From Streptomyces sp. NBC_00285 (GTDB taxonomy: Bacteria > Actinomycetota > Actinomycetes > Streptomycetales > Streptomycetaceae), in contig NZ_CP108055.1 of the NCBI RefSeq assembly GCF_036174265.1, forward strand, positions 5,952,001 to 6,016,000: a stretch of DNA of 64,000 bases. The letters run 5' to 3'. The notes beneath the pieces are model-generated. The model was given only the letters and a program-made list of their open reading frames with translations. It was not told the DNA's origin and did not search any database. Positions within the stretch are counted from its first letter, which is position 1. Each line of letters opens with the position of its first letter. The position numbers and the translations under genes are program-made. Below are positions 1 to 64,000 of this stretch, piece by piece.

Positions 1-528
1 ACCGCCGGGGACTCGGCGGCCGTCCTGCGCGCTGAGTGGGAGCGGCTGAACGCGGCGAGCGAGGTGCCCGGCACGGTGCCGCTCGGCGCGGTCGTCCCGG
101 AGGAGGTGCGCGGCCCAGCTGTACACCAACGCCCTTGGCTCGCACGCTACTTGACGACGCTGGACGTGCTGCGCGACCTCCAGACGCGGGGGATCACGGA
201 GCCCAGGGTTTCAGGGTTCGGCCACCGGCTCGTCCCCGAACTCGCCGAGGCCGAAGGTGCCTTGTACACCGAGAGGGCTTTGGACGCCGACGACCCCGAG
301 GCGCCGATCCTGTGCTGGACGCCGGAGCGGGCGTACGTCAGGGTCCCGGGCCTCGACCGGACCTTCCAACTCGGCCGCCGGGCGGCGGAGATCACGGAAC
401 TGCTGCTGGTCCTCGGCGCCGACGAAGCCGCGACGCGGCACGCGGACCGGGCCGAGGTCGAGCGGGTCCTCGCGTTCTTCGCCGACAAGGGAGTTTCCCT
501 GGCACGTGTGCTGGAGGCGACCGCATGA
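1..528 (+). CDS. Daptide-type RiPP recognition (RRE) protein, 5' end outside window
   Basis: The reading frame is open from the first base and ends at TGA 526-528, so only the C-terminal ~175 residues are visible. It overlaps the methyltransferase start by ATGA, indicating translational coupling. I assign it by context: in daptide clusters (the mpa cluster of Microbacterium is the prototype) a RiPP-recognition-element protein binds the precursor leader and sits beside the methyltransferase, aminotransferase and dehydrogenase genes, as here. The visible part has no catalytic motif I recognise; it is mixed helix/strand and ends in a helical stretch (AEVERVLAFFADKGV). Function is inferred mainly from its neighbours. 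Confidence 0.6.
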   Translation, partial: TAGDSAAVLRAEWERLNAASEVPGTVPLGAVVPEEVRGPAVHQRPWLARYLTTLDVLRDLQTRGITEPRVSGFGHRLVPELAEAEGALYTERALDADDPEAPILCWTPERAYVRVPGLDRTFQLGRRAAEITELLLVLGADEAATRHADRAEVERVLAFFADKGVSLARVLEATA

Positions 529-1337
529 CGACGACCCGGACCGCGGCGGTCCCGGGCCTCGCCGGCGAGATCCTCGCCGGGTACGGCGACCGAGTCCACG
601 TGCACGACCTGTACGACGAGGCAGGCGCCTCCGTCTATCACGACCTCGCCGCCGCCGACACCAGCGAGATCAGGGAACTGACCCGGGCCGTCCGTGCCGT
701 ACCTGGCCCGGTCCTCGAACTCGCTGCTGGTTCCGGCCGGTTGACGCTTCCCCTGCTCGCGCTGGGCCGTGAGGTCACGGCCCTGGAGCTGAAGGAGAGC
801 ATGGTCGCCCTCCTCAAGGAGCGGCTCGCCGAGGCCCCGGCGGGGATCGGGGGGCGCTGCACCGTGGTCCAGGGAGACATGTCGGCGTTCGCGCTCGGCG
901 GCGCCACCTTCGCCGTCGTCGTCCTCGGTACGACGTCCATCTCGCTGCTCGACGCCGACGGCAGGGCCGGGCTCTACGCGGCCGTCCGCGCCCACCTCCG
1001 GCCCGGCGGCAGGTTCCTGCTCTCCACGGTCGACGTGGACGGCGCCGACGGGGACGACCTCGATCTGGAGGCCGCGGGTGCCAGTGGCCGGCGTTACCGG
1101 ATGATCGAGCACTGGCGGTCCGGCCAGGAGGTTCGCAAGGTCACCATCCTGCCTCCCGAGCGGGAGACACCGCAGGACGGACCGGTACCCGCGTTCACCA
1201 CGGCCATCCGGGTCCTGCCCCCCGACGACCTCACCCGGGAGCTGGCGTCGGCGGGACTGCGCGTCGTCGCGCGGCACACCCTGCCCGCCGCCTCCCCCCG
1301 CCACACCGATGTGCTGCTGGAAGCCGAGGCCGCCTGA
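525..1337 (+). CDS. SAM-dependent methyltransferase of the daptide cluster
   Basis: This 270-residue class I methyltransferase starts at ATG 525, overlapping the previous stop. Motif I is visible at residues 63-72 (VLELAAGSGR), followed by an acidic motif II region (VTALELKES) and a conserved RPGG turn (HLRPGGRFLLST). In the known daptide pathway the methyltransferase dimethylates the new C-terminal amine made by the dehydrogenase and aminotransferase, giving an (S)-N2,N2-dimethyl-1,2-propanediamine end group. Position in the operon and family fit that role; the actual substrate is inferred. It abuts the aminotransferase through an ATGA-type overlap at 1335-1339. Confidence 0.8.
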   Translation: MTTTRTAAVPGLAGEILAGYGDRVHVHDLYDEAGASVYHDLAAADTSEIRELTRAVRAVPGPVLELAAGSGRLTLPLLALGREVTALELKESMVALLKERLAEAPAGIGGRCTVVQGDMSAFALGGATFAVVVLGTTSISLLDADGRAGLYAAVRAHLRPGGRFLLSTVDVDGADGDDLDLEAAGASGRRYRMIEHWRSGQEVRKVTILPPERETPQDGPVPAFTTAIRVLPPDDLTRELASAGLRVVARHTLPAASPRHTDVLLEAEAA

Positions 1338-2596
1338 TGTCCACCGAACTCTGGCCCTCCCTGCTCGAACCCCGTCTGCACGGAGCGGACGACCTGTGCG
1401 CCGTCTCGGCGGACGGCGTCCGCATCCGCTTCCTGGACGGCCGTGAACTGCTCTGCGGCACCAGCGGCCTGTGGAACGCGAACCTCGGCTTCGGCAACGA
1501 GGCCATCGCGGAAGCCTGCGCCGCCGCCCTGCGCGAGGCCTCCTACCTGTCGGTGTTCCGCTACGAGAACGTCTACGCGAGGCGTGCGGCGCGGGCGCTG
1601 GTCGAGGCGGCGGGCGCGGACCACTACGGCCGGGTCGTCTTCTCGACCTCCGGAGGTGCCGCCAACGACCTCGTGATGAAGCTGGCCCGGCACTACCACG
1701 CCCTGCGCGGGGACGGTGCGCGCAAGCTCGTCGTGGGCCTGCGGGACAGCTATCACGGGCTGACGTTCGGCGGGTTCGCGCTCACCGGCGAGAACCTCGG
1801 CCAGTCCGTCTACGGCGTCGACCAGCGGCTCGTCCGCCATGTGTCCCCCAACTCCGTCGAGGAGATCGCCCAGTTGGCGGCCCAGCAGGGCAGCCGGATC
1901 GCGGCGGTCGTGGTGGAGCCGGTGCTCGGCAGCGGGGCGGTGCCCCTCACCCCGGAGTACGTTCAGGCACTGCTCGAACTCCGGGACCGGCACGGCTTCC
2001 TCCTCGTCGCCGACGAGGTCGCCACGGGCTTCGGCCGCACCGGCGACTTCTTCGCCTCCCAGCGCTGGCCGGCCCCGCCGGATCTGCTGATCACGTCGAA
2101 GGGCCTGACCAACGGCACCCACGCCGCGGCGGCCGTCCTGCTGCCCAGGGCGCTCGCCGAACCCTTCGACGCGGCCGGCGACGTGTTCGTCCACGGCGAG
2201 ACCCAGGCCGGAACGCCCGTCACCTGCGCGGCGATCCTCGCCACCGTGGAGGAGATGCGTCGGCTCGACGCGGTCGCCTCCGCGCGGCGCCTGTCGGCCG
2301 TGCTCGACGAGAGGCTGGCGGACCTGGTCGCCACCGAACCGCTGGTCTCGGGCACCACGGGCATCGGCTGCTTCCGGTCCATCCGGCTCAGCACGCCCGG
2401 CGGAGAGCCGCTGCCGCAGCAGGAGGTCCCGCAGGTCGTCGCCGCGATCCGCGAGGCCGGCGCGATCGTCCACCCCAGCGTCAACGGCGTGCAGATCCTT
2501 CCCGCGCTGGTCTACACCGACGACGAGGTCACCGAACTCCTCGACTGCGTGCGGGCCGGGGTGGCCGCGCACGCCCGGCAGCCCGAGGCGGTCTGA
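1337..2596 (+). CDS. PLP-dependent class III aminotransferase (daptide type)
   Basis: This 419-residue protein has full class III (omega) aminotransferase length and architecture. Visible landmarks are the substrate-side GTSGLWNANLGFGNE segment near the N terminus, the PLP-phosphate region STSGGAAND, the DEVATGFGRTG motif that contacts the pyridine nitrogen, and the Schiff-base lysine in TSKGLTNG (Lys255). In daptide biosynthesis this enzyme aminates the ketone left after oxidative decarboxylation of the C-terminal threonine. It starts at ATG 1337, overlapping the methyltransferase stop, and is directly followed by the dehydrogenase at 2597, so the maturation genes are translationally linked. 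Confidence 0.85.
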   Translation: MSTELWPSLLEPRLHGADDLCAVSADGVRIRFLDGRELLCGTSGLWNANLGFGNEAIAEACAAALREASYLSVFRYENVYARRAARALVEAAGADHYGRVVFSTSGGAANDLVMKLARHYHALRGDGARKLVVGLRDSYHGLTFGGFALTGENLGQSVYGVDQRLVRHVSPNSVEEIAQLAAQQGSRIAAVVVEPVLGSGAVPLTPEYVQALLELRDRHGFLLVADEVATGFGRTGDFFASQRWPAPPDLLITSKGLTNGTHAAAAVLLPRALAEPFDAAGDVFVHGETQAGTPVTCAAILATVEEMRRLDAVASARRLSAVLDERLADLVATEPLVSGTTGIGCFRSIRLSTPGGEPLPQQEVPQVVAAIREAGAIVHPSVNGVQILPALVYTDDEVTELLDCVRAGVAAHARQPEAV

Positions 2597-3871
2597 GTGG
2601 ACACGGTGTGGAACCTGAGCGGCCGACGCCCCACCCAGGTGGTGCACGGCATCGGCGGACTGGCCAAGTGGCTGCCCCACCGGAAGGGGCGGACGCTGAC
2701 CCTGCTCGCGGACCCGGCCGTCGCCGAGTCGGAGACGGTGGACCAGATCCTCGCCTGCGCGGCCTGGGCGGGACGGCCGGTGCAGCGGCTCGTACCGAAC
2801 GGCCCCGGCACGCTGGAGAGCGTGACGGCGCTGGCCGAGCGGCTGCGCGACAGTGAACTCGTCGTGGCCGTCGGCGGCGGGACCCTGCTCGACCAGACCA
2901 AGCTGGCCGTCCTGATGAGCTCGGCTCCCGTGGTCCGGGACCGGCTGACGATGCGCGGCCGGAGCGGTCTTGTGCTGCTCCCGGCCGAGGCGGAGCCCGC
3001 GGTGCCCGTCGTCACCGTCCCGACGACCGTCGGCACCGGCAGCGAGCTGAGCGGCGGCGCCTGCCTCGCGGGACCGAGCGGCAAACGCCTGGTGCTCGGC
3101 AATGGGCTCCAGCCGGACGTGGCGGTGCTCGACCCGGTCGCCACCCGGACCCTGCCCGTGGAACTCCTCGCCGAGGGGGTCTTCGAGGTGTTCTTCCGGG
3201 TCGCCGGGATGTACGTGGGGGACCCGCAGGACCTTCCCTCGGAGGACGCCTTCACCCTGACGCTGATCGAGCGGCTGACCGCGCTCGGCGCCGAGCTGGC
3301 GTCCGTCCGGCGGGCCGGCGAAACCCCCGGCGACGCGCTGCGCCTGGAGATCGCCAAGCTCAGCGGCGTGAGCCACGGCCCGTGGTTCAACCAGGGCCGC
3401 GACCCCTGCGCCTGCAAGGGCTGGTACCTCGCCAACGAGCTGTCCACCGGCCTCGGCCTGCGCAAGATGACGGCCGCCGCCGCCGTGCTGCCACCCCTGT
3501 GGCGGCGCATCGCGGAGGGCGATGTCCGCTGGGGGTCCGCACCCCGGCTGCGCCGGCTCTGGCAGGCCGTCACCTCGGTCCACCTGCCGGTCCTGCCGGC
3601 GGACCCGGTCGAGGGGATCGAGTCCCTGCTGGACACCTGGCTGATCGAACGCGGCATCGACGCGAGCGCGGAGCGGACGGAGCTGATCGCCCGGTCCACG
3701 CTGCGCGCATGGGGTGACGGACTGCCCACCCTGGGCGCGCTCACACTCGCCGACATCCGGCGGGTGATGGACCAGGCGGTCCGTCAGCCGCCCACCACAG
3801 ACTTCCGCCGGCCATCGCCGGCGGACGGCCCGAAACACCACGGGAGGGGGGAAACATCATGCAGACCGTGA
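2597..3871 (+). CDS. Alcohol-dehydrogenase-like oxidative decarboxylase (daptide type)
   Basis: This 424-residue protein has the iron-containing alcohol dehydrogenase fold: a VVAVGGGTLLDQTK dinucleotide-binding loop, a TVPTTVGTGSELSG segment and a helical C-terminal domain. In daptide clusters the homologue oxidises and decarboxylates the C-terminal Thr of the precursor to a methyl ketone. The usual metal-ligand positions look altered. The DALxHxxE-type helix reads GVFEVFFRVAG, with Glu197 and Arg201 where Asp and His are expected, and the later His pair is not apparent in GWYLANELSTGLGLRK. Catalysis may therefore not need iron. GTG start directly after the aminotransferase stop; the 3' end overlaps the first precursor gene by 13 nt. 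Confidence 0.78.
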   Translation: MDTVWNLSGRRPTQVVHGIGGLAKWLPHRKGRTLTLLADPAVAESETVDQILACAAWAGRPVQRLVPNGPGTLESVTALAERLRDSELVVAVGGGTLLDQTKLAVLMSSAPVVRDRLTMRGRSGLVLLPAEAEPAVPVVTVPTTVGTGSELSGGACLAGPSGKRLVLGNGLQPDVAVLDPVATRTLPVELLAEGVFEVFFRVAGMYVGDPQDLPSEDAFTLTLIERLTALGAELASVRRAGETPGDALRLEIAKLSGVSHGPWFNQGRDPCACKGWYLANELSTGLGLRKMTAAAAVLPPLWRRIAEGDVRWGSAPRLRRLWQAVTSVHLPVLPADPVEGIESLLDTWLIERGIDASAERTELIARSTLRAWGDGLPTLGALTLADIRRVMDQAVRQPPTTDFRRPSPADGPKHHGRGETSCRP

Positions 3872-4053
3872 ACAGCACCACGTCCGCGCCCCTGGAGCTG
3901 GCTCTCCAGGAGCTGGACCAGCAGCTGGACATGCGGGAACTGGAGGCGCTCGACGCCCCCGACTTCAGCTGGAGCGCCGCTCTCAGCGCAGTCGGCGGCC
4001 TGAGCGCGGGAGGCGTCATCTCGTACGTCTCCATCGTCACGCTCGCCACCTGA
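3859..4053 (+). CDS. Daptide precursor peptide 1
   Basis: A 64-residue peptide with a GGGAGGGGGG ribosome-binding region just upstream. The leader is acidic and helical (LELALQELDQQLDMRELEAL) and ends in an LDAPDF turn. The core is hydrophobic with several Ser/Gly/Ala residues and ends in TLAT. The obligatory C-terminal Thr is the residue converted to the aminated C terminus in daptides. It has no cysteine. It lies immediately after the modifying enzymes, and its leader resembles that of the second precursor. The cleavage site is probably near the APD motif, but this is inferred. Confidence 0.85.
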   Translation: MQTVNSTTSAPLELALQELDQQLDMRELEALDAPDFSWSAALSAVGGLSAGGVISYVSIVTLAT

Positions 4054-4108
4054 GGCACCTGATCCCCGGATCAGAGAGACCCGAGACCCCTTGAAGGAGG
4101 TGAAAGAA

Positions 4109-4285
4109 ATGAAGGAGAACACCAACCCCGCCCTCGAACTGGCCATGCAGGAGCTGTCCATGGAGGAGCTGGAGGGCATGGAGGCGCCTGACTGGTGGGA
4201 CAGCTTCCTCGCCAGCGCCGCCATCTCGGCCGGCGTCAGCGCCGCCTACAGCACCATCGCCGTCACCTCGGTCATCGCGACCTGA
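4109..4285 (+). CDS. Daptide precursor peptide 2
   Basis: A 58-residue peptide. I take ATG 4109 as the start because an excellent AAGGAGGT site lies 7 nt upstream; an in-frame TTG at 4091 would place that site inside the gene. The leader (LELAMQELSMEELEGM) closely parallels precursor 1, then MEAPDWW marks the leader/core boundary. The core is rich in Ala, Ser and Val and ends in VIAT. There is no cysteine. Two related precursors per cluster are normal for daptides, and both should share the same maturation machinery. Confidence 0.87.
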   Translation: MKENTNPALELAMQELSMEELEGMEAPDWWDSFLASAAISAGVSAAYSTIAVTSVIAT

Positions 4286-4309
4286 CGGTGCGATGCCTGA
4301 CGGACAGTG

Positions 4310-4348
4310 CCCTGTTCCGGACGCCGGCCATTGGCGTCCGGAACAGGG
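4310..4348 (+). terminator. Strong hairpin after the precursor genes
   Basis: Perfect 16-bp inverted repeat (arms 4310-4325 and 4333-4348, arm sequence CCCTGTTCCGGACGCC) with a 7-nt loop. There is no U-tract, as is usual for Streptomyces terminators. It lies between the second precursor stop and the ABC transporter genes, so it probably ends or attenuates the precursor transcript and/or protects its 3' end. Confidence 0.75.
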
Positions 4349-4398
4349 CCGCACCGACGAATATACGTGCGGCCCGAAGCCGCAGGGGAGGACGTGGC

Positions 4399-5127
4399 GT
4401 GACCGACGCCATCGACATCACGGGACTCACCAAGCGCTACGGCGAGCTGACGGCCGTCGAGGACGTGTCGTTCACCGTCCGTTCGGGCCGGGTGGTGGGC
4501 CTCCTCGGGCGCAACGGGGCCGGAAAGACGACGACTCTGCGGATGCTGCTGGGGCTCGCGCGCCCGACGGCGGGCAGCGCCACGATCTTCGGCCATCCCT
4601 ACGCACAACTGCCCAAAGCGGCGCACCGGGTGGGCGTCAGCATCGACGGCATCGGCCCCTCCGCCGCCGCCTCCGGCCGCGCCGACCTGCGGATCTGGGC
4701 CCGGACCTGCGGCCTGCCCCGCACGCGGGTGGACGATGTCCTCGAACAGGTGGGACTCGCCTCCGACGCCCACCGCAGACTCCGCGACTACTCACAGGGC
4801 ATGCGGCAGCGGCACGCCCTGGCCACCGCGCTGCTCGCGGACCCCGAACTGCTCATCCTCGACGAACCCGCCAACGGCCTCGACCCCGACGGCATCCGCT
4901 GGCTCCGTGAACTCCTGCGCTCCCTCGCAGACGAGGGCCGCACCGTGCTGGTCTCCAGCCACATCCTGGCGGAGGTCGAGCAGATGGCCGACGACATCGT
5001 CATCCTCCAGAAGACCCTGCGCTACAGCGGCACCGTCGCCGACCTCACGAGGAACGGCGAACTCAGCCTGGAGAGCCGCTTCTTCGACCTGGCCGACCCC
5101 GCCGTGAAGGAGGACGCTCGTGCGTGA
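4399..5127 (+). CDS. ABC transporter ATP-binding protein
   Basis: A 242-residue ATPase of the drug/bacteriocin exporter type. Walker A is GRNGAGKTTT (Lys43), the signature helix is YSQGMRQR (a common variant of LSGGQ in this subfamily), Walker B is LLILDEPANGLDPDG, and the H-loop is VLVSSHIL. The GTG start at 4399 has GGGGAGG upstream. It overlaps the permease gene by 8 nt. With that permease it should form the exporter or self-immunity pump for the mature peptides. Confidence 0.88.
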   Translation: MTDAIDITGLTKRYGELTAVEDVSFTVRSGRVVGLLGRNGAGKTTTLRMLLGLARPTAGSATIFGHPYAQLPKAAHRVGVSIDGIGPSAAASGRADLRIWARTCGLPRTRVDDVLEQVGLASDAHRRLRDYSQGMRQRHALATALLADPELLILDEPANGLDPDGIRWLRELLRSLADEGRTVLVSSHILAEVEQMADDIVILQKTLRYSGTVADLTRNGELSLESRFFDLADPAVKEDARA

Positions 5128-5851
5128 CCTGATCGGAGCCGAGTGGCGCAAGATCTGGACCGGGCGCGCCTGGTGGGCGGTCGCCGCAGCCGCCGTCCTG
5201 ATGTGTGTGATGGCCGACGCCGGGTTCGTCCAGCAGGACAAGGAGGACGTCGGCAGCACCGGGGACATCACCTCCACCCTCGTTCAGGGCTGGTTCATGG
5301 TCGAACTCGCCGCCGCCGTCGTCGCGTTGCTCGCGGTGACCCGGGAGTTCGGGAACGGCGCCATCAGCCGGTCGGTGTTGCTGAGCGGCGGGCGGGCTCG
5401 GCTGCTCACGGCCAAGCTGCTCGCCGTCGTCGGCAGCGGCGCGGTGTTCGCCCTCGCGGCCGGGGCGCTGGCCGCCGTCAGCCCGTGGCTGTTCCTCGCC
5501 GGGCACGACCGGCAGCCGGAGTGGACGGCGACCACGACGTGGACGCTGCTCGGGGTGATGCTGACCATCGTGGTCGGCGCCGTGTGGGGGGCGCTGCTCG
5601 GGTTGCTGATCCGGCAGCAGGTCGCCTCGATCCTCGTCCTGCTGGTCAGCACCTGGCTGGTCGGCGAGGGCCTGCTGCGGCTCGTCCCGGCGATCGGCAG
5701 GCTCACCATCGACGAAGCCATGGCGTCCGTGTACCGGGGCGGCAACGAGAACCTGCTGCCGATCCCGTGGGCCCTGCTGGTGCTCGCGGTGTGGATCGGC
5801 GCGGGCACGGTCGTCGCCCGGACCCTGTTCCTGCGCCGGGACCTTCCGTGA
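5120..5851 (+). CDS. ABC-2 type transporter permease
   Basis: A 243-residue membrane protein with about six hydrophobic helices, beginning with WWAVAAAAVLMCVMADAGFV near residue 18 and ending with a helix before FLRRDLP. The TREFGNGAISRSVLLSG segment is typical of ABC-2 permeases (the coupling helix region after TM2). It starts at GTG 5120 inside the ATPase gene and overlaps the protease gene by 4 nt, so ATPase, permease and protease are translationally coupled. Partner of the 4399-5127 ATPase. Confidence 0.85.
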   Translation: MRDLIGAEWRKIWTGRAWWAVAAAAVLMCVMADAGFVQQDKEDVGSTGDITSTLVQGWFMVELAAAVVALLAVTREFGNGAISRSVLLSGGRARLLTAKLLAVVGSGAVFALAAGALAAVSPWLFLAGHDRQPEWTATTTWTLLGVMLTIVVGAVWGALLGLLIRQQVASILVLLVSTWLVGEGLLRLVPAIGRLTIDEAMASVYRGGNENLLPIPWALLVLAVWIGAGTVVARTLFLRRDLP

Positions 5852-7503
5852 GAACGGCCCTGAAGCGGCGCCAGGAGGAGAAGCCCCCGGCACCGCTGCC
5901 CGAGCGTCCCCGCCTGGCGCCGGACGCCCGGGTCCACGAGCCGATCGAGGACGGCGCCCCCTGGCTCGTCCAGTCCGGCGCGCAGCGCTACCTGCGGGTG
6001 GCCGCCGGGATGGCGAGCCTCCTGCGGCTGGCCGACGGCACCCGTGACGCCGAGGACCTGGCGGAGGAGCTGGGCTGGTCGGTCGAGCTGGTCGGCGAGG
6101 GGCTGCTGCGCGCTCAGCGCACGGGGCTTCTCGAAGACGCGGCCGACAAGCCGCGCAAGGAGCGCCGGATCACGTTCGTCCCGCCGCTCACCGTCCAGCT
6201 CACCGTGGTCCGCCCGGAACGCATGCTGAACGTGTTCCGCCCGCTCACCGCCCGCCTCGCGCACCGGGGTTGGGCGATCGTGGCCGCGACCCTCGCCGGG
6301 GCGGGGCTGCTGTCGCTCGTCGCCCAGGCACAGACGACGATCGCCGCCCTGTCCGAGCCGATCTCCCTGCCGGCGCTGCTCGCGCTGCTCGTCGTCACCT
6401 ACTGCGGCACCATGCTCCACGAGTTGTCGCACGGCCTGGTCCTGAGCCACTACGGCGGCCGGCCCAGCCGTATGGGCTTCATGCTCTTCTACCTGACGCC
6501 CGCGTTCTTCTGCGACGTCTCCGACGGCTGGCGGCTGCCGAGGAACCGGCAGCGGGTAAGGGTCGCGCTTGCCGGGATCGCCACCCAGACGGTCATCGCC
6601 GGTCTCGCGGGCGTCGGTTCGGTGGTCGTGGCGGTGGCGGGGGGAAACCCCGCCGTGCGTGACTTCCTGCTGCTCCTCACGGTCACCAACTACGCCTCCG
6701 GCCTCTTCAACACCATCCCGTTCGTCAAGCTCGACGGCTACCTGGCGCTGATGAGCCACCTCGACATCTCCCACCTGCGGGACCGGTCCATCACGGACGC
6801 CCGCCGCCTCGTCGCCCGGCTGCTGTTCGGCGGGCGGTACGAGCGGGAGCTGCCCGGCGTCGAGTGGGCGCCCCTGTTCGGGCTGGCCTGCATGCTGTTC
6901 CCGCTGTATGTCGTCAGCATGGCCTTCACGCTGTGGGGGTCGGTTCTGGAGAGCGCGGGGATGGTGGGTGCGGTCCTCGTCTCCGTCGCGCTCGGGTATC
7001 TGTCGCTGCGTGTGTACGTCGGCGTCCTCAAGCTGCTTGCGGAGGCGCGGACGGCGGAGGCGGTCGGGTGGCGGCGGGTGACCGTCTCCGTGGCGGCGGT
7101 CGGGGTGGTGGCGGCGGCGCTGCTGGGGATCTCCGTGCCGTACACCGTGACCGGCGGGTTCGTGGAGGAGCGGGGGCGGACGGTCCTTGTGGCGACCGGG
7201 ACGACCGACCGGGACGCCATTGAGCCCGGCGCCGATGTGAAGTTGCAGAGTGGCGGGGTTGTTCTCCAGAAGCAGCTCGGTACGGCCGCGGTCGCGTCCG
7301 GCGACTTCGTGGACCTGTCGGTGCCGTTCTCCGCGTTCGTCCCCGTGACCGGGCTCGACTCGCTGAAGGTGCCGGTCGCCGGGGTCGTCCTCGACGGTGG
7401 GCGGCTCGCGCCGGGGACAACTGGCCAGGCTGTGGTGGACGCGGGTGAGCGGAGCCTCGGTGACTGGCTGTACCTGAAGTACGTGGCGCCGTTCTGGCGC
7501 TGA
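5848..7503 (+). CDS. M50-like intramembrane metalloprotease of the daptide cluster
   Basis: A 551-residue protein starting at GTG 5848, overlapping the permease stop. The N terminus (about residues 20-110) looks like a small PqqD/winged-helix-like cytosolic domain. Multiple TM segments follow, with the zinc motif HELSH at residues 191-195 and the third-ligand motif NTIPFVKLDGY (Asp296). The C-terminal part holds further TM helices and an extracytoplasmic beta-rich tail. Site-2-type proteases are a conserved member of daptide clusters and are the best candidate for leader removal during export; this role is inferred from the family and position. Confidence 0.82.
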   Translation: MRTALKRRQEEKPPAPLPERPRLAPDARVHEPIEDGAPWLVQSGAQRYLRVAAGMASLLRLADGTRDAEDLAEELGWSVELVGEGLLRAQRTGLLEDAADKPRKERRITFVPPLTVQLTVVRPERMLNVFRPLTARLAHRGWAIVAATLAGAGLLSLVAQAQTTIAALSEPISLPALLALLVVTYCGTMLHELSHGLVLSHYGGRPSRMGFMLFYLTPAFFCDVSDGWRLPRNRQRVRVALAGIATQTVIAGLAGVGSVVVAVAGGNPAVRDFLLLLTVTNYASGLFNTIPFVKLDGYLALMSHLDISHLRDRSITDARRLVARLLFGGRYERELPGVEWAPLFGLACMLFPLYVVSMAFTLWGSVLESAGMVGAVLVSVALGYLSLRVYVGVLKLLAEARTAEAVGWRRVTVSVAAVGVVAAALLGISVPYTVTGGFVEERGRTVLVATGTTDRDAIEPGADVKLQSGGVVLQKQLGTAAVASGDFVDLSVPFSAFVPVTGLDSLKVPVAGVVLDGGRLAPGTTGQAVVDAGERSLGDWLYLKYVAPFWR

Positions 7504-7548
7504 CGCCGACCTCTGAACTCCCGTACTCCCGAAAGCGGTTGACCTGTT

Positions 7549-10203
7549 ATGGATGCGTATCGGCGTGTGATGTTCCTGGCGCCCGGCACCCCCTTCTTCG
7601 ACCGGACCGAGGCCGACACCTCCGACCCGGACGACGACTTCCTCGCTTCCGCGCCGCCCGCCGACTGGTCCTGCAACACCGGCACCGACTGGACGATGCT
7701 CACCCCGCACGGCTGTCAACTGCCCGCGCAGGGCTGGAAAGTCCACGTGTCGGCGACGTCGGAGAACGCGCGGAGCGTCCTCGCCCGGTCCTGGGAGTGG
7801 CTGGTCGAGCAGCGCATGGCGTTCAAGTTCATCCGCAGCAGGCAGGTGCTGTTGCGCCGCAACGGCAAGTACGGGGACCGGGGGGCCAGCGGTAAGTTCA
7901 TCACCGTCTATCCCGAGGACGAGACGCGCCTGGCTCTCGTTCTGGATGAACTGGGCGAGATCCTCGACGGCGAGCGCGGGCCCTACATCCTCAGCGACCT
8001 GCGGTGGCGTTCCGGTCCGCTCTACGTGCGGTACGGCGGGTTCGTCGCGCGCATGATGAAGACGGCGAACGGGGAGAGCGTTCCCTGTATCGAGGACCCC
8101 GAGGGTCGGCCGGTACCGGACGTGCGCGGGCCTTCCTTCCGGCCCCCGGAGTGGGCGACGATTCCCGACTGCCTGGCGGAGGCGCTGGAGGCGCGCAACG
8201 CGGGGACGCTGCACGACTTCCCCTACCGCGCCGAGCGTGCCCTGCACTTCTCCAACGGTGGGGGCGTGTACCGGGGGACCGACACGCGTACCGGTGCGCC
8301 CGTCCTGCTGCGGGAGGCGCGACCGCTCGCCGGCATCGACACGCATGGCGAGGACGCCGTCGCCCGGCTCCAGCGCGAGCGGGACTGCCTGGAGCGGCTC
8401 GCCGGACTTCCCTGGGCACCTCGCCTGATCGAGGCTCGGGTGGGGCACGAACACCACTTCCTCGTCCGGGAGTTCGTGGAGGGGGAGACGCTCGCGGTGC
8501 GGACGACTCGGGACAACCCGGCGTCTCCGGAGGCCGATGTGGAGCGGACGGCGGCGTACACACGGTGGGCTGTCGACGTCCTCGACCAGATCGACCAGGG
8601 CGTGCGGGCCATGCACGAACGGGGTGTGGTCTTCGGCGACCTCCATCCCGGCAACGTCATGGTCCGCCCTGACGACTCCGTCGCGTTCATCGACCTGGAG
8701 ACGGCGTCGACGGACTTCACGGCCCGCCAGATCCACGCGGCGCCGGGATTTGCCGCGCCCCCTACGTACCGGGGCACGGCGATCGACCGGTACGCACTGG
8801 GGTGCCTCCGGATCGCCCTGTTCACACCGCTGACCAGTCTGTTGGCGTGGGGTCCCGAGAAGCTGGATCAGCTGATCGAGCTGATCGAGTCGCGGTATCC
8901 GGTGCCGGGGGACTTCGGGGAGAAGGTGCGCGCGGATCTGGGCGCGGGTGTGGCGGGCGCGGTTTCCGAGGGGGAGACCGCGAGGGGCGACGGGGATCCG
9001 GGGACGGGTCTGGTGGGCGCGGTTTCCGAGGGGGGCGGTGCGAAGGCCCGCGTCGACCTCGGCGTCGGCGCGCAGGACCCGGCGCCCGGCGAGAGGCCCA
9101 CGGCCCCGGTCGGCACCGGCAGGCTCGCCACGGTCGCCGGCGCCGGCGCCGGCGCTCTCGCGTCAGCCGTCGGCACCGATGCCCTCGCCACGGCCGTCGG
9201 CATCCTCTCCACCGCCACCCCCACCCGCCAAGACCGCCTCTACCCCGGCGACACCGCCCAGTTCATCCTCCGGGAGGGCGGCACCTGCCTCGCATACGGA
9301 GCTGCCGGAGTCCTCTGGACCCTCGCCGAGACGGGGACGGAGATTCCCGCCGAGCACGTCGACTGGCTGGCGGAGTCCGCGCGCCGGACCACCGACCCGT
9401 CCCCCGGCCTCTACACCGGCACGTCCGGTGTCGCCTGCGTCCTCCACCACCTCGGCCGCACCGACACCGCGGCGGCCCTCCTGAAGGAGGCTTCCGCGGC
9501 GGAACCCGCGAACGACACCCTCCTCGACGGCCGTGCCGGACTCGCCCTCGCCCACCTGTACTTCGCGCGCGCCACCGGCGACGACAATGCCCTCAAGCAG
9601 GCCACCCTCCTCGCGGAACAACTCGTCGAGAGCGCGGCGACCCGTCCGCCCCGGCGAGGCGAGGCCGGTCTGCTGCGCGGCAGGGCCGGCACTGCGCTGC
9701 TCCTGCTGCGCCTGCACGCCCACACCCCCGACGCCGGCCTCCTCGACGCCGCCCACGACCTCCTGGACGCCGATCTGCGCGCCCTCGGCTGGACGGACGA
9801 CGGCTGGACGGCGGGCTCCGCCGGCACGCGTCCCACGTTCGCGGCGGGCAGCGGCGGCACCGCCACGGTCCTGCGGGAGTACCTCGGCCGGCGCCCCGAG
9901 TCGCAGTACGAGTCGGCCTGCGGGACCGTCCTGCGGTCGGCCCTGGACTGCGTCCCTCACACCGTGGGCCTCTTCCATGGCTTCGCGGGCGTCCTCCTGA
10001 CGGCCACCCGGCTGGCCGGACCGGCGCAGGCCGCCGCAGTCGAGCGCTACGCCGCCACGGCCCGCCTCTACGAGGTCCCGCACGAGGGTGCTCCCGCGTA
10101 CCTGGGCCTGGAGAACGTCCGCCTGACGACGGACCTGGCGACGGGGGCGGCGGGCGTGCTGCTGGCGCGAAACGCTGATGCGGACAGGCTGGCGTTCCTG
10201 TGA
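7549..10203 (+). CDS. LanKC-type class III lanthipeptide synthetase (kinase-cyclase)
   Basis: An 884-residue protein with three parts. The N-terminal lyase-like domain (about 1-220) contains FKFIRSRQVLLRRNGKYGDRG. The Ser/Thr kinase domain (about 225-460) has the catalytic loop GDLHPGN (Asp364, Asn369) and a FIDLE magnesium motif (Asp382). The LanC-like cyclase (about 560-884) has repeated GxxG motifs and FHGFAG (His810), without the zinc-binding Cys of class I/IV cyclases. Such enzymes phosphorylate and eliminate Ser/Thr and may cyclise with Cys. Only 45 nt separates it from the protease gene, yet the two nearby precursors have no Cys. A low-complexity linker (residues ~461-555) carries a duplicated segment. 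Confidence 0.88.
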   Translation: MDAYRRVMFLAPGTPFFDRTEADTSDPDDDFLASAPPADWSCNTGTDWTMLTPHGCQLPAQGWKVHVSATSENARSVLARSWEWLVEQRMAFKFIRSRQVLLRRNGKYGDRGASGKFITVYPEDETRLALVLDELGEILDGERGPYILSDLRWRSGPLYVRYGGFVARMMKTANGESVPCIEDPEGRPVPDVRGPSFRPPEWATIPDCLAEALEARNAGTLHDFPYRAERALHFSNGGGVYRGTDTRTGAPVLLREARPLAGIDTHGEDAVARLQRERDCLERLAGLPWAPRLIEARVGHEHHFLVREFVEGETLAVRTTRDNPASPEADVERTAAYTRWAVDVLDQIDQGVRAMHERGVVFGDLHPGNVMVRPDDSVAFIDLETASTDFTARQIHAAPGFAAPPTYRGTAIDRYALGCLRIALFTPLTSLLAWGPEKLDQLIELIESRYPVPGDFGEKVRADLGAGVAGAVSEGETARGDGDPGTGLVGAVSEGGGAKARVDLGVGAQDPAPGERPTAPVGTGRLATVAGAGAGALASAVGTDALATAVGILSTATPTRQDRLYPGDTAQFILREGGTCLAYGAAGVLWTLAETGTEIPAEHVDWLAESARRTTDPSPGLYTGTSGVACVLHHLGRTDTAAALLKEASAAEPANDTLLDGRAGLALAHLYFARATGDDNALKQATLLAEQLVESAATRPPRRGEAGLLRGRAGTALLLLRLHAHTPDAGLLDAAHDLLDADLRALGWTDDGWTAGSAGTRPTFAAGSGGTATVLREYLGRRPESQYESACGTVLRSALDCVPHTVGLFHGFAGVLLTATRLAGPAQAAAVERYAATARLYEVPHEGAPAYLGLENVRLTTDLATGAAGVLLARNADADRLAFL
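8932..9034 (+). repeat. Imperfect direct repeat inside the LanKC linker
   Basis: A ~43-nt segment at 8932-8974 recurs with a few changes at 8992-9034, a 60-nt (20-codon) period, encoding AGVAGAVSEGE and TGLVGAVSEGG. It keeps the frame and lies between the kinase and cyclase domains, so it looks like a recent in-frame expansion of a flexible linker. Confidence 0.7.
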
Positions 10204-11285
10204 ACGACGTTGTGGCGCCGCTGTTTTCGGTGATCTGCCCGACCTACAACCGATCGGCGAAGATCACCGAAACCATCGACTCCGTCCGCGCCCAGACCCT
10301 CCAGGCCTGGGAACTGCTCGTCCTCTCCGACGGTTCCGACGACGACACCGACGACTGGGTACTGCGTGCTGCGCACCAGGACCCCCGCGTCCGACTCCAC
10401 CGCGTCGAGCGCAGCGGCCACCCCAGCGGCCCCCGCAACGCCGGACTCGCCCTGGCCCGAGGCGAGTTCATCGCCTACCTCGACCACGACGACCTCTGGC
10501 GCCCCGGCCACCTCAAGGCCCTGCTCGGCATGTTGCGGGCGGGCGCGGACTTCGCGGTGACGGGCTGCACCTACCACGACGCGGACGGCGCGGAAGCCGC
10601 CGAGTTCGCCCCGCTGTCTGCCTTCTGGCACCCCCAACTCCAGTTGCTGGGGCCGATGTTCGAGCCGTCGAGGGCGGCACACCGGCGCGGTGTCGTGGAG
10701 CGGGTCGGGGGCTGGCGCGGCGGCGTCGGCCTGGAGGACTGGGACCTGTGGCTGCGGGTGGCCGACGCGGGGTACACGTTCCGGACCGTCGTCGAACCGA
10801 CCGCGGCCCTTCTGATGGACGTCGGCACCCGTAGGAACCGGATGCCGCGCCCCCACCGTCTGCCCCTGGTCGTGCTCGACGACGCGCGAACAGCCCACGG
10901 GCTGCTGCGTGAACTCCGGTCCGGCCGGCACGACGAGTCGTTCCGCGCGGCCGTGTCGGCGGACATGAGGGACTGGTACCGGCGGATGGACGACTCCGGC
11001 GCGCTGGTCCGCCCCCTCGACTGGAACGGGGACCTCGACGACGAGATCCGGCGCGTGGTCTCCGGCGAGGTGAAGCTCTTCGAGGAACTCGTGCTGGTCC
11101 CGGACCGGGGCCGGTACGCCCTCGCCCGCAACCTCCTCTGCTCCCGCACCGAACACGCCCACCGGGCCGCTCGGTTGGTGCCCTCGGTCCAGCCGCGTGT
11201 GCTGCGGCTGGTGAGGGACCTGGCCGAGGACGGGCCCGGCGGGCGAACCGGGAGTTCAGATCAGGCCCAACTCCTTGGCCCTTAG
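10200..11285 (+). CDS. Family 2 glycosyltransferase
   Basis: A 361-residue GT-A-fold glycosyltransferase. The N terminus has FSVICPTYNRSAKITETIDS and LVLSDGSDDDT (nucleotide binding), then PRNAGLALARGEFIAYLDHDD, where the Asp cluster is the DXD-type metal site. GLEDWDLWLRVADAGY is the usual acceptor-side ED motif. GTG start at 10200 overlaps the LanKC stop (GTGA), so it is co-translated with the cluster. Either a tailoring glycosylation of the peptide or an unrelated envelope role is possible; the overlap favours the former. The 3' end overlaps the convergent regulator gene by 30 nt. Confidence 0.8.
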   Translation: MNDVVAPLFSVICPTYNRSAKITETIDSVRAQTLQAWELLVLSDGSDDDTDDWVLRAAHQDPRVRLHRVERSGHPSGPRNAGLALARGEFIAYLDHDDLWRPGHLKALLGMLRAGADFAVTGCTYHDADGAEAAEFAPLSAFWHPQLQLLGPMFEPSRAAHRRGVVERVGGWRGGVGLEDWDLWLRVADAGYTFRTVVEPTAALLMDVGTRRNRMPRPHRLPLVVLDDARTAHGLLRELRSGRHDESFRAAVSADMRDWYRRMDDSGALVRPLDWNGDLDDEIRRVVSGEVKLFEELVLVPDRGRYALARNLLCSRTEHAHRAARLVPSVQPRVLRLVRDLAEDGPGGRTGSSDQAQLLGP

Positions 11286-12068
11286 AGCCGCTTGAAAGCG
11301 GGTGGTGGCCTGGAGGCGTCTCAGCAGCTCCGCGACCCGCCCCCGGTAGGTGCGGACGGAGATGCCGAGTTCACGCGCGCCGACCTCGTCCTTGTCGGCG
11401 CGCGACATGGCTTGGAGCACCTTCAGATGCGTGCCGTCCAGCAGGACGGGATCGAGCAGCGTCGAGGCGTCCAGCGCCTTCGACCAGCAGAGGTCGAAGA
11501 ACGACAACAGGACCTCGGCCCGCGCCCCCTGCTCCACGAGCGCCCCGCCCGGTGCGGTGTCCCGCTCCGCCTGGACGAGGGCGGTCTCCCGGTCGGCGAT
11601 CAGCACCCGCTGGAACTCGCCGTCGAGGAGGCGGACCTGTGCGCCGTACCGGATCAGCTCGGCGAAGAGCGCGGCTGTCGCCTCGTTCTCCAGGGCCCGT
11701 CTCTGGAGCAGGACCTTCATCGCCACCCCGCGCCGCAGGCAGGTCAGGCCTACGCGGCGCGCGGTGAGGATCGCCTCCGGTGTCAGGGTCCGTTCCGGCT
11801 GCATCGTCAGGACTTCGCGCCGGGCCTGGGACGTGAGGTCCACGGCCCAGTCGCACATGCTCCTGTCGTCTTCCTGGGGCTCTCCGGTGGGATGCCGCAG
11901 GAGGGACTGGCGGATCAGCGAGTAGCCGAACGACAGGATTTCCTGCTGTTCCGCATGCAGTTTCCTGAGCCGCTGGTCCAGCAGTCGTCCGACGCTTTCG
12001 ATGTCCTCGCCGGTTTCCGGTTGTTCCGAATGTTCTGGCAAAAGCGTTTGGTGCACGGAGACACTCAA
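11256..12068 (-). CDS. Helix-turn-helix transcriptional regulator (LuxR/TrmB-like)
   Basis: A 270-residue protein with a helical N terminus, a central domain (about residues 70-190, ALENEATAALFAELIRYGAQVRLLDGEFQRVLIADRETALV) resembling the phospholipase-D-like sensor of TrmB/LuxR-type actinobacterial regulators, and a C-terminal HTH (about 215-265, ELGISVRTYRGRVAELLRRL). The start is taken as TTG 12068 with GGGGGG eight nt upstream; an in-frame GTG five codons later is the alternative. Convergent with the glycosyltransferase, so it may control the RiPP cluster, but no operator was identified. Confidence 0.7.
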   Translation of the reverse strand: MSVSVHQTLLPEHSEQPETGEDIESVGRLLDQRLRKLHAEQQEILSFGYSLIRQSLLRHPTGEPQEDDRSMCDWAVDLTSQARREVLTMQPERTLTPEAILTARRVGLTCLRRGVAMKVLLQRRALENEATAALFAELIRYGAQVRLLDGEFQRVLIADRETALVQAERDTAPGGALVEQGARAEVLLSFFDLCWSKALDASTLLDPVLLDGTHLKVLQAMSRADKDEVGARELGISVRTYRGRVAELLRRLQATTRFQAALRAKELGLI

Positions 12069-12091
12069 GGCTGTTTCCCCCCGTGAATGTC

Positions 12092-12685
12092 CTAAAAAGC
12101 GGACGCAGCGATGACCGCAGTGAGAGCGGCGATTGTGGTGCGGATGGTGTCCCCCAGTGCCGCGGCCTGGCCCTGCCCTTCGGTGATCGCGGTCAGTCGA
12201 TCATCGAGAGCGGGACCCTGCGGCAGGACGGCCTTCAGGCCCGAGTGGTGGAGGACGGTGATCAGCGCGGCCGTGCGCTCGTCGGGGTCCTGGCCCTCCG
12301 CGAGGACGGAGGTCAGCCGTCCGCGCAGCGCTGCCAGCTCCGAGGGGTCCGTGACCGGGTGTTTCACCGATCCGAACACGCCGAGCACCCGCCGCCCCTC
12401 CTCCCGTACGAGCCCCTTCTCCAGGAGCCCCTGGTATGCCGCGTCGAGCGCAGCCTCCCGCACTGCCAGCAGCCACTCCCGAGGCGTCTCCTCGGGGTGG
12501 TTCCGCTTGTGCTCGTCCATGGCCGCAGCCACAGGGCTCACCGGTGTTCCGGGAAACTCCAGCTCCAGCAGGGCGGCGGCCGAGGCCGCCAGGGACACCC
12601 GCAGCGGCGCCTCGCGCAGCTCGCCGGTCTTTTCGTCCAGCGTGAGCAGCACGATCTGCTCGCCGATGGTCAGATTCGTGGTCAT
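12092..12685 (-). CDS. GPP34/GOLPH3-like protein
   Basis: A 197-residue helical protein beginning MTTNLTIGEQIVLLTLDEKTG, the characteristic N terminus of the bacterial GPP34 (Golgi phosphoprotein 3-like) family. Family features seen are the LELEFPG segment, GLVREE followed by GVFGSVKHPV, and a hydrophobic C-terminal helix (TIRTTIAALTAVIAASAF). Eukaryotic members bind phosphoinositides; the bacterial role is unknown. ATG 12685 has GGGGG upstream. It lies 23 nt upstream of, and in line with, the regulator gene, so the two may be co-transcribed. Confidence 0.75.
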   Translation of the reverse strand: MTTNLTIGEQIVLLTLDEKTGELREAPLRVSLAASAAALLELEFPGTPVSPVAAAMDEHKRNHPEETPREWLLAVREAALDAAYQGLLEKGLVREEGRRVLGVFGSVKHPVTDPSELAALRGRLTSVLAEGQDPDERTAALITVLHHSGLKAVLPQGPALDDRLTAITEGQGQAAALGDTIRTTIAALTAVIAASAF

Positions 12686-13289
12686 AGAATCCCCCGTTGC
12701 TTTTTCACATAGAGGTAAACGAAAGGAGTCAGAGGGAGTTCCCGATGGCGGAGGTAGGCATTCCGCTTGCCCTCCGCGATGCCGTGCACGCCCCTGGACA
12801 CAGGTGGCGGCGGGGCCGGAGAAGCCCTCTCGGGTGAAACCCTCGGGCGGTGCGGCAAAGGTCTGCGCGGCGCTGGTCTGGCGCGGCGGAAGCCTGCGGG
12901 GCACCCGGGGCGAACGCGACAGCGGGCATCTCGCCCACCGCCGCCATCCATATCGGTCTGCATTGGTCTGTACATTTCAATCCCCCTGCTTCATGACGCC
13001 AGGGCAGGATCACTGCGGCGTCATCGAGCGGGGAACTGGTCTTCCCTGACCGGTGAGTTTCACGACCCGACCGGCCACCCCACCGACACGGAAGCCTGGT
13101 GTGGGGCTGCCTGTGGGTGCTCGGCGGGGCGCTCACGCGCCAAGCTATGCGCGTAGCGAACCCATGGTCAACGTGCGCCGGCGTGACGATGATCATGGCC
13201 AACAGACCGTCAAGCGCCTTGCGTCACACTTTCCCGATGGTCACTCAGGGACGCGTATACAGGTCAAGGCTGTTATGCGTCTTACGTGA
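12686..13289. other. Stretch without a convincing gene
   Basis: About 600 nt between the GPP34 start and the next possible reading frame. Open frames exist on both strands, but they are rich in Arg/Pro and lack a consistent third-position GC bias. I see no RNA gene. The promoter of the GPP34 gene should lie at its left edge. Confidence 0.5.
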
Positions 13290-13544
13290 GTGTCCGACTT
13301 TGATGTAGTTCGCCTTGTGGTCGACACGGTGATCGAGAACGAGGTCACCGTCACCGGCCCGAACAAGGTCATGTCGTACGCCTGCTCGGGTGCTGTCTGG
13401 GCCTTCGGCGAGCAGAAGCGCAAGCTCATCCTGAGGCCGCCGGGACAGGTGCCTCTCGCGGAACGCCTGCGGCAGGATCAGGGAACAGCGGGATCTCTCC
13501 TCCTGACCTTCTGGACAGCGGCGATCGCCGGGGAGCATGTGTGA
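13290..13544 (+). CDS. Hypothetical protein, possibly a gene fragment
   Basis: An 84-residue frame starting at GTG 13290 with no good ribosome-binding site. The middle (about residues 8-55, DTVIENEVTVTGPNKVMSYACS onward) shows strong Streptomyces codon preference, suggesting real or recently decayed coding sequence. The flanks do not show that preference. I do not recognise a domain. Given the surrounding gene-poor, integration-scarred DNA, it may be a remnant of a larger gene. Confidence 0.35.
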   Translation: MSDFDVVRLVVDTVIENEVTVTGPNKVMSYACSGAVWAFGEQKRKLILRPPGQVPLAERLRQDQGTAGSLLLTFWTAAIAGEHV

Positions 13545-13734
13545 CGAGCTTCCCGGCGACCGCTGTGACGCCGACCTGCTGCTGGATGAACGAGCTGAGG
13601 TAGGGAGAAGCCCTTGTAGGGATCGACAACGCTCCTGATTGTCCTGCTATCCCTCTGGGTAGCTAGGTTTGCGCGCTCGGGGCGCTCTTTCTGTCGGCTC
13701 TTCAGCAATTCCGCCGGTGGACAGCCAGTGGACA

Positions 13735-13862
13735 GACGCCTTTGGACAGCGCATCACGGGGTGACACGGGTCAACCGGCTGCATAGGCTCTGATCAGGAA
13801 AAACGTCACCACGCAGCACGACGTAGCACCACACAACACGATCCCTCACGGTCTCGTAATGC
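13735..13862. repeat. Left copy of a ~128-nt diverged direct repeat (attachment-like)
   Basis: This copy begins GACGCCTTTGGAC and ends with a 27-nt core (13836-13862) that matches the right copy at 19001-19027 with one mismatch. The core contains CTCGTAATGC, the tRNA-Thr(CGT) anticodon loop, after which the two copies diverge completely. The spacer between these landmarks is alignable but diverged (shared GCTCTGATCAGG). This is what an att site left by a tRNA-integrating element looks like. The sequence between 13545 and 13735 shows no gene. Confidence 0.65.
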
Positions 13863-14005
13863 TTTGTTTTCTTGACCTTGGAATGTGTGTGCTGAGGGCT
13901 TCTTGACGCCATGCGTGGACCGAGGTGATCGGCTCGGACGTCTGCCGAAGGCGCGTGAGCGTCGATACGATCGACCGGTCGCGGACGGAAAGAGTCGACG
14001 CCAGC

Positions 14006-16876
14006 ATGACTGACGAAGCGAGACGGAAGCCCGTCGGCGGACTACCCGGCCGGGCGCGAGAAGTCGCGATCCTGCGCGCGGTGCTGGCGGGCGAGAGTGA
14101 CACCTGGTGCGTCGCGGTCACCGGCGAACCAGGGATCGGCAAGAGCCGGCTGCTGGCGGAGCTCGGGAAGCTCGCGGACACAGCAGGATGGACGGTCCGC
14201 AGCGGGCGCGCGGCGGAGTTCGAGTCCCGCATCCCGTTCGGTGTGTTCGTCAACGCGCTCGACGACCAGCTCGCCGAGCTGGGCCCGGAGCGTCTGGCCG
14301 CCCTCGGGCAACAGCAGCTCGCCCTTCTCGCGACCATGTTTCCGGCGCTTCCCGCCTCCGGTCCCACCGACCTGGTCGACGCGGAGCGGTACCGGCTGCA
14401 CCGGGCGGTGCGGGCGTTGCTGGAGCTGCTCGCCGAGCCGTCCGGGCTGGTGCTCGTCTTCGACGATCTGCACTGGGCGGACGAGGGTTCGATCGAGTTG
14501 CTCGACCACCTTCTGCGCCACCCGCCCCAGGCGCGGCTGATCCTGGCACTGGCGGGCAGGCCCCGGCAGACGTCGCTGCGGCTGTGGCACGCGCTGTCCC
14601 GCGCCGCGACCGACGGGGTGGCCGAGCTGCTGGAACTCGCGCCGCTGAGCCAGGCCGATGCCGGCCGCCTCATGCCGGAAAGGCTGGGCCGTTCCCGGCG
14701 GGAAGAGCTTTACCAGGCCAGTGGCGGAAACCCGTTCTACCTGGAAGCCCTGGTGCGGGCCGGTGAGCGGGGGATACCCGTCGGTGACGCGGCGCTCCAC
14801 CCCGACGGGGCGATCCCGGTGGCGGTCCGCGCGGTGCTCGCCGCCGAGCTGGCCGCGTTGACCCCGCAGGAGCGAGTCGTCGCGCACGCCGCCGCGGTCG
14901 TGGGCGACGACTTCGAGGCCGATTCGCTCGCTGAAACGGCCGCAATGGACCCAGGTTCCGTGCTCGCCGTGCTCGACCGGCTCGCCGAGCGTGACCTGGT
15001 GCGGCTCGACGGCGCGACCGGCCGGTTCCGGTACCGGCATCCGCTGGTGCGCAGCATCGCCTACCAGGACGCCGGTCCCGGCTGGCGGCTTCAGGCACAC
15101 GGCCGGGCCGCGTCGGCACTCCGGAGCCGGGGCGCGCCGCCGGCCGAGTTCGCCCGGCACGTGGAGCGATCCGCCGTCCGCGGTGACCTCGACGCGGTCG
15201 CGGCGCTCACCGAGGCGGCCGAGGCGACGATGCACACCACGCCGATGACCGCCGGCCACTTCCTGCGGGCGGCCATCCGGCTGCTTCCCGACTCGGAGAC
15301 GGCCACGCCACAGCGCCTGATCCTGCTCGGCCGGCTGGCACAGGCACTCGGCGCCACGGGCGACCTGCGGCAGGCCAGGGAGACCATGTACGAGGTGCTG
15401 CGGCTCCTGCCCGCCGAACTCACCCAGATCCGGGCACATACAGCGCGGGCCTGTGCGACGGTGGAGCAGATTCTCGGGCACTACACCGAGGCCAGGGCGA
15501 TGCTGCACAGCGAGTGGAAACGCGTCGAAGGCGTGGACGCCCGCTCGGCGGCCATCCTGCTCGTCGCGCTCGTCGCCGGTGAGAGTGTCGAGCGCGAGCA
15601 CGGACAGGACCGGGTGGCCGAGGCGATCGCCGCCGCGCGGGAAGTCGGGGATCCGATGCTGCTGGCGACGGCGTTGTCGGCCGCGACGCTCATCGACCGG
15701 CAGGCGGACCGGCTGGACGAGGCGGCCGCACTCCTGGACGCGCTGCCCGACAGCGACCTGGTCTGTGACATCGACGCGGCGTTCTGGCTCAGCTGGTCGG
15801 AGATCTCCGCCGACCGGCTCACGGCGGCGAGCCGGCACGTGAGCCGTGGCCTGCGACTGGCCCGCGAGAGCAGACAGTCCCACAAGATCGCACTGCTGAC
15901 CGCGATCCGCGGCATGGTGCATGCCTACCTCGGTGAGCTGGCGGCGGCGACGACCTGCTTCGACGACAGCCTGGAGTCGGCGGAACTCACCGGCAGCGAG
16001 GAACTGCGCGTCATGGCGTTGACCTTCGGGTGCTGGATCACCACCTGGCGCGGCGACCTTGCCGAGGCGATCCGCCTGGGCAAGGAGGCTATCGTCGCCG
16101 ACGACCAGGCGACGGCCATGAGTTCCTGGCGCAGTGGCCAGGCCGAGGCGATGCTGGCGCAGGCGATGTTGCACTCGGGTGATCCGCACGCCTGCATAGA
16201 CCTGCTGCTCACCCATGGCGGTGGGGCCGAGCTGCCCGCGGTGGGTGTCCGTACCAGGCCATTGGTGTACCTGATGCTCACGGAGGCGGAGGTCGCGGCC
16301 GGTCGGATCGCCGCGGCCACGGCATGGGCGGACCGGGCGGAGGTCGCGGCCGGCCGGCTCGATCTTCCGCTGCGTACCGCCATGGCACAGCAGGCCCGCG
16401 CGATCGCCACGCTGCCGACGGATCCGGCGGCGGCCGCACCGCTCGCTGTCGCCGCCGCGTGCACGTTCGGTCGGATCGGGGTGGCCGTGGAGGCCGGGCG
16501 GGCGCACTTGCTCGCCGCGACGGCGTTCGGCGGCAGCGGGGCGATCGACCAGGCCCGTGCACACCTCATGTCCGCCCGCGCGTTGTTCACCCGGTGTGAC
16601 GCGCGACTGTTCCTGCCGCAGGTCGCGCGCGAGGAGCGGCGCCTGAATGCGCGCGGCCCCCGGCCCGAGAGCGGCGTCGAGCGATTCGATCTGACCGCCC
16701 GTGAGGTCGAGATAGCCAACCTGGCCTCGGACGGCCTGACCAACCGGGACATCGGCCTCCGGCTGAACCTGAGTCCCAAGACCGTCGAAGTCCATCTGGG
16801 CCGGGTCTACACAAAGGTCGGCGTCTCCGGTCGTACCGCTCTGGCCGGCGTGTGGGCCGCCGCGGCGCGTGATTGA
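14006..16876 (+). CDS. LuxR-family regulator with AAA ATPase domain (LAL type)
   Basis: A 956-residue large ATP-binding LuxR regulator. Near the N terminus are LPGRAREVAILRAVL and Walker A GEPGIGKSRLL (residues 40-50), then Walker B LVLVFDDLHWAD. The middle is a long helical TPR-like region, and the C terminus is a LuxR HTH (LTAREVEIANLASDGLTNRDIG ... SPKTVEVHLGRVYTKVG). ATG 14006 is chosen because the conserved region starts 11 codons later; in-frame GTGs at 13925 and 13956 are alternatives. It stands alone on its strand between the two repeats at 13735 and 18900. Targets are unknown. Confidence 0.85.
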   Translation: MTDEARRKPVGGLPGRAREVAILRAVLAGESDTWCVAVTGEPGIGKSRLLAELGKLADTAGWTVRSGRAAEFESRIPFGVFVNALDDQLAELGPERLAALGQQQLALLATMFPALPASGPTDLVDAERYRLHRAVRALLELLAEPSGLVLVFDDLHWADEGSIELLDHLLRHPPQARLILALAGRPRQTSLRLWHALSRAATDGVAELLELAPLSQADAGRLMPERLGRSRREELYQASGGNPFYLEALVRAGERGIPVGDAALHPDGAIPVAVRAVLAAELAALTPQERVVAHAAAVVGDDFEADSLAETAAMDPGSVLAVLDRLAERDLVRLDGATGRFRYRHPLVRSIAYQDAGPGWRLQAHGRAASALRSRGAPPAEFARHVERSAVRGDLDAVAALTEAAEATMHTTPMTAGHFLRAAIRLLPDSETATPQRLILLGRLAQALGATGDLRQARETMYEVLRLLPAELTQIRAHTARACATVEQILGHYTEARAMLHSEWKRVEGVDARSAAILLVALVAGESVEREHGQDRVAEAIAAAREVGDPMLLATALSAATLIDRQADRLDEAAALLDALPDSDLVCDIDAAFWLSWSEISADRLTAASRHVSRGLRLARESRQSHKIALLTAIRGMVHAYLGELAAATTCFDDSLESAELTGSEELRVMALTFGCWITTWRGDLAEAIRLGKEAIVADDQATAMSSWRSGQAEAMLAQAMLHSGDPHACIDLLLTHGGGAELPAVGVRTRPLVYLMLTEAEVAAGRIAAATAWADRAEVAAGRLDLPLRTAMAQQARAIATLPTDPAAAAPLAVAAACTFGRIGVAVEAGRAHLLAATAFGGSGAIDQARAHLMSARALFTRCDARLFLPQVAREERRLNARGPRPESGVERFDLTAREVEIANLASDGLTNRDIGLRLNLSPKTVEVHLGRVYTKVGVSGRTALAGVWAAAARD

Positions 16877-16898
16877 GGCCTCCACGGCGGCCGACGAC

Positions 16899-18221
16899 TC
16901 AGTTGCCGAGGTCGCGTACGTACAGGTTGAACCTCCGGCTGGTGCCGTCACCGCCCAGGTTCGTTGCGCTGGTCGTGAAAGCCACGTGGTGGCCGTCGGC
17001 CGAGATCGAGGGGCTGGAGCTGTAGCCATCGCTCTGCGAGCCGTCATCGGCGACGCTGACCCTGGTCGTGGTGGCGGTCACCCGGTCCCGCACGAACACG
17101 TCCCAGCTCGAGTTGGTGTCGCCGGTCACCAGCTTGTCCTCGCCGGACACGAAGGCGATGTAGCGGCCGTCGGCGGAGAGCGTCGTCCGCTCCTGGCCGG
17201 GGGTCCTGCTGTCGCCCAGGCCATCGGGGCCAAGGTTCACCTGCGTCGTCGTCCGGGTGACCCGGTCGTACAGGAAGATGTCGGTGTCGATCGGACCGCC
17301 GGTGTCGCCGGCCACCAGATTCGACGCGGTGGATTCGAACGCGACGTACTGGCCGTCGGCCGAGATGCTCGCCGTGCGACTGGCGGAGTTGCCTTCGTCG
17401 CCGCCGGGACCGACGCTGATCCGGTCGGTGCGCCCGGTCAGTCGATCGTGCACGAACACGTCGTCCGAGCGGTTGTTGTCGGGGAACAAGGACAGTGTCT
17501 TCGCCCCGGAGGAGAAGGCGACCTGACGCCCGTCCGCCGAGATCGACGGCAGTTGGCTGATGCCGTCGCCCTGGCGACCGTTGGAGTCGACGCTGACCCT
17601 GCTGGTCTCACCGGTCTGCCGGTCCCGTACGAAGACGTCGTGGATGTTGTTGGTGTCGCCGAACACCAGGTTCGACGCGAAAGAGTCGAACGCGACGAAT
17701 CGGCCGTCGGCGGAGACCGACGGATGGAAACTCTCACTGTCGCTCTGCTCGCCCCTTCTGCCGACGCTGACCCTGGTCGTCTCACCGGTCTGCAGGTCGT
17801 GCACGAACACGTCGCGGTAGCGGTTGGTGTCACCGGCCACCAGGTTCGACGCGGTGGATTCGAACGCGACGTAGCGGCCGTCGGCGGAGATCGACGGATT
17901 CCGGCTCACGTTGTTGACCTGGTTGCCCGCGGAGTCGACGCTGACCCTGGTGATGACGCCGGTCTGCCGGTCGCGCACGAAGATGTCGTCCGCTCGGTTG
18001 GTGTCGCCTGCCACCAGATCACTTGCCCACGAAGAGAAAGCCACGTAGCGGCCGTCGGCGGAGATCGACGGCCCGCTGGCGGAGTTGCTGATCGGTGCCG
18101 TGCCTGCCGGCCCCGGTTCGGCATTCGTGGCATGCGCGACGCTGCCTGACAACGGCGCCGCGACGATGACTGACGCGAGCACTGCGCGCCCTGCGTTGCG
18201 GATTATGGAGAGACGTCTCAT
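16899..18221 (-). CDS. Secreted TolB/WD40-like beta-propeller protein
   Basis: A 440-residue protein with a signal peptide (MRRLSIIRNAGRAVLASVIV, Ala-rich cleavage region around residues 25-32). It then has about seven repeats of PSISADGRYVAFxSxASNLVxGDTNxxxDVFVRDxQTGxTTRVSV. Each repeat of ~55 residues is one blade of a TolB/PD40-type propeller. ATG 18221 has GAAGGA upstream. No catalytic domain is visible, so a binding or scaffold role outside the cell is likely. Convergent with the LuxR regulator, whose stop lies 23 nt away. Repeat-to-repeat identity is high, suggesting recent internal duplication. Confidence 0.82.
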   Translation of the reverse strand: MRRLSIIRNAGRAVLASVIVAAPLSGSVAHATNAEPGPAGTAPISNSASGPSISADGRYVAFSSWASDLVAGDTNRADDIFVRDRQTGVITRVSVDSAGNQVNNVSRNPSISADGRYVAFESTASNLVAGDTNRYRDVFVHDLQTGETTRVSVGRRGEQSDSESFHPSVSADGRFVAFDSFASNLVFGDTNNIHDVFVRDRQTGETSRVSVDSNGRQGDGISQLPSISADGRQVAFSSGAKTLSLFPDNNRSDDVFVHDRLTGRTDRISVGPGGDEGNSASRTASISADGQYVAFESTASNLVAGDTGGPIDTDIFLYDRVTRTTTQVNLGPDGLGDSRTPGQERTTLSADGRYIAFVSGEDKLVTGDTNSSWDVFVRDRVTATTTRVSVADDGSQSDGYSSSPSISADGHHVAFTTSATNLGGDGTSRRFNLYVRDLGN

Positions 18222-18899
18222 GGGTGTCCTTCTGTTCTGTTCGCCGCCACGGCAGCCGGTTGCCCGGATCAGCGTTCCGTGTCGGACCGGCCGAAGCATG
18301 AGGGAACCCCCTACACCTTCGGCTTCGCGCTCTGCGCGCCGCGCGTGTGGACCTTGCACGGCGCGTTTCAGCGTGACGCGCGACAGACGGCTGTCCGGGA
18401 CGCATTTGGGACGGGCCATGCCGGACCACACCGAGGCGATCGAACACATTCGTGAGACACACCGGCAGGCCGAACCCGGCCGGTGCCGACCTGCTGGCGC
18501 AGTCCCCCTGGGCTCAGGGCATCTCCCGGCATGGTGCGCACCGTCGAGACGGCCGACGACCAGGACCTGTGTCACGCCGTGCGCACCTGCACGAGGGCGA
18601 CCGTCGTCCTCAACGCGCTGATGCGGCGCGCCCCGGACGAGCCGGAGATCCTTCGCCTCGTGCCGCACTCACCGATCCTGATGCACTCGCGCCCGCCACG
18701 CCGTCGCAGGGTCATGGGAGCACTCCCTCGCAGGAGGAAGCGAGAGTGGACTGCTGCTGTCACTGCCGATGCCGCTCCCGGCAGGTTTCGTAGACCCAGC
18801 GCCGCAGCGCAATTCCTCTGGAGCTTGTGGGGTTGCCACAATCAGTGTGGCGGCCACCTGAGACGGCAGCGCTCGCGGCCGTGGCGCTCACGGTGGCCG
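18222..18899. other. Stretch without a convincing gene
   Basis: About 680 nt upstream of the propeller gene. Short frames exist (for example from 18531), but none has a ribosome-binding site, recognisable motif or consistent codon bias. It should contain the propeller gene promoter. The right end merges into the att-like repeat at 18900. Confidence 0.5.
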
Positions 18900-19027
18900 G
18901 ACGCCTTTGGACGACGTCACACCAGGCGGCACGGGACAACTGGCTGTACATGCTCTGATCAGGCTGAACGTCACTCAGCAGCAGGGCGTGGCACCAGAAA
19001 ACACGATCCCTCGCGGTCTCGTAATGC
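18900..19027. repeat. Right copy of the ~128-nt repeat (attachment-like)
   Basis: Diverged direct copy of 13735-13862, starting GACGCCTTTGGAC and ending with the 27-nt core at 19001-19027. Unlike the left copy it continues directly into a tRNA-Thr 3' half (19019-19059), so this copy is fused to the chromosomal tRNA side of an integration event. Confidence 0.65.
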
Positions 19028-19059
19028 GTAGGTCTCGGGTTTGAATCCCGAAGGCGGCT
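19019..19059 (+). pseudogene. 3' half of a tRNA-Thr(CGT) gene, integration scar
   Basis: Reading rightward: anticodon loop CTCGTAA with anticodon CGT, 3' anticodon strand TGCGT, T-arm with stems TCGGG/CCCGA around TTTGAAT, and acceptor strand AGGCGGC with discriminator T. The D arm, the 5' acceptor strand (GCCGCCT expected) and the 5' anticodon strand (ACGCA expected, GCGGT present) are missing, so it cannot be a functional tRNA. A terminator follows. It marks recombination inside a tRNA anticodon loop; an intact copy should exist at the other end of the inserted DNA, beyond this window. Confidence 0.75.
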
Positions 19060-19065
19060 CTGCCG

Positions 19066-19100
19066 AAGCCTCAGGACTCACTCGCCGTGACCTGGGGCTT
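19066..19100 (+). terminator. Rho-independent-like terminator of the truncated tRNA locus
   Basis: Arms AAGCCTCAGG (19066-19075) and CCTGGGGCTT (19091-19100) pair with one G-T wobble and are followed by a T-rich tract. This is the natural 3' flank of a tRNA transcription unit and supports the tRNA scar call. Confidence 0.7.
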
Positions 19101-19184
19101 TTGCTTTTGTTGGATGCGATGTAACCGCCGTGCGCGGGCTACGCGACGGCCCCCGGTCCCAGTCCTGGTTTCCGTTGCGGGCGC

Positions 19185-20855
19185 TCAGGTGACCGTGACC
19201 CTGATCGTGTGCCAGCCGGTCGCCCCGTCGGGAAGTGGCTTGTGTCCGCGTCCTGATTGCGGTCGGCCGGTGTTGTCGGTGGCGCGTACCTGTAGCCGGT
19301 GCTTGCCGGGCGTCGCCTGCCACGGCCAGCTCCACTGCCGCCATGTGTCCGCCGAGGGCACCGCGGCGAGCTGTGCCCGCTGCCATGGTCCGTCGTCCAC
19401 GCGGACTTCCACCGCGGACACCCCACGATGCTGCGCCCACGCGACCCCGGCCACCATCGCCGGCCCCCGTGCGAGCCGCCTGCCCGCGGTCGGTGTGTCG
19501 ATCCGTGACTGTGTCTTCACCGGAGCCTGTTCCGCGTAACCCCGGCGTACCCAATAGGCGCTGAAGTCCGAGAAACGGCTCAGCTCCAGCTCCGTCAGCC
19601 ACTTCGTCGCCGACACGTACCCGAACAGCCCTGGTACCACCATCCGTACCGGAAACCCGTGCTCGACCGGCAGCGGCTCCCCGTTCATCCCGACCGCCAG
19701 CAGTGCGTCCCGCCCGTCGCGCAGCGCGGCCATCGGCGTACCGGCCGTGTACCCGTCCACAGAACGGCTCACCAGCTGGTCCGCTCCGTCGTCCGGCTCG
19801 ACTTCGGCCAGCAGATCCCTGATCGGTACTCCCAGCCACCGCGCGTTGCCGACCAACTGGCCACCGACCTCATTCGACACACACGTGAGCGTGATGTACC
19901 GCTCCACCATCGGCATCGCCAGCAACTGGTCGTACGTCAACGTCAGCGGCCGTTTCACCCGGCCATGAATGCTCAGCTGCCAGTCCTTCGGTTCCATCTG
20001 TGGCACCGACAGAGCGGTGTCGATCCGGTAGAAGTCCGCGTTCCTGGTCACGAACGGCTTCACTCCGGGGACACCGGCGGAGACCTTGGCGGGCAAGGGC
20101 GGTGCCGGACTCGCCGGGGGCGGAAGAACCACCGCGGCCCTTGCCGCCGCCACCCGCTGGGCCCAGAGCCGGCGTCCGCCCGGTACCGCCACCGCGGCCG
20201 CACCGATCGCCCCCACCGCCAGCGCGAGAAACCGTCGCCGGCCCGCCGGCTGTCCCGCGCCGGCCCCCCCAGGCGTAGCGGCACTGGGCACGGGGGCGTC
20301 GGCTCCGTATGCCGCCGCGTCCAGGGCCTGGGGGCCGGTGTCGGCCCCGATGCCCTGCGCCGATCCGGCCGCGGGGCGGGGCAGGGTGCGACGAAGCAGC
20401 ACCAGAAGGCCGGCAGCGGCCAGGGCACCGACCACTGACGGCAGGGGGTACGCCCAGGTGGCGCCGGCACGGGTGGCCGACGCGAGTACGCCGACGATCC
20501 CGAACAGGGCGACACCGGCCAGCCCGTACCGGAGCCGGCGCATGGCCAGCACGCCGACGAACGCGGCGAAAGCCGCCAGCACCAGCACGATTCCCGCCTG
20601 CAGCGCCAGCTTGTCGTAGGTGTAGAACACCGTGACCGCGAACTCCTTGACCGGAGTCGGCGCCGCGTCCACGGCGACGCCCCCCACCGCCACGAGCGGC
20701 GCGGAGGGCCCGCCTGTCGCGGCTGCCACCAGCTCGCCGACGCCCAGGGCGAGCGCGGTGGCCGCGACGCCGGCAAGCTCGCCGTACCACTGCTTGAGCG
20801 GCCTTTCCGATGTCGGCAGACCTGTTTTCTGAGCTTCGATGCCGTTGCTGGACAA
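19185..20855 (-). CDS. Membrane-anchored sulfite-oxidase-like molybdopterin oxidoreductase
   Basis: A ~556-residue protein. About four TM helices occupy residues 15-155, followed by a twin-arginine-like RRRFLALAVGAIGAAAV segment. The oxidoreductase molybdopterin domain follows (PLTLTYDQLLAMP, then LTCVSNEVGGQLVGNARWLGVP with the Mo-ligand Cys). A C-terminal dimerisation domain contains GVAWAQHRGVSAVEVRVDDGPWQ. It resembles the YedY/sulfite oxidase family; substrate unknown. I take TTG 20855 as start, just after the small membrane gene whose stop is at 20867-20869, because no ATG or GTG lies upstream in the conserved region; the start is uncertain. Confidence 0.8.
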   Translation of the reverse strand: MSSNGIEAQKTGLPTSERPLKQWYGELAGVAATALALGVGELVAAATGGPSAPLVAVGGVAVDAAPTPVKEFAVTVFYTYDKLALQAGIVLVLAAFAAFVGVLAMRRLRYGLAGVALFGIVGVLASATRAGATWAYPLPSVVGALAAAGLLVLLRRTLPRPAAGSAQGIGADTGPQALDAAAYGADAPVPSAATPGGAGAGQPAGRRRFLALAVGAIGAAAVAVPGGRRLWAQRVAAARAAVVLPPPASPAPPLPAKVSAGVPGVKPFVTRNADFYRIDTALSVPQMEPKDWQLSIHGRVKRPLTLTYDQLLAMPMVERYITLTCVSNEVGGQLVGNARWLGVPIRDLLAEVEPDDGADQLVSRSVDGYTAGTPMAALRDGRDALLAVGMNGEPLPVEHGFPVRMVVPGLFGYVSATKWLTELELSRFSDFSAYWVRRGYAEQAPVKTQSRIDTPTAGRRLARGPAMVAGVAWAQHRGVSAVEVRVDDGPWQRAQLAAVPSADTWRQWSWPWQATPGKHRLQVRATDNTGRPQSGRGHKPLPDGATGWHTIRVTVT

Positions 20856-20866
20856 CGGGTAGGCCC

Positions 20867-21070
20867 TTATCGGCCGACCCGGCGTCGCCGGGCCACGCCG
20901 ACACCGAGCAGGACCAGACCGGCGAGCGCCACGATCGGCCCGACGACCGCCCACAGCGTTGTTCCGCTCATCGCCGAGCCCTTCATGACGTCGATTCCCT
21001 GCAACGTCCAGGTCACGCCGGCAAAGACCAGCAGTACGCCGAGGGCGATGATGATCCAGTTCTTCTTCAC
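20867..21070 (-). CDS. Small two-TM membrane protein
   Basis: A 67-residue protein from GTG 21070 with GGAG upstream. Two hydrophobic helices (NWIIIALGVLLVFAGVTWTL and a second in LWAVVGPIVALAGLVLLGVGV) flank a short loop, and the C terminus is basic (ARRRRVGR), giving a cytosolic tail. It ends 11 nt before the start of the sulfite-oxidase-like gene and is probably its operon partner. Function not recognised. Confidence 0.7.
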   Translation of the reverse strand: MKKNWIIIALGVLLVFAGVTWTLQGIDVMKGSAMSGTTLWAVVGPIVALAGLVLLGVGVARRRRVGR

Positions 21071-21287
21071 GGGATGTCTCCAGGTGGAAGGGCGAGGTAC
21101 TCGACAACGAGCCTGACGGTTCTGCGGCCGCAGTGGCGACAACGAGTGGTTGGACCCCGTCGTCAACCGGTCGACGTACGCACGGCTCCACCGGTGCGTG
21201 GACGTTCCCCGGCGTCGAGACGGGGACCCTGGAGGTGGGCGTCCGTAGACTGGCCGCCGGATCTCGGCGGGCGAAGGTGGGCCGGAA

Positions 21288-22556
21288 GTGGCAGTGCGCG
21301 GCACCGTCGACCTGGGACACCGCCACCGCGTCGGATGGCATCTCCTCGTCGGCGTCGTGGCGACTCCCCTCGCCGTCGCCATAGCGGCGAACGGCACCGT
21401 GGCGCTCGGGCAACGGCTGCTCGCTCTCGGCACGCTCGCCGTCATCGTCGCCTGGTACGCCCTGGTCTCGCGGCAGGCGATGGAGTACGGCGACGAGCGG
21501 TGGGGGGTGGTCTACTTCGCCGCCCTCGTGGTCGCGTTCCCGCTCCTGCTCGCCATCGCCCCGCTCGGCGGCGCACTGATGTTCGCGCTCTGTCCCCAGC
21601 TGTTCGTGATGGTCGCGAGGTGGCGGATACGACTGCCGCTCCTGCTGATCCTCTACGCCGAACTCGCCTGGGCCATGATCGCGCGGGCCGGAGTCAGCCG
21701 CTACACGCTGGCGATGGTGGGCGTGACCGTTCTGGTGCCCATGACCGTGACGATCCTCGTGGGCGCCTATCTGACCGGCATCCGCGAGCAGAACCGCAAG
21801 CGGGCCACGCTGATCGAGGAACTCACGCGAACCCGGGCCGCACTGGAACACGCCGGCCACGAGGCGGGCGTCCATGCCGAACGCGAACGCCTGGCCGCCG
21901 AGATCCACGACACCCTGGCGCAGGGCTTCACCAGCATCCTCATGCTCGCCCAGGTCGTACGGACCAACCTGCTGCGCGATCCGACGGCCGCCGACGGCCA
22001 GCTCGACATTCTGGAGAAGACCGCCCGGGAGAACCTCGCGGAGGCCCGCTCACTGATCGCCGCGTCGGCCCCGGTCGACCTGACCGGTCGCAGTCTCGCG
22101 GACGCGCTGGACCGGCTCGCCGCCCGGCACACCCGCGACACGGGTACGCGCGTCGAAGTGTCGACCGTCGGTGACTGGCCCGGTGCACCCACCGGCACCG
22201 ATGTCGCTCTGCTGCGCACCGCACAGGAGGCCCTGGCCAATGTGGGCAAGCATGCCGACGCCACGACAGTGCGCATCGAACTGCGCCACGAGGACCACCT
22301 CATGGCGCTGGCTGTGACCGATGACGGCGAGGGCTTCGACCCGGCCACCGTCCGCGGTGGTTACGGTCTGCTCGGCATTCGTGCCCGCGCCGCCGGCCTC
22401 GGCGGAACCTGTACGGTGCGCTCGGCTCCCGGCCAGGGCGCCACGGTGCGGGTCGAACTCCCGCTGGCCCCGGCCGGGCAGGTGGCCCGTACCCTGCGGC
22501 CCGTGCTCGATCTCAGCACCACCCCGACCGCCGAGCGGGCGGAGCCGGGCCGATGA
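21288..22556 (+). CDS. Sensor histidine kinase (NarL/DegS type)
   Basis: A 422-residue kinase. Five to six TM helices fill residues ~15-165. The HisKA_3 dimerisation helix has ERLAAEIHDTLAQGFTSI with the phosphoacceptor His, followed by a HATPase_c domain (QEALANVGKHADA, DDGEGFDP, GGYGLLGIRARA). GTG 21288 is the start (GGAAG close by). The stop overlaps the ATG of the response regulator by 4 nt, so they form one two-component pair. The stimulus is unknown; the sulfite-oxidase operon is divergent. Confidence 0.88.
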   Translation: MAVRGTVDLGHRHRVGWHLLVGVVATPLAVAIAANGTVALGQRLLALGTLAVIVAWYALVSRQAMEYGDERWGVVYFAALVVAFPLLLAIAPLGGALMFALCPQLFVMVARWRIRLPLLLILYAELAWAMIARAGVSRYTLAMVGVTVLVPMTVTILVGAYLTGIREQNRKRATLIEELTRTRAALEHAGHEAGVHAERERLAAEIHDTLAQGFTSILMLAQVVRTNLLRDPTAADGQLDILEKTARENLAEARSLIAASAPVDLTGRSLADALDRLAARHTRDTGTRVEVSTVGDWPGAPTGTDVALLRTAQEALANVGKHADATTVRIELRHEDHLMALAVTDDGEGFDPATVRGGYGLLGIRARAAGLGGTCTVRSAPGQGATVRVELPLAPAGQVARTLRPVLDLSTTPTAERAEPGR

Positions 22557-23188
22557 CCGTCGACATCCTGATCGTCGACGATCACCCCGTCGTACGCTTC
22601 GGCCTCCGCGGCATGCTTGAGGCCTACGACGACCTGCGGGTCGTCGGCGAGGCGGGCTCCGGTGACGAGGCGATCGTCCTCGCCGCCGCGATGCTCCCGG
22701 ACGTCGTCCTGATGGACCTGCGCATGCCGGGCACCGACGGTACCGCCGCGACGGCGCGCATCCGCCAGGAGCACCCCGGCATTCGCGTGCTCGTGCTGAC
22801 CACCTACGAAGGTGACGCCGACATCCTGTCGGCGATCGAGGCCGGCGCCACCGGGTACCTGCTCAAGGACACCCCGATCGGTACCCTGACCGACGCGATC
22901 CGGGCGGCCGCCCGCGGCGAGACGGTCCTCGCCCCACCGGTCGCCGCCCGGCTCGTGACGCGCATGCAGGCGCCTGCCGTGGAACAGTTGACCCCCCGCG
23001 AGGTTCAGGTGCTCGACCTCGTCGCGCGCGGCCTGTCCAACGGAGAGATCGGCCGGCAGCTGTACATCGGCGAAGCGACAGTGAAGACGCACCTCCTGCG
23101 TACGTTCGTGAAGCTGGGCGTGAACGACCGCACCGCGGCCGTCACCGTCGCTCTCTCCCGAGGCGTTCTCACCCCACCGCACCAGTGA
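22553..23188 (+). CDS. LuxR/NarL-family response regulator
   Basis: A 211-residue regulator. The receiver domain (1-120) shows ILIVDDHPVVRFGLRGML with the acidic pair and the phosphoacceptor Asp in VVLMDLRMPG. The C-terminal NarL HTH is LTPREVQVLDLVARGLSNGE followed by EATVKTHLLRTFVKLGV. Starts at ATG 22553 inside the kinase stop. Cognate partner of the kinase at 21288-22556. Confidence 0.9.
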   Translation: MTVDILIVDDHPVVRFGLRGMLEAYDDLRVVGEAGSGDEAIVLAAAMLPDVVLMDLRMPGTDGTAATARIRQEHPGIRVLVLTTYEGDADILSAIEAGATGYLLKDTPIGTLTDAIRAAARGETVLAPPVAARLVTRMQAPAVEQLTPREVQVLDLVARGLSNGEIGRQLYIGEATVKTHLLRTFVKLGVNDRTAAVTVALSRGVLTPPHQ

Positions 23189-23370
23189 GCAACAGGGGTT
23201 GTACGCAGGGTGCGGGGTTGTCTGTGGTCCATCGGACAGCCAACCAGGGCCTTCAACCGGACCAGTTGCCGGCGCGGGACGCGGCGGAGTATCTGCGGGT
23301 GCAGCGCGATTCTTCGGGCAATGGGACCGGGTGGGGGCGGGTGGCTCCCTACGGTGGTCACGGCCACCCC

Positions 23371-24153
23371 TCAGGCGGTGAGGACCTCCAGTGCGGCGGC
23401 GTGCACGCCCGGTGCGGCGGCGACATAGCTCTCGCTGGTCAGTTCCCACGGTTTGCCCTCGAGGTCGGTCACGACGCCTCCGGCCTCCTGGACCAGCAGC
23501 ACACCCGCCGTGTGGGACCGGACGTTGTCGAACTGCCAGTGCAGGTCCATCCGGCCCGCGGCGACCTGGGCGAGCTGGTGGGTCACCGGTACGGAGACCC
23601 GTACATAGAGGGCGGCGTTGGACATCGCGGCGAAGGCGGAGCCCATCCGCTTCGCGAACTCGGCGTCGTGACCCGGCTGGGCCTGGCCGGTCCCGGCGAG
23701 TGCGCCGTCCAGTGACGTCTTGGTCGAGACCCGCAGCCGTACACCGTCGAGGAACGCCCCGCCGTCCTGGGTCGCCGTGAACATCTCGTCGAGGACCGGG
23801 AAGTAGACCACCGCCAGCACCGGGCGGCCGTCGCGGACGAGGCTCACACCGATGTTCCAGTCGGGCATGCCGTGCACGGCGTTGACGTTGCCGCCGACCG
23901 GGTCGATGAGCCACCACTCGCCCGTGGCCAGAGGTCCCGATCCGTGTTCGTCGTTGAGCCAGCCCGCGCTCGGCAGAGCCTCGGTCAGCGCCGGGCGCAA
24001 CGTGGCGACCACGGCCGCGTCATTGGCCTGGAGGTTCGCGAGCAGTTCGGGGAGCCCGGGGGGACGGGACTCGGTGGCATAGCGCGTCATCATCAGGGCG
24101 CCGGCGTGGCGGACGGCGGCGACGGTGGCGGCGGCAAGAAGTTCCTGGCTCAT
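23371..24153 (-). CDS. Inositol-monophosphatase-family protein with altered active site
   Basis: A 260-residue protein with overall IMPase/FBPase fold landmarks: an N-terminal helical AVRHAGALMM segment, the central WLIDPVGGNVNAVHGMPDW and a C-terminal GVLLVQEAGGVVTDL. The canonical metal motif DPxDGT reads DPVGGN (Asp84 kept, Gly87 where the second Asp is expected), and the WDxAAG motif reads RSHTAG. Hydrolytic activity on inositol phosphates is therefore doubtful; it could be a divergent phosphatase or a binding protein. ATG 24153 has AGGAG upstream. Divergent from the LysR gene 55 nt away, which may control it. Confidence 0.72.
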   Translation of the reverse strand: MSQELLAAATVAAVRHAGALMMTRYATESRPPGLPELLANLQANDAAVVATLRPALTEALPSAGWLNDEHGSGPLATGEWWLIDPVGGNVNAVHGMPDWNIGVSLVRDGRPVLAVVYFPVLDEMFTATQDGGAFLDGVRLRVSTKTSLDGALAGTGQAQPGHDAEFAKRMGSAFAAMSNAALYVRVSVPVTHQLAQVAAGRMDLHWQFDNVRSHTAGVLLVQEAGGVVTDLEGKPWELTSESYVAAAPGVHAAALEVLTA

Positions 24154-24208
24154 GGAATGCTCCTGAAATTGATCGAAGTGGATCTGCGTCTTGTGAGGAT
24201 TTACTCGT

Positions 24209-25108
24209 ATGCAATTGGACTTGAATCTGCTGACCGTGCTGGACGCCCTGCTCGAAGAGGGCAGCGTCATGGGCGCGGCCGAGCGGCTGCACCTGTCCTC
24301 GCCCGCGGTCAGCCGCACCCTCGGCCGACTTCGCGCCGTCACGGGGGACGACATCCTGGTGCGCACCGGCCACTCGATGACTCCCACCCCGTATGCGGTG
24401 TCGGTACGGGAGGACGTGCACCGGTTGGTCAGGCAAGCGCGTGAAGTGCTCTCGCCGATACGTGAGTTGAACCTTGCAGAGATGGATCGCACGTTCACGA
24501 TCCAGTGCCACGACGCGGTGGCCGCGTCGCTGGTACCCGTGCTGGTCGAGAGGATCCAACAGCGGGCTTCAGGTGTGCAGTTGCGGGTGCTGGCGGAGAA
24601 CGCCGTCGACACCGACGACCTGCGTCACGGCCGTGTCGATCTGGAACTCGGCGGCGACAGGCCAGGTCTGCCCGAGTTTCGGTCCGAGCCGCTCGGCGTC
24701 GATCGGCTCGTCGTGGCGATGCGCGCGGACCACCCCTGCGCCGCCGGACTCGACTTGGCTTCCTACGCGGCACAGCCGCATGTGGTGATCTCCCGGCGTG
24801 GCCGTCTCTCCGCGCCGATCGACGAAGTGCTGGCCGCCGAAGGGCTGCGGCGCCGGGTGGTCGCGGCCGTGGCGACGGTGTCCTGTGCCCTGCAGATCGC
24901 CGCCCGTGGCGACGCGCTGGTCACCTGTACGGCGATCTTCGGCCGCCCGCTCATCAAGGCGTTCGGGCTCCTCGCCCGGCCGCTGCCGATCGAGACCCCG
25001 GCGGCGACGATCAACTGCAACTGGCACCAGCGCTACGACTCCGACCCCGCCCACGCCTGGCTCCGCGAACAGGTCCGGGAGTCGTTCGAGGAGATCTCCG
25101 TCGGCTGA
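24209..25108 (+). CDS. LysR-family transcriptional regulator
   Basis: A 299-residue regulator. The N-terminal winged HTH (1-65) shows DLNLLTVLDALLEEGSVMGAAERLHLSSPAVSRTLGRL. The co-inducer-binding domain starts near residue 95 (TFTIQCHDAVAASLVPVL) and ends with an SDPAHAWLREQVRE helix. It is divergent from the IMPase-like gene with a 55-nt shared intergenic region, the classic arrangement for a LysR regulator and its target. Ligand unknown. Confidence 0.87.
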   Translation: MQLDLNLLTVLDALLEEGSVMGAAERLHLSSPAVSRTLGRLRAVTGDDILVRTGHSMTPTPYAVSVREDVHRLVRQAREVLSPIRELNLAEMDRTFTIQCHDAVAASLVPVLVERIQQRASGVQLRVLAENAVDTDDLRHGRVDLELGGDRPGLPEFRSEPLGVDRLVVAMRADHPCAAGLDLASYAAQPHVVISRRGRLSAPIDEVLAAEGLRRRVVAAVATVSCALQIAARGDALVTCTAIFGRPLIKAFGLLARPLPIETPAATINCNWHQRYDSDPAHAWLREQVRESFEEISVG

Positions 25109-25124
25109 CCATTCCGCCCGCTCT

Positions 25125-25160
25125 GCCTACTGTGCCTACTCCGCCTACTCCGCCTACTCC
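25125..25160. repeat. 9-nt tandem repeat (GCCTACTCC units)
   Basis: Four units with 9-nt period in the short gap between the LysR stop and the stop of the opposite-strand NmrA-like gene (25154-25156). A simple tandem array; each unit contains CTA, a TAG stop on the minus strand, so it may act as a backstop for translation. Confidence 0.7.
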
Positions 25161-25762
25161 GCCAGGGGCAGGGCCACGGCACCGGGAAATCCGGGAGCCT
25201 CGGCTTCGTCGAGCATCGCCGCGGCGACGGTTTCCCGGCTGACCTCGGCGCCGAGGTCGAAGGGGGGCGCGGCCTCCAGGCCGACCGTGCGCCGACGGGG
25301 GCTTTCTGGCCCGTCAGCGAGCATCCCGGCGTGGAAGACGGTGCCGCCGGCTGCGAGAACGGTGTTGTCGGCCTCGACCTTGTCCGCGAGCCGGTCGCCC
25401 AGCACCTCGGCGAGTGCTCTCGCGCCCTCCCCCGCGACTTCGGCCGACTCGCCCGTGCCGTAGGCGCCGAGCCAGATGACGCGCTGTGGGCCGGCGGCGA
25501 CGACGGCTCGGGCGCCGGTCAGGAGAACTCCGGCCCGCTCCGTACCGAGCGCCGAAAGGACCACGGAATCCCCGTCCACGACGGCGGCGATGCCGGCCGC
25601 GTCGTTCACGTCGCCCGCCACCTTGCGCAGGTTCGGAGAGTCGGCCAGGGCGATCCGCTCGGGATCACGCGCGATGGCGGTCACGGTGTGACCACGTCGC
25701 AGCGCCTGTCGGGTGAGGGCGATTCCGGTCCGACCGGAGGCCGCGAGGACGGTGAGGTTCAT
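25154..25762 (-). CDS. NAD(P)-binding (NmrA-like) protein
   Basis: A 202-residue atypical short-chain-dehydrogenase/NmrA-type protein. The N-terminal strand and dinucleotide loop are MNLTVLAASGRTGIALTRQAL (a GxxGxxG variant), followed by HTVTAIARDPER and DVNDAAGIAAVVDG. No Tyr-x-x-x-Lys catalytic pair is apparent, as in NmrA-like sensors and flavin/quinone reductase relatives. ATG 25762 is chosen because it immediately precedes the Rossmann strand; an in-frame ATG at 25804 would put the start inside the inverted repeat at 25793-25826. Role unknown. Confidence 0.75.
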   Translation of the reverse strand: MNLTVLAASGRTGIALTRQALRRGHTVTAIARDPERIALADSPNLRKVAGDVNDAAGIAAVVDGDSVVLSALGTERAGVLLTGARAVVAAGPQRVIWLGAYGTGESAEVAGEGARALAEVLGDRLADKVEADNTVLAAGGTVFHAGMLADGPESPRRRTVGLEAAPPFDLGAEVSRETVAAAMLDEAEAPGFPGAVALPLAE

Positions 25763-25792
25763 GCCGAGAACGTTAGGGAGCCACTCACTTAA

Positions 25793-25826
25793 CATCAAGT
25801 GCAAGTAACTGACTTGATGAGTTACT
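25793..25826. promoter_or_regulatory. Nested inverted repeats upstream of the NmrA-like gene
   Basis: CATCAAGT (25793-25800) pairs with ACTTGATG (25812-25819), and AGTAACT (25804-25810) pairs with AGTTACT (25820-25826). Such AAGTAACT/ACTT arrangements resemble HxlR-type operators, but no HxlR gene is in the window. Likely the operator or promoter of the 25154-25762 gene. Confidence 0.45.
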
Positions 25827-25846
25827 CAGACGCAATTATTCGACGG

Positions 25847-25886
25847 CGATTCAGCGATTCAGCGATTCAGCGATTCAACGACTCAG
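25847..25886. repeat. 8-nt tandem repeat (CGATTCAG)
   Basis: Five consecutive 8-nt units, the first three identical and the last two with one change each, in the intergenic region between the NmrA-like and DUF3052 genes. Simple-sequence array, no function visible. Confidence 0.75.
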
Positions 25887-26008
25887 GTACCTCGCCACGC
25901 TCCTGGCGGACCTTGCTGCGTTCCTGGCGCGGCTGGGGCGGTAGCCGGCCCGGGGTGCCCTGAGATCATGCGCTCAGGGGGACTGGACCAGCGCGCGCGG
26001 AGGTGCGT

Positions 26009-26467
26009 ATGTCAGGAATCGGGTCGGCAGGCAGCGGTGGGTACTCCGGCAGCGGTTACTCCGGTACGCCCCTCGCCAAGAAGCTCGGGATCAAGGCAGG
26101 GCACCGGGTACGGCTCGACGGTGCGCCCGACGGGTGGGACATCCCCGGGCTGCCCGACGACTGCGACCTCGCCGCCGGGGGGCCGGGCGGCGCGGATGTC
26201 GCCCTCTCCTTCCATCGCGAGTACGCGCGGCTGGCGGCCGAGGCGACCGGGCTTGTCACTGACCTCGCGGACGATGCCGCGTTGTGGATCGCCTGGCCGC
26301 GCAGGGCCGCCGGGCACGTCAGCGACATCACCGAGAACGCGCTGCGGGACGTGTTCCTCCCGCTCGGCGTCGTCGACGTGAAGGTCGCGGCGTTGGGGGA
26401 GGACTGGTCGGGGCTGAAGTTCGTGCGGCGACGGGAGAACCGTCGAGGCGAAAACCGGCGGGGGTGA
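26009..26467 (+). CDS. DUF3052-family protein
   Basis: A 152-residue protein. After a Gly/Ser-rich N terminus (residues 1-20) comes the family core LAKKLGIKAGHRVRLDGAP, then a Trp-containing AALWIAWPRRAAG stretch and VFLPLGVVDVKVAALGEDWSGLKFV. The C-terminal RRENRRGENRRG tail contains a short repeat. ATG 26009 has GGAGG six nt upstream and is preferred over GTG 26003. The family is widespread in actinobacteria and has no assigned function. Confidence 0.8.
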   Translation: MSGIGSAGSGGYSGSGYSGTPLAKKLGIKAGHRVRLDGAPDGWDIPGLPDDCDLAAGGPGGADVALSFHREYARLAAEATGLVTDLADDAALWIAWPRRAAGHVSDITENALRDVFLPLGVVDVKVAALGEDWSGLKFVRRRENRRGENRRG

Positions 26468-26614
26468 ACCGCGGCGAGGGTGAGATGCGGACAACCGGCG
26501 TCGACCCCCGTCCGCCCTCCCGCCCCGCCTCCCTCCACCTCACCCCCACATCCCCGTACCTGAGAAGTCCTTACCGTGAACGGCTAGCATCGCGCCGGTT
26601 GATGCCCGTCGGGA

Positions 26615-26646
26615 TGACGGGCTGACGGGCTGACGGGCTGACGGGA
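26615..26646. repeat. 8-nt tandem repeat (TGACGGGC)
   Basis: Four tandem 8-nt units directly upstream of the glycosyltransferase gene, followed by a degenerate unit. It borders the ribosome-binding region, so copy-number slippage could influence expression; this is inference. Confidence 0.65.
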
Positions 26647-26674
26647 CGACGGCATGAGTGGACGAGGTGGGGAC

Positions 26675-27568
26675 ATGCGCGCGCCGAGGATCGCCGTCGC
26701 CGTGGTGACCATGGGGAACCGGCCCGACGAGGTCGACGCGTTGCTGCGGTCCGTGGCCAAGCAGGACCTCGCCCCGGCCCGGATCGTGATCGTCGGCAAC
26801 GGCTGCCGACTGCCGGAGTTCGCCGAGCGGCTGTCCCTGCCCGGCGAGGTCACCACCCTCGACGTCGACGAGAACCTCGGCTGCCCCGGTGGACGGAACG
26901 TGGCGCTCGCCCGGCTGCGGGGCTTCGGCGACGTCGACGTCGTAGTGGAACTCGACGACGACGGACTGCTCGTGGACGCCGATGTGCTGCGCCGCGTACA
27001 GGAGTTGTTCGCGGCCGACGACCGCCTCGGCATCGTCGGCTTCCGTATCGCCGACGAGAACGGCGAGACCCAGCAGCGGCACGTGCCCCGTGTCGGCGCC
27101 TCCGATCCGCTGCGCGGCGGGTACGTCACCGGGTTCCTGGGCGGCGGCCACGGCTTCCGCATGGCCATGCTCGCCGAAATCGGGGACTGGCCCGCCGAGT
27201 TCTTCTTCGCCCACGAGGAGACCGACCTGGCCTGGCGGGCAGCCGACCGCGGCTGGCGCATCCTGTACGCGCCCGAACTGCTGCTCCAGCACCCGAAGAC
27301 CTCACCGGCCCGGCACGCCATCTACTACCGGGTCAACGCCCGCAACCGCGTCTGGCTGGCACGCCGCCGGCTGCCCCTGCTCCTGGTCCCCGTGCACCTC
27401 GGTGTGTGGACGGCGCTCACCCTGCTGCGGACCCGGTCGGTGAGCGGACTGCGCGCCTGGTTCGGCGGGTTCGTCGAGGGCGTACGGGAGCCGGCCGGTG
27501 AACGGCGGCCGATGCGCTGGCGAACGGTGTGGCACCTCACCCGGCTGGGACGCCCGCCGGTCATCTGA
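26675..27568 (+). CDS. Family 2 glycosyltransferase
   Basis: A 297-residue GT-A glycosyltransferase. The N terminus is RIAVAVVTMGNRPDEVDALL, with a metal-binding Asp cluster in VVVELDDDGLLVD, an acceptor-site GGGHGFRMAMLAEIGDWPAEFF and the FFAHEETDLAWRAADRGW motif typical of rhamnosyl/galactofuranosyl-like transferases. The C terminus has a possible membrane-associated helix (LLLVPVHLGVWTALTLL). ATG 26675 is preceded by GAGG at 7-nt spacing; an upstream in-frame ATG at 26654 is possible. It is the last chromosomal gene before the AICE left end. Substrate unknown. Confidence 0.82.
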   Translation: MRAPRIAVAVVTMGNRPDEVDALLRSVAKQDLAPARIVIVGNGCRLPEFAERLSLPGEVTTLDVDENLGCPGGRNVALARLRGFGDVDVVVELDDDGLLVDADVLRRVQELFAADDRLGIVGFRIADENGETQQRHVPRVGASDPLRGGYVTGFLGGGHGFRMAMLAEIGDWPAEFFFAHEETDLAWRAADRGWRILYAPELLLQHPKTSPARHAIYYRVNARNRVWLARRRLPLLLVPVHLGVWTALTLLRTRSVSGLRAWFGGFVEGVREPAGERRPMRWRTVWHLTRLGRPPVI

Positions 27569-27740
27569 GAGCCCGTGGTCCCGAGACGGGGACGAGGGCC
27601 CCGGTCGTTCACCTCCGCCGACCGGAGCCCTCTCGCGTCCCACGGATCCGGCCGCGACGGCGACACTCCCCCGAGCTGCGCGTTCTACGCGCGCGCCCTC
27701 GGGCCAGATCCGATGTAGTGATCACATCAGGTTGCGCCAA

Positions 27741-27754
27741 CAAATCGCTAACAT
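27741..27754. other. Candidate left attachment site
   Basis: CAAATCGCTAACAT is identical to 45020-45033 at the right end. Weaker similarity extends upstream (GATCAC and GCCA are present before both copies). It lies between the glycosyltransferase stop and the cargo cassette. The match is short, so the call rests on its position at both ends of the element. Confidence 0.5.
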
Positions 27755-27883
27755 CTCGTGGCGCGGTTGCGTCGCGAGGGAGTCCCGCATGGTCGACGGG
27801 GCCCGACCTGCGGCGGGACACCTGAGGCCCGACCGGACACCTGTCGTTGCTGGTCGTCCTTTGTCGTCATCGGCCACCCTCGG

Positions 27884-27901
27884 ACGGCCCACAGACGGCC
27901 C
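27884..27901 (+). pseudogene. Fossil of an integrase 3' end
   Basis: An 18-nt exact match (27884-27901) to the 3' end of the integrase gene at 44931-44948, encoding GPQTA in the same orientation. In the same frame the sequence continues as RAGATDQPKHE. It could be the relic of an earlier integrase at this hotspot, or it may itself be part of the attachment region. No further integrase homology is visible upstream. Confidence 0.4.
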
Positions 27902-28215
27902 GGGCCGGGGCGACTGACCAGCCAAAACATGAGACACGGACGCATGGGTTGCTGCTGTTTCTGCGACAGAGAACGCTTCCGCGAGTAGTGGCTCATGCAC
28001 ACAGATGGAATGCCGCCGCGAACTCTCTCCATCGGTTGAGGTCGGCAGTTGTGTGCGTCGCTGCTGGTGCCAGGCATCCTTTGGCGTAGACGGCCTTGAA
28101 CGAGCTCCCTCCTGAAAGCGCCGAGAGTACTTGTCATTTGACTGACAGAGAGCAGCCGTCCGCCATAGGATCCGATCGGCGGACCGAAACAAGGAAATGG
28201 TGAGATCGGGGGAAA

Positions 28216-29034
28216 ATGGACTGGCTGCGTAGGAATTGGTTGAAGCTCTTCCTATTTGTTATCTCCAGTGCCCTTGCTGCCGGAGTCTTTATGACTTCAA
28301 TCTGGGGAGGTAATGCAGATGGCAGACATGAGACGTTTCTAATCACCATTGGTTCCGCAATGACTGTCGCTATCATCGTAGTGGCATCCATCGAAACTGC
28401 ACTCAATGAGAGAGAAAAGGAGCAAGCGCGGAAGGAAGCGACCCGCGCTGCTAGCGACCTGGCGCTCGCCTACCAAACTGTACTGAATCCGTTGGCTGAT
28501 TCACTCGGAATTTTGGCATCGGCGTACGCAACGGCTAGCCCTGCACTGTTGCCCCCTGCATCGCTAACAGCGACTCAGGCATCTGAGTCGAAGGCTATCA
28601 TCAAGACCGTTCTCATGGCTGCCGCGATTCTAACGGCCACTCCTGATTCATCATCAAGCCTTCCGCGAGCACGCTCTGCCTATTACCGATTGACGGATCG
28701 AGGCGATCACAAGTTCACCCTCGATGATTGGGCTGGCAGAGCACCTAAGCCTCGAATTTCTATTGAAGAAGCTGACGGGAGCCACTTTTTGCACGATGTT
28801 CTTGAAAAGTCCTTTTATTTTGCAGGTAAGGCTACGGGGCTCGTAAGTAAGATCGATCAATTATCTTTGCGGTATCGATCAGTAATAGCGGTTCCCGTGA
28901 AGGCGGGAGCTAGAGAATTCGGTGTTCTTGTGGTTGATGCCCCCAAGGATACGGACCTAACCGACGTTCATGTCCAGTTGATGCAGTCTCTGGCCGGACT
29001 TCTTGGTACCGCACTAGCGCTGGCCCTGCCCTAG
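28216..29034 (+). CDS. Membrane-anchored GAF-like sensor protein (cargo cassette gene 1)
   Basis: A 272-residue protein. Two TM helices lie near residues 8-31 and 42-64, followed by a coiled coil (NEREKEQARKEATRAASDL) and a cytosolic domain ending in YRSVIAVPVKAGAREFGVLVVD then VQLMQSLAGLLGTALALAL. That ending is the strand/helix pattern of a GAF domain. ATG 28216 follows GGGGGAAA. Codon use and GC (~50-55%) differ from the chromosome and from the AICE backbone. First of three co-directional genes with 24-26-nt gaps. I do not recognise the family by name; a sensor or signal-binding role is inferred. Confidence 0.75.
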   Translation: MDWLRRNWLKLFLFVISSALAAGVFMTSIWGGNADGRHETFLITIGSAMTVAIIVVASIETALNEREKEQARKEATRAASDLALAYQTVLNPLADSLGILASAYATASPALLPPASLTATQASESKAIIKTVLMAAAILTATPDSSSSLPRARSAYYRLTDRGDHKFTLDDWAGRAPKPRISIEEADGSHFLHDVLEKSFYFAGKATGLVSKIDQLSLRYRSVIAVPVKAGAREFGVLVVDAPKDTDLTDVHVQLMQSLAGLLGTALALALP

Positions 29035-29060
29035 CAGAACTCGCTTGGAAGAGGTGAAAA

Positions 29061-29669
<609 letters not shown>

Positions 29670-29693
29670 AGGTGACTATAGGGGGTCTCTTTA

Positions 29694-31517
29694 ATGAGTA
29701 CACAGTCGGACCATGAAGCGGTCTGGGGTGAGGGAGTCATTTACTTCATCTATTCGTTTGATGCGGCCCGGCCTATCGACATCCATAAGGCTGCTGACAG
29801 AATTTTGAAATCCGGAATTGCTGAGACGGTCGTATCGCCCCGGGACGGTGAGGTGCGTGTCGCTCACCGATATAGGCGTCTAGTGCGTTTGCTGAATCAC
29901 TCCAACGCACTTCACCAGTTGTCAGAAGCACTACGAGAGAATCGCTTGCTTCGATGGATGGCAAGGCATCCTATCTGGACTGTAAGAATGTTGAGATGGC
30001 TTCTCTTTCGGCGCCACTCTAGTTCTTCAAATAGTTCATCGGGTGATTCAAATCCATCCGTTGCGGAAACACTTGCGGAGAGCATTTCATTTATCGAAAG
30101 GTCCGTTGCTGAATATCAATCGATCAATGCGATTCAGCATCATATCGAGAAGGACCTTTTGCGAATTCCGTACCTTGTGAGTGAACCTTACGTGCGTCTG
30201 CGCCTTCGCAGCGCAGGGCAATGGCTGCATCTCCTCAACGGTGGCCAAGCTAGGTCGCCGGGGAACATGGATGAAGGAACTCGCGTCGATGTACTTCTCT
30301 TGATTCATCGCTCAGGCGTTATGCAATTGACCGTGGCTTTGAGGATGCCGGACGATATCACGGTCGATCAGTATCGCGAAATGTCTTTCGGATCGTCTGA
30401 GGTCGTAGTCGCCTCGCGAGTCGCAGAACCGGTCCTCGCGGCTGCCTACGGAAGGCGTTATGAACCTTACCTAGAGGGAGATTGGGAGGAAGAGTCAGAG
30501 GAAGGCGTGCGATGGAGATTGGTTCAACATGGCACTCCGGTGTCGATCTCTGACCTTTTTGACCTATATCATCAAGCCATTACCAATGTAATCAAAAGTA
30601 AGACCACGGGAGATTGGTTCTGTTACCCCGCTGCTTTTATCGATAGGGTGGGTTGCTGTAATTCAGAGGAATCCTTCAGATCGCATCATGACCGGGAGCT
30701 AAAAAACGCAATTTCCCGATCAATTGACGTAGGTGAGGTTCGGCCTGAAGCTGTCCAAAGTATGATTCCAGAAGACTGTTCCCTCACCCGGGCCACTTCT
30801 CTTTACTGCAACATGTCCTCGTCTCTTGAGGTGCGCTGGCCGGGTCCTAATGGTGGGGAGTTTGCTCAACACCTTCAGAGACTAGTGATTTTCGAAAGCG
30901 CCCTCCTTCAGTACCGGCAAATACGTTTGCTGGACCGACGGGTGGGGGTTGCAGACGGCAGTATCCGTCAAGTACGCGAAATTCAGCGTGAAGCAATTTT
31001 CGGGCTCCGTGAATATCGGGACTCGGCGATTTCTCACGGCACCGCGATGGATCTAGCAGATAGACTGCTTAGAGATTGGCGGGCGGATAGGCTCTATGGT
31101 CATGTATTGGAAAGTGTTGACCAACTCCAGCAGCTTGTAGCGGCCGCTGAATCGGAGAAGTCCGCGAAGCGTGCCAACGTGCTAGCTGGAATCGCGCTTA
31201 TCGTGGCTATTTTTCTGGGCCTGCCTGCGATTGATGACACGTTGAACATCGCAAATAGGGTCACGGCGACTGGATTCCTTGGCGTCCTGCTAAAGCCGTT
31301 CCAGGCTCTAGCGTCTCATGGCGAGAATGGAACGTGGGCTGGATACCTCATTTTTCTCGCCGCAGTTCTTTCTTGCCTATTTGTCCTTATTTTTGGGCGC
31401 TACAGGCTCAACTTTTGGAGACGGCGCAAGAATCCGGGGATCTCCTGGCCGCTCGGCACGGTGAGGATCGAGCGCCGTGACGACAATCAGGGAGCGGATC
31501 CTGATTCCTCTGAATGA
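29694..31517 (+). CDS. Large protein with C-terminal TM hairpin (cargo cassette gene 3)
   Basis: A 607-residue protein of unknown family. An N-terminal region (1-75) begins WGEGVIYFIYSFDAARPIDI, followed by a Ser-rich spacer (~112-123). A large mixed domain (~130-400) contains VDVLLLIHRSGVMQLTVALRM, and a long helical region (~400-510) precedes two TM helices near 511-535 (VLAGIALIVAIFLGLPAI) and 560-582 (YLIFLAAVLSCLFVLIFGRY). The long helix plus terminal TM hairpin recalls CorA-like topology but lacks the GMN loop. Same low-GC composition as genes 1 and 2. No nuclease, protease or NTPase motif is visible. Candidate pore-forming or effector component by inference only. Confidence 0.72.
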   Translation: MSTQSDHEAVWGEGVIYFIYSFDAARPIDIHKAADRILKSGIAETVVSPRDGEVRVAHRYRRLVRLLNHSNALHQLSEALRENRLLRWMARHPIWTVRMLRWLLFRRHSSSSNSSSGDSNPSVAETLAESISFIERSVAEYQSINAIQHHIEKDLLRIPYLVSEPYVRLRLRSAGQWLHLLNGGQARSPGNMDEGTRVDVLLLIHRSGVMQLTVALRMPDDITVDQYREMSFGSSEVVVASRVAEPVLAAAYGRRYEPYLEGDWEEESEEGVRWRLVQHGTPVSISDLFDLYHQAITNVIKSKTTGDWFCYPAAFIDRVGCCNSEESFRSHHDRELKNAISRSIDVGEVRPEAVQSMIPEDCSLTRATSLYCNMSSSLEVRWPGPNGGEFAQHLQRLVIFESALLQYRQIRLLDRRVGVADGSIRQVREIQREAIFGLREYRDSAISHGTAMDLADRLLRDWRADRLYGHVLESVDQLQQLVAAAESEKSAKRANVLAGIALIVAIFLGLPAIDDTLNIANRVTATGFLGVLLKPFQALASHGENGTWAGYLIFLAAVLSCLFVLIFGRYRLNFWRRRKNPGISWPLGTVRIERRDDNQGADPDSSE

Positions 31518-31642
31518 GGGAATTTCTCTTGTTGCGAAGGGGAGTCATAAAGAGGGGCGGCGTGCGGTCCACGAATCCGTGATACTCAACCGTGCCGGTC
31601 GCTGTGCGACCCAACCGGAAACGCTGTTGGTTGGCACACTGA

Positions 31643-32479
31643 TCACGAACTGCTCACGCCCTCGGTAGGCCGGGAGGTCGGAGCCCGGCCCACCGCGAGC
31701 AAGTGTGAGCTGGCAGCGAGTAGTTCCGGGTACGGCTCAGCCATTCGTGCGGCGGTCATGGCGGACGTGATCAGATCGGCTGTGGGGCCGTCGCCAGGCT
31801 GCTGTTCCACCGCTTTCACGAGTGACCATGCCGGGCCTTCGATGCCGAACACCTGCACGTCGCTGAGCCCTGATTCCCGAAGCTCCTCGGCAAGTTCCTC
31901 GCCGCGGTGGAAGTAGGCCAGGGTGAAGTGATCGCCGTCGTGCACCCCAGTTCGGAGGATTTTAGAGACTGCGTCGTGCATGCGCTCCGTGTGGAGGTGG
32001 GCGTAGGTGACGTGCTCGAAGAGCGAGGCGTAGCGATTGATCGCTGCTGCGGCTACCAACCCTCCCGGCTTCACGACGCGTCGGGCCTCTGAGAGTGCCC
32101 GCCGGCGGTCGTCGGCATCGGGCAAGTGGTAGAGCGGGCCGAGTAGCTGCACGACGTCGTAGCTGTCATCCGCCGCGTCCAGCTCGCGGGCGTCCCCGAG
32201 CGACGCTGGGCACACAGCGGATGCCTGCTCAACATGGCGGGGCACAGGGTCTACCAAGGACACGTCGTACCCGTCCTCCACCAGCCACTCCGCGTGCACT
32301 CCGGTACCGCCCCCCACGTCCAGGACGCGCGCGGGGGCCGGCGGGAGGAAGCGACGTAGAAGCTCCTTGGTTCGGGCCAGTTCGAGACGACCGTCCGCCG
32401 AGCGGCGCAGGCGGCTGCCTTCGTTCACGGTCTCACCGTAAAAGCGCAGGACAGAAGGGGCCAGTTCGCGATTCGACAT
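31643..32479 (-). CDS. Class I SAM-dependent methyltransferase
   Basis: A 278-residue methyltransferase. Motif I is ARVLDVGGGTGVHAEWLVEDGYDVSLVDPVPRHV, post-I LGDARELDAADDSYDVVQLLGPLYHL, with a KPGGLVAAAAINRYAS segment and a helical cap. It resembles the Tam/UbiE-like small-molecule methyltransferases often next to GntR genes in actinobacterial mobile elements. ATG 32479 is divergent from the GntR start; a perfect palindrome (32501-32516) sits between them, so both genes are likely repressed by the GntR protein. Substrate unknown. Confidence 0.8.
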   Translation of the reverse strand: MSNRELAPSVLRFYGETVNEGSRLRRSADGRLELARTKELLRRFLPPAPARVLDVGGGTGVHAEWLVEDGYDVSLVDPVPRHVEQASAVCPASLGDARELDAADDSYDVVQLLGPLYHLPDADDRRRALSEARRVVKPGGLVAAAAINRYASLFEHVTYAHLHTERMHDAVSKILRTGVHDGDHFTLAYFHRGEELAEELRESGLSDVQVFGIEGPAWSLVKAVEQQPGDGPTADLITSAMTAARMAEPYPELLAASSHLLAVGRAPTSRPTEGVSSS

Positions 32480-32500
32480 GACAGCAGTATCGTGTGTACC

Positions 32501-32516
32501 GGTGGACCAGTCCACC
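32501..32516. promoter_or_regulatory. GntR operator between the divergent genes
   Basis: Palindrome GGTGGACCAGTCCACC (7-bp arms around CA). The same GGACC/GGTCC half-sites recur at 33281-33290 and 33376-33409. It lies between the methyltransferase start (32479) and the GntR start (32540), ideally placed for autorepression. Confidence 0.7.
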
Positions 32517-32539
32517 CCCGAAGTGTCGGAAGGGAAGTC

Positions 32540-33256
32540 ATGGCCCTACTGAAGTACGAGGAGATCGCGGAGTCGCTTCGCGCGCGGATCGCCGCCGGCG
32601 AGTTCGAGCCGGATGAGCCGTTGCCGTCCGGGCGCGACCTCGCTGAACAGTGGTCGGTGTCGCGTGCGACGGCCATCAAGGCGATGGACGTGCTGCGCAG
32701 CGACGGTGTTGTGGTGGCCAAGCAGGGAACGGGGTTCGTCGTAACGAACGCTCCTGTTGCCCGGCCTGCGGGTGCCCGACGGGCGGGATCCGCCCGCATT
32801 TCTGGGGGCATGCCCTATGAGAGGGTCGGTGAGCCGGATTGGGCCGAACCCCCGGTGCGCGTGGCAGCCGCGCTGCGCATGGATTCGGGAGTCGTCGCAC
32901 TGCGCCGCATCCGACTCCACCGGCTCCCGGACGGGAGTCCGCACAGCTACGCGGAAGCCTGGTTCCCGCCGGATATCGCGGAAGCCTCCCCGGGGCTTGC
33001 GCAGACCGCTCCCATCGCGGAAGGGACGACTCGCTACGTTCGTCGCCAGACCGGTCGCTATCCGGTGGAGGGAGTGGATGTGACTACGGTGCGGCTCGCG
33101 ACAGAGCACGAGGCCCACCACTTGGCGCTGCCCGAGGCAACGGCGGTTGCTGTCATCCTGCACACCGCGTACGACCAGCAGGGGCGTCCGCTCGTATGCG
33201 AAGAGGGAGTCACGCCATCCCCTCACTATGAGCAGGTGGAGACCTATGCGATGTAG
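32540..33256 (+). CDS. GntR-family transcriptional repressor (KorSA-like role)
   Basis: A 238-residue regulator. The N-terminal winged HTH (1-72) shows KYEEIAESLRARIAAGEF, LPSGRDLAEQWSVSRATAIKAMDVL and KQGTGFVV. The C-terminal UTRA-type ligand domain (~80-238) includes RIRLHRLPDGSPHSYAEAWF and YDQQGRPLVCEEG. ATG 32540 follows GGAAGGGA. In pSAM2 a GntR repressor (KorSA) silences replication and transfer genes; position and nearby operators suggest the same job here. Ligand unknown. Confidence 0.87.
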   Translation: MALLKYEEIAESLRARIAAGEFEPDEPLPSGRDLAEQWSVSRATAIKAMDVLRSDGVVVAKQGTGFVVTNAPVARPAGARRAGSARISGGMPYERVGEPDWAEPPVRVAAALRMDSGVVALRRIRLHRLPDGSPHSYAEAWFPPDIAEASPGLAQTAPIAEGTTRYVRRQTGRYPVEGVDVTTVRLATEHEAHHLALPEATAVAVILHTAYDQQGRPLVCEEGVTPSPHYEQVETYAM

Positions 33257-33271
33257 GCCTGCGTTACCCAA

Positions 33272-33307
33272 AAAGAAGCTGGACCGGTCCACCGGTTCAG
33301 CTTTTTT
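33272..33307 (+). terminator. Terminator hairpin that includes a GntR half-operator
   Basis: AGCTGGACCGG pairs with CCGGTTCAGCT (one G-T wobble), flanked by AAAAAG on the left and TTTTTT on the right, so it can act as a bidirectional intrinsic terminator after the GntR gene. The stem carries GGACCGGTCC (33281-33290), the same palindrome as the putative GntR operators, so repressor binding and termination may share the DNA. Confidence 0.7.
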
Positions 33308-33375
33308 GATGCTCTTTCGGTTCCCTGAGCAGCAGTGATGCTCTGTATGTCGACAAAGCCGAAACCGTACCGCTT

Positions 33376-33409
33376 GACTGGACCGGTCCACCGGTCCACC
33401 GGTCCAGTC
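33376..33409. promoter_or_regulatory. Triple GntR operator upstream of the transfer-gene block
   Basis: A 34-nt inverted repeat with arms GACTGGACCGG (33376-33386) and CCGGTCCAGTC (33399-33409) around two further CCGGTCCA units, i.e. three overlapping GGACCGGTCC-like sites. It lies ~235 nt upstream of the RapZ-C gene. A GTGAGTAC direct repeat (33441-33448, 33452-33459) follows. Confidence 0.65.
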
Positions 33410-33645
33410 TATGGATGTGCCCGGAGGAAAGCCCGCAGGGGTGAGTACGAAGTGAGTACGCATTGGTTGACAACTCAACATGTGGGCCCCGTCTCCCCGA
33501 GTCGAAAAGACGGCCGCGCGGCTGTGACCGCGCATGTCTCACCGTTCCGCAGCTCAAGAGCTGCGCCGGTTGCCTCCGCTGCTCGTCTCGTACGAGCGGC
33601 GTTGAGGGGAGCCGGAACAACCCTCTTCGTCTTCCTGGAGTCCTC

Positions 33646-34026
33646 ATGGCTGCTGTAGAGATCGTCTCGTTCGGCTACCTGCACGCGGCGGCGCCGGCCG
33701 CGCATCTGACCATCGACCTGCGCCACCACTTCCGGGACCCGCACGTGTCGCCGGAGCTGCGGTACATGACCGCCGCCGACGCCCCGGTACGCGCCGCTGT
33801 GCTGGGCACGCCCGGCATCACGGACCTGGTAGGGGCCACCGCCACCGCCGTTGCCGCATTCGCCTCCGGTCCCAGCGCCGGAACCGTGACCGTCGCCGAC
33901 GGATGCGCCGGCGGACGGCACCGGGCACCCACCTTCGCTCTCGCGCTGGCGGAGCGACTGCGCACGGACGGCCACCAGGTCACGGTCACGCACCGGGACA
34001 TGGCCCGCCCCGTGGTCCAGCGCTGA
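33646..34026 (+). CDS. RapZ C-terminal-domain-like protein
   Basis: A 126-residue protein matching the C-terminal part of the RapZ/YvcJ family: EIVSFGYLHAAAP, DLRHHFRDPH, LRYMTAADAPVRAAVLGTPG, TVADGCAGGRHRAPTFALALAERL and a final TVTHRDMARP. The N-terminal kinase domain of RapZ is absent. In Streptomyces AICEs such stand-alone domains are common near the regulatory genes; RapZ-C binds RNA and small nucleotides in other bacteria, so RNA-related regulation is possible. ATG 33646 has GGAG upstream. Confidence 0.75.
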   Translation: MAAVEIVSFGYLHAAAPAAHLTIDLRHHFRDPHVSPELRYMTAADAPVRAAVLGTPGITDLVGATATAVAAFASGPSAGTVTVADGCAGGRHRAPTFALALAERLRTDGHQVTVTHRDMARPVVQR

Positions 34027-34073
34027 CCGCCCGCTCTCGCCTCGGACCCGCCGCGCAGCGGCGGGGCCGCGAC

Positions 34074-34102
34074 GGCGCCGGATCGAATCCGGCCCGGGGC
34101 AC
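34074..34102. repeat. 29-nt tRNA-T-arm-like repeat, copy 1
   Basis: GCCGGATCGAATCCGGC forms a perfect hairpin within a segment also present at 34389-34417 with one change. It resembles a T-arm and acceptor end but has no preceding tRNA body and lacks the TTC motif. It lies in the short gap between the RapZ-C gene and the next gene. An 8-bp hairpin at 34047-34065 (CCCGCCGC/GCGGCGGG) just before it may end the upstream transcript. Confidence 0.6.
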
Positions 34103-34141
34103 TCCGGCCACCACCGGCCGGCCCTCACTCAAGGAGCAGAC

Positions 34142-34360
34142 ATGGCCCGCAAGAACACGGTCACCGTCAACGGCGACCACACCGGCGACATCGGCGGCAC
34201 GGTCATCTCGGGCAGCACGGGCCCGGTGGCCATGAACGGCGACATCCACGAGGGCGATACCGGCACGGACCGCCAGGACACCGGCCGGCGCACGTTCTCC
34301 GGCAACGGCATGACCGTCGTCAAGGGCGACAACCACGGCACCATCTCCCGCCGCTTCTGA
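34142..34360 (+). CDS. Small Gly-rich beta-repeat protein, unknown function
   Basis: A 72-residue protein with AAGGAG upstream of ATG 34142. It contains short repeats of the form NGDHTGDIGGTVISG, MNGDIHEGDTG and NGMTVVKGDNHGTIS, that is, alternating Gly/Asp turns and short beta-strands. No Cys or TM segment. I do not recognise a named family. The pattern is reminiscent of beta-solenoid or functional-amyloid-type motifs; this is only a visual resemblance. Isolated by hairpins on both sides. Confidence 0.6.
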   Translation: MARKNTVTVNGDHTGDIGGTVISGSTGPVAMNGDIHEGDTGTDRQDTGRRTFSGNGMTVVKGDNHGTISRRF

Positions 34361-34388
34361 CTAGCAGCCCCGGCCGCCTGCCGTGAAG

Positions 34389-34417
34389 GGCGCCGGATCA
34401 AATCCGGCCCGGGGCAC
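34389..34417. repeat. 29-nt tRNA-T-arm-like repeat, copy 2
   Basis: Copy of 34074-34102 with a single G to A change (GCCGGATCAAATCCGGC). It sits after the 34142-34360 gene, so the two copies bracket that gene. Confidence 0.6.
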
Positions 34418-34476
34418 CGGCCGCATCCCTCGCGGCCCGCCGCACCACTGGGGTGCGGCTCCCACCACAACGGCGC

Positions 34477-34506
34477 GCACCCCCGGAGCTGGAACTCCGG
34501 GGGTGC
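34477..34506 (+). terminator. Perfect 12-bp hairpin before the spread operon
   Basis: Arms GCACCCCCGGAG (34477-34488) and CTCCGGGGGTGC (34495-34506) with a 6-nt loop. It lies upstream of the DUF6284 gene and probably separates it from the gene at 34142-34360. A smaller hairpin (CCGCACC/GGTGCGG) lies at 34438-34458. Confidence 0.65.
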
Positions 34507-34545
34507 TGTTCGGGCCGTTTCACCTGCTAGGGAGACCACGACCCA

Positions 34546-34815
34546 ATGAACCACATCGTCACTGTTCAGGACGCTGTTACCGCGTTCAGCGACTTCATGG
34601 AGCCGACGAACGCTGAGCTGGACGCGATCGAACGGGAGATGCCGCTGATCCTGGCGCGCGTCGACCTGCTCGACGCACAGATCATCACCCTGGACCGCAC
34701 CCCGACCGAGCTGGACACCCGCCGTATCCGCCGTGCGCGGCGTCGGGTGCTGGTAGAGGGGCTGGCCCTGGTCAACCGCACCGCCGACGCCACGGCGTCC
34801 GGGGGTGCCGCATGA
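34546..34815 (+). CDS. DUF6284-family AICE protein
   Basis: An 89-residue, mainly helical protein: NHIVTVQDAVTAFSDFMEPTN, then AELDAIEREMPLILARVDLL and a basic RRIRRARRRVLVEG segment. It matches what I recall of DUF6284, a small family found in actinomycete plasmids and AICEs. It overlaps the SpdB-like gene by 4 nt. Function not known. Confidence 0.65.
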   Translation: MNHIVTVQDAVTAFSDFMEPTNAELDAIEREMPLILARVDLLDAQIITLDRTPTELDTRRIRRARRRVLVEGLALVNRTADATASGGAA

Positions 34816-35675
34816 GCGCCAAGAACACCAAGACCGTGCTGCCGGCCGTCGCGATGACGGCCGTGTCCATGGTGCTCACCCTCGCGGTGGTCCTGATGTG
34901 GCTGGGTGCGGCGGTGCCGTGGCTGGTCGCTCTGGTCGTCGGTGTGGGTATAGACGGCGGTTGGCTGGCCACCCTCGCCTACGAGCGGCGTCTCGCAGCC
35001 CAGGGCGACCACAGCCGCACGGTGACGGCTGTGGGCTGGTTGTTCGGTCTGGTCGCCACCGGCTTCCTGGTCGCTCACGCGCTGACCTCCCAGGCGTCCG
35101 CCGCGTGGTTGGCGGTGGCGTGGCTGCCGATCGCGGCCAAGGCCCTGTGGCTCGTGCATGGCCTGTGGGAGCGCACCGCGCTGACCCCGCTCGCCCTGGA
35201 CGCGATCCGCGGTATTCAGCAGGAGGCCCGCGACGAAGCGGCCGTGGCCCGCGCCCGACTGCGGGCGGAAGCCACCTCGGAGGAGACCCGTCTGACCGCT
35301 GTGACGGGGGCCGGGGCACGCGTCGCACGGGTGCAGGCCAGGACCGCCAAGACCCTGGCGGGGGCGTGGTCGACGCTGGAGACGGCGCGGCGGGGCGAGG
35401 ACACCGGCAGGGCACTGACCAGCGTGACGAACCGCGTCACGCCCGGCGTCACAGCCCGGTGGGAGTTGCCCGTGTGGGGCGCTGTCGAGCCGGTCGCCGC
35501 GCTGGAATCGGTGGCGCCCGCGCTCAGTGACGGCGAGTTGGACACGCTCGTCGACACGATCCGCACCAGCCAGACCCCCGCCCTGTCGTATCGCGAGATG
35601 GCGGTCCGCTTCCGCGCGGCCGGCCACTCCGCCTCCGAGGTCCGCCTCCGCGCGGCCTGGAAGCGAGTCGCCTGA
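34812..35675 (+). CDS. SpdB-like plasmid spread membrane protein
   Basis: A 287-residue protein. Four TM helices lie between residues ~8 and 115 (VAMTAVSMVLTLAVVLMWLG, PWLVALVVGVGIDGGWLATL, VGWLFGLVATGFLVAHAL and a fourth at AWLAVAWLPIAAKALWLV). A long charged helical region follows, and a C-terminal HTH-like segment LSYREMAVRFRAAGHSASEV. Spd proteins help intramycelial spread of transferred DNA after TraB action. ATGA overlaps on both sides show translational coupling. Confidence 0.72.
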   Translation: MSAKNTKTVLPAVAMTAVSMVLTLAVVLMWLGAAVPWLVALVVGVGIDGGWLATLAYERRLAAQGDHSRTVTAVGWLFGLVATGFLVAHALTSQASAAWLAVAWLPIAAKALWLVHGLWERTALTPLALDAIRGIQQEARDEAAVARARLRAEATSEETRLTAVTGAGARVARVQARTAKTLAGAWSTLETARRGEDTGRALTSVTNRVTPGVTARWELPVWGAVEPVAALESVAPALSDGELDTLVDTIRTSQTPALSYREMAVRFRAAGHSASEVRLRAAWKRVA

Positions 35676-36079
35676 TGACCGCCGCGTGGGGCAAGTGCTA
35701 CGACCCTGCCGGAGCCCGCTACGGGGTCCCCACCTACCCGTGGCGCCTGGCCCCGGACGGGCTCGCCACGCGCCGTCAGCTGAGGGCGCAGGGTTTGCGT
35801 CCGGGCGGTCAGCCGGTCGCGGCGCAGGCCATGCGCATCAACCGCCGTGCCGGCACACCGCGCGTCGCCTACCTCTACCGCGTCGACTGCGCACTGCCGG
35901 TACGGCCGATGACGTCGCGCAAGTGGGGCGCTCTCGCCCTGGCGATGCTGGCCCGCCGTACCTGCCCCGGCTGCCGTCTGGACGTGGGCTACTGCATCCC
36001 ACGCTCGCTCGGCATGTGCGTGCTGTGCGCCTACCCCACCACTCCGGTTTCCGTGTCTGACCAGGGAGGTCAGCCGTGA
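35675..36079 (+). CDS. RRQRL-motif zinc-binding-like protein
   Basis: A 134-residue protein with WRLAPDGLATRRQLRAQGLRPGGQ near the N terminus, the hallmark of small AICE proteins called RRQRL-motif zinc-binding proteins. A Cys cluster lies in CPGCRLDVGYC and CVLCAY and could form a zinc site. Both ends overlap neighbouring genes by 1-4 nt. Role in the transfer module is unknown. Confidence 0.7.
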   Translation: MTAAWGKCYDPAGARYGVPTYPWRLAPDGLATRRQLRAQGLRPGGQPVAAQAMRINRRAGTPRVAYLYRVDCALPVRPMTSRKWGALALAMLARRTCPGCRLDVGYCIPRSLGMCVLCAYPTTPVSVSDQGGQP

Positions 36080-36279
36080 AGAACGTGCTGCACGAGTCGC
36101 CGGGCGACGACAACGCCCGCACCCTGCGCCTGCTGGACGCCACCGACACCGCGTTCGCCCACGAGTCCGCGACCGAGCTGGGCGCCGACTTCGAACAGGT
36201 CGTCCTGGAAGGCCTGCTCACCGACCGCGCCGTCGCGGTCTACCCGCCCGCCGGCCACACCTACCCGAGGAAGGACTGA
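36076..36279 (+). CDS. Small hypothetical protein of the transfer operon
   Basis: A 67-residue acidic protein from GTG 36076, overlapping the previous stop by 4 nt. No TM or Cys. The sequence (NARTLRLLDATDTAFAHESA, then FEQVVLEGLLTDRAV) is predicted mostly helical. Kept as a gene because of tight coupling on both sides and codon use; function not recognised. Confidence 0.6.
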   Translation: MKNVLHESPGDDNARTLRLLDATDTAFAHESATELGADFEQVVLEGLLTDRAVAVYPPAGHTYPRKD

Positions 36280-36284
36280 CCGCC

Positions 36285-36605
36285 ATGGGCAAGCCCGACA
36301 CCCGTCGCCTGGACAAGGAGATCAGGCTGACGGAGCGCAAGCTGGAAGCAGTCCGCAACGGTGAGATGTGGCCGCTGACCGGCCAGGAGCGCCGTCAGGT
36401 GCTCCGGGGTCTGGTCGGCGGTTCCTACCAGGTGGCCCGCGGCAAGAGTGCTGCTCGCGCCGAACGGCAGATGGACAGCGTTTCGACGTCCGCCGAGACC
36501 CGGCTGATCGCCGAACTCACCGCGCTGCAGATCGAGCGGCAACGGATCGTGACCGAGGCCGCCACCGCCAAGGCCGCCAAGAAGTCGTCCGGCTGGATGT
36601 GGTGA
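36285..36605 (+). CDS. Small helical hypothetical protein
   Basis: A 106-residue protein rich in Arg, Lys and Glu with long amphipathic helices (LDKEIRLTERKLEAVRNGEM, ETRLIAELTALQIERQRIV). It may be a coiled-coil DNA-associated protein. Starts five nt after the previous stop. No recognised domain. Confidence 0.6.
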   Translation: MGKPDTRRLDKEIRLTERKLEAVRNGEMWPLTGQERRQVLRGLVGGSYQVARGKSAARAERQMDSVSTSAETRLIAELTALQIERQRIVTEAATAKAAKKSSGWMW

Positions 36606-36607
36606 GC

Positions 36608-36778
36608 ATGGCCGCCACCGAGACCCCGCCGGGCCAGTGCCCGCAGTGCTGGGAGCACGCCTACAACAAGCGCATCCACCGCGCGCTGAAGCCGCGCCAG
36701 GAGTGCACGCCGTGCCTGGACCACATGAACAACGGCTGCCCGCACCGCGTGCCCAAGAAGGAATCCCGCTGGTGGTGA
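36608..36778 (+). CDS. Small CxxC zinc-ribbon-like protein
   Basis: A 56-residue protein with CPQC and CTPC pairs plus CPH, spaced like a small zinc ribbon (residues 11-14 and 35-38), and a basic C terminus. Similar tiny proteins occur in actinomycete plasmids near tra genes. ATG 36608 starts three nt after the previous stop; GTG 36602 is an alternative. Function unknown. Confidence 0.6.
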   Translation: MAATETPPGQCPQCWEHAYNKRIHRALKPRQECTPCLDHMNNGCPHRVPKKESRWW

Positions 36779-36780
36779 GC

Positions 36781-37080
36781 ATGAACGACCGTTGCCCCGC
36801 CGCTCACCCGCAAGACCCCACCGCCTGTGTCGGGCCAGTCGCGGTGAGCGTGCTGGACGCGACGGGGGCCGGGGCTGACGGGTGCGAGCATCACGGCGCC
36901 CGCCTGCTGGCCTCCCTCGACGGGGGCCGCGTGTACCCGCTGCCCGACGCCCCGCCCGGCGCCGCCATCCGCACCTTCACGGCTGCCGACACGATCCGCC
37001 CGTTCTGCTGGGTGAAGGGCCCGCGTACCAGGCCCTCGCAGCTCAGCCGTGCCGAGAACCGCGCCCGCGAGAACCGTTGA
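36781..37080 (+). CDS. Small hypothetical protein upstream of tra
   Basis: A 99-residue protein. Cys and His residues (CPAAHP, CVGPV, CEHHGARL, FCW) suggest possible metal binding. It starts two nt after the previous stop and ends 92 nt before the translocase gene. It has Streptomyces-like codon use, so it is probably real; function unknown. Confidence 0.55.
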   Translation: MNDRCPAAHPQDPTACVGPVAVSVLDATGAGADGCEHHGARLLASLDGGRVYPLPDAPPGAAIRTFTAADTIRPFCWVKGPRTRPSQLSRAENRARENR

Positions 37081-37172
37081 CACACCTGTTGTACCGGGGT
37101 GGCCGTCCCCGCCACCCCGGCACTCCTTCTTCAACTTCCGCCCTGCTCAGGGCAGTCTGGAGCACGTTCAGC

Positions 37173-39302
37173 ATGTCCGAGAACGTCATCAGCCTCCACA
37201 AGAACCCCGACCCCGAACCGCCCGCCGACCTGGCCGGCGTGACCACGCTGACCGTGGTCCCCGAGCCCGCTCCGGCCAAGCCCATACCGCTGTGGATGCG
37301 CTCCGGACGGGCCGTCAAGCGGATCGCCACCGACGAGCGCACCAGGGCCACCGGCCGCGCGGTCGTGCGCCACAGCATCTACACAGTCAACGGGTCCCGG
37401 ATCGTGGCCCGTCGGACGTGGGACGGCAAGACCGGTGCCCGCTACGAACGCATGCTCCGTGCAGCCGAGGCCGCCGGGAACTATGAGGTGGCGGAGGAGT
37501 GGGAGGAGCGGTTGCAGCGCTTCCGCGAAGCGAGGCACCGCCGCCGGATGGACCTGCTGCACTCCCCGCTGGATGTGGCCAAGGGCGTCGGGGTCGGCGT
37601 CGGCATGAGCATCGGCGTCCTGGTCGCGCTCGGGGTCGTGATGGCCATCAACAACCACGACGCCAAAGACGTCATCACGCCTCTCGCGGCGACGGTCGAG
37701 TTCATCGGCCTGCTGATCCGGATCGTGCAGGTCGTATGGGGCCCCGCCCTCGTGATCGGCCCGCTGCTGGCGCTGCTGGGCATGTGGGCGGTCGGCAGCA
37801 AGCAGCAGGCCGCACCCCAGTGGGCGTTGCCCGCCAACGTCCGTTCCGGCGAGGGGGAGCCGATCACCCCGTCCATCGTCGTCAAGGCCCTGCGCGACCT
37901 CGGTATCTCCGCCCTGCGCACCGCCATCAAGGAGATGGGCGACGCCGGCGCCTCCATGCTCGGGCCGATCACGATCGCCGGATGCGGCGTCGAGGTCGAC
38001 GTCACCCTGCCCTCAGGGGTGGCCACCAACGAGGTGCAGAACAGGCGGCGCAAGCTGGCAGAGAACCTGACCCGCCACGAGCACGAGGTGTACATCACCA
38101 TCCCCGAGGCGGCCCGCACCGTGCGGCTGTGGATCGCCGATTCCGGCGCGCTGGACGAGCCGATCGGCCCGTCCCCGCTGGTCACCGACGAGAGCATGAC
38201 CGCCAACTACAAGACGGGTAAGGCCCCGTGGGGCCGTGACCTGCGCGGCGACGGAGCCGAGCTGGGCGTGTATCAGCGCCACCTGCTCATCACCGGCCGT
38301 TCCAACCAGGGCAAGACCGTCGCCCTGCGGTCCCTGGTGCTGTGGCTCGCTTTGGACCGATCGGTGCAGTTCTGGGTCGCCGACCTCAAGGGCGCCGGCG
38401 ACTGGTCCATGCTCCACGGCATCGCGGACGTCCTGATCGAGGGCCCCGCCGATGACCACTGCATTCAGGCGACCGAGATGCTTGAGGACGCGGTCACCGA
38501 GATGAACCGTCGTCTTGAGGTCCTCAAGGACGAGCCGGGTACGGTCTTCCGGCCGCTGATTGTGCTGGTGGACGAGGCGCAGAAGGCGTTCATGTGCCCG
38601 GCCCTCGACGACCAGAAGCGCCCCTACGGCGGCTCCAAGGCCACCAGCCGGTACTTCATGGCCGCCCGGACCATCCACAACCAGGGCCGCGCGGTCGACG
38701 TGCTGCTGTGGCAGGGCACCCAGGACCCCACCGACCAGAACCTTCCCAAGCTGGTCCGCGAGGGCGCGCACACCCGGGCCTCCCTCGTGCTGGGCTCCGA
38801 GTCGCAGGCCAAGATGGCGCTGGGGGACAAGGCCGTCGAGGACGGGGCCGCCCCGCACATGCTGCGCCAGGGCCTGGACAGGGGAACGCTGGTCGTCGCC
38901 TCGGACGGCATCCACATGCCCAAGGGCCAGTCCTCCATCACGGTCCGCACCCACTTCATCGACGACGACCCCGCCAGGGCCATCGCCGACCGGGCCCGCG
39001 CCCTTCGCGACGGCATCACCACGCTGACCGTGATCGAGCGCGGTACCGAGCGTGATGCGCTCGCCGACATCCTCACGGTGCTCGCCGGGGAGAAGCGGAT
39101 GCTCACCCAGGACGTCATCAGGAAGCTCGGCGTCCTCGACGCGGATGCGTACGGCCGCTGGTCGTTCGGTGACCTCACCCGCGTCCTGGACGGTGCCGGC
39201 ATCGAGGCGAAGAAGTCGCACGGCCGCATGGTGGTCCGTGCCGAGGACGTCTCCGACGCCCTTGCCGAGCGCGACGCGGACGGTTCCGCTTCTGCCTCCT
39301 GA
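37173..39302 (+). CDS. TraB/FtsK-like conjugative DNA translocase
   Basis: A 709-residue protein. A soluble N-terminal part (1-130) is followed by two to three TM helices (GVGVGMSIGVLVALGVVMAI, FIGLLIRIVQVVWGPALVI) and then an FtsK-type motor with Walker A GRSNQGKT (Gly375-Thr382) and Walker B LIVLVDEAQKA. A C-terminal winged-helix domain (~640-695, MLTQDVIRKLGVLDADAYGRW) is the FtsK-gamma-like part expected to read 8-bp recognition repeats. In AICEs this single protein moves double-stranded DNA between cells. The repeats just downstream (39307-39485) are its likely target. Confidence 0.87.
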   Translation: MSENVISLHKNPDPEPPADLAGVTTLTVVPEPAPAKPIPLWMRSGRAVKRIATDERTRATGRAVVRHSIYTVNGSRIVARRTWDGKTGARYERMLRAAEAAGNYEVAEEWEERLQRFREARHRRRMDLLHSPLDVAKGVGVGVGMSIGVLVALGVVMAINNHDAKDVITPLAATVEFIGLLIRIVQVVWGPALVIGPLLALLGMWAVGSKQQAAPQWALPANVRSGEGEPITPSIVVKALRDLGISALRTAIKEMGDAGASMLGPITIAGCGVEVDVTLPSGVATNEVQNRRRKLAENLTRHEHEVYITIPEAARTVRLWIADSGALDEPIGPSPLVTDESMTANYKTGKAPWGRDLRGDGAELGVYQRHLLITGRSNQGKTVALRSLVLWLALDRSVQFWVADLKGAGDWSMLHGIADVLIEGPADDHCIQATEMLEDAVTEMNRRLEVLKDEPGTVFRPLIVLVDEAQKAFMCPALDDQKRPYGGSKATSRYFMAARTIHNQGRAVDVLLWQGTQDPTDQNLPKLVREGAHTRASLVLGSESQAKMALGDKAVEDGAAPHMLRQGLDRGTLVVASDGIHMPKGQSSITVRTHFIDDDPARAIADRARALRDGITTLTVIERGTERDALADILTVLAGEKRMLTQDVIRKLGVLDADAYGRWSFGDLTRVLDGAGIEAKKSHGRMVVRAEDVSDALAERDADGSASAS

Positions 39303-39306
39303 TCCC

Positions 39307-39485
39307 GGGGAGGCACACCCTGTCGACGCGGGGAGGCGGGGAGGACTCCCCAACCGGCTCCCCGCCCCACATCCCCCGCCTTGATCAGCGGAAACACCGA
39401 TTTGGGGAGGCGGGGAGGCACACCAGGTCACCCCCCTGAAACCCCCCTCCACCGCGCCCCCTCAAGGGGGTGTCCCCGCCTCCCC
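39307..39485. repeat. clt-like cluster of GGGGAGGC repeats
   Basis: The 8-bp motif GGGGAGGC occurs at 39307-39314, 39330-39337, 39404-39411 and 39412-39419, with a one-base variant at 39338-39345 and an inverted copy at 39478-39485. Several copies continue as ACACC. TraB-type translocases recognise short direct repeats in a non-coding clt locus next to tra; spacing, size and location fit. Otherwise the 208-nt gap holds no gene. Confidence 0.65.
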
Positions 39486-39510
39486 GAACCACGTTCGGAA
39501 GGGATTCCAC

Positions 39511-39978
39511 ATGTACCCCGAAGACATTCGCCACGCGCCCGCTGAGCGGGCCGTGGAAGTCCACCAGCCGACCCCGATCCAGCCCGCCGTCATCGTCCAG
39601 CCGGCGCCGATGGTCGCCGTGCAGCCGCACGCGGTTCCGTCGGTGGCGAGCATCGTCCTGCCCGACGGCCGTGTCGTCACCGGCTACGCCATCAACCCCG
39701 CACAGCCCGAACCGCTGGTCGCCAAGCCGCCCGTCTCCCGCGCCGCGGTGAACGTGGCCCTCGGAGGCGTGGGGTTCCTCGCGGTGTGCGGCGGCCTGCT
39801 GCTGCTCACCACGTTCATCACCGCGCTGACCGCGCTGATCACTCAGCTCATCACGCTCGCGGCCGTGATCTTCGGCGGCTGGATCGCCGTGCAGGTCTTC
39901 AAGCCCCACGGCCGGCAGGGCGGGAGCACGGTCAACATCCGCAAAGCGATCTTCAAGCGCAACCACTTCCACGGCTAG
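39511..39978 (+). CDS. Spd-like membrane protein
   Basis: A 155-residue protein with a Pro/Val-rich N-terminal half (HQPTPIQPAVIVQPAPMVAV), a short beta segment (SIVLPDGRVVTGYAI), two adjacent TM helices (VALGGVGFLAVCGGLLLLTT and ITLAAVIFGGWIAVQVF), and a basic tail (RQGGSTVNIRKAIFKRNHFHG). It lies just after the clt-like repeats and is a plausible spread or mating-zone protein. Its stop codon overlaps that of the convergent 39975-40442 gene by 3 nt. Confidence 0.65.
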   Translation: MYPEDIRHAPAERAVEVHQPTPIQPAVIVQPAPMVAVQPHAVPSVASIVLPDGRVVTGYAINPAQPEPLVAKPPVSRAAVNVALGGVGFLAVCGGLLLLTTFITALTALITQLITLAAVIFGGWIAVQVFKPHGRQGGSTVNIRKAIFKRNHFHG

Positions 39979-40442
39979 GGCTCCGCCCCCAGGTCGGACC
40001 GCATCGCAGTTATCAGTGCCCTGTAGGCCTCGGCATAGCGCGTCCGGCCTCTGGCGTACTCGTCGCTGTCGGCCGTAGCCCCGCCCGAAACAATCTCCAG
40101 GAGATCTTGCAGCCTGCTGTACGTCTCCGCCGCCGGTTCCACGACCGACGACGGCGCGGAGATCGCCAATTCGTATCGCAGACTGACGCACGGCTCGAAT
40201 GCCTCCCACACACCCCGTCTGCGTCGATCCACGGGAACCTCCGTCTCCCGTGCCAGCAGGCCGCACGCACTCCGCGCCTTGGCCAGGGCCGCCAAGTACG
40301 AGCCGTACAACGCCCGGCGCGTCTCTGTGCGCTGCTGGCCCCGCTCGCGTTTCCAACGCCGACGTTCCAACGCCCCTGCCGACACCGTGGCGATCCCGCC
40401 ACCCACCACGGTGCTGACCAATGCCACCCACTCCACAGGCAC
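39975..40442 (-). CDS. Hypothetical protein with N-terminal TM anchor
   Basis: A 155-residue protein from GTG 40442. One N-terminal hydrophobic helix (EWVALVSTVVGGGIATVSAG) is followed by a charged helical domain (ERRRWKRERGQQRTETRRAL, then YGSYLAALAKARSACGLLA). The single-anchor plus coiled-coil layout is common in small mobile-element proteins on the strand opposite to transfer genes, where some act in fertility control. No specific function can be assigned. Confidence 0.6.
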   Translation of the reverse strand: MPVEWVALVSTVVGGGIATVSAGALERRRWKRERGQQRTETRRALYGSYLAALAKARSACGLLARETEVPVDRRRRGVWEAFEPCVSLRYELAISAPSSVVEPAAETYSRLQDLLEIVSGGATADSDEYARGRTRYAEAYRALITAMRSDLGAEP

Positions 40443-40530
40443 CCCGAATCCCGCTGAACAGCGCAGGCGCGACCCCTTCCGCCAAGACCGGGACGCGCCT
40501 GCTTCCACCCACAAGTGGAGGTCAACCAGC

Positions 40531-41406
40531 ATGACCCAACCCACCGACATCCGGCGAGTACCGGGCGCCCTCAACAGTCCACTGAGCATCGCGCTTGACC
40601 TTGCGGCGGCCGGCGTTCCCCCGCTACCGCTGCGGGCGGGCAAGCTGCCGTTCGGGAACTGCCTTGCCTGCGCCCGCAACGCGTGCGGCGGCCGGCCGAA
40701 CATGAAGACCCCGGGCCCCTGCACCTGCCCGGCGCCCTGCCACGGATGGGCCGCCGCCACCACCGACCCCACCGTCCTGCGCTCCCAGGAGTGGGCGCGC
40801 GCGTGGCGGGAAGCGGCGGCGGTGGCCTACCACCCGGGCGGGGCCGGTCTGACCGTGGTCGACCTCGACACCGCGGAAGCCCTCGCGTGGGCCCGTGCAA
40901 TCCTGCCCACTACCCGGATCGTTCCGACGACCCGGGGTGAGCACTGGATCTACCAGGGCGTTATGCAGTCCGCCAATGCCGTACGGCCCGGCGTGGACAT
41001 CAAGTCCCTTGTGGCGTACGCCCGTTGGCTCGGTTCCGGCACCGGCGCCATGTCCGCTCTCCCGGACGCTGTGCGCGCCCTGGTAAAGGAGCCGTCCCCC
41101 GCTCGTAGGGCGTCACAGACGTTCACAGTGCCCCTGGGGGGCGGGCAGGGGGAGTGCCGCCACCGCACACCCGCCTACTTGGACCGTGGCATCGCCATGG
41201 CGGAGCAGCGCATCACCCAGGCCCGCACCGCGGTCCACGCGACCGTCTACCGCACGTTCCTTGCCGTGCTCTCGACGCACGGCGGGTGCGGATGCCTCAC
41301 CGATGCCCATGTCGCGCGGCTGTTCACCGCGGCGCAGGCCAAGGGCGAATCACCCCGGCACTGCACGGATGCGTGGACCAACGCCCGCACCAGGTTGGGA
41401 CTGTGA
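40531..41406 (+). CDS. Bifunctional DNA primase/polymerase (Prim-Pol) protein
   Basis: A 291-residue protein with the archaeo-eukaryotic primase fold typical of AICEs: ALDLAAAGVPPLPLRAGKLPF at the N terminus, a Cys-rich insertion (CLACARNACGG, CTCPAPCHG), the catalytic pair in VVDLDTAEAL (Asp111, Asp113), RIVPTTRGEHWIYQG with the conserved His, and VDIKSLVAYARWLGSG. It should prime or replicate the excised element together with the ATPase encoded 3 nt downstream. ATG 40531 has GGAGG upstream. Confidence 0.85.
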   Translation: MTQPTDIRRVPGALNSPLSIALDLAAAGVPPLPLRAGKLPFGNCLACARNACGGRPNMKTPGPCTCPAPCHGWAAATTDPTVLRSQEWARAWREAAAVAYHPGGAGLTVVDLDTAEALAWARAILPTTRIVPTTRGEHWIYQGVMQSANAVRPGVDIKSLVAYARWLGSGTGAMSALPDAVRALVKEPSPARRASQTFTVPLGGGQGECRHRTPAYLDRGIAMAEQRITQARTAVHATVYRTFLAVLSTHGGCGCLTDAHVARLFTAAQAKGESPRHCTDAWTNARTRLGL

Positions 41407-41408
41407 CC

Positions 41409-42884
41409 ATGTCCGAGGACGACGAGAAGAACCCCGCCCGCAAGGTCATCACCGACTATGCGCAGTCGCATTTCCGGTACTTCCGCACCGCCGACGGCAC
41501 CGTGTACGCGCAGAAGAACGGCCACCCTGTGGCCCGCCCGATGCGTTCTCAGGGCACCACCGGAAGCCACCGCCAGGAACTCATGGTCGGCTTGTTCAAG
41601 GACGGGGTCGGCGTGTTCAACGGGACCGCACTCAAGGAGGCGTTGGACTTGATCGAAGCGCTCGCGCTGTACGAGGACACGCACGCCGTGAACATCCGCG
41701 TCGCCCCCGGATTCGACGGGGCAACCTGGCTGGACCTCGGGCGTAACGACGGACAGTCGGTGCGTATCCATCCCACCGGATGGGACATCCTCACCCCCGA
41801 CCCGCGCGAGGTGTGCTGGCGGCGCACCCAGCTCACCGGCGAACTCCCCCTGCCCGCCAAGGACACAGGCGGCAAGGGCATCGATGCCCTGATGCGGCTG
41901 TGCAACTTCGCCACCGCGGAAACCGAATGCCTGGCCATCGCCTGGCTGATCGGCTGCCTCGGACCGTCCGTACCGGTGCCCGCGCCGTTCCTCACCGGAC
42001 CGCAGGGCGCGGGCAAGTCCACCGGCGGGCGGATGCTCGTGCGGATCATTGAGGGCATGAGCGGGGATTTGCGCCGCGCCCCGAAGGATGAGGAGAACCT
42101 GATCGCGGCGGTGGCGGCCGGATGGGTCACCGCCCTGGACAACCTCTCCCACATGACGCCGGACCTCTCCGACGCCATGTGCTGCATCGTCACTGGTGCC
42201 GAAAGCGTCAAGCGCGCGCTGTTCACCGACGGCGACGTGTTCCGCGTCGGCTACCGCCGCCCCCTGCTCCTGACCGGTATTGACGTCGGCGTCATCCGGC
42301 CCGACCTCGCCGAACGCCTCCTTCCCCTGCGCCTGGAACGCCCGCGGGTGCGGCGCACCGAGGCGGAACTGTGGGCGGAGTACGCGGAAGTGCTGCCCGT
42401 GGTGCTCGGCTCGCTCCTGGACCTGGCGGTCAAGGTCCGTGCGGCCCAGGCGGAGACGCCCACGGATCTGCGGATGGCGGACTTCGCGCACCTGTGCGCC
42501 CAACTCGATGCCGCAACCGGCCTCGGAGCGCTCGCCGCCTACCGGGCCAGTCTCGACGACCTCAACGACGACGTCATCGAGGGCGACCTGTTGGCACAGG
42601 CCGTCCTCGCGCACGCTGACACCCTCGAACCGGGCGCAGAGCAGCGGATGACGTCCACGGAGTGGCTGCACTGCCTCACCCGCCTCTACACCGGCGAGGA
42701 CTTCCGTCCCCTGCCCAAGGGCTGGCCGACCACCGGCAAAGTCCTCTCCGACCGCCTCAAACGCCTACAGCCCACCCTCGCGGCCCGCGGCGTCCTCATC
42801 GACTCCGGCCGCACCAAAGAGGGCCGATACATCGAAATGACCCGCTCACCCGCCCCACCGGAACACGAGCAACAGGCGTTCTGA
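41409..42884 (+). CDS. Replication ATPase/helicase-like protein of the AICE
   Basis: A 491-residue P-loop protein. After an N-terminal region (1-185) comes Walker A TGPQGAGKST (Lys203), then WVTALDNLSHMTPDLSDAMC, TGIDVGVIRPDLAERLLPLRL (sensor and Arg region) and a C-terminal HTH-like domain (~420-490). It corresponds to the helicase part of plasmid/phage primase-helicase proteins and pairs with the Prim-Pol just upstream. A GTG at 41403 is an alternative start. A strong terminator follows. Confidence 0.8.
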   Translation: MSEDDEKNPARKVITDYAQSHFRYFRTADGTVYAQKNGHPVARPMRSQGTTGSHRQELMVGLFKDGVGVFNGTALKEALDLIEALALYEDTHAVNIRVAPGFDGATWLDLGRNDGQSVRIHPTGWDILTPDPREVCWRRTQLTGELPLPAKDTGGKGIDALMRLCNFATAETECLAIAWLIGCLGPSVPVPAPFLTGPQGAGKSTGGRMLVRIIEGMSGDLRRAPKDEENLIAAVAAGWVTALDNLSHMTPDLSDAMCCIVTGAESVKRALFTDGDVFRVGYRRPLLLTGIDVGVIRPDLAERLLPLRLERPRVRRTEAELWAEYAEVLPVVLGSLLDLAVKVRAAQAETPTDLRMADFAHLCAQLDAATGLGALAAYRASLDDLNDDVIEGDLLAQAVLAHADTLEPGAEQRMTSTEWLHCLTRLYTGEDFRPLPKGWPTTGKVLSDRLKRLQPTLAARGVLIDSGRTKEGRYIEMTRSPAPPEHEQQAF

Positions 42885-42900
42885 CCAACGGGCACAGACC

Positions 42901-42951
42901 GAACAGCAAGAGGAGCACCACCCGCGCGGAGGCGTGCTCCTCTTGCTGTTC
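42901..42951 (+). terminator. Perfect 18-bp terminator hairpin
   Basis: Arms GAACAGCAAGAGGAGCAC (42901-42918) and GTGCTCCTCTTGCTGTTC (42934-42951) with a 15-nt loop, starting 16 nt after the replication gene stop. It separates the replication module from the integration module. Confidence 0.85.
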
Positions 42952-43061
42952 GGCGGCACCGCCGCCCTGCGCAGGACGGCCGCGCAGCGGCTCCTTCTTC
43001 ACGTCCTGAGCGGCACGGCACCACCACAGACACCCCCCTCTTTTTTCCTAAGTAGGAAGTT

Positions 43062-43272
43062 CTGCGTCACCTGCGTCACCCAAGCCCACAAAACAGCGGA
43101 TGACCTGCACGGACAGGGGTGACGCAGACGGCCGATCGCTGCGTCACCGTTCGTCATCTGAGTCACCGATGACGAACAGCCTGCGTCACCGGTGACGCAC
43201 CCCCACCCCGCTGCGTCACCCCAAACCCGCAGGTCATCGGCCTGAATGACGCAGATGACGCGGGTGACGCAG
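43062..43272. repeat. Iteron-like cluster of CTGCGTCACC repeats
   Basis: CTGCGTCACC occurs at 43062, 43071, 43139, 43181 and 43211. The reverse form GGTGACGCA(G) occurs at 43118-43127, 43191-43199 and 43263-43272. The 43181/43191 pair makes a palindrome, and a separate hairpin (TTCGTCATC/GATGACGAA) spans ~43149-43178. The block lies between the replication and excisionase genes and is either the replication origin or a set of excisionase/integrase arm sites. The rest of 42952-43353 holds no gene. Confidence 0.65.
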
Positions 43273-43353
43273 AAATCCCCACCTCGGACACACACGCAGG
43301 CCCCGCACCGCCTGCGCCCAACCCCGCGACGGACATGAGGAGCCACCGAACCC

Positions 43354-43605
43354 ATGGCCACCGAAGATCCGACCGACCTGCTTGGCGTCCTGCTCGCCCT
43401 CCTGCGCGGCGGCGTCCCGGACCGCTACCTCACCCCTGAAGACCTGGTCACCATGTTCAGCCTCCCGAGCGTCGAGACCGTCTACCAGTGGCGACGCAAA
43501 CGCATTGGACCCCCCGGCTTCCGCGTCGGCCGCTACCTCCGCTTCAACCCCGCCGCCGTACGAGCGTGGGAGGCCGAACGCACCGCCCTCGAAGACGCGG
43601 CCTGA
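43354..43605 (+). CDS. xis: Excisionase (HTH, MerR/BldC-like)
   Basis: An 83-residue protein with the compact winged-HTH of AICE excisionases: YLTPEDLVTMFSLPSVETVY, QWRRKRIGPPGFRVGRYLRF and AAVRAWEAERTA. It lies directly upstream of the integrase gene (88-nt gap), the standard xis-int order. It would direct the integrase towards excision and may bind the repeats upstream (43062-43272). Confidence 0.82.
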   Translation: MATEDPTDLLGVLLALLRGGVPDRYLTPEDLVTMFSLPSVETVYQWRRKRIGPPGFRVGRYLRFNPAAVRAWEAERTALEDAA

Positions 43606-43693
43606 GCCTGCCGCACTCCGCACCACCCAACTCCCCGGGGAGGGCCACACCGTGGCCCTCCCCGTCCCATGCTCCGAAAGGACCACGCCCCAG

Positions 43694-44959
43694 ATGGCAG
43701 GCCACATCCAAGACCGCTGGTTCAAGACCGAAACCAACTCGGCCGGCAAGACCGTCCGCCTTAAGTCCGACCGCCACGGCACCGGCCTGCGCTACCGCGC
43801 CCGGTACATCGGCCCCGACGGCACCGAGAAGTCCAAGAGCTTCCCCGACCGTCAGAAGCGCCTCGCCGAACGGTGGCTGTCGAAGACCGAGACCGACATG
43901 AACAGCGGCGACTACGTCGACCCGCGACAGTCCAAGACGACGTTCCAGCAGTACGCAGCGAAGTGGGCCAAGAGCCTGACTTCGGATGAGAACAGCGGAG
44001 CAGCCGTTGAAACCCGGCTCCGGCTGTACGCCTACCCGTACATCGGCTCCCGCCCGCTCGGTTCGTTCAAGCCCGAGCACATCAGGGATTGGCTGGGTGA
44101 ACTGAAGCAAGCGGTGCCGAACTTGACCCACCGCCGCCTCATCTTCGAAAGCGTGTCATCAGTGATGAACGCGGCCCGTGATGACGGGATTCTGCGGCTC
44201 AACCCGTGCCGGGCGGCATCGGTGAAGGCGCCTCAACCCGTGCCGATTCGCGTCAAGCCCTGGACCGCTGAACGGACCTTCGCGGTGCGGGCCGCGCTCC
44301 CCGCGCGGTACCGCGCAATGGCGGACCTCGGGGCGGGGTGCGGACTGCGACAGGGCGAGATCTTCGGACTCCCGCTCGACGAAATCGACTTCCTGAAAGG
44401 CTGGTTGCAGGTCGGTTTCCAGGTCAAGCAGGTGCGCAGCAGGCTGGTGTTCGCGCCCCCGAAGCGCGGCAAGGTTCGTGACGTGCCGCTGCCCGCAGAG
44501 GTCGCGAACGAGTTGGCCGACCACATCCGGCGATTCCCGCCGACCGACGTCACTTTGCCGTGGCTGACGCCGGACGGCGACCCGATCACGAAGAAGCTGT
44601 TGTTCGTTGCGCCCGGGGGCAACGCGGTCTGGCGCGATGTCTTCAACACCTACGCCTGGAAGCCCGCTCTGGCCGCCGCAGGCGTCATCCCCGAGCCAGA
44701 GAAGGGGCAGCGGCACGCGGCGGCACGCGAACACGGCATGCACGCCCTCAGGCACTTCTACGCGTCCGTCCTCCTGGATGCCGGAGAGAACATCAAGGCC
44801 CTGAGCGCCTACCTGGGACACAGCGACCCCGGTTTCACGCTCCGGGTCTACACGCACCTCATGCCGAGCAGCGAGGGACGCACCCGGAAGGCAGTGGACA
44901 ACGTCTTCCGAGCAGCCGTTTCCCATGATCACGGCCCACAGACGGCCCAGGCGGCATGA
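43694..44959 (+). CDS. int: Tyrosine-type site-specific integrase
   Basis: A 421-residue integrase. The N-terminal SAM-like arm/core-binding region includes TTFQQYAAKWAKSL and YIGSRPLGSFKPEHIRDWL. The catalytic domain carries Arg219 (GCGLRQGE), His350 and Arg353 (HALRHFY), His376 (YLGHSD) and the nucleophile Tyr386 (VYTHLM), so the active site is complete. ATG 43694 is chosen over upstream in-frame codons because conservation starts there (HIQDRW). The 3' end lies ~60 nt before the right att candidate, as expected. Confidence 0.93.
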   Translation: MAGHIQDRWFKTETNSAGKTVRLKSDRHGTGLRYRARYIGPDGTEKSKSFPDRQKRLAERWLSKTETDMNSGDYVDPRQSKTTFQQYAAKWAKSLTSDENSGAAVETRLRLYAYPYIGSRPLGSFKPEHIRDWLGELKQAVPNLTHRRLIFESVSSVMNAARDDGILRLNPCRAASVKAPQPVPIRVKPWTAERTFAVRAALPARYRAMADLGAGCGLRQGEIFGLPLDEIDFLKGWLQVGFQVKQVRSRLVFAPPKRGKVRDVPLPAEVANELADHIRRFPPTDVTLPWLTPDGDPITKKLLFVAPGGNAVWRDVFNTYAWKPALAAAGVIPEPEKGQRHAAAREHGMHALRHFYASVLLDAGENIKALSAYLGHSDPGFTLRVYTHLMPSSEGRTRKAVDNVFRAAVSHDHGPQTAQAA

Positions 44960-45019
44960 CGACCCCCCTGGCTTGCGGCTCCGCCGCAGGTCAGGGGCCT
45001 CTCGCTGTCGCGATCACGC

Positions 45020-45033
45020 CAAATCGCTAACAT
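45020..45033. other. Candidate right attachment site
   Basis: CAAATCGCTAACAT, identical to 27741-27754, located 61 nt after the integrase stop and 166 nt before the SARP gene. If correct, integration placed the element in the upstream region of that regulator. An 18-nt second repeat pair (44931-44948 with 27884-27901) is an alternative recombination boundary. Confidence 0.5.
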
Positions 45034-45198
45034 GTGGCCAACGCCTGTACGTTTCGCTGCTCGTCCATTGGCCTGAAGTTGATGGTGACGACGGGGAACG
45101 GACGGTGTGGGACCGCGGGACGGTAGCCGGTTCCGGTAGGGGCAGGCGTCGGGTGGCTGGCGGGAAACCGCCGTGAAGAGGGCGGGAATCCGCCAGAA

Positions 45199-48100
45199 GT
45201 GGGCGACGTGATGGGGCGCGGACCGCAGGCGGGGCTGCGGTTCGGACTGCTCGGACCGCCGATCCTGTACGACGGCGATGGCAGCGCCGGCGTACGGGTC
45301 GTCGGCAGCCGCAAGCAGCGGATCCTGCTGGCCGCGCTGCTCCTGGAGACCGGCCGGGTCGTCTCCGCCGGGTCCCTCAAGGACGCGCTGTGGGGCGGCA
45401 CCCCGCCGGCCTCGGCGAAGGCCTCCCTCCACAACCACGTCTCACGGCTGCGGCGGCTGCTCGACGACCCCGAACGGCTCCAGGCGGTGGCCCCCGGCTA
45501 CCAACTGCGCGTGGAGCCGGGCGAACTCGACGTCCAGGTCTTCGAGAGTCACGCCGCCGGGGCCCGCGCCGCGCACGCCGACGGGAACTGGACCGCGACC
45601 GTCCACTCCTGCGCAGCGGCCCTCGCGCTGTGGCGCGGCACGCCGCTCAGCGGAGTCCCCTCCGAACTCGCCGGATACGCGCTGGTGCAGCGCCTGGAGG
45701 AGGCGCGACTGCTCCTGCTGGAGTGGCGCTACGACGCCGAGCTCGCCCTCGCGTCCACCCGGCCGGACGCCCTCGTCCCCGAACTCTCCGCGCTGGCCGC
45801 CGAACACCCCCTCCGCGAGGCCTACCACCGCCAGCTGATGCTCGCCCTCCACCGCACCGGCCGGCAGGCCGAGGCCCTCGCCGTCCACCGGGACCTCCGC
45901 AGCCGCCTGGTCGAGGAACTCGGCGTGGAGCCGGGCCCCGCCGTCCGCGAGGCCCATGTGGAGGTGCTGCGCGGGGGAGTGGGTGGGGCTGACGGAAGCG
46001 GCCGGACCGGTGGCCCGGGCGCAACAGGCCGCGCAGGAAAGGCCGGTGACGGCACAGGCCGGACCGCCGACAGGACCGCCGACATGGCTGGCGATCTGGG
46101 CGCCGACCTGGACGCGGCCCGCCGGCCCGGCCAGCCCCATCACACCGGCCGGGCGGCCTCTCCCGGTGCGCCTCCCGCAGACGCTACGCGCGAAGATGCC
46201 CCGCCCGTCACCCCCGCCTCCGCGCCCCGTCCCGACGCCGAGCCGTCGGCCCACGACTCCACCCCACCCGACCCCGACGTCCAGCCCCCGCACCCGCACG
46301 CCCTCCAGGCGCCCCGCCCCCACAGGCCGCCGCATGCCCACACCGAGGCATCACCCCCGGCGTCCCTGTCACCACCCCGGCCCGCCCAACTACCCCCGCC
46401 CCCCGGCCACTTCATCGGCCGCGTCACCACCCGCGAGGACCTTCGACGCGCCCTCACCCGCAAGGACGGTCCATCCGTCGGGGTCATCAGCGGCATGGCC
46501 GGCGTCGGAAAGAGCGCACTCGCGCTGAGCGTCGCCCATGGGCTGCGGGCACGTTTCCCTGACGGGCAGTTCTACGTGAACCTCCAGGGCGCCACCCCGG
46601 GCATGACCCCCCTCACCCCGGCCCAGGCCCTCACCGCCCTGCTCCGCGACCTCGGCGCCGAGCCGCGCAGCATCCCCGAACACCCGGACGCGGCAGCCGC
46701 GTTGCTGCGCTCGCTCCTCGCGCCCACCCGCACCCTCATGGTGCTGGACGACGCGTCGAGTGCCGCGCAGGTACGGCCGTTGCTGCCGGCCGGTGGCGGC
46801 TGCGCGGTGATCGTCACCAGCCGTTCCCCCCTGACCGCCCTCGACGACGCCCACCGCTTCCCGCTCACCCCGCTCTCGGCGGAGGAGAGCGCGGAGTTGC
46901 TGCGAGCGCTGTCGGGCCGGGACGACCAGCACGGTGAGGCCTCCGGCGGCAACGCCACCTCCCACGCCCCTGCCACCTCTCGCACCCCGGCCCGCACCCC
47001 GCCCCCGACCGCCCCCATCGACGCCACCCACCCCCTGATAGAACTCACCGGCCGCCTCCCCCTGGCCCTCCGCGTGGTGGCCGCCCGCCTTGCCGCCCGT
47101 CACGCTCTCACCCCCGACGTCCTCGCGGACCAACTCGCGGCCACCGAGGACCGGTTGCGGCACCTGGAGTACGACGATCTCTCCGTACGCCGCTCCCTCG
47201 CCGTCGCCCATGACGCCCTCGCCGCCTCCGGCCGCAGGTCCGACCGCGACGCCGCCCTCACCCTGTGCCGCATAGGCGCCCTCGACCTGCCCACCTACGG
47301 CGTCCCCCTCGTCGCCCGCCTCCTCGGCACCGAAGGCACCGACCAGGCCCGCGCCGAGGACGCCCTCGACCGCCTGGTCGACGTAGCGCTCCTGGAGGAG
47401 ACGGCATACGGCCGCTACGCCCCGCACGGCCTGGTCCGCGACTTCGCGAGGGAACTCGCGGGCACCGGGCACGCCCCCGACATCGCCCGCACCGCCCTGC
47501 GCTGGTACGCCGCCGTCGCCGAACGCGCCCTGACCGCGATCGTCGAACCCGGTCTCGACCTGGACGACCGCCGCCGCCCGACCACCGCGCAGCCCCCGGA
47601 GCACGCGGCGCACGTGCTGGCGATCCCGCCGTTCCCGTCCTTGGACAAGGCGTTCGCCTGGGTCGAGTCGGAGCTGGGGAACATCGTCGCCCTGGTCGAA
47701 CGGCACACGGGCACCCCGGACGACCGCACCGCCGCCCATGTCTCCACCCTGTTGCGTCTGCTCTCACCCTCCCTGCAGCGCAGCGGCCGGGTCGCCGAGG
47801 CGGAGATCCTCGGCCGGGCCGCCCTCACGGTGGCGCGGCGGCTCGGCGACGACGCGGCCGAGGCGTGCGCCCTGGGCGATCTGGCCGGCCTGCACTTCCT
47901 GACCGGCCGGCACGGCGAGGCCCTGACCCTCAACGACCAAGCCCTGGAGATCTGGCGGCGGCTCGGCGCGGGCTCCTGGATCCGCCGCTGCCTCAACAAC
48001 CGGGGTCTGCTGCTCGAAGGCCTGGGCCGGTACGCCGAGTCGGGCGAGGCACTGCGGCAGAGCCTCGCCTGTTCACGGCAGTTGAACGACCCCTTCGGCG

Positions 48101-48621
48101 AGGCCGTGGCCCACAGCAACCTGGGCAACCTGTACGAGCACACCGACCCGCGCGCCGCCATCGAGCAGCACCGCCGCTCGCTCGCCATCGGCGAGGAGAC
48201 CGGCAGCGTGGTCGTAAGGCACTCGGCGCACTGCAACATCGGCTACGCCCATCTCACCCTCGGCGAACCGGCCGCCGCCATGGCGCAGTTCGAGGAGAGT
48301 CTGCGCATCCTCGGCAGTCCCGGCGACTGGCACGGCGAGTCCCAGAGCCGCCTCGGCCTGGTCCGCGCCCTGCGCCTGATCGGTGACGGCGAGCGCGCCG
48401 CCGCCGAATGCGCGGAGCTGCTGCACCGGGCGGACGCCCGCGCCGACCGCTACACCGGCGCCCTCGCCCGCCACCAGCACGGACTCCTGCTGCGTGAGCG
48501 GGGCAGGACGGAGGAGGCGTACGAGCAGTGGCGGGCCGCTCTGGACGCGCTGGACGGCACGGACGAGCAGACGGTGCTCCAGGAACTCATCGCACTGCTC
48601 GACGACTCGGGCTTACGGTGA
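45199..48621 (+). CDS. AfsR/SARP-family regulator with NB-ARC and TPR domains
   Basis: A 1140-residue regulator. The N-terminal OmpR-like winged HTH shows RFGLLGPPILYDGDG, GSRKQRILLAALLLETGRVV and LHNHVSRLRRLL. The bacterial transcriptional activation domain follows (~100-250, ending LVEELGVEPGPAVREAHVEV), then a long Pro/Ala-rich linker (~255-400). The NB-ARC ATPase has Walker A GMAGVGKSALAL and Walker B TLMVLDDASSA, and C-terminal TPRs include NNRGLLLEGLGRYAESGEAL and HSNLGNLYEHTDP. GTG 45199 or ATG 45211 may be the start. It could control secondary metabolism; no cluster is adjacent except the AICE. Confidence 0.88.
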   Translation: MGDVMGRGPQAGLRFGLLGPPILYDGDGSAGVRVVGSRKQRILLAALLLETGRVVSAGSLKDALWGGTPPASAKASLHNHVSRLRRLLDDPERLQAVAPGYQLRVEPGELDVQVFESHAAGARAAHADGNWTATVHSCAAALALWRGTPLSGVPSELAGYALVQRLEEARLLLLEWRYDAELALASTRPDALVPELSALAAEHPLREAYHRQLMLALHRTGRQAEALAVHRDLRSRLVEELGVEPGPAVREAHVEVLRGGVGGADGSGRTGGPGATGRAGKAGDGTGRTADRTADMAGDLGADLDAARRPGQPHHTGRAASPGAPPADATREDAPPVTPASAPRPDAEPSAHDSTPPDPDVQPPHPHALQAPRPHRPPHAHTEASPPASLSPPRPAQLPPPPGHFIGRVTTREDLRRALTRKDGPSVGVISGMAGVGKSALALSVAHGLRARFPDGQFYVNLQGATPGMTPLTPAQALTALLRDLGAEPRSIPEHPDAAAALLRSLLAPTRTLMVLDDASSAAQVRPLLPAGGGCAVIVTSRSPLTALDDAHRFPLTPLSAEESAELLRALSGRDDQHGEASGGNATSHAPATSRTPARTPPPTAPIDATHPLIELTGRLPLALRVVAARLAARHALTPDVLADQLAATEDRLRHLEYDDLSVRRSLAVAHDALAASGRRSDRDAALTLCRIGALDLPTYGVPLVARLLGTEGTDQARAEDALDRLVDVALLEETAYGRYAPHGLVRDFARELAGTGHAPDIARTALRWYAAVAERALTAIVEPGLDLDDRRRPTTAQPPEHAAHVLAIPPFPSLDKAFAWVESELGNIVALVERHTGTPDDRTAAHVSTLLRLLSPSLQRSGRVAEAEILGRAALTVARRLGDDAAEACALGDLAGLHFLTGRHGEALTLNDQALEIWRRLGAGSWIRRCLNNRGLLLEGLGRYAESGEALRQSLACSRQLNDPFGEAVAHSNLGNLYEHTDPRAAIEQHRRSLAIGEETGSVVVRHSAHCNIGYAHLTLGEPAAAMAQFEESLRILGSPGDWHGESQSRLGLVRALRLIGDGERAAAECAELLHRADARADRYTGALARHQHGLLLRERGRTEEAYEQWRAALDALDGTDEQTVLQELIALLDDSGLR

Positions 48622-48661
48622 TTGGCGGTGATCGCCGGTCATCGCGGGTCATCGCCGGAGA

Positions 48662-50350
48662 TCACTTGGCGTCGGCATAGCACTCCACCACCGCCGTCGT
48701 GAACGGAAACCGCACCGGCGTCTCGCCGAACGTCAGCCGCCCGGCCAGGTCCGACGCCGCCCTGATCGCCGCCACGACCGCCTCGGTCTCCTCCTCGGGA
48801 CAGTGCACGATCACCTCGTCGTGCTGGAAGAAGACCAGTTCGGCCGCCATCTCCGCACAGGCCTGCCGCAACGCGGCGAGCAGCAGCAGGGCCCAGTCGG
48901 CGGCACTGCCCTGCACCACGAAGTTCCGGGCGAACCGGCCCCGGGCACGGGCGTTGGTGGAGGCGTAGCCCGGCATCCAGCCCTCTTCGGCAGGCTGCGC
49001 GTCCGGTTCGTCCTGTGGCATGCCCGCCTCCTCCCCGGCGTCACCCGACCCGACCGCCGGCGGGCACGTCCGCCCCAGCCAGGTCCGCACCAGCCGGCCC
49101 TCCTCGCCCGCGCGGGCCGCGTCGTCGACGTACGCCACCGCCTTCGGGAAGCGGCGTCTGAGCGCGGCGAGGTTCTTGAGTCCGTCGCCCGAGGTCTGGC
49201 CGTAGACCGCGCCGAGCACGGCGAGCTTGGCCTGGCCGCGGTCGCCGGAGAAGGCCCGGTCGGAGACGGCCTGGTAGAGGTCGGTCTCGCGTCCCGCCAC
49301 TTCCATGAGCCCAGGGTCCCGGGAGATGGCCGCCAGCACCCGCGGTTCCATCTGGTCGGCATCGGCGACGACGAGCCGCCAGCCGGGGTCGGCGACCACG
49401 GCGCGCCGGATCACCTTGGGGATCTGCAGCGCACCCCCGCCGTTGGTGACCCAGCGGCCGGTGACGGTTCCGCCCGCCAGGAACTCGGGCCTGAAGCGGC
49501 CGTCCCGCACCCAGTCCTGCAGCCAGGACCAGCCGTGGGCGACCCAGATGCGGTACAGCTTCTTGTACTCGACCAGTGGTTTCACGGCCGGGTGGTCGAC
49601 GGACTCGATCTCCCAGCGGCGGGTCGACTTCACCTTGACGCCCGCCTGCGCGAACGCCTTGATGACATCGGCCGGCAGATCGGGCCGCACCCGGCGCCCG
49701 AAGGCGGCGGACACCTCGTCGGCGAGCTCGGCCAGTCTGCGCGGCTCGCCACCGCCGGCATACCGCTCGCCGAGCAGTTCGTGCAGCACCCGGCGGTGCC
49801 TCTCCGCGCTCCACGGCAGCCCGGTGCGGTTCATCTCGGCGGCCACCAGCATCCCCGCCGACTCGGCGGCGGTCAGCAGCCGCATCCGGTCGGGGTGCGC
49901 GGTGGCGTCGTGCCGTCGCTGCTGGTCGGCGTAGACCTCAAGGAGGTCGGTCAGCGGTACATGGACGCTCTGCGGCTCGAACAGGGGTGACTGCGCGCCC
50001 GGTTCGGCGGAACGCTGGGGCGGGTCGGGCGGTACGGGGCCGCCGCGCAGCCGGGCCAGGGCGGCCGCGGCCGAGCGGGGTTCGCCGGACCGCCCGGCGT
50101 GGCCGAGCAGGAGGGTCTCGGCGTCCTCGATGTCGTAGCACCGCTCCACCCGCACCCCGGCGGCGAGCAGGCGCGGATACACCTCCGTGGTGGACCGCCA
50201 CACCCACCGCGTCACCTCCGGCCGCCCCCGCACGGCCTTCGCCAGGTCCGCCTCCCGACGCACCGGCCCCGCGGGCAGCCCGTCCGCACCGAGGGCGGTG
50301 AGCTCCACGCCACCGTCCTCGGCCGGAGCGAGAGCCCAGCGGTCGGTCAT
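48662..50350 (-). CDS. Stand-alone family A DNA polymerase
   Basis: A 562-residue protein with a family A polymerase domain: template-binding GTVTGRWVTNGGGALQIPK, motif A VVADADQMEPRVLAAIS, the motif B region QAKLAVLGAVYGQTSG and motif C FFQHDEVIVHCP. The N-terminal ~190 residues correspond to a degenerate 3'-5' exonuclease-like region, and no 5' nuclease domain is present. The length is well below that of Pol I (~900). Likely an accessory repair polymerase, as in other actinobacteria. ATG 50350; no obvious operon partner. Confidence 0.85.
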   Translation of the reverse strand: MTDRWALAPAEDGGVELTALGADGLPAGPVRREADLAKAVRGRPEVTRWVWRSTTEVYPRLLAAGVRVERCYDIEDAETLLLGHAGRSGEPRSAAAALARLRGGPVPPDPPQRSAEPGAQSPLFEPQSVHVPLTDLLEVYADQQRRHDATAHPDRMRLLTAAESAGMLVAAEMNRTGLPWSAERHRRVLHELLGERYAGGGEPRRLAELADEVSAAFGRRVRPDLPADVIKAFAQAGVKVKSTRRWEIESVDHPAVKPLVEYKKLYRIWVAHGWSWLQDWVRDGRFRPEFLAGGTVTGRWVTNGGGALQIPKVIRRAVVADPGWRLVVADADQMEPRVLAAISRDPGLMEVAGRETDLYQAVSDRAFSGDRGQAKLAVLGAVYGQTSGDGLKNLAALRRRFPKAVAYVDDAARAGEEGRLVRTWLGRTCPPAVGSGDAGEEAGMPQDEPDAQPAEEGWMPGYASTNARARGRFARNFVVQGSAADWALLLLAALRQACAEMAAELVFFQHDEVIVHCPEEETEAVVAAIRAASDLAGRLTFGETPVRFPFTTAVVECYADAK

Positions 50351-50469
50351 GATTGCGAGTGTGCCAGGAGGGTCTGACAACGGACCTTCCGTGACAAAGC
50401 ATTCCCGCGGAACACCTCGACCGCACCCGTCCCCTCAGCCCTCCCGCCCCCTCAGTCCTGCCGCGCCCC

Positions 50470-51204
50470 TCAGCCCTCCGTCCCCTGCACCTTCAGATAC
50501 CCCTCCAACTCCTTGACGAGAGCACCCTCGACCGCCCCCTTCTCGACGCCCAGGCCGGACAGGACCCCCGTGCCGTTCTCGAACTCCAGCAGGGCCAGCA
50601 GGATGTGCTCGGTGCCGATGTAGTTGTGGCCCAGGCGGAGCGCCTCGCGGAAGGTGAGTTCCAGGACCTTCTTGGCGTCGGAGCCGTAGGGGACGAGCTC
50701 CGGGACCTCCTCGGCGGCGGGCGGCAGGGCGTCGGTCGCGGCCTGGCGTACGGCGTCGAGGGTGACGCCCCGGGCGACGATCGCCTTGGCCGCGAGGCCC
50801 TCCGGTTCCGCCAGCAGGCCGAGGACGAGGTGCTCGGGGCGGCCCTCGGGGTTGCGGGCGGCGATGGCGGCGTTGTGGGCGCTCATCACCACGTTGCGGG
50901 CCCGTGTGGTGTAGCGGCTGAAGCCCTGGTCGGCCGCCAGATCCGTCGACTCCTTCGGCACGAACCGCTTCTGGGCCGCCTGCCGGGTGACCCCCATGCT
51001 CTTGCCGATGTCCGTCCAGGAGGCGCCGGAACGACGGGCCTGGTCGACGAAGTGGCCGATCAGATGGTCTGCCACCTCGCCGAGGTGGTCGGCGGCGATC
51101 ACCGCGTCCTGGAGCTGGTCGAGGGGCTCGACATGGACCTTCTTGATGGCCGTGATGAGGTCGTCGAGCCGTACGGATGAGGTGACGTTGGAGTTGGCTG
51201 TCAT
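50470..51204 (-). CDS. Clp N-domain protein with helix-turn-helix
   Basis: A 244-residue protein. The N-terminal HTH part (~40-85, ARRSGASWTDIGKSMGVTRQAAQKRFV) is followed by two Clp-R repeats (~100-165, RARNVVMSAHNAAIAARNPEGRPEHLVLGLL; ~170-235, REALRLGHNYIGTEHILLALLEFENGTG). There is no AAA+ ATPase, so it is not ClpC but a regulator or adaptor with the substrate-binding module. ATG 51204 lies directly beside two GTCAACC-GGTTGAC palindromes, which suggests autoregulation and control of the divergent DUF2786 gene. Confidence 0.85.
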   Translation of the reverse strand: MTANSNVTSSVRLDDLITAIKKVHVEPLDQLQDAVIAADHLGEVADHLIGHFVDQARRSGASWTDIGKSMGVTRQAAQKRFVPKESTDLAADQGFSRYTTRARNVVMSAHNAAIAARNPEGRPEHLVLGLLAEPEGLAAKAIVARGVTLDAVRQAATDALPPAAEEVPELVPYGSDAKKVLELTFREALRLGHNYIGTEHILLALLEFENGTGVLSGLGVEKGAVEGALVKELEGYLKVQGTEG

Positions 51205-51251
51205 GTGTCAACCATAGGTTGACACCCTCCCACTGTCAACCCTTGGTTGAC
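51205..51251. promoter_or_regulatory. Two operators GTCAACC-N3-GGTTGAC
   Basis: Site 1 has arms GTGTCAACC (51205-51213) and GGTTGACAC (51217-51225). Site 2 has arms GTCAACC (51235-51241) and GGTTGAC (51245-51251). Both have 3-nt spacers, and the centres are 28 bp apart. They fill the gap between the divergent Clp-N/HTH and DUF2786 genes and abut the Clp-N start codon. Confidence 0.75.
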
Positions 51252-51278
51252 GGTGGGAGGGGTGAGACGATCGACCGC

Positions 51279-52475
51279 GTGAGCCGTGGCACCAGCAGTA
51301 GTACGAGCAGTAATACGGGCAGCGGTACGGACAGCGATACGCCCGGAACCGTCGACCGTGCCTTCCGGGCCGCCCTCTACGCCGAGGACGACACCGCCCT
51401 GGACGCCGGCGCCTCCGTCCTCGCTGCCGACCCCGCCGCCGACGCCGAACTGGCCGGGCGGGGCGCCGAGTTCGTGGCGCAGGCCTGGCGGCGCGGCTGG
51501 CAGCCCGCCGACGTCGTACGGATCGTCCGACGCGAACTGGACGACCTGCACGTACGGCTCGCCACGGCCCTGATCCGCGCGCAGGCTCCCGACGACCGCC
51601 CGCGCGGTCGCCGCTGGGCCGCTCAGCTCGCCCAGTTGGAAGACCTCGACGAGGACACGCCCCGCCCCGACCGCTTCACGCACGCCACCGCCGTACTGGA
51701 GCTGTACCGCCTGCTGTTGCGCCTGCCCGCGCTGGAACCGCTGGAGGAACCGCAGCGGGAGCGCAAGGGGCAGTCCAGGGGGGAGCCCAGGGGCGACAGC
51801 CGCATGCTCGGCCGTATCCGTGCCCTGCTCGCCAAGGCGGAGGCGACCGGCTATCCGGAGGAGGCGGAGGCGCTCACCACCAAGGCACAGGAACTGATGG
51901 CCCGGCACAGCGTCGACGAGGCGCTGCTGGACGCGCGGGCGCCCTCGAAGGACGCCCCCGGCGCCTGCCGGATCGGAGTGGAGCCGCCGTACGAGCAGGC
52001 CAAGGCGGTGCTGCTGGACGCGGTCGCCACCGCCAACCACTGCCGGGCCGTGTGGAACGAACCGTTCGCCTTCTCCACCGTCGTGGGCTTCGAGGCCGAC
52101 CTGGAATCGGTCGAACTCCTGTACACCTCGCTGCTCGTGCAGGCGCAGTCCGCGATGGCGAAGGCGGAGGCGGCCCAGCGCGCGGGCGGCCGCAGGCGCA
52201 CCAAGACCTTCCGGCAGTCCTTCCTCGCGGCCTACGCCCACCGCGTCGGCGACCGGCTGCGCGCCGCCGCCGAGACCCCGGTCACCGACGACCTGCTCCC
52301 GGTTCTCGCCACCCGCGCGGTGGCCGTCACCGACCGCATGGACCAGATGTTCCCGGAGACCAGCACGACCCGGCTGCGCGGTGTCACCGACGAGGCGGGC
52401 TGGACCGAGGGCGCCCAGGCGGCCGACCGGGCGCAGGTCGGCAACCGGCCCCGGCTCAGTCGCCGGCCGGAGTGA
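51279..52475 (+). CDS. DUF2786-family protein
   Basis: A 398-residue protein from GTG 51279. A low-complexity Ser/Gly/Thr N terminus (1-25) is followed by a helical region and the DUF2786 core RIRALLAKAEATGYPEEAEA and ELMARHSVDEALL, then a C-terminal domain (~250-345) with KTFRQSFLAAYAHRVGDRL. The family has a metal-protease-like or DNA-associated context but no established function. It is divergent from the Clp-N/HTH gene and shares its two operators, so co-regulation is likely. The end overlaps the convergent lipoprotein gene by 20 nt. Confidence 0.75.
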   Translation: MSRGTSSSTSSNTGSGTDSDTPGTVDRAFRAALYAEDDTALDAGASVLAADPAADAELAGRGAEFVAQAWRRGWQPADVVRIVRRELDDLHVRLATALIRAQAPDDRPRGRRWAAQLAQLEDLDEDTPRPDRFTHATAVLELYRLLLRLPALEPLEEPQRERKGQSRGEPRGDSRMLGRIRALLAKAEATGYPEEAEALTTKAQELMARHSVDEALLDARAPSKDAPGACRIGVEPPYEQAKAVLLDAVATANHCRAVWNEPFAFSTVVGFEADLESVELLYTSLLVQAQSAMAKAEAAQRAGGRRRTKTFRQSFLAAYAHRVGDRLRAAAETPVTDDLLPVLATRAVAVTDRMDQMFPETSTTRLRGVTDEAGWTEGAQAADRAQVGNRPRLSRRPE

Positions 52476-53007
52476 AGGCGCCGACCGAGGCGTTCGGGAC
52501 CTCGGCGTTGTCGCTCTGGCCCTGGACCGGGCCGTACGACCACTTGTAGCTCTTCGCGGTCCCGGACCCGGGCAGGGCGATGTTCAGCGTCTTCACGTCG
52601 AGGCTCGCCTTGTCGCCCGCCTTGCCCCGCACGTACGTCAGGGTGAAGGTGGCGGCCGTGCCCTTGGCCAGGTTCAGCTTCGCGGACGCCGTGCCCTTCA
52701 GGGGCGTGACGCTCGACGACGAGTCCGCGGAGTTCAGGTCGATGCCGGGGAAGCCGTCCAGCGTGCAGTCGGCGCTCTGGTTGGTGAGCGTGACGGGGAC
52801 GTTGCCGGTGTCCCCGGCGGTGGGGGCCACGTTGGCGGGTCCGACCTCCACGTCCATGGCGCCGATCTTGCACGTGGTGCCGTTGCTCGGGCTCGCGGCG
52901 GCGCTGTCACCGGTGGCCTTGTCGCTGTCGCTGTCGCCGCCGCTGGAGCAGCCGGTCAGGAGCAGGGCCGCGGCGAGCGCGGTGACGGTGAGGGGGGCGG
53001 CGCGCAT
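52456..53007 (-). CDS. DUF4232-type secreted lipoprotein
   Basis: A 183-residue protein with a lipoprotein signal peptide (TVTALAAALLLTGCSSGG, lipobox LTGC, Cys at residue 20), a Ser/Asp-rich spacer, then a beta-sandwich domain with paired Cys (GTTCKIGAMDVEVGPANVAP, QSADCTLDGFPGIDL). This matches the DUF4232 pattern of actinobacterial cell-surface lipoproteins. Function unknown. ATG 53007. Confidence 0.78.
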   Translation of the reverse strand: MRAAPLTVTALAAALLLTGCSSGGDSDSDKATGDSAAASPSNGTTCKIGAMDVEVGPANVAPTAGDTGNVPVTLTNQSADCTLDGFPGIDLNSADSSSSVTPLKGTASAKLNLAKGTAATFTLTYVRGKAGDKASLDVKTLNIALPGSGTAKSYKWSYGPVQGQSDNAEVPNASVGAFTPAGD

Positions 53008-53143
53008 GTGAAGTCCTCTGTGTGAACGATCCGGTGCATGGATCATCACGCATCACGGGACCCCGCGGTTGCCCGCCCTCGCCCCGACCCCGGCCACGGT
53101 GCAGCGGTCGCCTCCCGCCCCGCCCCGCCGTCGCCCTCCGCTA

Positions 53144-53647
53144 CTACCCGAGGCTCGCCGTCGGCAGTCCGCTCGGCAGCCGGCCGTCCCCGGCCCGGGT
53201 GTAGGTCTCGGTGCCGAGACCGCCCTTCCAGTCGACCTTGAGGGTGCTCTTGCCGACCGACTCGACCGTCCCGTCGGCCCGGTCCTTGTTGCCGTCCGGG
53301 CACTTCAGACGGATCCTGTCCGCGCTCGCGGAGCCGCTGCACACCGTGCCGCCGGTGGTGAAGAGTGCTGCCTGGTCGCCGCTGACCAGCAGCGCCACGG
53401 CCTTGCCGCCGGTGGTGGCCAGCCAGTTGCCCGCCACTTTCCCGGACGCGGACGACGACGTGTCGCCGGTCCCTCCGGATGCGGAGGCGGACGCCGAGGA
53501 CGAGACGGACGTGCTGGTGCCGGGCGACGGCTCGTCGTCCGAACCCCCGCCGCTGCACGCCGTCAGTACGAGCACGCCCACGAGTCCCGCGCCCACGAGC
53601 CCGGCCCGTCGACGCGACACCGCGCGCGTGAAGTTCGCCGAAGTCAC
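53144..53647 (-). CDS. Secreted lipoprotein of unknown function
   Basis: A 167-residue protein from GTG 53647 with GGGAG upstream. The signal segment RAGLVGAGLVGVLVLTACSG contains lipobox LTAC. A Ser/Thr/Ala-rich linker (~35-75) is followed by a small beta-rich domain (WLATTGGKAVALLVSGDQAALF, Cys pair in GTVCSGSAS and RLKCPDG). Organised like the neighbouring DUF4232 lipoprotein, but the domain is different. An upstream in-frame ATG at 53707 would spoil the signal peptide and is rejected. Confidence 0.7.
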   Translation of the reverse strand: MTSANFTRAVSRRRAGLVGAGLVGVLVLTACSGGGSDDEPSPGTSTSVSSSASASASGGTGDTSSSASGKVAGNWLATTGGKAVALLVSGDQAALFTTGGTVCSGSASADRIRLKCPDGNKDRADGTVESVGKSTLKVDWKGGLGTETYTRAGDGRLPSGLPTASLG

Positions 53648-53716
53648 TGGAGGCTCCCAAGCTGTAGCGGTCGGCCCGGCCGGACCGCAGCAAGCTACCA
53701 GCACCACCCGTGAGAG

Positions 53717-54022
53717 TTACCAGGATGATTTGCGCACACCTGGCAGATATCCCGCGTGCGCCTGCTCGCGCAGACCGACCCGGGACAGTCCGAAGGTCCG
53801 GAAGTAGCCGCGTGGCCGCCCGTCCACCTGGTCGCGGTTACGCACGCGCGTGGCGCTCGCATCCCGAGGCTGTCGCCGCAACTCGTTCTGTGCGGCGAGC
53901 CGTTCGGCATCGGTGGAGGACGGCCGCCGGATGATCTCCTTCAGCTCGGCGCGCCGCCCGGCGTACCGCGCGACGATCTCCTGGCGCTTCTCGTTCTTCG
54001 CGATCTTGCTCTTCTTCGCCAT
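53717..54022 (-). CDS. rpsN: 30S ribosomal protein S14, zinc-independent paralogue
   Basis: A 101-residue S14 of the long, Cys-free type: [39 protein letters not shown] and the conserved end [20 protein letters not shown]. The CxxC zinc motifs of the housekeeping short form are absent. It follows the L28 gene by 21 nt on the same strand, downstream of the Zur box at 54309, so it is expected under zinc starvation to replace the zinc-binding form. Confidence 0.92.
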
Positions 54023-54043
54023 ACCGGTTCTCCCTCGAAATCC

Positions 54044-54280
54044 TCAGACCCGTACGCCGCGCGCGCGGATGCGCGCCACGGCGGCGTCGACGCCGATCGT
54101 GTCGACGGTCTTGATCCCCTTCGTGCTCAGCCGCAGCCGCACATGCCGGCCCTCGGCGGGCAGCCAGTAGCGCTTGGACTGGATGTTGGGGTCGAAACGG
54201 CGCGAAGTGCGCCGGTGGGAGCGGGAGATGCGGTTGCCGAAGCCCGGCTGGGCGCCGGTCAGCATGCAGTGGGCGGACAC
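54044..54280 (-). CDS. rpmB: 50S ribosomal protein L28, zinc-independent paralogue
   Basis: A 78-residue L28: MSAHCMLTGAQPGFGNRISR, SHRRTSRRFDPNIQSKRYWL and GIKTVDTIGVDAAVARIRA. Only one Cys (residue 5) remains at the N terminus, so the CxxC pair of the zinc form is broken. The start is GTG 54280 with GAGAGGTG upstream; it gives the standard family length. First gene of the leftward arm of the Zur-controlled locus. Confidence 0.92.
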   Translation of the reverse strand: MSAHCMLTGAQPGFGNRISRSHRRTSRRFDPNIQSKRYWLPAEGRHVRLRLSTKGIKTVDTIGVDAAVARIRARGVRV

Positions 54281-54308
54281 GGGTGATGCACCTCTCTCGA
54301 AGCGGTTG

Positions 54309-54329
54309 TGCAAATGGAATTCATTTTCA
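54309..54329. promoter_or_regulatory. Zur box between divergent ribosomal-protein operons
   Basis: A 21-nt palindromic element starting TGCAAATG and ending CATTTTCA closely fits the Streptomyces Zur operator (TGAAAATG ... CATTTTCA). It is 28 nt upstream of the L28 start and 13 nt upstream of the L33 start, so one box can repress both directions when zinc is plentiful. Confidence 0.88.
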
Positions 54330-54342
54330 GTAAGATAGCAGC

Positions 54343-54507
54343 ATGGCTCGCAACGAACTCCGCCCGGTCATCAAGTTCCGGTCCACTGCCGGGACCGGCT
54401 TCACCTATGTGACCCGCAAGAACCGCCGCAACGACCCGGACCGTATGACCCTGCGCAAGTACGACCCGGTCGTCGCCCGCCACGTCGACTTCCGAGAGGA
54501 GCGCTGA
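54343..54507 (+). CDS. rpmG: 50S ribosomal protein L33, zinc-independent paralogue
   Basis: A 54-residue L33: [40 protein letters not shown] and [14 protein letters not shown]. The CxxC pairs of the zinc form are missing (no Cys at all). ATG 54343 immediately follows the Zur box region. First gene of the rightward arm; the next gene starts 2 nt after its stop. Confidence 0.93.
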
Positions 54508-54509
54508 CC

Positions 54510-54758
54510 ATGCGCGAGGGCATCCACCCCTCCTACGGCCCCGTCGTCTTCCGCGACCGTGCCGCGAACTACGCCTTCCTGACCCGCTCGACGATGACGA
54601 GCGAGAGGACGGTCGACTGGGAGGACGGCAACACCTACCCCGTCGTGGACGTCGAGATCTCGAACGTCAGCCACCCCTTCTACACGGGCACGGCCCGCGT
54701 CCTGGACACCGCGGGGCGCGTGGAGCGCTTCGAGCGCCGGTACGGAAAGAACGGCTGA
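54510..54758 (+). CDS. rpmE2: 50S ribosomal protein L31 type B
   Basis: An 82-residue type B L31: [42 protein letters not shown] and [20 protein letters not shown]. It lacks the Cys cluster of type A L31. Its ATG is 2 nt after the L33 stop, with GAGGAG inside the L33 3' end, and its stop overlaps the CobW-like start. Confidence 0.93.
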
Positions 54759-55912
54759 TGCTCTCCGTCGTGATCGTCGGCGGCCTGCACGCCGACGCCC
54801 GCAGGGCGGCCGTCCAACGGCTCCTGGCCGACGTGCCGGGCAGCGTCGTCCTCCACCACGACCTGGCGACGGCCGCGGCCGGCACCGTCGTACGGACCAT
54901 CCGCGACGCCACCGGCATCATCGACGCAGGCGAGGCGCCCCTGGTCAACGACTGCGCGTGCTGCGCGCTCCGGGAGGACCTGGTCCCGGAGCTGCGCCGC
55001 CTGGACTCGGCGGGGACGCTGCGTCTGGCGGTCGTCGAACTGTGGGACTCCGTCGAGCCCAAGGCCATGGCGGAGGTGGTCACGGCCGGCGGCCTCTCGG
55101 TCACCGGCGTGATCACCGCTGTCGACCCGGCGCTCGTACTGCCCTACCTCGGCAACGGCGACGACCTCGCCGAGCGGGGCCTCGCCGCGGCGGCCACCGA
55201 CGAGCGCACGGTCGCCGACACCTTCGCCCGCCAGCTGGAGTACGCCCCCGTCCTCGCCGTCCTCGACTCCCCGGAGGCCGACGACGAGGACCGCGAACTC
55301 CTCGCCCAGCTGCACCCGACGGCCCGCCAGGTCCCGATCGGAGACACCCGCCCGCCGGCAGAGCCGTCCGCACAGTCCCCGCTCGCCCGGGCCGCCCTCG
55401 CCGGCTTCGACGTGGAGTCCGCGGCGGCCGCCCAGCACCCCGCGTGCGCCCTGCTCCCCGCCGATGCCGACGCGCACGGTGTCTGCACGCTCGTGTGGCA
55501 CCGCCGCCGTCCGTTCCACCCCGAGCGGCTCTACGACGCCCTGGAGGACATCACCTGCGCGGCCGCCCGCAGCCGGGGCCGGTTCTGGCTGGCCGACAAG
55601 CCGGACGTGCTGCTGCACTGGGACGCGGCCGGCGGTGCCCTGTGCGTGGAGAGCGTGGGCCCCTGGCTCGCGTCCCTCCCGGACGCGGCGTGGGACATGG
55701 TCCCGCCGGTGCGCCGGGCGGCCGCCGCGATGGACTGGCACCCCGAGCACGGCGACTGCTGCCAGCACCTCGTCTTCACCTCGCCCGGCCTCGACCGCGA
55801 CGGACTCGAACGGCTGCTGGAGTCCTGCCTGTTGACCGACGCCGAGTACGCCGCGGGCCGCGCCGCCTGGAAGCGGCTCCCGCCCGCCTTCGACACCCTC
55901 CTGGAGGTCTGA
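54758..55912 (+). CDS. CobW/COG0523-like protein lacking a canonical P-loop
   Basis: A 384-residue COG0523-type protein placed within the Zur-regulated operon, where such proteins act as zinc chaperones. The metal motif CxCC is present ([11 protein letters not shown]), as is the CobW C-terminal domain ([33 protein letters not shown]). However, the N-terminal strand reads [20 protein letters not shown], and the GxxxxGKT nucleotide-binding loop is absent, so GTP hydrolysis is doubtful. Its start overlaps the L31 stop by one base. Confidence 0.82.
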
Positions 55913-55917
55913 CCCGT

Positions 55918-56151
55918 ATGCCCCGCAAGCCCGAGCGCAAGCCCGCCAAGGACCGGCCCAATCCGCTGGACCAGGCGAAGATCACATACATCGACTACAA
56001 GGACACCGACCTGTTGCGAAAGTTCATCTCCGACCGCGGCAAGATCCGCAGCCGCCGGGTCACAAGGGTGTCGGCCCAGCAGCAACGGTTGCTGGCGCGA
56101 GCGATCAAGAACGCGCGGGAGATGGCGTTGCTGCCGTACAGCAGCCGCTGA
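55918..56151 (+). CDS. rpsR: 30S ribosomal protein S18 paralogue
   Basis: A 77-residue S18: [40 protein letters not shown] and [25 protein letters not shown]. It lacks the N-terminal Cys residues of zinc-type S18. ATG 55918 is 5 nt after the CobW-like stop. Last member of the Zur-controlled rightward operon. Confidence 0.92.
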
Positions 56152-56287
56152 GCGCATCCTTATCCGGAGGGTGGAACACCGGTGGCCCGGTTCGCGTCTC
56201 TTCCTAGTGCACGAGGGTTCGGTCCCGAGGACGGGAACGGATGACGCGCCCCACACGTCACATCTGTAACCGCAGGAACACCCCTCG

Positions 56288-56321
56288 TGCACGTGCATCT
56301 GCTCATGCATCTGCACGTGAA
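56288..56321. promoter_or_regulatory. TGCACGTGCA palindrome with a near-copy
   Basis: TGCACGTGCA (56288-56297) is followed by TGCACGTGAA (56312-56321), 24 nt centre to centre, about 75 nt upstream of the DUF397 start. The identical decamer occurs at 57342-57351 (between the ATPase and XRE genes) and at 57952-57961 inside the XRE gene. Suggests a shared operator for the triad. Confidence 0.5.
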
Positions 56322-56394
56322 CAGAGCTATGATCCGGACCAGTTGACCACTGCATCACTGGCCACATGGCCACCGCACCACCGGGGAGCGACCT

Positions 56395-56637
56395 GTGGAC
56401 CTCGACGTGTACAACGGCATGACGGCCACGACTCTGAACGGGGTGGCCTGGCAGAAGAGCCGGCACAGCAACTCGCAGGGCTCCTGCGTGGAGTTCGCGC
56501 GCCTGCCCGACGGGGGAGTCGCGGTCCGCAACTCCCGCTTCCCGGACGGTCCCGCGCTCGTCTACACGCGCGCGGAGATCGAGGCGATGCTGCTGGGCAT
56601 CAAGGACGGCGAGTTCGACCACCTGATAGCGGGTTGA
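56395..56637 (+). CDS. DUF397 protein
   Basis: An 80-residue protein: VAWQKSRHSNSQGSCVEFAR, DGGVAVRNSRFPDGPALVYT and ALVYTRAEIEAMLLGIKDGEFDHL, the classical DUF397 pattern. GTG 56395 follows GGGGAG. DUF397 proteins are partners of XRE/DUF5753 regulators in Streptomyces WhiJ-type modules and can modulate their activity; the regulator and ATPase are encoded nearby. Confidence 0.88.
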   Translation: MDLDVYNGMTATTLNGVAWQKSRHSNSQGSCVEFARLPDGGVAVRNSRFPDGPALVYTRAEIEAMLLGIKDGEFDHLIAG

Positions 56638-56728
56638 TCCTCGGTCACCCACGGGCGACCGAGGGTGACCGCGAGCGCGCTCTGCGTAACGCGCGTAGAA
56701 CCGTGGCGTCGCAAAACGCCGCGGTGCG

Positions 56729-57250
56729 TCACTCGGGCGAGGCCGGGGCCGTGCTGGGGTGCGGCTGGAGCCGGAACAGCGCCCAGACCATCTTGCCGCC
56801 CAGCGATTCCGTCATCGGGTGCCAACCCCAGCTGTCGCTGAAGGAGTCGACGAGGAACAGTCCGCGTCCCGACTCCGCCGAGAAGTCCTCGGAGTCGCGC
56901 GCGACCGGACTGTCCCGGCTGGGGTCGCGCACCGCACACACCAGCCGCTCGGTCCACCGCATCAAGTGCAGCCGCACGGGCGGATTCTGCTCGCCCGCGC
57001 GCACCCCGTTCGTCGGCATCGCGTGCCGCAGGGCGTTGGTGACGAGTTCGGAGACCACCAGACAGACGTCGTCGAAGCAGTCGTCCAGCTCCCACTGGCC
57101 GAGCGTTCTGCGGGTGAACCGCCGCGCGTCACCGACCGCTTCGTAGCGGGCGGGCAGGGAGCAGGAGGCGGCGTCGGACGCGGCCGCGGGATCCAGCGGC
57201 GGAAGGCCCTGCCGTAACGGCTCGAGCATGGTCGATCCATTCGTCCCCAT
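56729..57250 (-). CDS. Anti-sigma-factor-like ATP-binding protein (HATPase)
   Basis: A 173-residue GHKL ATPase: CFDDVCLVVSELVTNALRHA (N box), VCAVRDPSRDSP (G1 box), GRGLFLVDSFSDSWGW (G2) and GGKMVWALF. This is the RsbW/SpoIIAB-like family that often accompanies XRE/DUF397 pairs in Streptomyces. ATG 57250 fits the usual length. It lies between the DUF397 gene and the XRE gene on the opposite strand, completing the triad. Confidence 0.85.
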   Translation of the reverse strand: MGTNGSTMLEPLRQGLPPLDPAAASDAASCSLPARYEAVGDARRFTRRTLGQWELDDCFDDVCLVVSELVTNALRHAMPTNGVRAGEQNPPVRLHLMRWTERLVCAVRDPSRDSPVARDSEDFSAESGRGLFLVDSFSDSWGWHPMTESLGGKMVWALFRLQPHPSTAPASPE

Positions 57251-57341
57251 GCGAGGCACTCCCGGGAATTCGCGGTCGTTGCGATGCAGCGGTTGCGCGG
57301 GACCATGGTTTCGGATGAGCGGTGCAGATGCAAGGTGCAGA

Positions 57342-57351
57342 TGCACGTGCA
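57342..57351. promoter_or_regulatory. TGCACGTGCA palindrome upstream of the XRE and ATPase genes
   Basis: Second exact copy of the decamer at 56288-56297, in the divergent region between 57250 (ATPase start) and 57560 (XRE start). GGTGCAGATGCA-type half-repeats lie just upstream (57321-57345). The remaining ~300 nt of this gap has no gene. Confidence 0.45.
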
Positions 57352-57559
57352 GCTGACCGAATTGGACCCTCCCGTACCGCTTGTTGGCCATTTTTTCCGC
57401 CATCTTCTCTCCCGTTCCTTGTCTCTTCCTCCCCTCTTTCTGTCTCAGGTCTATGCAGAATCTTTGGCTTCCTGCCATATCTGTAATCGGACGAGTACTG
57501 CTCGAAGTGTTTTAGTGGCAGACTTCGGCCCCTGGAAGACGTTGGGGAGGCTGACGAAC

Positions 57560-58420
57560 GTGAGCGCGGGAGAGCCCGGATCGGTGGTGCGGCGGATGCT
57601 GCTCGGCTCGCAACTCAGGCGGCTGCGTGAGGCACGGAACATCACGCGCGAGGCGGCGGGTTACTCGATCCGCGCGTCCGAGTCGAAGATCAGCCGGATG
57701 GAACTAGGCCGGGTGAGCTTCAAGACACGTGACGTGGAAGACCTGTTGACCCTCTACGGCATCACGGACGGGCAGGAGCGCGCCTCGCTCCTCTCCCTCG
57801 CCCGTGAGGCCAACGTCGCGGGTTGGTGGCACAGTTACTCCGACGTCCTGCCGAGCTGGTTCCCCACGTATGTGGGTCTGGAGGGTGCGGCCTCCCTCAT
57901 CCGCGCCTACGAGGTCCAGTTCATCCACGGTCTGCTGCAGACCGAGGCGTATGCACGTGCAGTCGTACGGCGCGGCATGAAGGGCGCCAGCGCGGCGGAT
58001 GTGGAGAAGCGTGTGGCGCTGCGTCTGGAGCGTCAGAAGCACCTCGCCGACGAGGCCGGGCCCGAGTTCCACGTGGTGCTCGACGAGGCGTCCCTGCGTC
58101 GCCCGTACGGCGACCGCGAGGTGATGCGCGGCCAGCTCCAGCACCTCATCGAGATCTCCGAACGCCCCAACGTACGGCTGCAGATCATGCCGTTCGGCTT
58201 CGGCGGCCACTCCGGCGAGAGCGGCGCGTTCACGATCCTCAGCTTCACCGAGTCCGACCTCACCGACGTCGTCTACCTGGAGCAGCTCACCAGCGCGCTC
58301 TACCTGGACAAGCGCGAGGACGTGACGCAGTACGAGAAGGCGCTCAAGGAGCTCCAGCAGGACAGCCCCGGCCCGGCCGAGAGCCGGGATCTGCTGCGCG
58401 GTCTCCTTCAGCTGTCCTGA
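57560..58420 (+). CDS. XRE-family regulator with DUF5753 (WhiJ/Scr1-like)
   Basis: A 286-residue regulator. The N-terminal HTH (~10-70) is LGSQLRRLREARNITREAAG followed by SESKISRMELGRVSFKTRDV. The C-terminal DUF5753 domain (~95-280) includes AYEVQFIHGLLQTEAYARAV and YLEQLTSALYLDKREDV. GTG 57560 has GGGGAGG at 9 nt spacing. It belongs with the DUF397 and HATPase genes as a WhiJ-like developmental switch. A TGCACGTGCA site lies within the gene at 57952-57961. Confidence 0.9.
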   Translation: MSAGEPGSVVRRMLLGSQLRRLREARNITREAAGYSIRASESKISRMELGRVSFKTRDVEDLLTLYGITDGQERASLLSLAREANVAGWWHSYSDVLPSWFPTYVGLEGAASLIRAYEVQFIHGLLQTEAYARAVVRRGMKGASAADVEKRVALRLERQKHLADEAGPEFHVVLDEASLRRPYGDREVMRGQLQHLIEISERPNVRLQIMPFGFGGHSGESGAFTILSFTESDLTDVVYLEQLTSALYLDKREDVTQYEKALKELQQDSPGPAESRDLLRGLLQLS

Positions 58421-58562
58421 AGTGCACGGGATCTCCACAGGGCGACGCAGGGTTCTCCCCAGAAGATTGCGCAGCGTGCCCAACTCGCGTGTCCCGCACG
58501 TACGATGACGTGTGATCAGACCGTGGCGTTGATCGTGTGTCTGCGAGTGATTTGGGGATCAC

Positions 58563-60023
58563 ATGTCGTCGTACTTCACCGACCTGGCTCAGCAGTACAT
58601 CGACGGTGAGTGGCGCCCGGGCACGGGCTCCTGGGACATCATCGACTTCAACCCGTACGACGACGAGAAGCTGGCGTCGATCACGATAGCCACGGTCGAC
58701 GAGGTCGACGACGCGTACCAGGCCGCCGCCCGCGCGCAGAAGGCATGGGCGAAGACCAACCCCTACGCCCGTCGCGCGGTGTTCGAGAAGGCCCTCAGGC
58801 TGATCGAGGAGCGCGAGGGCGAGATCGCCGAGGCGATCGTCGCCGAGCTCGGCGGCACCCGGCTGAAGGCCGGCTTCGAACTGCACCTCGCCAAGGAGTT
58901 CCTGCGAGAGGCGATCCACCTGTCGCTGCGCCCCGAGGGCCGGATCATCCCCTCGCCGGTGGACGGCAAGGAGAACCGCGTCTACCGAGTGCCCGTCGGT
59001 GTCGTCGGCGTGATCAGCCCCTTCAACTTCCCCTTCCTGCTGTCGATCAAGTCGGTCGCCCCGGCGCTCGCGCTCGGCAACGCAGTGGTCCTCAAGCCGC
59101 ACCAGAACACCCCGATCGTCGGCGGCTCCCTGGTCGCGAAGATCTTCGAGGACGCGGGTCTGCCCGGCGGTCTGCTCAACGTCGTCATCACCGACATCGC
59201 CGAGATCGGCGACGCCTTCATAGAGCACCCGATCCCCAAGGTCATCTCCTTCACCGGCTCCGACAAGGTCGGCCGCCACGTCGCCACCGTCTGTGCCGCC
59301 AACTTCAAGCGCTCGGTCCTCGAACTCGGCGGCAACAGCGCCCTCGTGGTCCTCGACGACGCGGACATCGACTACGCCGTCGACGCCGCCGTCTTCAGCC
59401 GGTTCGTCCACCAGGGGCAGGTCTGCATGGCCGCCAACCGGGTGCTGGTCGACCGCACGGTCGCCGACGAGTTCACCGAGAAGTTCGTCGCCAAGGTGCG
59501 CACGCTGAAGGTCGGCGACCCGCGCGACCCGGAGACCGTCATCGGCCCGGTGATCAACTCCTCGCAGGCGGACGCCCTTTCGAGCGTCGTCGAGCAGGCG
59601 CTCGCCGAGGGTGCCACCGCGCTGGTGCACGGCACCACCACCGACAACCTGGTCGAACCCTCGGTCCTCACCGGCGTTCCCGCCGACTCCGCCCTGCTCC
59701 GGCAGGAGGTCTTCGGCCCGGTGGCGTTCCTCATCACCTTCGACGGTGAGGAGGAGGCCGTCCGCCTGGCCAACGACACCCCCTACGGCCTCAGCGGTGC
59801 CGTCCACACCGCGGACATCGAGCGCGGTGTCGCCTTCGCCAAGCAGATCGAGACCGGCATGTTCCACGTCAACGACGGCACCGTCCACGACGAGCCGATC
59901 GTCCCCTTCGGCGGCGAGAAGCACTCCGGCATCGGCCGCCTGAACGGCGACACCATGCTGGACTCCTTCACGACCACCAAGTGGATCTCGGTCCAGCACG
60001 GCCGTAGCGGCTTCCCGTTCTGA
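58563..60023 (+). CDS. NAD(P)-dependent aldehyde dehydrogenase
   Basis: A 486-residue ALDH of normal length. Landmarks are VGVVGVISPFNFPF (cofactor entry), VVLKPHQNTPI, FTGSDKVGRHV, the general base Glu254 (LELGGNS), nucleophile Cys288 (GQVCMAANR), EVFGPVAF and FGGEKHSGIG. It resembles benzaldehyde/vanillin-type dehydrogenases of actinobacteria. ATG 58563 follows GGGGATC. Monocistronic; a perfect terminator follows. Confidence 0.88.
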   Translation: MSSYFTDLAQQYIDGEWRPGTGSWDIIDFNPYDDEKLASITIATVDEVDDAYQAAARAQKAWAKTNPYARRAVFEKALRLIEEREGEIAEAIVAELGGTRLKAGFELHLAKEFLREAIHLSLRPEGRIIPSPVDGKENRVYRVPVGVVGVISPFNFPFLLSIKSVAPALALGNAVVLKPHQNTPIVGGSLVAKIFEDAGLPGGLLNVVITDIAEIGDAFIEHPIPKVISFTGSDKVGRHVATVCAANFKRSVLELGGNSALVVLDDADIDYAVDAAVFSRFVHQGQVCMAANRVLVDRTVADEFTEKFVAKVRTLKVGDPRDPETVIGPVINSSQADALSSVVEQALAEGATALVHGTTTDNLVEPSVLTGVPADSALLRQEVFGPVAFLITFDGEEEAVRLANDTPYGLSGAVHTADIERGVAFAKQIETGMFHVNDGTVHDEPIVPFGGEKHSGIGRLNGDTMLDSFTTTKWISVQHGRSGFPF

Positions 60024-60050
60024 TCCCTCGCGTACGACTGTCCGCGCCCC

Positions 60051-60085
60051 GGGCCCTTGAGGACCGTACCTGTCCTCAAGGGCCC
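60051..60085 (+). terminator. Perfect 14-bp terminator after the aldehyde dehydrogenase
   Basis: Arms GGGCCCTTGAGGAC (60051-60064) and GTCCTCAAGGGCCC (60072-60085) with a 7-nt loop, followed by GTAGTTTCG. Confidence 0.85.
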
Positions 60086-60090
60086 GTAGT

Positions 60091-60130
60091 TTCGTCGGTG
60101 TCAGGGGGAACGCCCCCGGACACCGACGAA
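60091..60130 (+). promoter_or_regulatory. Long hairpin immediately upstream of the DinB gene
   Basis: Arms TTCGTCGGTGTC (60091-60102) and GACACCGACGAA (60119-60130) close a second stem GGGGG/CCCCC, 17 paired positions in all. Its right arm ends 11 nt before ATG 60142 and touches the GAAAGGCGG ribosome-binding region, so it could mask translation or be a second terminator. Confidence 0.6.
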
Positions 60131-60141
60131 AGGCGGCGCTC

Positions 60142-60678
60142 ATGGTCACTCACGTTCCCGCGGAGGAGTACGGCGACGAGCGCGGAGCGCTCCTCTCCTT
60201 CCTGGAGGAGCAGCGCGGCGGGATCCGCCGGGCGGTGCTCGGGCTGACGGACGAGCAGGCCGCGAGCCGGCCGAGCGCGAGCGAACTCTCCCTGGCAGGG
60301 CTGGTCAAGCACGTCGCCGAGGTCGAACAGAGCTGGGTCGCCCGCGCCAAGGGCGAGGAGCCGGCCATGCGCCGGGACCAGTCGAACTGGCACGAATGCT
60401 TCGCCCTGGTCGACGACGAGACCGTCGCCTCGCAGCTGGCGTACTGGGAGAAGGTCGCCGCCGAGACGGAGGCGTTCGCCCGGTCGGCGCCGAGCCTCGA
60501 CGACACCTTCGCCCTCCCGGACCAGCCCTGGTTCCCGCCCGAGGGCCGGGTCTCCGTCCGCTGGGTGCTTCTGCATCTGATCCGCGAGACGGCCCGGCAC
60601 GCCGGCCACGCCGACATCATCCGGGAGTCCCTCGACGGGAAGACCGCGTTCGAACTGGTGGCGCTCGCCGAAAAGTGA
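60142..60678 (+). CDS. DinB/DUF664-family protein
   Basis: A 178-residue four-helix-bundle protein. Metal-binding His residues typical of DinB-like proteins are visible in LVKHVAEVEQSWVARAKGE and in TARHAGHADIIRES. Family members are thiol-dependent S-transferase-like enzymes (mycothiol in actinobacteria), but the substrate here is unknown. It is followed 18 nt later by the PadR gene. Confidence 0.85.
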   Translation: MVTHVPAEEYGDERGALLSFLEEQRGGIRRAVLGLTDEQAASRPSASELSLAGLVKHVAEVEQSWVARAKGEEPAMRRDQSNWHECFALVDDETVASQLAYWEKVAAETEAFARSAPSLDDTFALPDQPWFPPEGRVSVRWVLLHLIRETARHAGHADIIRESLDGKTAFELVALAEK

Positions 60679-60696
60679 GGCCATAACCTGGACCGC

Positions 60697-61338
60697 ATGT
60701 CAACGATCCGTCTCCTCGTGCTCGGCGCGGTGCGCCAGCACGGGCGGGCCCATGGCTACCAGGTGCGCAACGACCTGGAGTACTGGGGCGCGCACGAGTG
60801 GTCCAACGCCAAGCCCGGCTCGATCTACCACGCCCTGCGGCAGATGGCGAAGCAGGGGCTGCTGATCGAGCACGAGACGGCGCCGTCCACCGCGGGCGGG
60901 CCGCCGCGCACGGAGTACGAGATCACCGCGGCCGGCACCGAGGAGTGCCTCAGGCTGGTGCGCGAGGCGCTGACCTCCTACGACCAGAAGATGGACATCA
61001 AGTCGGCGGCCATCGGCTTCATGGTCGAGCTGCCGCGCGCCGAGGCCGTGACACTCCTGAAGGAGCGGATCCGCGGGATCGAGGCGTGGCGCTCCTCCGT
61101 CACCGAGCACTACGTGCCCGACGGCGGCCCGGAACAACTCGGCCACATCGGCGAGATCATGAACCTCTGGGTGCACACGGCCGACGCCGAGGCCGAGTGG
61201 ACCCGAGGGCTCATCGCCCGTATCGAGGGCGGGGCGTACACCTTCGCGCGGGAGGGCGAGCCGTTCGTCGGCGTCCTGGCGGAGGGTGAGAAGAACCCGT
61301 ACGCGACGGGGGAGCGGCATCCGGGAGATGCTCACTAA
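60697..61338 (+). CDS. PadR-family transcriptional regulator
   Basis: A 213-residue regulator. The N-terminal winged HTH (~1-85) shows MSTIRLLVLGAVRQHGRAHG, KPGSIYHALRQMAKQGLLIE and PRTEYEITAAG. The C-terminal helical Vir-type dimerisation domain (~95-190) includes EAVTLLKERIRGIEAWR. It is probably co-transcribed with the DinB gene and may regulate it. A hairpin (CTGAGCCG/CGGCTCAG, about 61363-61384) follows the gene. Confidence 0.87.
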   Translation: MSTIRLLVLGAVRQHGRAHGYQVRNDLEYWGAHEWSNAKPGSIYHALRQMAKQGLLIEHETAPSTAGGPPRTEYEITAAGTEECLRLVREALTSYDQKMDIKSAAIGFMVELPRAEAVTLLKERIRGIEAWRSSVTEHYVPDGGPEQLGHIGEIMNLWVHTADAEAEWTRGLIARIEGGAYTFAREGEPFVGVLAEGEKNPYATGERHPGDAH

Positions 61339-61450
61339 TCAAGTTCGACGAGAGTCGGGCGGCTGAGCCGCTAAGGCCGGCTCAGTGGCGCCGGCGTCGG
61401 TCGGCTCCCTCACGCTCCAACGGGCTCGTGCGGCTCGGCCACCGCGCGCC

Positions 61451-62857
61451 TCAGTGGTGGAAGCCCGTCGCCGCGCCCTTGTCCTTCGTCAACGGGTGTG
61501 GCTGGCGGCGCAGTTCGGGCAGCAGGCGCTCCAGGTCCTCCACGAACAGGTCGGCGAGGTCGGCCGAGAAGCCGTTGCGGCACACCACCCGCAGCACCGA
61601 CAGGTCCTCCCGGTTCGGCGGGAAGGTGTACGCCGGCACCAGCCAGCCCCGCTCGCGCAGCCGCCGGGACACGTCGAAGACGTCGTACGCCTCCACGCCC
61701 GGGGCCGTGGTGAACGCGAACACCGGGAGTTCGTCGCCCCGGGTCAGCAGCCGGAAGTCGCCGAGCGCCTCCACGCGGTCGGCGACGCCCCGGGCCACGT
61801 CCCGCGTGGACTGCTGCACGGCCCGGTAACCCTCACGGCCCAGCCGTAGGAAGGTGTAGTACTGCGCGACGACCTGGGCGCCGGGACGGGAGAAGTTGAG
61901 CGCGAAGGTCGGCATGTCGCCGCCCAGGTAGTTGACGCGGAAGATGAGCTCCTCGGGCAGCGCCTCCTTGTCCCGCCACAGCGCCCAACCGACACCGGGG
62001 TACACCAGCCCGTACTTGTGCCCGGAGGTGTTGATGGAGGCGACCCTCGGCAGCCGGAAGTCCCACAGCAGGTCCTCGTCGAGGAAGGGCGCGACCATGG
62101 CGCCGGACGCCCCGTCGACGTGCACGGGGATGTCCAGGCCCGTCCGCTCCTGGAGCTGGTCCAGGGCCGCGCACAGCTCGGCGACGGGCTCGTAGGAGCC
62201 GTCGAAGGTGGAGCCGAGGATGCCCACGACCCCGATGGTGTTCTCGTCGCACAGGTCGGCGGCAGCCTGCGGGTCCAGGTGGAAGCGGTCGCCCTCCATG
62301 GGCACCTGGCGGGCCTCCACCTCCCAGAAGGTGCAGAACTTCTCCCAGCAGACCTGGACGTTGACGCCCATCACGAGGTTGGGCCGCGCCCCGGGGTACC
62401 GGTCGGCGTTGCGCTTGGCCCAGCGCCGCTTGAGCGCCATGCCGGCGAGCATGCACGCCTCACTGGAGCCGGTCGTCGAACATCCCATGGCCGCCGAGGG
62501 ATCCGGCGCGTTCCACAGGTCGGCGAGGATCGCCACACAGCGCCGCTCCAGCTCGGCGGTGCGCGGATACTCGTCCTTGTCGATCATGTTCTTGTCCCGG
62601 CACTCCGCCATCAGGACCCCGGCCTGCGGTTCCATCCAGGTGGTGACGAAGGTGGCGAGGTTCAGCCGGGAGTTGCCGTCCAGCATCAACTCGTCGTGGA
62701 CCAGCTGATGGGCGGTGTCCGGGGGCATGGGGGCGTCGGGGAGCCGGTGCTTGGGTGGGGCCTCGGCCATCCCGCCGACCGGATCGGCCACGCCGTAGAA
62801 GGGGTTGACGGACAGCGGGCGCTCGTCGGGCTTCTCGGGCCCTTGGTGCAGTGGCAT
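61451..62857 (-). CDS. gadB: Glutamate decarboxylase
   Basis: A 468-residue PLP enzyme of the GadB group: FVTTWMEPQAGVLMAECRDK, GCSTTGSSEACMLAGMALKR, VHVDGASGAMVAPFLD and the Schiff-base Lys281 in NTSGHKYGLVYPGVGW. The C-terminal domain has LSVLRVVCRNGFSADLADLF. Length and motifs are those of bacterial glutamate decarboxylase (glutamate to GABA plus CO2). ATG 62857 has AGGAGG upstream. Divergent from the TipA-like gene. Confidence 0.92.
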   Translation of the reverse strand: MPLHQGPEKPDERPLSVNPFYGVADPVGGMAEAPPKHRLPDAPMPPDTAHQLVHDELMLDGNSRLNLATFVTTWMEPQAGVLMAECRDKNMIDKDEYPRTAELERRCVAILADLWNAPDPSAAMGCSTTGSSEACMLAGMALKRRWAKRNADRYPGARPNLVMGVNVQVCWEKFCTFWEVEARQVPMEGDRFHLDPQAAADLCDENTIGVVGILGSTFDGSYEPVAELCAALDQLQERTGLDIPVHVDGASGAMVAPFLDEDLLWDFRLPRVASINTSGHKYGLVYPGVGWALWRDKEALPEELIFRVNYLGGDMPTFALNFSRPGAQVVAQYYTFLRLGREGYRAVQQSTRDVARGVADRVEALGDFRLLTRGDELPVFAFTTAPGVEAYDVFDVSRRLRERGWLVPAYTFPPNREDLSVLRVVCRNGFSADLADLFVEDLERLLPELRRQPHPLTKDKGAATGFHH

Positions 62858-63071
62858 GGGCTTGCCTCCTGAAGAGATCAACGTCGGTCGGCGGACCGGG
62901 GTTCCGAGTGCCCGCAACTGCCTTCGCGGACGCCTCGGCAGGAGGCGATGCACCACAGTGCGAGGACGGCGGGCGGGGGCCACCGGAACCACGGCGGAGT
63001 CCTGGGCCACAGGCTCACCATAAACGGACAAAACGGGCTCGACATCCGGAGGTGTTCATGCCGGGCTTGCA

Positions 63072-63088
63072 CCTCACGTGGCGTGAGG
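63072..63088. promoter_or_regulatory. TipA-type operator/promoter
   Basis: Inverted repeat CCTCACG-TGG-CGTGAGG. TTGCAC just before it (63067-63072) is the -35 of a MerR-type promoter, as I recall for the S. lividans tipA promoter. The sequence following it (GACGCACCGTGGAGC) is also similar to that promoter. It is 40 nt upstream of the tipA-like start. Confidence 0.8.
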
Positions 63089-63127
63089 ACGCACCGTGGA
63101 GCACGTACCGAGAAGGGAGCGGACGAA

Positions 63128-63889
63128 GTGAGCTACTCGGTGGGACAGGTCGCGGGCTTCGCCGGCGTGACGGTGCGCACCCTGCACCACTACGACGACA
63201 TCGGCCTGCTCGCCCCCGGCGAACGCAGCCACGCGGGCCATCGGCGCTACAACGACGCCGACCTGGACAGGCTGCAGCAGATCCTGTTCTACCGGGAGCT
63301 CGGCTTCCCGCTCGACGAGGTCGCCGCCCTGCTCGACGACCCGGCCGCGGACCCCCGCGCGCACCTGCGCCGTCAGCACGAACTGCTGACCGCCCGGATC
63401 GAGAGACTGCAGAAGATGGCGGCGGCCGTCGAACACGCCATGGAGGCACGCACGATGGGCATCGATCTCACCCCCGAGGAACGTTTCGAGGTCTTCGGCG
63501 ACAAAGACCCCGAGCAGTACGCCGAGGAGGCCGAACAGCGCTGGGGCGGCACCGAGACCTACGCCGAGTCACAGCGCCGCGCCGCCCGCTACACCAAGGA
63601 CGACTGGAAACGACTACAGGCCGAGGTCGACGCCTGGAGCGAGCGCTACGACGCCCTGATGGCCGCCGGCGAGCCGCCCTCCGGCCAGGCCGCGATGGAC
63701 CTGGCCGAGGAACATCGGCAGCACATCTGCACCTGGTTCTACGACTGCCCGTACGAGATGCACCGGTCCCTGGGCGAGATGTACGTCTCGGACGAACGCT
63801 TCAAGGCGTTCTACGACGGCATGCGCCCAGGACTGGCCGAGCACCTCAGGGAGGCGATCACGGCCAACGCCGCCCGCCACGCCTCCTGA
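63128..63889 (+). CDS. tipA: TipA-like MerR-family thiopeptide-response regulator
   Basis: A 253-residue protein, the same length as S. lividans TipAL. The N-terminal MerR HTH (1-75) is MSYSVGQVAGFAGVTVRTLH with HYDDIGLLAPGERSHAGHRR, followed by a coiled coil (76-109). The TipAS domain would start at internal Met110 (MGIDLTPEERFEVFGDKDPE). Cys207 is present (YDCPYEMH), but position 214, where I recall the thiostrepton-reactive Cys of TipA, is Ser (HRSLGEMYVSDERF). GTG 63128 start. It probably autoactivates from the operator at 63072. Confidence 0.9.
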   Translation: MSYSVGQVAGFAGVTVRTLHHYDDIGLLAPGERSHAGHRRYNDADLDRLQQILFYRELGFPLDEVAALLDDPAADPRAHLRRQHELLTARIERLQKMAAAVEHAMEARTMGIDLTPEERFEVFGDKDPEQYAEEAEQRWGGTETYAESQRRAARYTKDDWKRLQAEVDAWSERYDALMAAGEPPSGQAAMDLAEEHRQHICTWFYDCPYEMHRSLGEMYVSDERFKAFYDGMRPGLAEHLREAITANAARHAS

Positions 63890-63895
63890 CGGTCC

Positions 63896-63921
63896 TGACC
63901 CGGGCCGTCACTCCCGGGTCA
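63896..63921. terminator. Bidirectional hairpin between tipA-like gene and the next gene
   Basis: Arms TGACCCGGG (63896-63904) and CCCGGGTCA (63913-63921) with an 8-nt loop that holds the stop of the opposite-strand gene. Shared terminator for the convergent pair. Confidence 0.65.
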
Positions 63922-64000
63922 GCACCACCGCCGTGCCGTAGGCGCACACCTCCGTGCCCACGTCCGCGGCCTCCGTCACGTCGAAGCGGAACATCAGCAC
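63908..64000 (-). CDS. YbjQ/UPF0145-like protein, C-terminal 30 residues
   Basis: The minus-strand frame ends at TGA 63910-63908 and is open to the window edge. The visible tail FRFDVTEAADVGTEVCAYGTA-VVL matches the end of YbjQ/UPF0145 heavy-metal-binding-like proteins. Function of the family is unresolved, and most of the gene lies outside the window. Confidence 0.6.
   Translation of the reverse strand: MLMFRFDVTEAADVGTEVCAYGTAVVLTRE

What the first reader, a model, noticed from the sequence alone, without database searches (positions are those of the whole stretch)
1..11285. Daptide gene cluster fused to a class III lanthipeptide synthetase
The conserved daptide set (recognition protein, methyltransferase, aminotransferase, dehydrogenase, two Thr-ended precursors, ABC pair, M50 protease) continues without a gap of more than 110 nt into a LanKC gene. 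The LanKC gene overlaps a glycosyltransferase. This predicts a hybrid peptide with an aminated C terminus and dehydrated Ser/Thr, possibly glycosylated. Whether such hybrids have been described I cannot check.
Basis: partly seen in the sequence, partly recalled or inferred. Interest (0 to 1): 0.85.

Follow-up and report, generated by a model that had tools for sequence, protein, structure and literature searches.

The report
Daptide cluster with three extra enzymes
This is a Streptomyces gene cluster for a small modified peptide (a daptide) that also carries the enzymes turning serine into D-alanine, a combination already published, plus a sugar-attaching enzyme that, judging by which relatives carry it, probably decorates a tyrosine of the peptide.

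Summary
In detail: window 1-11285 is a tightly packed daptide operon (DapB, DapM, aminotransferase, dehydrogenase, two Thr-ended precursors, ABC pair, protease) running into a full-length LanKC and a GT2 glycosyltransferase. LanKC with LanJ in a daptide cluster is published; in the sca cluster five Ser became Ala, with D-Ala shown (Ren et al. 2023, PMC10036551). So the expected product is a Cys-free, D-Ala-bearing, C-terminally dimethylaminated daptide, neither a lanthipeptide nor a Dha/Dhb peptide. Comparison agrees: of 66 counted clusters, 53 of 54 LanKC+ have LanJ and 0 of 12 LanKC- do; core Ser is 17% against 3%. The less explained part is the glycosyltransferase. All 29 counted clusters with this GT encode a core Tyr, against 8 of 37 without it, which suggests Tyr O-glycosylation; independent evolutionary contrasts are few and not significant. 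Verdict: real, new member of a known kind, with a testable prediction of the GT target.

The parts
1..528 (+). 3' part of dapB (daptide RiPP recognition protein); full gene begins 566 nt before the window; LanJ gene lies just upstream at -1539..-559 of the same contig (L003:10461-11441)
   Evidence: NF041823 164 bits on the fragment, 404 bits on the whole gene; LanJ: PF00296 119 bits, TIGR03564 F420-dependent LLM oxidoreductase 131.5 bits, under its cut-off of 234
525..1337 (+). dapM, daptide methyltransferase (N,N-dimethylation of the C-terminal amine)
   Evidence: NF041820 320 bits, cut-off 175
1337..2596 (+). daptide aminotransferase (mpaD in RefSeq naming)
   Evidence: NF041821 653 bits, cut-off 450
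2597..3871 (+). daptide dehydrogenase / oxidative decarboxylase (mpaC in RefSeq naming)
   Evidence: NF041822 492 bits, cut-off 300
3859..4053 (+). precursor A1, core DFSWSAALSAVGGLSAGGVISYVSIVTLAT (6 Ser, 1 Tyr, 0 Cys, C-terminal Thr)
   Evidence: NF041808 28.6 bits, cut-off 25; ELEALDAP leader motif; conserved in relatives
4109..4285 (+). precursor A2, core DWWDSFLASAAISAGVSAAYSTIAVTSVIAT (6 Ser, 1 Tyr, 0 Cys, C-terminal Thr)
   Evidence: NF041808 26.6 bits, cut-off 25 (given from 4106); ELEGMEAP leader motif; ATG start and GGAGG upstream read from the sequence
4399..5127 (+). ABC transporter ATPase
   Evidence: PF00005 97.5 bits (on the longer frame from 4195)
5120..5851 (+). ABC transporter permease
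   Evidence: PF12730 37 bits
5848..7503 (+). dapP, RRE-fused intramembrane metalloprotease (leader removal)
   Evidence: NF041824 491 bits, cut-off 300 (on the longer frame from 5143); start by the 4 nt overlap with the permease
7549..10203 (+). LanKC: RamC-type lyase, kinase and LanC-like domains; expected to dehydrate core Ser
   Evidence: NF038151 839 bits over 4-831 of 833, cut-off 575; PF25816, PF00069, PF05147; kinase motif GDLHPGN at 363
10200..11285 (+). GT2 glycosyltransferase, last gene of the operon; proposed Tyr O-glycosyltransferase
   Evidence: PF00535 100 bits; AlphaFold2 pLDDT 92.4, fold matches to GT2 enzymes; co-occurs with core Tyr in 29 of 29 counted clusters

Best explanation
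A tailored daptide pathway. (1) DapB and the protease's RRE bind the ELExxEAP leaders (inferred from homologues). (2) LanKC phosphorylates and eliminates core Ser to Dha, and LanJ reduces Dha to D-Ala (inferred; Ser to D-Ala is printed for the sca cluster; about 0.9). (3) Dehydrogenase, aminotransferase and DapM turn the C-terminal Thr into the dimethylated amine Dmp (about 0.95). (4) The GT2 enzyme adds a sugar to the Tyr 7-13 residues before the C terminus, Tyr22 of A1 and Tyr20 of A2 (inferred from covariation only; about 0.6). (5) DapP cuts after the leader Pro and the ABC pair exports two hydrophobic, D-Ala-rich, probably glycosylated peptides.
For: Family hits for all core enzymes. Order J-B-M-AT-DH-A1-A2-T1-T2-P-KC-GT conserved in relatives. 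LanJ in 53 of 54 LanKC+ clusters and 0 of 12 LanKC-; the one LanKC+ without it, L085, has a zinc-binding alcohol dehydrogenase gene near its LanKC-like gene. Core Ser fraction 0.169 (range 0.090-0.316) in 54 LanKC+ against 0.032 (0-0.076) in 12 LanKC-, no overlap. No Cys in 182 cores. GT with core Tyr 29 of 29, against 8 of 37 without GT, Fisher 1.5e-11; next best residue Asp 4.4e-3. Within LanKC+: 25 of 25 against 3 of 29, 2.0e-12; Asp 14 of 25 against 1 of 29, 2.4e-5. The link holds when the GT gene lies divergent upstream of LanJ (L015, L035, L050, L056, L058, L087) and when LanKC/LanJ are absent (L068, L074, L079, L080). In 171 genomes searched with the GT (in one search only 15 candidates per genome were scored) 11 had a match at E <= 1e-25, all beside daptide genes: ten within daptide loci I had fetched, the eleventh (G889) next to a daptide protease gene.
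Against: Relatedness: GT changes at least 8 times on the aminotransferase tree, but only 3 independent pairs rest on well-supported branches; any Tyr followed in 1.9 of 3 on average, Tyr in the 7-13 range in 2.5 of 3, neither ever opposed; this cannot reach significance (one quick tree with warnings on long branches). Eight GT- clusters have a Tyr; L051 has it at the GT+ position with no GT homologue in about 43 kb. Asp also tracks the GT, more weakly, and GT+ cores are longer (31 against 23 residues), so something else may differ. Clusters met after the idea was formed, 8 in all: 3 of 3 GT+ have Tyr and 1 of 5 GT- has it, p 0.14 alone. The 7-13 range was set after seeing the data. No sugar-supply gene was recognised in the operon. 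No chemistry was measured.
Confidence: 0.6

Rival explanations
1. Same LanKC/LanJ daptide pathway, but the GT glycosylates a Ser or Thr that escapes dehydration, or the N-terminal Trp (as in NAI-112).
For: Glycocin glycosyltransferases act on Cys/Ser/Thr and AplG on Trp (stated in PMC8068269, passage read). Ser, Thr and Trp are in both window cores.
Against: Trp is in cores of all 66 clusters, Ser in 28 of 29 GT+ and 35 of 37 GT-, Thr (before the last residue) in 29 of 29 and 34 of 37: no enrichment with the GT. GT+ clusters without LanKC have almost no Ser (0-0.031). A target present everywhere is not excluded by this.
Confidence: 0.15
2. The GT does not act on the peptide but modifies the envelope or a lipid carrier for self-protection.
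For: Nearest solved structures include polysaccharide and teichoic-acid GT2 enzymes such as TarP, RmlT, chondroitin polymerase.
Against: GT tracks a feature of the precursor core, Tyr (29 of 29), is last gene of the biosynthetic operon overlapping LanKC by 4 nt, and its 11 finds in 171 genomes were all beside daptide genes.
Confidence: 0.1
3. GT and Tyr go together only by common descent; the GT has some other peptide target and Tyr merely marks a lineage.
For: Few independent contrasts: 3 supported pairs, sign test not significant. Core length and Asp go with the GT as well. L051 keeps Tyr without the GT.
Against: Contrasts in far lineages agree: L068 (GT, Tyr) beside L069 (neither), support 80; L067/L046/L047 (both) beside L073 (neither), support 91 but flagged by the tool as a meeting of long branches.
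Confidence: 0.13
4. LanKC belongs to a separate class III lanthipeptide pathway lying next to the daptide cluster by chance.
For: LanKC is a full-length class III synthetase by model score.
Against: LanKC kept with daptide genes in 54 of 66 clusters, Ser-rich cores only where LanKC is present, no space for another precursor beside LanKC in the window, no convincing one near LanKC in relatives, and a published cluster of the same kind whose daptide has Ser converted to Ala.
Confidence: 0.02

Closest known systems
sca daptide cluster of Streptomyces capuensis (Ren et al. 2023, PMC10036551; sections 6 and 7 and passages read)
   Same: Daptide core enzymes plus LanKC/LanJC; product with (S)-Dmp and five Ser converted to Ala, D-Ala present.
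   Different: The passages read mention no glycosyltransferase in sca; here a GT2 ends the operon. Gene order of sca was not seen (supplements not readable here).
tfDap cluster of Thermobifida fusca (Dommaraju et al. 2025, PMC12338566; abstract and passages read)
   Same: Daptide enzymes with TfDapKC and TfDapJ. L071 encodes the printed TfDapA1 sequence.
   Different: Has a YcaO; no Tyr in its five cores and no GT seen in the partial locus L071; the window has a GT and two Tyr-bearing cores.
Cacaoidin, class V lanthipeptide (PMC8068269; passages read)
   Same: A RiPP with D-amino acids, an F420-type LanJ proposed for them, and an O-glycosylated Tyr; GT2 enzymes proposed for attaching the first sugar.
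   Different: Lanthionine-bearing, other precursor, rhamnose genes in the cluster; no daptide C terminus.
NAI-112 (class III lanthipeptide) and glycocins (as described in PMC8068269)
   Same: Glycosylated RiPPs; NAI-112 is a class III lanthipeptide with a GT.
   Different: Sugar on Trp, or on Cys/Ser/Thr; no daptide enzymes.
AvpGT, PglI-named GT2 (PDB 9jma)
   Same: Closest solved sequence and first Foldseek match to the GT, 32% identity over about 210 columns.
   Different: Different acceptor; only about 200 of 361 residues align.

Membership tests
Daptide gene cluster | DapB, DapM, aminotransferase, dehydrogenase and RRE-protease homologues | tested here: met
   All five over NCBIfam curated cut-offs
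Daptide gene cluster | Precursors with ELExMEAP-type leader and invariant C-terminal Thr | tested here: met
   A1 ELEALDAP, A2 ELEGMEAP, both end in Thr; NF041808 just over cut-off
Daptide gene cluster | C-terminal Thr converted to Dmp | not testable with these tools
   needs mass spectrometry
Class III synthetase (LanKC) | lyase, kinase and LanC-like domains in one protein | tested here: met
   NF038151 839 bits over 4-831 of 833; PF25816, PF00069, PF05147
Class III synthetase (LanKC) | LanC-like domain without zinc ligands (recalled; ligand motif CHG recalled) | tested here: inconclusive
   FHGFAG at 809 in place of CHG; other ligand positions not aligned
Lanthipeptide (the product) | Cys in the core to form lanthionine or labionin | tested here: not met
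   0 Cys in both window cores and in all 182 cores of the set
LanJC, F420-dependent Dha reductase | luciferase-like LLM family member paired with a Lan dehydratase | tested here: met
   PF00296 119 bits; paired with LanKC in 53 of 54 LanKC+ clusters
LanJC, F420-dependent Dha reductase | member of the MSMEG_4879 (TIGR03564) family as LxmJ and Cao12 | tested here: inconclusive
   best NCBIfam hit is TIGR03564 but 131.5 bits, under its 234 cut-off
LanJC, F420-dependent Dha reductase | reduces Dha to D-Ala | not testable with these tools
   D-Ala shown in print for the sca product (PMC10036551), not for this cluster
RiPP Tyr O-glycosyltransferase | GT2 domain with acidic metal-binding motif (motif meaning recalled) | tested here: met
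RiPP Tyr O-glycosyltransferase | acceptor Tyr present in the substrate | tested here: met
   29 of 29 counted GT+ clusters; correlation only
RiPP Tyr O-glycosyltransferase | transfer of sugar to Tyr | not testable with these tools
   needs enzyme assay or MS/MS

The most novel reading that the evidence does not exclude
A daptide-specific GT2 family makes Tyr-O-glycosylated daptides: in this cluster a peptide carrying at once a C-terminal dimethylamine, about six D-Ala from Ser and a sugar on a mid-core Tyr. The same GT works with or without LanKC/LanJ.
Probability: 0.55. Interest if true: 0.55.

Novelty: new member of a known kind. Interest (0 to 1): 0.4.

Why it matters
The daptide-LanKC/LanJ combination is known, so the cluster itself is expected. 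What it adds is a concrete, cheap-to-test assignment for the glycosyltransferases that the daptide survey listed without, in the passages I read, naming a target. If true, it gives a further RiPP class besides cacaoidin's with O-glycosyl-Tyr, a compact GT2 that takes a hydrophobic leader-guided peptide, and a rule (Tyr in the core) that predicts which daptide clusters make glycopeptides. The clean Ser contrast between LanKC+ and LanKC- clusters also gives comparative support for Ser conversion across the class.

Tried and rejected
Rejected: chance adjacency of LanKC (54 of 66 clusters keep it); the idea that LanKC works without LanJ here (LanJ found just upstream); a further operon gene at 11292-12086 on the + strand (mismatch pattern points to a convergent minus-strand gene); Trp or Ser/Thr as better-supported GT targets (no enrichment with GT).

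Led nowhere: search for a GT near the exceptions. For L051, tblastn with the GT finds nothing but one 26-bit match at E 0.14 in about 43 kb (L051, L091, L092), and Pfam on 8 chosen frames of the many listed shows regulators and metabolic enzymes, no GT. L089 has rmlA-like and sugar-dehydratase genes beside its LanJ; tblastn finds no GT2 homologue in L089, L097, L098, and a GT of another family was not excluded. Later draws: searches gave no new cluster, one search gave five new matches. Literature: 12 papers hold 'daptide' (8 listed); I opened two of them. Two hold 'daptide' and 'glycosyl': Ren et al., passages read, and PMC13117576, seen as a listing only. Two hold 'daptides' and 'LanKC': Ren et al. 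and PMC11002830, listing only. A full-text search for glycosylated, RiPP and 'tyrosine O-glycosylation' together found none. In what I saw no target of a daptide glycosyltransferase is assigned; most subscription papers are not in that library and supplements were not readable here.

Counts: 75 distinct clusters: 68 (6 duplicates removed there at over 99% aminotransferase identity; L049 had no aminotransferase; L021-L023 were left out as aminotransferase-only matches) plus 7 (not put through the duplicate filter). Nine were dropped before the counts: L008, L011, L019, L036, L042, L061, L071 (cut by a contig end), L077, L078 (no precursor recognised); of these L036 and L071 have LanKC without a visible LanJ because the contig ends there. 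L084 (cut by the record start) and L090 (no aminotransferase match, no precursor) were not entered. Dehydrogenase matches not fetched: three of G734, two of G889, G911, G998; G889 bears the GT (L100) but no precursor was recognised in its 3.5 kb. H1, H5 and H6 were not fetched. L085 was first entered as LanKC- and corrected to LanKC+ because one search shows a 30% LanKC match of 226 bits; before the correction the LanKC+ figures were 25 of 25 against 3 of 28, Asp 1.9e-6. Precursors of L080 were found only with a looser pattern on a longer fetch (L093). Much of the printed output was cut from view.
Full report
WHAT IS THERE. The window starts inside a daptide operon on the + strand of a 10.3 Mb genome (Streptomyces by its nearest named relatives). 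NCBIfam equivalog models recognise DapB, DapM, the aminotransferase, the dehydrogenase and the RRE-fused protease, all over their curated cut-offs. Two precursors, A1 (3859-4053) and A2 (4109-4285), have the leader motif and end in Thr, and both match the daptide precursor model just over its cut-off. An ABC pair, the protease, LanKC (839 bits, cut-off 575) and a GT2 glycosyltransferase follow. Seven of 11 junctions overlap by 1-13 nt; the largest gap is 113 nt.

WHAT THE WINDOW HIDES. The 12 kb before the window shows that DapB overlaps by 8 nt a 326-residue luciferase-like protein (PF00296, 119 bits; best NCBIfam hit the F420-dependent TIGR03564 family, under its cut-off). I read this as the LanJ partner. 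After the GT, the next gene most likely runs the other way and ends inside the GT gene: mismatches to L007 and L016 peak at plus-frame codon position 1 (78/252 and 83/252), which by my reckoning is position 3 of the minus-strand frame, whereas the GT itself shows the normal plus-strand pattern. The operon is therefore lanJ-dapB-dapM-aminotransferase-dehydrogenase-A1-A2-T1-T2-P-lanKC-GT.

HOW COMMON IT IS. One scan of genome contigs, family searches for the daptide dehydrogenase and plasmid matches gave 75 distinct clusters, 66 of them complete enough to count (the dropped ones are listed under Tried and rejected). LanKC is in 54 of 66. LanJ is in 53 of these 54 and in none of the 12 without LanKC; the exception, an Actinomyces oris plasmid (L085), has a zinc-binding alcohol dehydrogenase gene near its LanKC-like gene, and zinc-dependent LanJA reductases are a known kind (PMC8068269). 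Ser makes up 16.9% of core residues (range 9.0-31.6%) with LanKC and 3.2% (0-7.6%) without, with no overlap. No core has Cys (0 of 182). Together with the sca precedent these say that LanKC and LanJ act on the daptide cores and that the outcome is Ala, not lanthionine.

WHAT IS PRINTED. Ren et al. 2023 (PMC10036551; [quoted passage not shown] Dommaraju et al. 2025 (PMC12338566; abstract and passages read) study tfDap, which has DapKC and DapJ, and rebuild the C-terminal chemistry in vitro; 'glycos' does not occur in its main text. Annotated plasmid records already label lanKC within such clusters.

GT AND TYR. All 29 counted GT+ clusters have a Tyr in at least one core; 8 of 37 GT- clusters do (Fisher 1.5e-11; the next residue, Asp, 4.4e-3). 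Among 54 LanKC+ clusters it is 25 of 25 against 3 of 29 for Tyr, and 14 of 25 against 1 of 29 for Asp (2.4e-5). Counted as Tyr 7-13 residues before the end, a range set after seeing the data, it is 25 of 25 against 1 of 29. Per core in LanKC+ clusters, 45 of 54 distinct cores carry Tyr with the GT and 3 of 79 without. In the 12 LanKC- clusters alone the link is not significant: 4 of 4 against 5 of 8 for any Tyr, 4 of 4 against 2 of 8 for the 7-13 range (p 0.49 and 0.06). The link survives a moved GT gene (divergent, upstream of LanJ). The eight exceptions are L017, L018, L059, L075, L076 (no LanKC), L062 (Tyr is core residue 1), L089 (Tyr near the end) and L051 (Tyr as in GT+ cores; no GT found in about 43 kb).

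HOW STRONG IT IS. Clusters are related. On a quick aminotransferase tree GT changes at least 8 times, but only 3 independent pairs lie on well-supported branches; Tyr in the 7-13 range went the same way in 2.5 of 3 on average (any Tyr 1.9 of 3) and never the other way, which cannot be significant. Among the 8 clusters met after the idea was formed the pattern is 3 of 3 and 1 of 5 (p 0.14). GT+ cores are also longer, 31 against 23 residues on average. So Tyr as the target is likely, not shown. Cacaoidin is the precedent for O-glycosyl-Tyr in a RiPP with D-residues (PMC8068269, passages read).

MECHANISM. LanKC activates and dehydrates Ser, LanJ reduces to D-Ala; the dehydrogenase with DapB decarboxylates the C-terminal Thr (shown for tfDap), the aminotransferase and DapM make Dmp; the GT glycosylates Tyr; DapP cuts after Pro and the ABC pair exports. 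For this cluster every step beyond gene content is inferred from homologues. The order of LanKC/LanJ and GT action is unknown; GT+ clusters without LanKC suggest that the GT does not need D-Ala.

VERDICT. The Tyr-glycosylation prediction is the part worth testing.

Noticed in passing
L051 (cluster on the reverse strand), cores GWWTGIGVSAGVVVASAAGYGSYVASAAIIAT: A LanKC/LanJ cluster with GT-type Tyr-bearing cores but no GT homologue in about 43 kb around it: recent loss, an unlinked GT, or a counter-example.
   Followed up: partly
L089:14582-16647: rmlA-like thymidylyltransferase and a sugar dehydratase gene divergent from LanJ in a Tyr-bearing daptide cluster that also has a YcaO gene and no GT2 homologue found.
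   Followed up: partly
L085:2850-6703: Actinomyces oris plasmid daptide cluster with a weak LanKC-like protein (30%) and a zinc-binding alcohol dehydrogenase gene; no luciferase-like LanJ was matched.
   Followed up: no
L082:8516-8707, L083:8657-8953, L084:8737-9039: Small secreted-looking protein with an NWD/NDW-type end just upstream of LanJ, with relatives in 8 other daptide loci, all without the GT.
   Followed up: no
L035:2811-3845 and 19320-19898: A daptide locus with two members of the GT2 family, one divergent and one cut by the locus end; a possible disaccharide.
   Followed up: no
window 28001-32000: G+C falls to about 55% in a window of about 70%, with a GAF-domain protein and a 607-residue frame without Pfam match: possibly a foreign island.
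   Followed up: no
window 13925-16876: Large LuxR-type ATPase regulator (AAA_16 plus GerE) 2.6 kb after the operon; whether it controls the cluster is unknown.
   Followed up: no
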